Part shown: positions 1 to 20,704 of the stretch, in pieces
Layout: every line of letters begins with the position of its first letter
Numbering within the stretch: position 1 is the stretch's first letter
From: Candidatus Omnitrophota bacterium
GTDB lineage: Bacteria > Omnitrophota > JACPQZ01
DNA length: 20,704 bases
Direction: 5' to 3'
Assembly (NCBI GenBank): GCA_016190205.1
Contig: JACPQZ010000072.1
Location: 1 to 20,704, forward strand
The notes under the pieces: generated by a model
Told to the model about the DNA's origin: nothing
Seen by the model: the letters and a program-made list of their open reading frames with translations, nothing else
Database searches by the model: none
Made by a program: the position numbers and the translations under genes

Positions 1-2423
1 TCATAATTCCGGCTTGCTATGGGGCTCGCGGAGCGGTTGGTGCAGTAGTAAATATCCACATTCGTAAAAGAAGTGCCGCCGCCCAGGGTCCTGATGTCGT
101 TCTGGGTGTCGTTCACCCGCCAGACCTCGGCCCCGGAATCAGGCGCAATCATTCGAAGCGACGGGATAATCTTAAAAGTCGCCGTGATATCCAGGACGTC
201 GGCGTCATCCGAATCTATCACCTTAATCTTAGCCAGGTTGCTGGTCTGGGTAAGGGGCGGCGTCCAAGGGTAGGTCCCGTCCACATTCAGGGTCAAGTTA
301 TCTGCGTCGACATCCGACTGGATTAGAGTGAAGTTGTTGCCGCCGTCCATGGAATAATGGATATCCACGGTGGCCGTGGTAGCATCCAGGGTCCACTTGA
401 TGTTGCGTAAGTAACCGGTCGGCCAGTCAGGGTTTGACTCAAAAGGAGGATCGTTGATCGTAATCTTGCCCCGCACCTCAAAGTTGGCATTGCTCGGGTC
501 AACGACTTCCGTCGGGTAGGTGACCGATTTAATGCGTACCTGGGTAGTCTTGCCGGAGGCCTCCTTGGGGATTGGGTCCCAGACATATTCCCCGTACCCT
601 AAGCTCCCGCCAGTGTCCTCCGCAATATTGGTCGCGCCCGAGACAGCGGTCCAGGTAGCATGCGGCGCATCGATCGAATACTCAAGCGAGATGTTTCCGG
701 TGTTAGTTCCCCAGTAGTACCACTTTATCTTGCGCGTCGTGTCTCCCACGTACCACAGTTCAGTGCCGTTTGGCTCAATGATCTGCACCCTGCTAATAAT
801 TGTAAAATTCGCATTGGACTGGTCCGTATAGCCATAAGAGGCATTGTTGTTCGTGATCTTGACGAGCACGTCGGTCTCTTTTTCGGTGGCGGGCGAGGGC
901 ACTTTCCAGGCAAAGCTTAAGGAGCCCGGGGTCACGGCCGCGCCGGATGACCCGTAGACGTCTGTTGCAGTCGCCCAGCCGGAGCCATCGTTCCATTCGA
1001 GTTTCAAGGTCGTGAGCTTGCTCGAACTCGAGGAGGTCCAGGTGATATTTTGCGTCGTCCCGACCTGCCAGCTTTCATTCCCCACGGGCGAGGTCACGTT
1101 GAACGGGGCAAACTCGACCACCTGCCAGTTGACGTCTGCCGCGAGCTCGGCCACGTCGGCGTCGTTGCGGCGCGTAAAGGTGGCCGTGCTCTCATTGGAT
1201 ACCACCGCCCGCACGAGGGTACTATGCATGTTGATGGTCTGCGCGCTTCCGGTCGTCGTACCGGCCGAGGCACTGGTAATAGCAAAGGACCGTTCGGGGT
1301 CGAACACCGGAGAAAGGGTGGCCGTGGTCGAATAGACGGTTGCGCCATACTGAAAGCTCCCCCTCTGTACCTTGCCCTCGTCCTTCAACTCGACCACGTA
1401 CCATGCGATGGAGCCCCCGGTGTCTCCTGTGCCGGTCCCGACGCGGTTAAAGGCGACCTGTGACCCGCCCGCATCGAGCTTGCCCCGGATCTCGGTCAAG
1501 GCTTCTCGCCCGGCCGCCGCCTCCCCTATGGAATACGTGTACATAAGAAACGACTTCGCGGCATTCACGGTGGGAGAAACCGTGGCGGTGGCCGAGGAGG
1601 CGGACGCAGCCATGTCGAGAATACCGGTTGTGACCGTCGTATCCGTCAAAAACTCCAGCACCTGCCAGAAGAGCGTGATCGAGGCGGCCGAGGTGTTCTG
1701 GTTTGCCTGTGTCAGGCCGGAGCGCGTGATAACCAGCTTGTGCGCCCCGGGCGTCGTGGTATCAAAGGTCATGCGGAACTTCCAGGCCTCGTTTTCGTCG
1801 GCGAACCACTCGATGGAACGGGTCGTATAGAAAGGCGCTGCGGTGCTCGCGTTGATGTCGAGGATGGCGATATTCTTGCTGTACGTCGTTTCCGAGAACG
1901 TCGTCATTCCGGTCTGCACCCGGAACCCATTGTTGAATTCGACGGCATTTGTCTGGAGGTCCGCCGCGACCAAGGCCAGGGGGTCGTCCCGCACGCGCTC
2001 GATGTTGATAGTAGCCGCGTCCTCGAAATTCACGCTGAACATCCCGAGGCCTTCTCCGCCGTCCTTGCGCAGCGACTGCTGAACGGAAGAGTCGTGCAGT
2101 TCGCTCGTCTCAACGGTCATGAGGAGCGCAGTCTTATCCATGGCTACCGCGGTGATAGTCTGCTGTACCGTAAGGGTATTGTCGGCGATAGCCGCCGTCT
2201 GTGACTGCACTTTCTTGACCTGCGAGGCCTCGGCGGGGACGGGCCCTGCCGCCTGCATGAGCTCTTGCCAGGGTTCGGGGACATCCACGGGTGTTGGAAA
2301 AACGGTCCCGAAGAAAATCAGGCTTTGAATAAGAAAGCAGGCCACGGGCCGGAAGAAACTCTTGCGCTTGAGCGTGAGAGCCCCCGGTGAAACCCGCTTC
2401 ATGCGTATTACTGGTTCACTCAT
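1..2423 (-). CDS. Large secreted Ig-like repeat protein, C-terminus beyond window
   Basis: The minus-strand frame stays open from 2423 to the left edge (about 807 residues) and is cut there. Numbering here is from the ATG at 2402. The first 40 residues are basic then hydrophobic (about 18-37), like a signal peptide. Residues about 160-425 hold repeating beta-rich units ending in W-x-V-[VL]-E-[FL] (near 248, 335 and 425). From about 437 come at least four Ig-like units of the Ser-Thr-rich/Kre9-KNH type with the pattern P-x-G-x-E-x-W-x-V-G, I-x-W and N-A-N-F (near 440, 541, 647, 751). Such proteins are usually exported or surface bound. ATG 2423 directly follows an in-frame stop, overlaps the end of the TPR gene by 8 bases and has GGGG six bases upstream; ATG 2402 is the alternative. 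No enzymatic motif is visible. It is the last visible gene of the riboswitch-led operon. Confidence 0.85.
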   Translation of the reverse strand, partial: MSEPVIRMKRVSPGALTLKRKSFFRPVACFLIQSLIFFGTVFPTPVDVPEPWQELMQAAGPVPAEASQVKKVQSQTAAIADNTLTVQQTITAVAMDKTALLMTVETSELHDSSVQQSLRKDGGEGLGMFSVNFEDAATINIERVRDDPLALVAADLQTNAVEFNNGFRVQTGMTTFSETTYSKNIAILDINASTAAPFYTTRSIEWFADENEAWKFRMTFDTTTPGAHKLVITRSGLTQANQNTSAASITLFWQVLEFLTDTTVTTGILDMAASASSATATVSPTVNAAKSFLMYTYSIGEAAAGREALTEIRGKLDAGGSQVAFNRVGTGTGDTGGSIAWYVVELKDEGKVQRGSFQYGATVYSTTATLSPVFDPERSFAITSASAGTTTGSAQTINMHSTLVRAVVSNESTATFTRRNDADVAELAADVNWQVVEFAPFNVTSPVGNESWQVGTTQNITWTSSSSSKLTTLKLEWNDGSGWATATDVYGSSGAAVTPGSLSFAWKVPSPATEKETDVLVKITNNNASYGYTDQSNANFTIISRVQIIEPNGTELWYVGDTTRKIKWYYWGTNTGNISLEYSIDAPHATWTAVSGATNIAEDTGGSLGYGEYVWDPIPKEASGKTTQVRIKSVTYPTEVVDPSNANFEVRGKITINDPPFESNPDWPTGYLRNIKWTLDATTATVDIHYSMDGGNNFTLIQSDVDADNLTLNVDGTYPWTPPLTQTSNLAKIKVIDSDDADVLDITATFKIIPSLRMIAPDSGAEVWRVNDTQNDIRTLGGGTSFTNVDIYYCTNRSASPIASRNY

Positions 2424-3120
2424 TCATTGCCCCATGGTATAACTGCGTTTCTTCTTGAAAGCCCAGCACCGCGTTAAGATTGGCCTGTGCCGTGTCATAG
2501 CGGGGGTTCAAATCCAGCGCCCGGCGGAACTCATCGGCCGCCTCCCCCAGCCGGTCTTGTTTGTACAGGGCAACCCCCAGATTATTGTAGAGCTGGGGCG
2601 TCCTGGCCCCATACTCAAGGGCGCTCGCGTAATGGAGCGCCGCCTGCTCGTACTTGTCCCCTGCGGCCAGCGCGAGCCCTAAATTATAATGGGCCTCGGC
2701 GTAGTCCGGCCGGATTTGGAGGGCCATGCGGTAATCCTCCTCCGCCCCCTTGAGGTCCCCTTCCTTCATGCGCATGGTCGCCCGATTGCTATAAGCATCG
2801 AAAAAACGCGGGGCGAGCCGGATGGCTTCTTCATAGTGCCCCCTCGCTTCATCTACCCGGCCGAGCTGGGCCAGGGCGTTTCCGAGATTGTTATGGCCCT
2901 CGGCGTATTGCGCATCCAGCGCAAGGGCCTGGGTATAGTAGTCAACCGCCTTTTCGGGGTTGTCCTGTTTTAAACAATCATTGCCGAGCCGCACGAGCTC
3001 CGAAGGGCTCGTCCGCTCCAAATCTGATGCGGGGACAAGGAACATGAGGGCCAGTGCACCGCATGCCGCGGCCGCCAGCCCGCATGCCCACACCATACTC
3101 CGTAAATTCAGAATCTTCAC
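2416..3120 (-). CDS. Membrane-anchored TPR protein
   Basis: This 234-residue protein has an N-terminal hydrophobic segment at about 9-30, acting as an anchor or signal. Five consecutive 34-residue tetratricopeptide repeats follow (about 39-208) with the standard spacing: Y/H-x-x-L-G near the start of a repeat, and A-x-x-x-Y/F plus A-L-x-L-x-P near its end. TPR arrays are protein-protein interaction scaffolds; here it would lie in the periplasm. The start is GTG 3120, preceded by a GAGGTGA ribosome site. The gene lies 4 bases after its upstream neighbour and overlaps the next start, so translation is probably coupled. No partner can be named from sequence; the co-expressed Ig-like protein is a reasonable candidate. 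Confidence 0.9.
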   Translation of the reverse strand: MKILNLRSMVWACGLAAAACGALALMFLVPASDLERTSPSELVRLGNDCLKQDNPEKAVDYYTQALALDAQYAEGHNNLGNALAQLGRVDEARGHYEEAIRLAPRFFDAYSNRATMRMKEGDLKGAEEDYRMALQIRPDYAEAHYNLGLALAAGDKYEQAALHYASALEYGARTPQLYNNLGVALYKQDRLGEAADEFRRALDLNPRYDTAQANLNAVLGFQEETQLYHGAMNE

Positions 3121-3124
3121 CGAA

Positions 3125-3586
3125 TCACCTCGAGGTCATCGGCCCGGCCGCCGGCCGGACAAAGGTAATCCCGCGCGCTTTTCTCTTACCGACGCTTTTC
3201 TCGCGCGCCACCGTTCCGTCACTTAATGTCTGACCGTCGTATTCTTCAACAACCTCGTCAAATGAGATCTGGACCGCGTCTCCATAATGGATTTCGGAAA
3301 GGGCGTTCTTGCGTTCCAGCGCCTCGCTCCCGTCGAGCCAGAATCCAATTTCGGATTCCTCCCCCGTCGTATTATTGCGGTCGTACACGATAGAGATGTA
3401 ATCCGAGTCAACATAGGAAACCTGGCCCGAGAGCGACTTCGCTTCGGTACGCTCGACCCAGTTCTTCTTAACGCCCACGGCCTGCCCCTTCGGCCCCTGC
3501 GCCCAAAGGGAGGACGAGTCCGCCGCCCCTAATATAAGGAGGACGGAAAGAACCGCCGCTTCAAAAACAGAAAAAAAGGGCTTCAT
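3125..3586 (-). CDS. Small secreted beta-rich protein of unknown function
   Basis: About 153 residues with a signal peptide: M-K-P-F-F, a hydrophobic run, then a probable cleavage site after L-W-A-Q. The mature part holds a beta-rich domain of roughly 100 residues with S-G-x-V-S-Y-V-D-S-D-Y-I-S-I-V-Y, L-E-R-K-x-A-L-S-E-I, G-D-A-V-Q-I-S-F-D-E and a final I-T-F-V-R-P. I do not recognise a characterised family. The GTG at 3592 would add two residues; ATG 3586 is preferred because an AGGAG site lies 9 bases upstream. Spacing to the genes on both sides is short (4 and 12 bases), so it is in the same operon. A small periplasmic barrel is inferred from strand-like alternation only. Confidence 0.8.
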   Translation of the reverse strand: MKPFFSVFEAAVLSVLLILGAADSSSLWAQGPKGQAVGVKKNWVERTEAKSLSGQVSYVDSDYISIVYDRNNTTGEESEIGFWLDGSEALERKNALSEIHYGDAVQISFDEVVEEYDGQTLSDGTVAREKSVGKRKARGITFVRPAAGPMTSR

Positions 3587-3598
3587 CCGCACTATCTC

Positions 3599-4030
3599 CT
3601 ATAAACTCTTAAACGAATACTTCGTTATAATTTCCTTCTTGTCTTCAAGCGTGAGCCGGCCCGACATAAGCCCGTCATAGAGCTCGCCGTGCAGGAAGGC
3701 CTTGGACCCGTCGTCCGCGACCTGCATGCTGTCAAATGTAACGGTGCCGTCCACCTCGACATGCACGGTGAAATTCGAGGGGCCGTAGCCCAGGGCCGCG
3801 AGCTCTTCGAAAGTCACTTTATTGTTCTCGAAGCTCACCACGTCGGTCGCGAGTTTCCCGCTTCCCTCTACGAGCTCGTACTTTACCTGGTAGCCGGTGC
3901 CCATGAGCTCCGCCTTTTTGGCTTGAACCAGCTCCTCCGGAGAGAGGGGAGCAGCCGCCTCCACGCTCGCCGCCATTCCGATGAAAAGCCCCAAAACCGC
4001 AACGATCAAAAACCCCTTAAACATGTTCAT
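3599..4030 (-). CDS. Small secreted protein with the window's recurrent barrel-like domain
   Basis: A 143-residue exported protein: signal peptide in residues 1-26 (hydrophobic core then A-S-V-E-A-A-A), followed by one small domain. It aligns by eye with the C-terminus of the transposase-derived protein at 4043-5290 and with the protein at 5719-6435. Shared features are G-x-x-W/Y-x-V/I, a D-x-x-x-F strand, L-x-x-x-G-Y-x-P-S-N/Y, T-x-x-x-x-M/V-Q, a G-E/R-L-x-G/D-x-x-x-S/K-G turn and a terminal Y/F-S-F. The fold may be lipocalin-like (inference); no catalytic residues stand out. ATG 4030 follows a strong AGGAGG site; GTG 4033 and ATG 4024 are alternatives. It is the second gene after the riboswitch, 12 bases from the first. 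Confidence 0.85.
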   Translation of the reverse strand: MNMFKGFLIVAVLGLFIGMAASVEAAAPLSPEELVQAKKAELMGTGYQVKYELVEGSGKLATDVVSFENNKVTFEELAALGYGPSNFTVHVEVDGTVTFDSMQVADDGSKAFLHGELYDGLMSGRLTLEDKKEIITKYSFKSL

Positions 4031-4042
4031 CACCCTCCTCCC

Positions 4043-5290
4043 TCAACCGTTCAGATTCACCCGCACGCCCGTAAACGAAAACTCGCGGCTGATGCCTTCA
4101 GCCGCGTGCTGTGTCATAAAGCCTTTTAAGTTTCGCCCGTCCCACTCACCGTGCCAGCGCACCACCTCACCCCTCTCGTTCGTTTGGACCGATTCCCAAA
4201 CCGTTAAGTCGGGGCGCGTCTTGCGGATGACGTAGCGGGAAGGCGGGATGCCGCTTTTTCCCAGAACCTTCGAGGCAACCACCTGGTTTTGAAATTTGAG
4301 GCGGTCCCTGACGATTTGAGCAGGATCATTCTCTCCCGTGTGGAGCTCCGTGAGCTCGATGTCCCACACGGAGCCGTCCAGGTTATACGGCTCTAGCCGT
4401 TCCCGGTAAACGATCTGAACCTCAACCTTCGGACCGTCAGCGAGAGGAGCGGGGACCGCCGGCCTTTCCGCTACTGTCGCGGGCGCAACGGAATTCTCCC
4501 ATAAAGCGCTTAATGAAGGCCATCCCAAAAGCGCGGCCGTCCCGATCAGAAGCCCCGCAGCCGCATAGCCCAGAATGGGGAAGAAGGGCACGGGCCGCCC
4601 CGCCCTCTTACGGGCGATCTGCCTTGCGCTCCTTGCCATCTCTTCCCGGACAAGCATGACGAAATCCCTCGAACCCACCACCCGCTTGTGCTGGAAGAGC
4701 CTCTCAAACCCTTCGGACTCCTTGTTTTTCTTCGAGAACGCGCCTACATAGGCGGCGTACTCCGCGCGCGTATCGGCCGATTGTATCCGGCCAAAAAGCT
4801 CCCTGACCTCCTCGGCAAGATCCAGGGCGGGGTTACACTGTCCGAGATAACACCCCAGACTGGTATGGCGGTACTCACGCGGGCTTTCAACAAGTCCCAG
4901 CCTCGCCGGGGCCGAGTGCATGTGTGCCGTGAGCCTCAAGAGATAGGAGTCCTTATCCACAAGCACCGAACGGAACCGCTCTTGGAACAGGTGCCCCTTT
5001 TTGCCGTAGCGGCTGTTGTAGATTTTTGTGTAGGTAGAATTTAAGGCGTGCATGATGGTGGAGATCGTGACCTCGTTCTTGAGTTCGATCAGGAGATGAA
5101 GGCGGCTCGGAAGGAGGGCATAGGCAAAGAGCTTAAACCCGAACTCTTTCTTGTAGCGGTTGAGGAGATTGATATAGTTTTGATAGTCCTCATCGTCATA
5201 AAAACAAGCCTGCCCGAATCCCTCGTAGGAGGAGACCGATGTCACGTAATATAGGCAATTCTCTAAATAAATCCTGGGCGGCCTCGGCAT
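4043..5290 (-). CDS. Catalytically dead RAYT transposase domain fused to membrane helix and small periplasmic domain
   Basis: 415 residues. Residues 1-150 match the REP-associated tyrosine transposase (RAYT, Y1_Tnp) family: M-P-R-P-x-R-I start, F-x-D-D-E-D-Y-x-x-Y, G-F-K-L-x-A-Y-A-L-L-P, G-K-K-G-H-L-F-Q-x-R-F and V-D-K-D-S-Y-L-L. Active family members have an H-x-H pair and a tyrosine in a Y-I-x-x-N-P-V-R-A segment. Here the pair reads R63-L64-H65, and the tyrosine position is H123 within A-H-M-H-S-A-P-A-R-L-G, so DNA cleavage is not expected. A membrane helix follows (about 236-257), then residues about 300-412 carry the same small domain as the genes at 3599 and 5719. The DNA-binding-like part would thus be cytoplasmic and the C-terminus periplasmic. 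ATG 5290 has an AAGGT site. It is the first gene downstream of the riboswitch and terminator. Confidence 0.88.
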   Translation of the reverse strand: MPRPPRIYLENCLYYVTSVSSYEGFGQACFYDDEDYQNYINLLNRYKKEFGFKLFAYALLPSRLHLLIELKNEVTISTIMHALNSTYTKIYNSRYGKKGHLFQERFRSVLVDKDSYLLRLTAHMHSAPARLGLVESPREYRHTSLGCYLGQCNPALDLAEEVRELFGRIQSADTRAEYAAYVGAFSKKNKESEGFERLFQHKRVVGSRDFVMLVREEMARSARQIARKRAGRPVPFFPILGYAAAGLLIGTAALLGWPSLSALWENSVAPATVAERPAVPAPLADGPKVEVQIVYRERLEPYNLDGSVWDIELTELHTGENDPAQIVRDRLKFQNQVVASKVLGKSGIPPSRYVIRKTRPDLTVWESVQTNERGEVVRWHGEWDGRNLKGFMTQHAAEGISREFSFTGVRVNLNG

Positions 5291-5310
5291 TTTTACCTTT
5301 TTGCCTTTCG

Positions 5311-5338
5311 TCCCACGTCCGACGTCCCACGTCCGACG
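5311..5338. repeat. 14-bp tandem repeat, two perfect copies (intergenic)
   Basis: The 14-base unit tcccacgtccgacg occurs twice head to tail. The same two-copy array occurs inside the PPIase gene at 6978-7005. Each unit contains overlapping cacgtc/gacgt half-palindromes. It is likely a dispersed element. Confidence 0.85.
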
Positions 5339-5353
5339 TTTTTTGTATTCCCA

Positions 5354-5388
5354 TGCCTGGCACCTTTGCGCCCGTGCCTGGCACCTTT
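5354..5388. repeat. Pair of REP-like palindromes next to RAYT-derived gene
   Basis: The 14-base sequence tgcctggcaccttt occurs at 5354-5367 and 5375-5388, 21 bases apart. The second copy extends to a perfect 11-base palindrome, gtgcctggcac. RAYT proteins classically act on short palindromes flanking their own gene; this pair lies 64-98 bases upstream of the RAYT-derived start codon. Confidence 0.75.
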
Positions 5389-5400
5389 CCCCTGAAAATC

Positions 5401-5442
5401 AAAAAAAACTCCAGACAACTTCCCATACAGGAAGCCTGGAGT
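5401..5442 (-). terminator. Intrinsic terminator downstream of riboswitch (expression platform)
   Basis: On the minus strand ACTCCAG pairs with CTGGAGT, and CTTCC pairs with GGAAG inside it with a small bulge around the loop. Eight T residues follow directly (5408-5401). It lies about 47 bases after the aptamer and before the first gene of the operon, so it probably decides whether RNA polymerase reaches the downstream genes. Confidence 0.8.
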
Positions 5443-5488
5443 GCAATCGGAAAAAGTATATTGAGTAATCTTATGTTTTATCATCGTC

Positions 5489-5580
5489 TCACTTTCGGCA
5501 GCTTGCCGGTCCACCAAACAGCACGGCGGATGCACCGCTTTGCGTCCTCATGTTGCCATGAGTTTGCCGTTTCGAGTGAT
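5489..5580 (-). ncRNA. Cyclic-di-GMP-I (GEMM-I) riboswitch aptamer
   Basis: The minus strand carries the hallmark GEMM-I core: GGCAAAC, a CTCATG/CATGAG stem capped by a GCAA (GNRA) tetraloop (5562-5547), then GGACGCAAAGC. A second helix follows (GGT-x-CATC with GGTG-x-ACC), then AAGCTGCCG. The closing P1 helix forms between TCACT plus CGGC at the 5' side and GCCG plus AGTGA at the 3' side. In the family these elements bind cyclic di-GMP, with the GNRA loop docking on the second helix. It lies between a sigma70 promoter and an intrinsic terminator, which is the classical transcription-attenuation layout. I could not resolve a convincing antiterminator, so ON or OFF polarity is unknown. Confidence 0.85.
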
Positions 5581-5596
5581 TCTGTTGTCAATCACA

Positions 5597-5626
5597 AGGA
5601 TACCTTAACCGAAAAAGCCGTGTCAA
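5597..5626 (-). promoter_or_regulatory. Sigma70-type promoter upstream of riboswitch
   Basis: On the minus strand TTGACA (5626-5621) is followed after 18 bases by TATCCT (5602-5597). The expected start of transcription, about 7 bases on, lies just before the riboswitch aptamer, which is the correct geometry for a riboswitch leader. Confidence 0.65.
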
Positions 5627-5636
5627 ACACGCGGCG
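5611..5636 (-). terminator. Possible terminator of the region C operon
   Basis: On the minus strand CGCCGCGTG, a TTTGA loop and CACGGC form a GC-rich hairpin with a bulge, followed by TTTTTC. It lies about 83 bases after the stop codon at 5719. It overlaps the -35 box of the riboswitch promoter. The stem is imperfect and the T-run short. Confidence 0.45.
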
Positions 5637-5718
5637 ATATTTCTATGATCAAAGAACTTAGTTTTTATAAATATAAAATCAACAAGAATATATTTTACGC
5701 AGCCGCATACCTCTTGAG

Positions 5719-6435
5719 CTATCGCCCGCGACCCATGCGCTTCCACCAAGGGAGGGGTTTCTCCTCCACCTGGGGCTTGGGAGCAGGTTTCGGCGCCGCC
5801 TCCTGCGTCGGTTCAGGCTCGGGCGCGTCAGGAACGGGAGACGCCTCCGGTGCCGGTTCCACCTGCGGGATGGGCGCCGCCACAGGCTCGGGCTCTAGCT
5901 CCGCCCCCTCGGAGCTCACCGGAGCTTCCTCAACCGCTGGCCTACTCAAAACGCCGCTAAAAACAAAGGTTGTCCGCTGCCCCTTTTTAGTCTGTTTCGT
6001 TACGACACCGGAAATGGCATCCCCTCTTAACTCGGCCCGCACTACGGCCGTGTCTTCCTTTTCGTTCCGCTTCATGGACTGGAGTATGAAGGTTGCAAAA
6101 TCCCTGGATAAGGTCGGCGTATAATTCGTGGGCGTGTAACCGTCCTTTTCAAGGCTGTCTGTGCTCAAAAGCACCCCCCTGAAGTGAATGGTATCTGCAT
6201 AGGACGCCGCTTTTCCCTCGCGGTCGTTTACCTGGATGTCCCAATCCGTTCCATCCAGTTCCTCCACCTTGGCGGCCAGGACCTCGTCCGGGTTAATCTC
6301 TTCCTCTTGAGCGGCCACTCGGGTGGGATAGAGGCTGACGCTAATCAATAGAGAACATAATACGAGAAGTAGTTTCACAAGTGCCGACGTGTCATTGCGA
6401 ACCCCGCGAAGCGGGGTGAAGCAATCTCCTTCCAC
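5719..6435 (-). CDS. Secreted protein with recurrent barrel-like domain and Pro/Glu-rich tail
   Basis: About 238 residues. A hydrophobic signal segment (V-K-L-L-L-V-L-C-S-L-L-I-S-V-S-L) ends near V-A-A-Q. Next comes the same small domain as in the genes at 3599 and 4043 (T-D-W-D-I, D-T-I-H-F, L-x-x-D-G-Y-T-P-T-N-Y, G-D-A-I-S-G, F-V-F-S-G). The C-terminal tail of about 80 residues is rich in P, E and A and ends in a basic W-W-K-R-M-G-R-G-R; such tails often span peptidoglycan. GTG 6435 is preferred because GGGAGG lies 5 bases upstream. GTG 6450 overlaps the previous stop, and GTG 6378 starts just before the hydrophobic segment. With the longer starts, the first residues are encoded by a dispersed repeat (6393-6426). 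It is the last gene of the secretin operon. Confidence 0.8.
   Translation of the reverse strand: MEGDCFTPLRGVRNDTSALVKLLLVLCSLLISVSLYPTRVAAQEEEINPDEVLAAKVEELDGTDWDIQVNDREGKAASYADTIHFRGVLLSTDSLEKDGYTPTNYTPTLSRDFATFILQSMKRNEKEDTAVVRAELRGDAISGVVTKQTKKGQRTTFVFSGVLSRPAVEEAPVSSEGAELEPEPVAAPIPQVEPAPEASPVPDAPEPEPTQEAAPKPAPKPQVEEKPLPWWKRMGRGR
6393..6426. repeat. Dispersed palindromic repeat at the N-terminal end of a gene
   Basis: The sequence attgc, ga, accccgc, gaa, gcggggt, gaa, gcaat is a nested inverted repeat of the type often scattered in many copies between bacterial genes. Here it overlaps the first codons of the secreted protein at 5719-6435 and contributes the residues C-F-T-P-L-R-G-V-R-N-D. 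Confidence 0.75.
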
Positions 6436-6446
6436 ATCAACCTCCC

Positions 6447-8432
6447 TCACTTGACATACGCCTTAACGATTTTTTGCTCATCCCTGGGCTTATCCTGCGC
6501 ATCCGTCTTTTCATTCTCTATCCCGCGGACCACATCCATGCCCGCCCGGACTTTGCCGAAGATGGTGTGCTTCTTATTGAGCCACGGCGTCGGGGCGGTC
6601 GTGATAAAAAACTGGCTTCGGTTGGTGTGGGGACCGGCGTTCGCCATAGCTAGAATTCCCGCTTCGTTAAAGGCGAGGCCGTCGGCAAACTCATCTTGGA
6701 AGTTCCCGCCCCACAGAGATTCGCCGCCTCTCCCCGTCCCCGTGGGATCCCCTCCTTGGAGCATGAATCCCTTAATGACCCTGTGAAAGATAATACCATC
6801 ATAATACCCCTTTTTGACAAGACCTACAAAGTTTTCGCACGTCTTCGGTGCCTTGTCGGGATAAAGCTCTATCTCAACCGCGCCCTGATTTGTCTCGAGC
6901 ACGACAACCGTCTCATTCTGCGTTTGCTTTGCCACTGCCTCCTCCCTCTTTTCTCCTCCCTCCACCTTCATCTCACGTCCCACGTCCGACGTCCCACGTC
7001 CGACGTCCCGCTTCTCTCCTCCCTCCTTCTTCCTTCCTCCTTCCTTCTCCAGGGCGTAATCCCGGACGCCCGCTCCGGCCACCAATGCCGCGAGGTACTG
7101 CTTTCTCTTTTCATGCTTTTTTTGGTGAACGAGGGCCTGGCGGAGCTGTTCGCGCTTGGCATCGTCATAACGCTCCACGGTGCCCACGCGCTTGCTCAAA
7201 AGCCGGAAGACGCACGGTCCATAGATGTTTTGACCCGCGATAAAGCTGCCCAATTCGGCATCCAGGATGCGGTAGGAATCGTCCTTAGGTATTTTCCATA
7301 GATCAATCATGGCCTCGATGGACATGGTGTTGATCCAGGAGGCCCCTTTTTGGCCGTCTTTATCGCGCGCGGCGGTATAGGCTTCTTTCCAGGGCGATGG
7401 GTCCGCGGCCATTTTTTTCCGGAGCTCCTCCGCCCCCTCCGGGGTGGCGCACATCATGTACTCGACCTCAAACGAGCTCTGCTGGTTCAAATGCTTTTGT
7501 TTGATTTCATCCTCCGTCACGCTCACGTCCGGATCGATCGGGGCAGACGTATATTTCTCGATCTTTAAGACGTCCCGCAGCCTATTCTCAAAGGTCAGGG
7601 CATCTTCGTTGAACATCTCTCTTACCCAGAGGCGGTACCGCTCGGACCCCCTTTCGAGGCCTTGTTCACTCAACAGGTTCTTGAGTTCCGACTCCAGCTC
7701 TGCGGCGTCCACCTCAAGCCCCAGCCGCCCAATCTCACGCATATAGATAAGGTAATTCCACGCCTCCGCGCGCCTGGCCTCCTCCGTGTCGAAGCCCCTG
7801 CCGCGCCTTGAGATTCGGGTCGCGTTCGTAAAGTGATAGTCGAATTCCGCCTGCGTCACCGGCTGGCCAAAAACCTCCCCAACGATTTCCGATCCCTTGC
7901 CCGCTGATGCGGCCTCCACCGCACTTCCCGCGAATAGAGATAGTAGGCAAACTATCGTCGCAAGTCCGCCGCGTAACGACTTGTTGGGGAAACGCCCGGC
8001 TTGGACCCTGCAGGCCGCTTCGGCTGTTTTAGGTGTTCTCCGCAGACGGCGAGGGAAAGAGAACGGCTGCTGTTTGAGGCCCGCTTCGAGCGCGGCTCCT
8101 GCGAAGCTCCTCGCGGATTCCCGGACGATGAAGGAGCGAAGCAGGGGAAAATCAGCCAGGGGGCTGATTTTGGGAGCGCGAGGGCTTAAGCGGGCCGAGT
8201 TCAGCCGTTCCCCGAGCCGGCCAGGAGAACACCGACCCCCTGCATGCTTGGTGGTACGGGGGGAAAACAGACGGCGGCCCAAGGGGCCAAGACGGGCGTT
8301 TTCACTCAACAATTTTAAGCTCCAGGGTGTCGGATTGAATGGGCTCCCTAAAGACATCGAGAGCGATCTCCGGTCCGAATACGTTCTCATAATGCGCGGT
8401 GATTTTATAGACCCCCGTTTCGTCGAAATCAT
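6447..8432 (-). CDS. Periplasmic SurA-like chaperone fused to cyclophilin-type peptidyl-prolyl isomerase
   Basis: The longest frame is 661 residues, but the genuine protein probably begins near residue 150: a signal-like segment (about 151-175) ends in V-E-A-A-S. A SurA/PrsA-like N-domain follows (about 182-315), then a degenerate parvulin-like part (about 320-415), a charged K/E/G/R linker (about 462-503) and a complete cyclophilin domain (about 507-659). The cyclophilin keeps F-H-R-V-I-K-G-F-M-L-Q-G-G-D (549-562), M-A-N-A, S-Q-F-F-I-T (606-611) and W-L-N-K-K-H-x-I-F-G (617-626), so prolyl isomerase activity is expected, probably on exported envelope proteins. Residues 1-150 overlap the preceding gene and read through a 202-bp repeat element. 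I find no ATG, GTG or TTG between that element and the signal segment, so the start is unresolved. The linker contains a repeat insertion (residues about 476-486). Confidence 0.85.
   Translation of the reverse strand: MISTKRGSIKSPRIMRTYSDRRSLSMSLGSPFNPTPWSLKLLSENARLGPLGRRLFSPRTTKHAGGRCSPGRLGERLNSARLSPRAPKISPLADFPLLRSFIVRESARSFAGAALEAGLKQQPFSFPRRLRRTPKTAEAACRVQAGRFPNKSLRGGLATIVCLLSLFAGSAVEAASAGKGSEIVGEVFGQPVTQAEFDYHFTNATRISRRGRGFDTEEARRAEAWNYLIYMREIGRLGLEVDAAELESELKNLLSEQGLERGSERYRLWVREMFNEDALTFENRLRDVLKIEKYTSAPIDPDVSVTEDEIKQKHLNQQSSFEVEYMMCATPEGAEELRKKMAADPSPWKEAYTAARDKDGQKGASWINTMSIEAMIDLWKIPKDDSYRILDAELGSFIAGQNIYGPCVFRLLSKRVGTVERYDDAKREQLRQALVHQKKHEKRKQYLAALVAGAGVRDYALEKEGGRKKEGGEKRDVGRGTSDVGREMKVEGGEKREEAVAKQTQNETVVVLETNQGAVEIELYPDKAPKTCENFVGLVKKGYYDGIIFHRVIKGFMLQGGDPTGTGRGGESLWGGNFQDEFADGLAFNEAGILAMANAGPHTNRSQFFITTAPTPWLNKKHTIFGKVRAGMDVVRGIENEKTDAQDKPRDEQKIVKAYVK
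6978..7005. repeat. 14-bp tandem repeat inside the PPIase gene
   Basis: Two perfect copies of tcccacgtccgacg, flanked by partial units, identical to the array at 5311-5338. In the coding frame it reads D-V-G-R-G-T-S-D-V-G-R within the linker, flanked on both sides by near-identical purine-rich codons for E-G-G-E-K-R. Confidence 0.85.
8032..8233. repeat. 202-bp structured element with terminal inverted repeats
   Basis: The ends are a perfect 10-base inverted repeat: ggtgttctcc (8032-8041) and ggagaacacc (8224-8233). Inside are further self-complementary parts, for example aaaatcagcc/ggctgatttt (about 8147-8171) and cctgc-gctcct/aggagc-gcagg arms. It separates the end of the Ig-like gene (8302) from the signal peptide of the PPIase. 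It could be a MITE-like element or a structured RNA; I cannot name a family. Confidence 0.6.
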
Positions 8433-8835
8433 AATAGCTTTCGAGGTTCACACCCCGTTCAGTCGGCACGCTCTTTCCGGACTCAAGCCTGTAGAAATAA
8501 TCTGACTTCGGGTACCCGGCAGGATAGGTGTACTTGCACTCAAGGGCTTTTCCTGAGGGCGAGATCACCGTAAGATAGGCATCTCGTTCTTTGGGCGCCA
8601 TGGAAGAAGATCCCACATACCCGCGGCTGTTCACCCAGATCGCCTGGGCGCCCTTATTTTCAAGTTTTAGGGTTAGATTCGGCCGCTCGCCCTTCTTGCA
8701 TTCCGCTTTGTCGAGCGAGGCGATGAAATAGATGTCTGCGGCCGAGGCGCGGCCCGCAAACAATAACAAAAGCCCTGCGGTTAAAACCCAGTGGACGCGG
8801 CGCGCGCTCAACCTACTTGATGATCTCCTTTCCAT
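8302..8835 (-). CDS. Secreted Ig/BsuPI-like domain protein
   Basis: 177 residues with a signal peptide ending near G-R-A-S-A-A-D. The mature part reads as one Ig-like sandwich with the pattern L-D-K-A-E-C-K-K-G-E-x-x-x-L-x-L-x-L-E-N-K-G, found in BsuPI-like and related extracellular beta domains. It ends with A-H-Y-E-N-V-F-G-P and L-E-L-K-I-V-E. A comparable pattern (L-E-R-S-D-Y-E-L-G-E-S-I-P-L) occurs in the protein at 16514-17074. It overlaps the end of the coiled-coil TPR gene by 23 bases. Function is unknown; a structural or binding role in the envelope is likely. ATG 8835 is the most plausible start, although its ribosome site is weak. Confidence 0.85.
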   Translation of the reverse strand: MERRSSSRLSARRVHWVLTAGLLLLFAGRASAADIYFIASLDKAECKKGERPNLTLKLENKGAQAIWVNSRGYVGSSSMAPKERDAYLTVISPSGKALECKYTYPAGYPKSDYFYRLESGKSVPTERGVNLESYYDFDETGVYKITAHYENVFGPEIALDVFREPIQSDTLELKIVE

Positions 8836-9934
8836 AGTAGGACTGCCAGGTCAATAGGTACCGGCGCACCCACTCGGCGTCTTTGTCGTCGGGCGCAAGG
8901 TGCAAAAATTTCTCAAAGTGCTTGATGGCCTTCGCCCGGTCGGTGACATGCTCTGCGTAGATTTGACCCAGGTTGTAGTGCGAGCTCGCATCGTCCGGCC
9001 TCAAGTCAAGGACCTTTTCAAATTCCCTGGCTGCGAGGTCCATGCGCTGCTGCTGGGAATAGTACACCCCCAGATTGTAATGCATATCGGCCGTTTCACG
9101 GATGAGCCTCTCATTCTGGTGGGCGACGCTCGAGAAGCGCGACGGCAATTTAGCCAGCTCCTTCGCAAGACCTTCCTTTTCCTTGACGGTGTCGGCATAG
9201 AGTTTCTTGGACTTGTCAAGCTCACCCTGAACGCCCTCCAGCGCCTTTCTTAAATCTCCCTCATCCCTCCGCACTTGCTTGATTTCTTTTCTTGCCTCGA
9301 CCAGCTCCCTCATATCCCTCGACTCCAGGTCCTGAATCCTCTGCTCGAGCGATTTCTTTTCAGATTGCAGTTCCTTATGCCTCCGTTCCCCCTGGGCGAT
9401 CTCATCCTTCAACTTTTTGATCCGGTTGCTTTCGCTCTGCTCCGCCACGGCCTGCTCCAGCTTAAGCTCGAGCTCCCGGACCCGCGCTTGCGCCTTGGAG
9501 AGTTCGGAGGACGCGCCTCCCGCCCGGGCCCCAGCCTCATTGAGCAGGCCTTCCAGCTCTTTTATCCGCGACTCCAGAACCGTTTTCTCCTCCACCGCCT
9601 TCTTGGCCGAATCGGTGAGGTCCACAAGTTCATTTCGCTCCTTGAGGATTCGCCGTGTCTGCTCCAGCAGATTATCCCGGTCCTGCGTCAGATGCTTGTG
9701 CTTTTCTTCAAGCTCCGCGTACTTAGTCTTAAGTTCCTTGAGCTCAACCTCCGGATTGCCGGCCGCGGGAGGCTGACCCGCCACGCCCGGCTGTTGAGGA
9801 GAAGTTTGTGCCTGCGACCCAACAGCCTTTTCTGCCGCATTGGTACTCTTAAGGAACCCTAAAAACAAGACGCCCGCTCCCAGCCACAATAACACCATCC
9901 TCGTACTCGCCCACCTCATCGGTTTTTGCCCCAT
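8813..9934 (-). CDS. Membrane-anchored coiled-coil and TPR protein, secretin operon
   Basis: 373 residues. A hydrophobic N-terminal segment (about 13-30) anchors or exports it. Then come a P/Q/G-rich spacer (about 40-60) and a long coiled coil (about 61-265) rich in K-E-L-E/L-x-x-K heptads. At least two TPR units follow near 284-350 (M-H-Y-N-L-G-V-Y-Y, S-S-H-Y-N-L-G-Q-I-Y-A-E). It starts at the base after the secretin stop codon. In MSHA-type loci a TPR protein (MshN) also lies beside the secretin and ATPase, so a role in assembling the secretion machinery is a context-based inference. Confidence 0.88.
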   Translation of the reverse strand: MGQKPMRWASTRMVLLWLGAGVLFLGFLKSTNAAEKAVGSQAQTSPQQPGVAGQPPAAGNPEVELKELKTKYAELEEKHKHLTQDRDNLLEQTRRILKERNELVDLTDSAKKAVEEKTVLESRIKELEGLLNEAGARAGGASSELSKAQARVRELELKLEQAVAEQSESNRIKKLKDEIAQGERRHKELQSEKKSLEQRIQDLESRDMRELVEARKEIKQVRRDEGDLRKALEGVQGELDKSKKLYADTVKEKEGLAKELAKLPSRFSSVAHQNERLIRETADMHYNLGVYYSQQQRMDLAAREFEKVLDLRPDDASSHYNLGQIYAEHVTDRAKAIKHFEKFLHLAPDDKDAEWVRRYLLTWQSYYGKEIIK

Positions 9935-11962
9935 CTAGTTTTGTGCCCTCACGAGCGGCTCATAGTCACGATAGGTTTTCATGAAACCGGCTACAGGCGA
10001 CTCTCCCTGTTCGACGGACTCGCCGAGCCCCCCCAGCTCAAATCGCCCTGCTTCGTCGGTACCCTTGCCCTGCAAAAGGCCTGTCGGCCGGTCGTAATCC
10101 ACCGGGGGCTTTGGCTCGACCCCGTCAGGAATCCCCAGACCGCTTCCGGAAACCAGCTTGTCCCCCTCCACAATGTGCGGCGTCATGAGCACCAAAAGCT
10201 CTTTCCACTCGTTGTCCTGGCTATAGTCCCGGAAGAGCTTCCCAAGAAGGGGGATGTCGGATAAAAACGGCGCGCTGTCTTCGGAGGTCTTTTTCTCATC
10301 CTTCCTTAAACCGCCGATAATAATAGTGGTGCCGTCCTTGACCATCACGGTAGTCTGCGCCGTGGAGGTGTCCACGATGGGGATCTGGTTGCCGCTGGGC
10401 GTCTTCAGAGTGCGGACGACGCTCGAGATCTCCGGCTTCACCTTCATGGTCACATATCTGTCTTGATTGATGGTGGGGGTGACCGAGAGTTTAATGCCCA
10501 CGTCCACGAAGCTCACGTTCTCTGCAACCGTCGAGGTGGAAGTGCCCTGGGTGGTGGTCGTAGTGACAAAGGCCTCGCGCGTACCCACGTGGATGGTGGC
10601 CTCCTGGTTATTCACAACAGCCAGCCGGGGATTAGACAGGAGCTTGGTTTCTCCCAATGTTTGCATGAACTTGATCATGACCTCCCAATCCTCATCGGTC
10701 GTCGTAGAGCCGATGAAGAGTTTCTCCGAAGGAAATACCTTAGACCCCGCCGTAGGGACTGTGGTGGTCGCCTCCGTGTCGTAATCTACGAATTCGGATA
10801 TCTGGCTCAATCCCGTGCGGCTTAAGGGCCTGAAGGGATAGCTGCCGATAAACTCAAGCCCGGACTTGCCCAGCCGGTCAAAAAGACCCTCCCACTCAAT
10901 CCCTTTGGTCGCATCATCGGCCAAGGAAAGCTGAATGACGCTTGTGTCAATCAGGACCTCGCGGGTCTTCTCATCCAGGCGGATAATGAGTTTCTCGACC
11001 TCCTGCATACGATCCGGGAGGGTTCTTACAACGATCTGATTCGTCCGCTCGTCTTTTTGCACATTCCCCAGATTCTTGGCATCGATGTGCTCCTCCAATA
11101 GCGGGAGGACTTCTTCCACCTTGGCGTATTTCAGGCTGAAGACCTTCGTCTCGTTGTGTGTTTCCAGGGCCTCGATCGCGCGCTCCACCTCAATAATCTT
11201 GGCCGGCGTATCCAAGAGAATCGCCGTTCCCGACTCTTGGTCCACCAGCGCTCTCCCCACGCTGCTTTTCAATGAGTCGATGACCGTAAACACCTGCGCG
11301 GGGGAGGCATACTGGATCCGGAAGATTTTGAGCTGGCGGATGTCGTTGTATTTCTTCCCATACCGGGTCTCGTACTCCCCCTCCGTCATGACGTGGTAAA
11401 TACTCCCCTGCTGCTCGTAGGCCAGATCGTTGCTTCGCAGGATAATATCGAACACATCGCGGATGGGCACGTCTTCCACCAGAAGGGCCAGTCTTCCGGA
11501 GACGTTCTTGCTGATCGTGATATTCAATCCGCCCTTGAAGGCTAAAAATTTTAAAGCATCCGTGATATCGATATTTCGCAGATCCAGCGAGACGCGCTCG
11601 TTCATTCCCTTCACCCCTTGAGCCTTTCCGATGCCGGAGGCCAGCCCGCCCTCCTGGGGCTCAGCTGTCTCTGCGATGAGCCGCTCCCACAATTCTTCAT
11701 CAGTTTCCTCCTTTTCATCGGTCACTTCCGGCGTGACGTCTTCACCTTCCGCCGAAGGCCCGGCATCCGCTCCTCCCGCCACCTGGTCAAAGGTGAGCGA
11801 GGTCTCCGGGGTATCGCTCGTACCCGTCAGATCTTCATCCGTGTACGTTTGAGCGGTCGTTTCCTCCCTTTTTTCCTCCTCCTGTGCCTCCTGCGCTACA
11901 CAGTGATAAACCGGGGCCGCAAGAAATACCAGCACCAGAACGATGAGACGCACGCGACTCAC
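9935..11962 (-). CDS. Secretin, PilQ/MshL/GspD-like outer-membrane channel
   Basis: 675 residues, starting at GTG 11962 in a 4-base GTGA overlap with the gene before it. It has a signal peptide (1-24), then an acidic E/D/T-rich stretch to about 110. The N0/STN-like domain is at about 122-192 (V-S-L-D-L-R-N-I-D-I-T-D-A-L-K-F-L, V-P-I-R-D-V-F-D-I-I-L). Two N1-type domains follow (about 211-268 and 272-335). The secretin core covers about 336-600, with the signature F-L-S-D-I-P-L-L-G-K-L-F (566-577) and L-V-L-M-T-P-H-I-V (590-598). Secretins form a multimeric gated pore for type IV pili or type II secretion. The linear order ATPase, GspC/PilP-like protein, secretin and TPR protein resembles the MSHA cluster. 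A tail of about 70 residues follows the core. Confidence 0.95.
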   Translation of the reverse strand: MSRVRLIVLVLVFLAAPVYHCVAQEAQEEEKREETTAQTYTDEDLTGTSDTPETSLTFDQVAGGADAGPSAEGEDVTPEVTDEKEETDEELWERLIAETAEPQEGGLASGIGKAQGVKGMNERVSLDLRNIDITDALKFLAFKGGLNITISKNVSGRLALLVEDVPIRDVFDIILRSNDLAYEQQGSIYHVMTEGEYETRYGKKYNDIRQLKIFRIQYASPAQVFTVIDSLKSSVGRALVDQESGTAILLDTPAKIIEVERAIEALETHNETKVFSLKYAKVEEVLPLLEEHIDAKNLGNVQKDERTNQIVVRTLPDRMQEVEKLIIRLDEKTREVLIDTSVIQLSLADDATKGIEWEGLFDRLGKSGLEFIGSYPFRPLSRTGLSQISEFVDYDTEATTTVPTAGSKVFPSEKLFIGSTTTDEDWEVMIKFMQTLGETKLLSNPRLAVVNNQEATIHVGTREAFVTTTTTQGTSTSTVAENVSFVDVGIKLSVTPTINQDRYVTMKVKPEISSVVRTLKTPSGNQIPIVDTSTAQTTVMVKDGTTIIIGGLRKDEKKTSEDSAPFLSDIPLLGKLFRDYSQDNEWKELLVLMTPHIVEGDKLVSGSGLGIPDGVEPKPPVDYDRPTGLLQGKGTDEAGRFELGGLGESVEQGESPVAGFMKTYRDYEPLVRAQN

Positions 11963-12642
11963 TTGAGCTCCATCTCTGCACCCTGATAGCTTAGGATGAC
12001 GTGATCCCGAAAGACGGCCTCGATCTTGAGGCCATTTTCCAAGCTGTCCCCGCGCTTTAAGAAATATGTTTTTTGAGCGCTGGTATCTTCTATCATAACG
12101 TCCGGGTCGCTGGACCAGGAAATCCCCACAATATCCAGATTCTTCGCGAGCTTTTCGATTTCCGGAATCTGTTTCTGCTCCTCGACAATCTGCTCAACCT
12201 TTTCCTCGACCGCCTGGATATTGAACACATCCCTTCCCCGGATCCGGTCCTGGTAAAATCCCTCGTTCTGCAAAGGCGTGTCCACCGGCCGGGTCACCGG
12301 CCTTTCGACCGCGGGAGTGAGGACAAGATCTAAAGGTTCCTCATTCATCTTTTGCATGTTTCGATAGATCGTCATGCTCAAGTAAACACCCAACCCCGCA
12401 ACACATAACATCAAACAACGGTTCAGGACCTTTAAATTAAGCGCTAACTTTCCGGCGCCCAGCGTGCGGGTCTTCCCCTTCAAAAAGGAGAACCGCCCCA
12501 CCAGCCCCCCCCAGGATAAAAGGTTTAAGCCCTGGCGTTTGATCGCCGCTTTTCTCTGGGCAATCCCCTTAGGGTCTTCAATCAGCTTTAACAGCTGCTT
12601 TTCAGGCGAGAGGTTGGAGCTTTCCTGTACCATAGCGAGCAT
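11959..12642 (-). CDS. GspC/PilP-like inner-membrane secretin partner
   Basis: 227 residues. A cytoplasmic N-terminus of about 90 residues precedes a single membrane helix (about 94-111). The periplasmic part ends in a GspC homology-region/PilP-like domain (about 163-227): L-D-I-V-G-I-S-W, P-D-V-M-I-E-D, F-L-K-R-G-D and a final V-I-L-S-Y-Q-G-A-E-M-E-L. In type II secretion and type IV pili these domains connect the inner-membrane platform to the N0 domain of the secretin. It overlaps the secretin start by 4 bases and lies 3 bases after the ATPase gene, so the operon link is firm. The exact family (GspC, GspB, PilP or MshK) cannot be decided by eye. Confidence 0.85.
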   Translation of the reverse strand: MLAMVQESSNLSPEKQLLKLIEDPKGIAQRKAAIKRQGLNLLSWGGLVGRFSFLKGKTRTLGAGKLALNLKVLNRCLMLCVAGLGVYLSMTIYRNMQKMNEEPLDLVLTPAVERPVTRPVDTPLQNEGFYQDRIRGRDVFNIQAVEEKVEQIVEEQKQIPEIEKLAKNLDIVGISWSSDPDVMIEDTSAQKTYFLKRGDSLENGLKIEAVFRDHVILSYQGAEMELK

Positions 12643-12645
12643 AGG

Positions 12646-13569
12646 CTACTTCTGATACACGGGCGCCCCCGCCAAGACCCACCCTGCACGCACCTCCTCT
12701 TCCACCAGGTCCCGAATCAAAACTCGATCCACCACCGAACGATTTCTCATGACCAGCGCCTTAAGGGCGCGGTGACACAGCATGGTGATCTTCCTGGGAT
12801 AGCCGCGGGTAAAATGGAATATCTCGTCGACTGCCCCGTCCAGAAAAAGCTGCATGGAAGACTGGTACCCCGCCTGGCGCAGGCGAAAATCAATGAGCTC
12901 GCCCGTCTCCTCCCGGCACAGGGGGTTTAAGGTGTACTTAAAACTTATGCGGTCGAAAAAGTTCGCAAGTCCCAAGATCATCGAATGGAGCTCGAGCTGG
13001 CCCAGGAGAACGAGCTGGAGCAGTTTGTACTCATTGGTCTCGTAATTCAAGAGGACGCGCAGGCATTCCAGGGTATTGCGATTGAGCTTCTGCGCCTCGT
13101 CAATAATAAGTACGATGGTCCTTCCCTCGGAGACCCCCTTTTGAAACAAAAACTTTTCCAGGGAATCCCTCATCTCGAGCGGCCCCGGACTCGTGGGTTC
13201 GACTTCGCTCACCACTCGCCCTGAGCGACCGTAGGGAGTCGAAGGGCTCGTGGAGGAATGGTTTCCTGTCAGCTCGAAGTTATGCACCAGGGCCGCAAGA
13301 AAATCTTCCTCACGGGCGAAGGAGGGATCCAGGATGATATGGAAAATAAAATCCTCGCGGCACTTAAGTTCCGGGATCAATTTCCTGGAAAGAGTGGTCT
13401 TACCCATGCCTACATCCCCCAGAATGACACTTAACCCCCTCTTAAGTCGCAGCTCGATTAAAATATTGGTCAGGGCGGCTTCGTGCTCCTTCGACAAATA
13501 GAAAAAGTCAGGATCGGGGCTGGTCGAAAAGGGCTCCTTCTCAAATCCCAGCACCTGGTAATAACTCAT
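12646..13569 (-). CDS. ExeA/MshM-like AAA ATPase
   Basis: 307 residues of the ExeA/GspA-MshM group. The N-terminal M-S-Y-Y-x-x-L-G-F-x-x-x-P-F-S-x-x-P-D-P-x-F-F-Y motif is diagnostic. Walker A is G-D-V-G-M-G-K-T-T (about 52-60), Walker B is V-L-I-I-D-E-A-Q, and the C-terminal helical part has F-T-R-G-Y-P-R-K-I-T-M-L-C. It lacks the membrane helix and peptidoglycan-binding tail of ExeA, so it is MshM-like in length. Such ATPases help place or assemble secretins in the envelope. Between the two Walker motifs a dispersed repeat has added 19 codons (13190-13253). ATG 13569 overlaps the stop of the MerR-type gene by 4 bases. Confidence 0.92.
   Translation of the reverse strand: MSYYQVLGFEKEPFSTSPDPDFFYLSKEHEAALTNILIELRLKRGLSVILGDVGMGKTTLSRKLIPELKCREDFIFHIILDPSFAREEDFLAALVHNFELTGNHSSTSPSTPYGRSGRVVSEVEPTSPGPLEMRDSLEKFLFQKGVSEGRTIVLIIDEAQKLNRNTLECLRVLLNYETNEYKLLQLVLLGQLELHSMILGLANFFDRISFKYTLNPLCREETGELIDFRLRQAGYQSSMQLFLDGAVDEIFHFTRGYPRKITMLCHRALKALVMRNRSVVDRVLIRDLVEEEVRAGWVLAGAPVYQK
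13190..13253. repeat. Dispersed repeat inserted in frame in the ATPase gene, with 7-bp direct repeats
   Basis: The 7-base sequence ctcgtgg occurs at 13190-13196 and 13247-13253, so the apparent insertion is 57 bases, exactly 19 codons. The inserted part contains the inverted pair ttcgact (13198-13204) and agtcgaa (13237-13243), and a central ccctgagcgaccgtaggg. The encoded insert reads T-S-P-S-T-P-Y-G-R-S-G-R-V-V-S-E-V-E-P-T-S-P, with T-S-P duplicated at both ends. Confidence 0.75.
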
Positions 13570-13835
13570 TCGTGCGGCCCGCCGTTGTTGAGCTTGCGTG
13601 AAATCAGCCGCAGGTTATACCCTTCCCTAATCCAGCGCATAATTTTTCCCATCCTGCTTTCCACCTCTTCGATATTATATAACCTTCGGTTGCCTCCCCC
13701 TTTTTGAATATTAAAAAACCCTAAATTTGTATAATGCGTCAGTGTTGAGTACGAAATCTTATATCGCACAACTATATCCTTGGATGGAACCCATTGTTCA
13801 GACAAGGTATCTTGGGAAACGCCTTTTAAGGCCAT
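13566..13835 (-). CDS. Small MerR-type DNA-binding protein
   Basis: 89 residues. The region about 19-80 matches the winged-helix N-terminal domain of MerR regulators: V-R-Y-K-I-S-Y-S-T-L-T-H-Y-T-N-L-G-F-F, then N-R-R-L-Y-N-I-E-E-V and I-M-R-W-I-R-E-G-Y-N-L-R-L-I. The coiled-coil and effector-binding part of full MerR proteins is missing, so it is closer in size to short MerR/excisionase-like regulators. It is the first gene after the promoter at 13967-13995 and overlaps the ATPase start by 4 bases. It probably controls its own operon (inference). Confidence 0.85.
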   Translation of the reverse strand: MALKGVSQDTLSEQWVPSKDIVVRYKISYSTLTHYTNLGFFNIQKGGGNRRLYNIEEVESRMGKIMRWIREGYNLRLISRKLNNGGPHE

Positions 13836-13966
13836 GGCATGCTTACTCGCCCCTCACACACACAAAGGGACAAGGTTCCTCCCACGTACAGCACCCCCAC
13901 CCTCTCCCACAAAACTTAAAAACACCTCCCGGCGCCTAAAGCATTTGCTTTAAACGCTGTAAAAAA

Positions 13967-13995
13967 AGTATATTTTTCAGGGATCGGAATGTCAA
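13967..13995 (-). promoter_or_regulatory. Strong sigma70-type promoter of the secretin operon
   Basis: On the minus strand TTGACA (13995-13990) is a perfect -35 box, followed after 17 bases by TATACT (13972-13967), with a T-rich stretch just after it. It leads a leader of roughly 125 bases before the MerR-type gene start at 13835. No other promoter of this quality is seen until the end of the cluster. Confidence 0.8.
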
Positions 13996-14024
13996 GAGAA
14001 AATCATCTGCATCCTCGTACTTGT

Positions 14025-14044
14025 CAGACACGAGATCGTGTCTG
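14025..14044. repeat. Perfect inverted repeat between regions B and C
   Basis: The arms cagacacga and tcgtgtctg form a perfect 9+9 base inverted repeat around two bases. Outer arms cctcg (14013-14017) and cgagg (14045-14049) can extend it. It lies just after the stop of the cyclase-YbbR gene and upstream of the region C promoter. No T-run follows on the minus strand, so a REP-type element or operator is more likely than a classical terminator. Confidence 0.6.
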
Positions 14045-14050
14045 CGAGGG

Positions 14051-15499
14051 TCATTCCGTCGCGGTGGGCAGTATGGTGACGGTCGCCTCAATGTCGGGAA
14101 ACTTGCCGTTGATATGCTTCATACCCGGAGGGACCACAAGCCGGGTCTTGAAGGTTTGCGACTGGGTCAAGCCCTCGATGTCTATGGCTTCCGTACGGAA
14201 CACGAGATCGCTCACATCCTCGTTACTGGGAGAAAAGATATCGACCTTGGGGGGATTGACGCGGACGGTATCCACTTTGAATCCCGGAGGGAGGGTTCCT
14301 CTCACCTCGGGCTCAACCCTGACGGAAATAGGCTTGAGCCGGTCTATCTTTAACTTGATGACGGGAGGATTGATGTCATCCACTTTGAAAGAGTCAGGAT
14401 AAGTCACGTTTTCGTCCAAAACGGGAATCGTCTGCGTCCCCTCGGAAACATTCGCGAGATCAAGCGCGATGAGGAGCTCCTTCGGATCGAAGAGCGCGAA
14501 CGAACGCTCGTACCCGCTGAATGTCACCACGGCTGTTTGAGGCTTGGGGTCGACGATAAAAAGATTCGTGTCAAGATTCTTGTAGGCGATGGGCGTCTGA
14601 AACTCTCTTACCACAAGCTCCGTCCGGGGCCCGAAGGCCAGCCAAAGCACGAAGGCTATGGCCACCGCCGCGGCCTTTTCCCGGAGATTCCGGGCCACGA
14701 GGATATTCCAAAGCTGGGTCCTTCCTGACGGATAGCGCTCTCTGAAAAAACCTTCCAGAACAGGGGCCAGCCGGCCCACGCCTTCCATCACCCGGAGCTT
14801 CCCCTCTTCGGCGACAGAAATCCTGCCGCTTTCCTCGGACACGACCAGACACAGGGCATCGGTACGCTCCGTAAGTCCCAGTGCCGCCGCGTGCCTCGTG
14901 CCGGAGAGGCGTGTCTTGGCAAAATTTTGAGAAAGGGGAAGATAACAGGCGAACTTCTCCACCCGGTTGTTGTGAATAATAACCGCGCCGTCGTGCCCCA
15001 TCGAATGCGGGTCAAAGATGCTGTGGAGAAGGGCTTCGCTCACCTGGCCGTCCAGATCGAAACCGCCCTTGAGATGCCGGTCCAGGGGATCCCGCCCCTG
15101 GAGGACCACGAGCGTTCCCACGCGCTTCACCGAGCATTCGGACAAGGTGCGCATGAGAATTTCAATCAGCGGAAAGGCAGAAGACGGCACTTTCCGATAG
15201 GTAAAACCCCAGATCGCAATCCGCTCAAAAAAATGGCGCAACTCCTCCTGAAAGATGATCACCAGGGCAACCAGGAGTACGGCGAAAAAGCCCCTGAAGA
15301 TAAGAATGGTCATGTAGAGCTCGTAGCGGCGGGCCAAAAGATAAACGGCGCCAAAGATTAAAATTCCCACGAGGATAAACGCCGCCCGCGTCTGCTTAAA
15401 CCAGATGAGCACGAGGTACACCAGGGTAGACACAATAGCCATATCCACCAGATCGGCCGACGTAATATGATCCATGTTTTTTACGATAAAGTCGGTCAA
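14051..15499 (-). CDS. Diadenylate cyclase (CdaA-type) fused to YbbR domains (CdaR-type)
   Basis: 482 residues. The N-terminus has about three membrane helices (roughly 17-84). The DisA_N diadenylate cyclase domain follows (about 86-255) with D-G-A-V-I-I-H-N-N-R-V (170-180) and G-T-R-H-A-A-A-L-G-L-T-E (200-211). It makes cyclic di-AMP from two ATP in this family. The usual R-H-R motif reads R-H-A here (202-204). A further membrane helix lies at about 274-290, followed by two YbbR-like repeats (about 295-478), the domain that in CdaR regulates CdaA. In most bacteria cyclase and regulator are two adjacent genes; here they are one. The start is TTG 15499, in a TTGA overlap with the phosphoesterase stop; ATG 15475 is an alternative. 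Confidence 0.93.
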   Translation of the reverse strand: MTDFIVKNMDHITSADLVDMAIVSTLVYLVLIWFKQTRAAFILVGILIFGAVYLLARRYELYMTILIFRGFFAVLLVALVIIFQEELRHFFERIAIWGFTYRKVPSSAFPLIEILMRTLSECSVKRVGTLVVLQGRDPLDRHLKGGFDLDGQVSEALLHSIFDPHSMGHDGAVIIHNNRVEKFACYLPLSQNFAKTRLSGTRHAAALGLTERTDALCLVVSEESGRISVAEEGKLRVMEGVGRLAPVLEGFFRERYPSGRTQLWNILVARNLREKAAAVAIAFVLWLAFGPRTELVVREFQTPIAYKNLDTNLFIVDPKPQTAVVTFSGYERSFALFDPKELLIALDLANVSEGTQTIPVLDENVTYPDSFKVDDINPPVIKLKIDRLKPISVRVEPEVRGTLPPGFKVDTVRVNPPKVDIFSPSNEDVSDLVFRTEAIDIEGLTQSQTFKTRLVVPPGMKHINGKFPDIEATVTILPTATE

Positions 15500-16530
15500 T
15501 GCCGGCCCCCCGTAAAAGGATTCAAAAACTCGGGTTCCTTTTCCTGGGGCCTGACGGCCTTCAGAAACCGCTTCACAATGTCGTGCTCGGCCTCAACCCA
15601 GGCAAGCTCACTCTTGGGGCGGTTCACGTTGACCCACCCGCCCGCTATCATGCCGTGTCCCCCGGCCTTCCCGCGCCCCCCCACGATCCTCCTCAACAGC
15701 CTGCCCGCCTTACCTTTGGGATGCCGGGTCCGGAGGGAAACCATCAGCCGATCCTGGTAGCGGCCTGTCGAGATCGCCCATCCCATGCGCTCGCACGTGA
15801 TGAGGAAATCCGCCATCTGCGGTACGAACTCCGGAGTCTCCACCTTCCCCAAATGCGCGCCGATGATGGAACTGGTCGTAAAGGCCCGCTTCAGCACCTT
15901 ACCGAGGGTAGTGAAAAAAGTCCGGGGCCTCGGAGGGTTCTGAATGCGGGCCAGAAGCCGAGTGTCACACTGCGGAAAAAGCTTGAGGTATGCCTGCACG
16001 TCATGCGGACCGGCCTCGCGGCCCAGATTCTGCGTCTCGGAACCGATACCATAAACGAGCGCGGTGACGAGCGATGTGGGAACGCGCATCCGGTGTTGGA
16101 TGAGGATTTCAGAGAGGATGGTGGCCGTCGCCCCATATTTTTGCTGAACGATCAAAAAGTCCGCCCGGGTCCCCTTACTGCGCGGGTGATGGTCGATCAC
16201 CACAAGCGGTTTCCTGCGGGGGGGGAGCGAGTTATTGGCAAAAGACGGCTGGCTGTCCACCAGCGCAACGTGCGACGCCCACTTCAGGTCGGTCCCGGGA
16301 ATCAATTCCCGCACGGGGATCTTTAAAACCTTCACCATCGTCTGATTTTCAGCCCGCCCGATGGAGCCTCCGTAGACGATACGGCTGGGAATCCCAAAAC
16401 GGACCTGGGCCAAAAAATACAGGGCATAGGCGCTTGCGATCGAGTCGGGGTCAGGGTAGTCGTGCGTGAAGATGAGGAGGCCATCCACCTCTCTCCGCCG
16501 CTTTTCCAAAAACCTAACGAGGTCCGTCAT
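15496..16530 (-). CDS. DHH/DHHA1 family phosphoesterase
   Basis: About 344 residues; positions below count from the TTG at 16539. The DHH domain has H26, D30 and D32 in T-H-D-Y-P-D-P-D-S (motif I), D95 in L-V-D-S-Q (motif II) and D116-H117-H118 (motif III). Motif IV, usually G-I-x-x-D-T, reads G-I-G-S-E-T here. The DHHA1 part ends in a glycine-rich G-G-R-G-K-A-G-G-H-G-M-I-A-G-G near 290. Family members cleave c-di-AMP, pApA, pAp or short oligonucleotides with Mn2+. Its 4-base overlap with the diadenylate cyclase suggests a role in c-di-AMP or pApA turnover. ATG 16530 has a GGAG site close by; TTG 16539 is the longer option. No membrane helix is visible. Confidence 0.9.
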   Translation of the reverse strand: MTDLVRFLEKRRREVDGLLIFTHDYPDPDSIASAYALYFLAQVRFGIPSRIVYGGSIGRAENQTMVKVLKIPVRELIPGTDLKWASHVALVDSQPSFANNSLPPRRKPLVVIDHHPRSKGTRADFLIVQQKYGATATILSEILIQHRMRVPTSLVTALVYGIGSETQNLGREAGPHDVQAYLKLFPQCDTRLLARIQNPPRPRTFFTTLGKVLKRAFTTSSIIGAHLGKVETPEFVPQMADFLITCERMGWAISTGRYQDRLMVSLRTRHPKGKAGRLLRRIVGGRGKAGGHGMIAGGWVNVNRPKSELAWVEAEHDIVKRFLKAVRPQEKEPEFLNPFTGGRH

Positions 16531-17074
16531 GGTCTCCAAGCGCCCCAGGAGGCATTAACCTGATCTTCTGCGACCCCGACTTTAGCACCGGCAGCCAGGC
16601 CCTATTTTGCTTCTCTCCGTTTTCCTCAAAAACCGCTGTGAGGGTCCCCTGGTACCTCAAGCCGGCCACATAGTTACCCGGGTGCTCGATCCCCACCTCC
16701 GCCAAGTCATCCGGATCTGCATAGAGTGCGAGCTCGAGAGTCTGGCCCGGTCCTACTTCGCGGCTGGTCGACTGCGTGATGTCGCTTCCTGAAAGAGGGG
16801 CATGGTATTTGATCTGCTCATTTCTGTTCTTTTTCCACAAAAGCTCAAGGCTAAAAAGACTCGGCCACACGCGGATCGTGTAAGACCCGCCATTCGTGAG
16901 GAACGCCTGCAAAGGTATGGACTCACCCAGCTCATAGTCTGAACGCTCGAGCTTCATATGAACCGTAATGCCATGTTCCCCCTCCGCGTACGGAAAGGAT
17001 GCTTCACCTTGTAGAAGGAGTACGCCTAAGACCGTCAGCACGAAAACGGAAAATAACCCCGGGACCCATTTCAT
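16514..17074 (-). CDS. Secreted Ig/BsuPI-like domain protein
   Basis: About 186 residues with a signal peptide (M-K-W-V-P-G-L-F-S-V-F-V-L-T-V-L-G-V-L-L-L). An Ig-like domain follows with L-E-R-S-D-Y-E-L-G-E-S-I-P-L-Q-A-F-L-T-N-G-G and V-G-P-G-Q-T-L-E-L-A-L-Y, typical of BsuPI-like and related extracellular sandwiches. ATG 17074 is chosen because the signal peptide begins there; the upstream TTG at 17113 adds non-signal residues and lies in the leader. It overlaps the phosphoesterase start and is the first gene of region B. Its function and its link to c-di-AMP are unknown. Confidence 0.85.
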   Translation of the reverse strand: MKWVPGLFSVFVLTVLGVLLLQGEASFPYAEGEHGITVHMKLERSDYELGESIPLQAFLTNGGSYTIRVWPSLFSLELLWKKNRNEQIKYHAPLSGSDITQSTSREVGPGQTLELALYADPDDLAEVGIEHPGNYVAGLRYQGTLTAVFEENGEKQNRAWLPVLKSGSQKIRLMPPGALGDHDGPR

Positions 17075-17121
17075 TCCAACCAGCCCCCCGCTCCAATCGT
17101 CACAAGCGCTCAATCTTTAAA

Positions 17122-17150
17122 ATTGTAGCTGTTAACCCTCAAGTTTGCAA
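17122..17150 (-). promoter_or_regulatory. Sigma70-type promoter of the c-di-AMP region
   Basis: On the minus strand TTGCAA (17150-17145) and TACAAT (17127-17122) are separated by 17 bases, followed by an AT-rich start region and the first gene about 48 bases on. It lies after the hairpin that closes the preceding operon. Confidence 0.65.
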
Positions 17151-17186
17151 GTATCCCCTTGTAATAAATTAGGTTATAAATGAAGA

Positions 17187-17212
17187 AGGCATCGGGCCAG
17201 CGCCCCATGCCT
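17187..17212 (-). terminator. Hairpin ending the two-component operon
   Basis: On the minus strand AGGCAT and ATGCCT pair, then after one mismatch GGGC pairs with GCCC around a GCTG-type loop. TCTTCATTTATAA follows. The U-tract is interrupted, so termination strength is uncertain. It lies about 42 bases after the stop codon at 17254. A second small hairpin (gcccat/atgggc, about 17226-17241) sits just before it. Confidence 0.55.
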
Positions 17213-17253
17213 CTTGTTCAAGCGCGCCCATATGCATGGGCAGGCTCCGTATC

Positions 17254-18243
17254 CTATACAGGCTCCGGCGGATTTTGAGCGCGTCCCTCCGGTGCCAGTC
17301 GATCTGTCTCAAAAGCAAGGGTGATCCCTGCCAGGCGCACAAGCTGATGCACCATGTTGGCCGTCTCGGTGCTGAAATGAACCCCTTCGCGAAAGCTCGT
17401 AATGTTCACCACACCCACCACGCGGTCACCGACAGCTATCGGGCTGATGAGGGCGGATTTCACGGTCGGCCGGGTCATCCGGTCTCTTACCACCCGGCCC
17501 AGGGATGCCCCGTCATCCAAGAGAAGCGGCCGGCCCTCCTCGAGGACGAGCCCCGCGATCCCCTCACCCTTGCGCAGGCGGGTGCGCCTGGAGATATCCC
17601 GAGACAGGCCTCTTTCCTCCTGCAGGCTCAAATATCCGGTCCCCTCGTCCCAGAGCATCACGGAGCCGGTATCCGCATGGGTCGCGAACAGGATGGCGTC
17701 CAAAAACGCACTTAAAAGTTCCTTCAGGGGTCGATCCCGACGGGTCATCCCGTTTCTCTCCTTAAGAATCATTCGGGACGTCATGTGAAGCAGACGGACG
17801 ACAGACTGAACGGCGCTAAAACTGAAGAGCTTGATCTGGTCGCGGCTCGCCTGAAAGGAAGGGGCATGGACAGCCAGTTCCTGGGCCATGCGCTGTGCCT
17901 CCTGCGCATTCGGCTTGCGGCCCACCGAACAGGGACCCACAATAATCTGCCAATCGTCTACCGGCAGGATAAAGTTGTAAAGTCCAGCATGGCATACGAC
18001 GCCTTCTTCAGGGAATGAAGTAAGGCTTTCGGCCGGCGTATGCTGAACGCAACCGGCGCAGCGCGTGCGGGCAATGCTGGATTCCGGAAGAAGGATATGG
18101 CAGAAATGGGCGGGTCTGGCCGGCTCACCCACTGCGCCGGATTGCGACCGGTAAGTCCGGATCCCTATCTTGAGACAATCGGCGACAAGGTCCTGAACGC
18201 GTGCCCACTCTTCAACGCAGGAATCCGTACGCGACTGGGGCAT
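17254..18243 (-). CDS. PocR-domain and GAF-domain sensor protein
   Basis: 329 residues without a signal peptide. Residues about 8-135 match the PocR ligand-binding domain: F-C-H-I-L, C-A-G-C, a V-C-H-A-G-L-Y-N-F-I-L-P-V-D segment and I-I-V-G-P-C. Residues about 170-315 form a GAF domain (G-S-V-M-L-W-D-E-G-T-G-Y-L-S-L, G-E-G-I-A-G-L-V-L-E-E-G-R-P-L-L-L-D-D, V-V-G-V-V-N-I-T) that resembles the GAF of the neighbouring kinase. It has no kinase, cyclase or DNA-binding output. It lies 19 bases after the NtrC-type gene. It may feed a small-molecule or redox signal into that system; the cysteine-rich PocR part could bind a ligand or metal (inference). Confidence 0.88.
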   Translation of the reverse strand: MPQSRTDSCVEEWARVQDLVADCLKIGIRTYRSQSGAVGEPARPAHFCHILLPESSIARTRCAGCVQHTPAESLTSFPEEGVVCHAGLYNFILPVDDWQIIVGPCSVGRKPNAQEAQRMAQELAVHAPSFQASRDQIKLFSFSAVQSVVRLLHMTSRMILKERNGMTRRDRPLKELLSAFLDAILFATHADTGSVMLWDEGTGYLSLQEERGLSRDISRRTRLRKGEGIAGLVLEEGRPLLLDDGASLGRVVRDRMTRPTVKSALISPIAVGDRVVGVVNITSFREGVHFSTETANMVHQLVRLAGITLAFETDRLAPEGRAQNPPEPV

Positions 18244-18262
18244 AATGAGGCGAGATTCCCCT

Positions 18263-19651
18263 TTACTTCAGCAGGTGGTGTTCCTTCATCTTGTTGTACA
18301 AAGTAGTGCGGTTAATACCGAGCAGGGCGGCGGCCTTCTTGCGGTTCCACTGGGTTTGCTCCAGCACGCGCTCAATGATCAGCCGTTCGGGTTTCTTCAG
18401 GGCCTCCTTGAGCGATCCTCCCCCGTTTTTCCCGCCATTATCCATAAAGGTCACTTCCCGCTGAACCGTCTCGGGCAGGTCTTCCGCGCGGATCTGGGGA
18501 CCGCGGGCAAGGATCACCGCGCGTTCCATGGCATTTTCCAGCTCACGGACATTCCCCGGCCACTGGTGGGTGAGCAGGACATCCAGCGCCTGCGGCGTGA
18601 TGTCCCGGATGGGCTTGGAGAGCTTGGCGCCGAATTTCTTGATGAAATGGTCGACGAGGAGGGGGATGTCCCCCTTCCGCTCACGCAACGGGGGAACTAC
18701 GATGTTGATCACGTTCAAACGGTAATACAGATCTTCGCGAAAATTCCCCTGGCTGATCAGCTCCTCCAGATTCCGGTTGGTGGCGGCGATGACCCTCACA
18801 TCCACCTTGATCGTTTTATTCTCCCCCACCCGTTCAAACTCGCGCTCCTGCAGAACGCGCAGGAGCTTGACCTGGAGGTTCGGGCTGAAGGTATCTACCT
18901 CGTCCAAAAAAATGGTGCCATGCTGCGCCTGCTCGAAGCGGCCCACCCGGTCCTGAATGGCGCTCGTAAATGACCCCTTGGCATGGCCGAAGAGCTCGCT
19001 TTCCAGGATGTTCTCCGGCAGGGCCCCGCAGGAGAGCTCTACAAAAGCCTTGTCCTTGCGCAGATGGTCGCTCTGGTGGATCGCGCGGGCCACCAGCCGC
19101 TTACCCGTCCCGCTCTCCCCCTGAATAAGAACGGTCGCCTGGGTGCCGGCGACCGTTTCAATGAGCTGGTAGATCTTCTGCATCTTGGGATCCTGCCCCA
19201 CATTATCAAAAAAGCGGTCTCTCGTCCGCCCGGCGAGCTCGCGCTTTAAACTCTCGTTTTCGCGCTCAAGCCGCTTCCCTCGAAAAACCTTTTCAATTAC
19301 GATCCGCAGTTCGTCATCCACCACGGGCTTGGGCACATAGTCGAAGGCACCCTTCTTCATCGCCTCGACCGCATTTTCGACCGTCCCGAACCCGGTCATC
19401 ATGATAACCTCTGTCTCGGGGTGGCGCTTTTTGATCTGACCCAGTAGCTCAATGCCTCCTATGCCGGGCATTCGGATATCCGTAATCACGATAAGAAAAG
19501 GCTCCTTGGCGAGCTTATTGAGCGCGTCGGCGCCGTCCAGGGCGGTGACCACGTTGTACCCGGACGAGCGCATGACCTCATACAGCGACTGACGCGCCAA
19601 GGCATCGTCGTCTACCAATAGGATCTTGTCGCTATTCGCCCGATCGCTCAT
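18263..19651 (-). CDS. NtrC-family sigma54-type response regulator with altered contact loop
   Basis: 462 residues. The receiver domain (about 8-122) has D14-D15, phosphoacceptor D58, T86 and K108. The AAA+ domain (about 150-385) has Walker A G-E-S-G-T-G-K (178-184), Walker B T-I-F-L-D-E (246-251) and R-E-D-L-Y-Y-R-L-N (305-313). The C-terminal Fis-type HTH is at about 420-460 (N-R-K-K-A-A-A-L-L-G-I-N-R-T-T-L-Y-N-K-M-K). Family members use ATP to open sigma54 promoters when phosphorylated. The sigma54-contact loop, normally G-A-F-T-G-A, reads G-S-F-T-S-A (226-231), so sigma54 activation may be weakened or different. It starts 2 bases after the kinase gene, its likely partner. Confidence 0.95.
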   Translation of the reverse strand: MSDRANSDKILLVDDDALARQSLYEVMRSSGYNVVTALDGADALNKLAKEPFLIVITDIRMPGIGGIELLGQIKKRHPETEVIMMTGFGTVENAVEAMKKGAFDYVPKPVVDDELRIVIEKVFRGKRLERENESLKRELAGRTRDRFFDNVGQDPKMQKIYQLIETVAGTQATVLIQGESGTGKRLVARAIHQSDHLRKDKAFVELSCGALPENILESELFGHAKGSFTSAIQDRVGRFEQAQHGTIFLDEVDTFSPNLQVKLLRVLQEREFERVGENKTIKVDVRVIAATNRNLEELISQGNFREDLYYRLNVINIVVPPLRERKGDIPLLVDHFIKKFGAKLSKPIRDITPQALDVLLTHQWPGNVRELENAMERAVILARGPQIRAEDLPETVQREVTFMDNGGKNGGGSLKEALKKPERLIIERVLEQTQWNRKKAAALLGINRTTLYNKMKEHHLLK

Positions 19652-19653
19652 CG

Positions 19654-20704
19654 CTATGTCTCCACCTGGGCGCTCGGCGTTCCTTCCGGCGCGATTCGAA
19701 GGCGCATGATAAACCGCGTTCCTATGCCCTTATGACTCTCCACGCTGATGGTACCGCCCCCCTGCTCCACGATTTCTTTTGAGATCGAAAGGCCCAGGCC
19801 TGTGCCTTGGCCAAGGGGCTTGGTCGAAAAAAACGGATCGAAAATCTTCTCGCGTATGGACTCGTCGATGCCCTCGCCGTTGTCCTCCACCACCATGCGA
19901 ACGTCAGACCGCACGCGCCGGGCCTCAATCTTGATCCTCCCTCCTGTTGAAACGGCATCCAGCGCGTTGTCTATAAGGTTTGAGACGACCTGCTGGAGGC
20001 CGCAGTCCACGACGGGAGGCAGGTGGGGCTCGACATCCATCTCAATCCACACGCCCTTTTCCCCCGCCTGCTCTCTCAAAGCGGACAGGCCCTGCTCCAC
20101 GATCGTTTGGACCGGAGAAGACGTCTGCGCCGCGTACTGCGTGCGGCGCGCAAACTCCAAGAGAGAGCGCATCACACCCATAATGCGCCTCACGCCGCTC
20201 TTCGCCTGTACCAGAAATTCTCTGGCGAGCGAATCTTCATCCACATGCTCCAGACTCAAATTAATATAGCGAAGAACCCCGCCCAGCGGGTTATTGATTT
20301 CATGGGACAAGCCAGCCGTAAGTTTTCCCACCACGGACCCCGAGCCCGTCTTACGGCCTCTTGACATCTCCGAAGCACGCACGACGGCGCCGGCCACATG
20401 CGGAGAGATGAGGGTCAAAAAGTCCAGGTCCTCCTGGGAGAAAGGCTTGCCTGATCCCCTGTCCGTAAGGTTTATGACACCCACGAGTTGACCATTCAAA
20501 GATATCGGCGCGCTCACGAAAGATACGGTTTTGTAGTGAGTCCGGGGACCCTGTCCGTTGTAGATACCTTCCTTCTTTGCGTCACGCACCACCATACCCT
20601 TACGGTCCCTTGCCACCTGACCCGAAATTCCTTCGCCCAATCTTAAGGTGACCCCTTGAGTGGAATAAGGATTCTCACCCTTCGACGCATACAGCACCAC
20701 CGAA
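19654..20704 (-). CDS. GAF-domain sensor histidine kinase, N-terminus beyond window
   Basis: At least 350 residues, open to the right edge; the apparent GTG start at 20700 falls inside a GAF domain, so the true start lies outside. Numbering from 20700, the rest of the GAF domain covers about 1-110 (G-E-G-I-S-G-Q-V-A-R-D, L-V-G-V-I-N-L-T). The HisKA phosphoacceptor is L-S-H-E-I-N-N-P-L-G-G, near residue 134. The HATPase domain has the N box (V-V-S-N-L-I-D-N-A-L-D-A-V), G1 (D-N-G-E-G-I-D), F box (F-D-P-F-F-S-T-K-P) and G2 (G-Q-G-T-G-L-G-L-S-I). No membrane helix is seen in the visible part. It probably phosphorylates the adjacent NtrC-type regulator. Confidence 0.93.
   Translation of the reverse strand, partial: SVVLYASKGENPYSTQGVTLRLGEGISGQVARDRKGMVVRDAKKEGIYNGQGPRTHYKTVSFVSAPISLNGQLVGVINLTDRGSGKPFSQEDLDFLTLISPHVAGAVVRASEMSRGRKTGSGSVVGKLTAGLSHEINNPLGGVLRYINLSLEHVDEDSLAREFLVQAKSGVRRIMGVMRSLLEFARRTQYAAQTSSPVQTIVEQGLSALREQAGEKGVWIEMDVEPHLPPVVDCGLQQVVSNLIDNALDAVSTGGRIKIEARRVRSDVRMVVEDNGEGIDESIREKIFDPFFSTKPLGQGTGLGLSISKEIVEQGGGTISVESHKGIGTRFIMRLRIAPEGTPSAQVET

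Follow-up and report, generated by a model that had tools for sequence, protein, structure and literature searches.

What does a transposase do once it has been tied to the membrane? HUH transposases are known as cutters of single-stranded DNA. In Candidatus Omnitrophota, a phylum of uncultured bacteria suspected to be symbionts or predators, a contig of 20,704 nucleotides (JACPQZ010000072.1, the window) encodes a protein that combines a RAYT transposase domain with a transmembrane helix and a small barrel domain. It looks like a "jumping gene" that was turned into an envelope-linked gene regulator. The features of the locus are collected in Table 1.

Table 1. Features of the fusion locus in the window, ordered by position
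Feature	Position	Strand	Evidence
Giant secreted repeat protein (start only; gene cut by contig end)	1..2423	-	Downstream long ORF
TPR protein of the operon	2416..3120	-	ORF list and profile match
Small secreted protein	3125..3592	-	25 loci with a same-strand homologue, in the median directly behind the fusion gene
Exported stand-alone copy of the barrel domain	3599..4033	-	Smith-Waterman 72 vs 27 ± 4 shuffled
RAYT - transmembrane helix - beta-barrel fusion protein	4043..5290	-	415 aa ORF
Eight-strand beta-barrel domain, residues 308-412, probably periplasmic	4055..4369	-	AlphaFold2 model and comparisons
Transmembrane helix, residues 242-265	4496..4567	-	Hydropathy and AlphaFold2 helix
RAYT/TnpA-REP-like domain, residues 1-200	4691..5290	-	4ER8 superposition and Y1_Tnp match
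Metal-ligand Asn position (E. coli N119), A127	4910..4912	-	Alignment
Catalytic tyrosine position, H123	4922..4924	-	Alignment
HUH position, R63-L64-H65 where H-x-H is expected	5096..5104	-	Alignment
Palindrome GTGCCAGGCAT, site 2, 21 bp from site 1	5353..5363	-	Leader comparison
Palindrome GTGCCAGGCAC, site 1, proposed operator of the RAYT domain	5374..5384	-	Leader comparison
Intrinsic terminator hairpin and U-tract of the riboswitch leader	5401..5442	-	-18.6 kcal/mol, z -5.4
c-di-GMP-I riboswitch aptamer (RF01051)	5494..5578	-	55.2 bits vs 35 gathering; consensus G at specificity position
Exported protein, barrel domain and Pro-rich tail	5719..6450	-	Smith-Waterman 103 vs 32 ± 5 shuffled
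Secretin	9935..11962	-	PF00263 7e-48; same-strand homologue in 21 loci
T2SS protein C-like	11959..12642	-	PF11356 26.9 bits, just under cut-off 27
ExeA-like AAA ATPase	12646..13569	-	PF13401 1e-17

The open reading frame of the fusion protein is real and lies on the minus strand (start 5290, end 4043). A sequence-only reading of the window had described its first 150 residues as RAYT/Y1_Tnp-like, with the chain running on into a transmembrane helix and a small barrel, and had proposed to superpose a predicted structure on E. coli TnpA-REP. All of this was borne out. Pfam Y1_Tnp matches residues 32-115 with 38.1 bits (cut-off 23), and the NCBIfam equivalog REP_Tyr_transpos covers residues 6-142 with 54.9 bits, under its cut-off of 80. 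An AlphaFold2 model built on 38 fused homologues (mean pLDDT 84.5) displays the RAYT fold, then a helix that coincides with the hydrophobic stretch, and finally a barrel of eight strands. The nearest solved structure to the RAYT fold is E. coli TnpA-REP, 4ER8 (Z 16.6, 2.7 Å over 160 residues). The predicted order is therefore an N-terminal domain of nucleic-acid-binding type, a single transmembrane helix and a C-terminal periplasmic domain. A stretch rich in K and R residues ahead of the helix suggests that the N-terminus lies inside. The barrel domain probably lies outside the cytoplasm, because two flanking proteins that begin like signal peptides are homologous to it, and these exported paralogues back the predicted topology. 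The barrel was also considered as a cyclic-dinucleotide receptor (Cap15, Z 10.7). This candidate was rejected, as de novo and avidin-type barrels also score about 9-11 and the exported paralogues place the domain outside the cytoplasm.

Upon alignment to E. coli TnpA-REP, the window protein proved to lack both the H-x-H metal-binding pair of RAYTs (R-L-H at residues 63-65) and the catalytic tyrosine of the Y-x-x-x-N-P motif (H123), the same residues that had been named from the sequence alone. The asparagine of this motif, a metal ligand in RAYTs (PMC6006769), is replaced as well (A127). The sequence-only reading had regarded conserved loss across homologues with the same fusion as support for domestication, and homologues with the fusion that retain H-x-H and tyrosine as its refutation. 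We gathered homologues with patterns from the fused proteins in relatives, in 384 genomes of Omnitrophota and in named genome contigs. This yielded about 60 distinct fused genes; many of the genomes are fragmentary MAGs, and the unfused controls were fewer. Only about 55 of the 384 Omnitrophota genomes were recorded as carrying a fusion. The fusion system is thus widespread in the phylum, but not universal. The fused proteins form one clade versus the unfused Omnitrophota RAYTs (SH-aLRT 99); the fusion has a single origin in Omnitrophota.

Both histidines and the tyrosine are kept in 26 of 59 fused homologues, while at least one of them is lost in the other 33. Fused homologues with an intact active site thus do exist, and they rule out conserved catalytic loss as a proof of domestication. 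The minimum for the fused part of the tree is 8 changes, or 14 losses when no loss can be reversed, and the substitutes at the catalytic positions are varied (R/E, Q/S, N/C, S/Y and E/N; H, F or Q for the tyrosine). Locus L118 carries two fused genes in tandem, one L-H-Y and the other F-H-Y, and each of the two has a separate aptamer. Catalytic loss is recurrent and diverse, not ancestral. The unfused RAYTs in the tree are catalytically intact without exception (27/27), as are further unfused controls. Since the fused homologues are partly intact and partly dead, whereas the unfused ones are all intact, the fusion came first and catalysis was dispensable afterwards.

The dead fused members are otherwise well preserved. 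Of the positions that both intact groups conserve, they are relaxed at 63, 65, 123, 127 and 142 only. The helix residues Y87, T88, K89 and N92 remain at 97-100%; K89 is invariant in fused proteins and variable in unfused ones. The counterpart of this helix in E. coli TnpA-REP contacts REP DNA (PMC8266576). Pairs of dead fused proteins display a dN/dS of 0.06-0.14 in the RAYT domain, that is, purifying selection. Domestication in the wider sense thus gains support, although not from the argument first put forward for it. Better evidence comes from the single fused clade, the fixed place in the operon, the riboswitch leader, the low copy number of the palindrome and the selection on dead members.

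The leader of the fusion gene contains a c-di-GMP-I aptamer followed by a terminator. The sequence-only reading had recognised neither these elements and the palindromes of the leader nor the barrel domains of the two neighbouring proteins. An aptamer is found within 700 nt upstream in 56 of 60 fused loci and in none of 37 unfused RAYT loci, as counted with a model built from 13 such aptamers, whose training set includes some of the counted loci. The Rfam model by itself detects the aptamer at 12 of 15 fused and 0 of 17 unfused loci. In locus L123 the aptamer is 804 nt away from the fusion gene on its upstream side, and a barrel gene separates the two. The terminator has a counterpart in 48 leaders examined. 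The 3' end of the aptamer pairs better with the loop and 3' arm of the terminator than with its 5' arm, a hint of an OFF switch, although own and swapped pairs score alike. The genome to which the window belongs encodes GGDEF proteins and four c-di-GMP-I riboswitches, three of them besides the one described here. In a single locus (L006:1253-1328, the same locus as L086), the aptamer has an A where the other aligned aptamers have a G. This position presumably sets the preference for c-di-GMP or cGAMP, and to judge from this one base the variant may sense 3',3'-cGAMP.

Comparison of the leaders revealed a palindrome, AAAGTGCCAGGCAC. GTGCCAGGCAC or a near variant occurs at most 260 nt upstream in 52 of 60 fused leaders, versus 0.4 expected in shuffles, and in 51 of the 56 loci with an aptamer, the palindrome is situated between this aptamer and the start codon. 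The palindrome is not the terminator of the riboswitch, as a separate hairpin with a U-tract precedes it. In the 1 kb after the fused genes, we found only two palindrome matches. Fusion genomes mostly contain 0-4 copies; in the window's genome, the 13-mer AGGTGCCAGGCAC occurs three times with at most one mismatch, twice in this leader, and the bare 11-mer has background copies (3 exact, control 1). The layout of REP elements, with palindromes on both sides of the gene and many dispersed copies, was thus not found; the sites are restricted to the 5' side and low in copy number.

This distribution bears on whether the fused proteins are a still mobile or REP-processing RAYT family, the catalytically dead members of which are decaying. 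The 26 members with an intact H-H-Y set would fit such a family. However, the palindrome occurs only about 1-3 times even in genomes with intact fused members and lacks a 3' copy, the operon position is fixed, and the dead members are under strong purifying selection. We consider such a family highly improbable.

Two genomes of the collection contain dispersed, often paired copies of GTGCCWGGCAC by unfused RAYTs. In G092 (L021/L184) there are 25 copies, and the unfused, intact RAYT L021 has the palindrome on both sides, which ties the palindrome to RAYTs; in G208 there are 36 copies, often paired, one of which is adjoined by an unfused RAYT (L185). A mobile RAYT with its REPs would be expected to show this layout. 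The repeats are REPIN-like families with an unusual, non-GTAG palindrome.

Is the palindrome read as DNA or as RNA? Characterised RAYTs bind single-stranded hairpins, and we know of no established case of double-stranded operator binding in the RAYT family. It is possible that what the RAYT domain binds is a hairpin formed by the palindrome in the leader of the nascent mRNA, next to the ribosome binding site. The domain would then repress translation, modulate termination or tether the mRNA at the membrane, so that the giant protein encoded downstream is made beside the secretion channel. In most loci the sites indeed lie 3' of the terminator, 20-150 nt ahead of the start codon. Their orientation is strongly biased (central A in 67 sites, central T in 11), and in the sense-strand consensus AAA-GTGCCAGGCA(C) the 5' AAA is conserved on the sense strand only. 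In some early-branching clades (e.g. L128-131) the site reads GTGC-CAC-GCAC or GTAC-CAC-GTAC, a compensatory change of the stem. These observations, together with the recognition of hairpins by RAYTs, fit recognition of RNA. Against it, second sites often retain only one half of the palindrome, and in several loci there are sites on the upstream side of the aptamer, which are probably not transcribed: some early-branching clades carry an extra copy 60-77 bp ahead of the aptamer, close to the promoter, and the sites of L118 are found only upstream. Where sites are double, the distances between them cluster at 21, 32 and 43 bp, near multiples of 10.5 bp, which is suggestive of duplex DNA, although these statistics ignore the relatedness of the loci. 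Judged on sequence features, promoter-proximal sites and spacing favour DNA, while strand bias and a position mostly in the transcribed leader also fit, and would favour, RNA or single-stranded DNA. Overall, action at the RNA level appears rather unlikely to us.

The gene neighbourhood suggests what is being controlled. A long ORF lies downstream of the fusion in 39 of 41 testable loci, and a homologue of the giant protein from the window is present in 35 loci. The giant protein is rich in Thr and Ser and has Ig-like repeats; Pfam detected almost nothing in it, and Kre9/KNH Ig-like domains in one homologue only. Upstream of the fusion, where the flank allows, we found exported barrel proteins in 32 loci, TPR proteins in 28, a secretin in 21 and an ExeA-like ATPase in 14. 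Giant ORFs of Omnitrophota have been linked to adhesion, in a study from which riboswitches and transposases are absent (PMC10066038).

With such neighbours, the former transposase domain might merely be a cytoplasmic fold within the secretion apparatus of the giant protein, and the palindrome a relic of an ancestral REP-flanked element. The conserved association with secretin, T2SSC, ExeA, barrel proteins and the giant protein is compatible with this, as is the barrel common to the fusion and its exported partners, and common descent would by itself place palindromes next to RAYT genes. However, the DNA-binding helix is conserved in dead members, and the palindrome is kept across otherwise dissimilar leaders, on the 5' side only. 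The sites of L123 stay with the riboswitch leader though another gene separates this leader from the RAYT gene, which speaks against a mere relic. A purely structural role thus seems quite improbable.

We lean towards the view that the fusion is a membrane-tethered autoregulator of the ToxR/CadC kind with a transposase-derived DNA-binding domain, acting on an operon that is also gated by c-di-GMP. A RAYT transposase would have been captured once in Omnitrophota and joined to one transmembrane helix and to a part in the periplasm, which is a barrel in most members and a coiled coil in others. Its cytoplasmic RAYT domain would bind AAAGTGCCAGGCAC in its own operon, either in the leader or at the promoter, and this operator may descend from the REP-like sites of mobile RAYT relatives. 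Catalytic residues would have been lost repeatedly because cutting was no longer needed. The periplasmic barrel, common to co-encoded exported proteins, would sense the envelope or secreted cargo and alter the binding. Expression of the operon, which encodes the giant surface protein together with exported barrel proteins and adjoins secretion genes, would with the riboswitch and terminator depend on both c-di-GMP and the state of the envelope. What the sequences establish is the domain architecture (by prediction and homology), the one-time origin of the fusion, the repeated catalytic losses, the purifying selection, the conserved succession of riboswitch, terminator and palindrome, and the gene content of the operon; palindrome binding, the direction of regulation, the signal of the barrel and the membrane topology are what we infer here. 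The sequence-only reading had envisaged a membrane-tethered, cleavage-dead domain that links the envelope to palindromic nucleic acid. The membrane fusion and this link are supported, with stronger evidence than that reading had at its disposal, but the cleavage-dead state is not general among fused homologues.

Parts of this arrangement are known from other systems. With RAYT/TnpA-REP (E. coli 4ER8; PMC6006769, PMC8266576) the fusion shares the fold, the sequence family and the association with a short palindrome whose 5' foot is conserved. It differs in the added transmembrane and barrel parts, in the frequent loss of catalytic residues, in a palindrome that is present 5' only and at low genomic copy number, and in the riboswitch control of its operon. 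A survey of RAYTs from 2018 restricted its tree to sequences in which the HuH and Y motifs are intact, and the word "membrane" is absent from its text (PMC6006769). ToxR/CadC-type regulators (PMC5430869, PMC6320335, PMC11856585) resemble the fusion in a predicted cytoplasmic DNA-binding domain, one transmembrane helix, a periplasmic sensor-like domain and a candidate operator near the target operon, but they use a winged helix instead of the HUH/RAYT fold; binding and regulation by the fusion are proposed here. TldR proteins, RNA-guided regulators derived from TnpB (PMC13418256), likewise turned a transposon-encoded nuclease into a regulator, but they stem from another protein family and have no membrane anchor. 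Among the c-di-GMP-I riboswitches that control adhesins (for example B. thuringiensis Bc2-cap, PMC4933901), a c-di-GMP aptamer likewise precedes the gene of a large surface protein; here, the leader also has a palindrome, and the first gene encodes a membrane-tethered RAYT. In a literature search of incomplete coverage, we came across neither a membrane-fused RAYT nor such a leader.

It could equally well prove right or wrong that these loci represent a new class of transmembrane regulator, in which a domesticated HUH transposase is the DNA-binding domain, the operator comes from the palindromic end of the transposon, and a c-di-GMP riboswitch in the same leader lets second messenger and envelope state jointly control a secretion operon for giant surface proteins across a phylum. 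The roughly 60 loci display an HUH transposase that was captured once, anchored in the membrane, placed under riboswitch control and kept under selection while its active site decayed many times independently. The same phylum retains a mobile-type RAYT with the palindrome at both ends, which makes the route from transposon end to operator traceable step by step. The system also opens the control of giant surface proteins in Omnitrophota to experimental tests.

A few further observations were made at these loci. Two records under other names, L113 (MBAA01000064, labelled Lokiarchaeota CR_4) and L096 (labelled Planctomycetales), contain loci of the Omnitrophota type. They are probably misbinned or misnamed; transfer between lineages is possible. 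In the window, a CdaA-type diadenylate cyclase (DAC, CdaA_N and YbbR; 14051-15499, minus strand) is encoded a few genes upstream of the c-di-GMP-controlled operon. According to the ORF translations, a GAF protein, an NtrC-type response regulator and a GAF histidine kinase stand in a row ahead of the secretion genes (17254-20703, minus strand). Finally, GTCGGACGTGGGACG occurs as tandem pairs at 5309-5337 and 6976-7004 (minus strand), one in the fusion leader and the other inside the coding sequence of a PPIase linker, and these are the only four copies in the whole genome.
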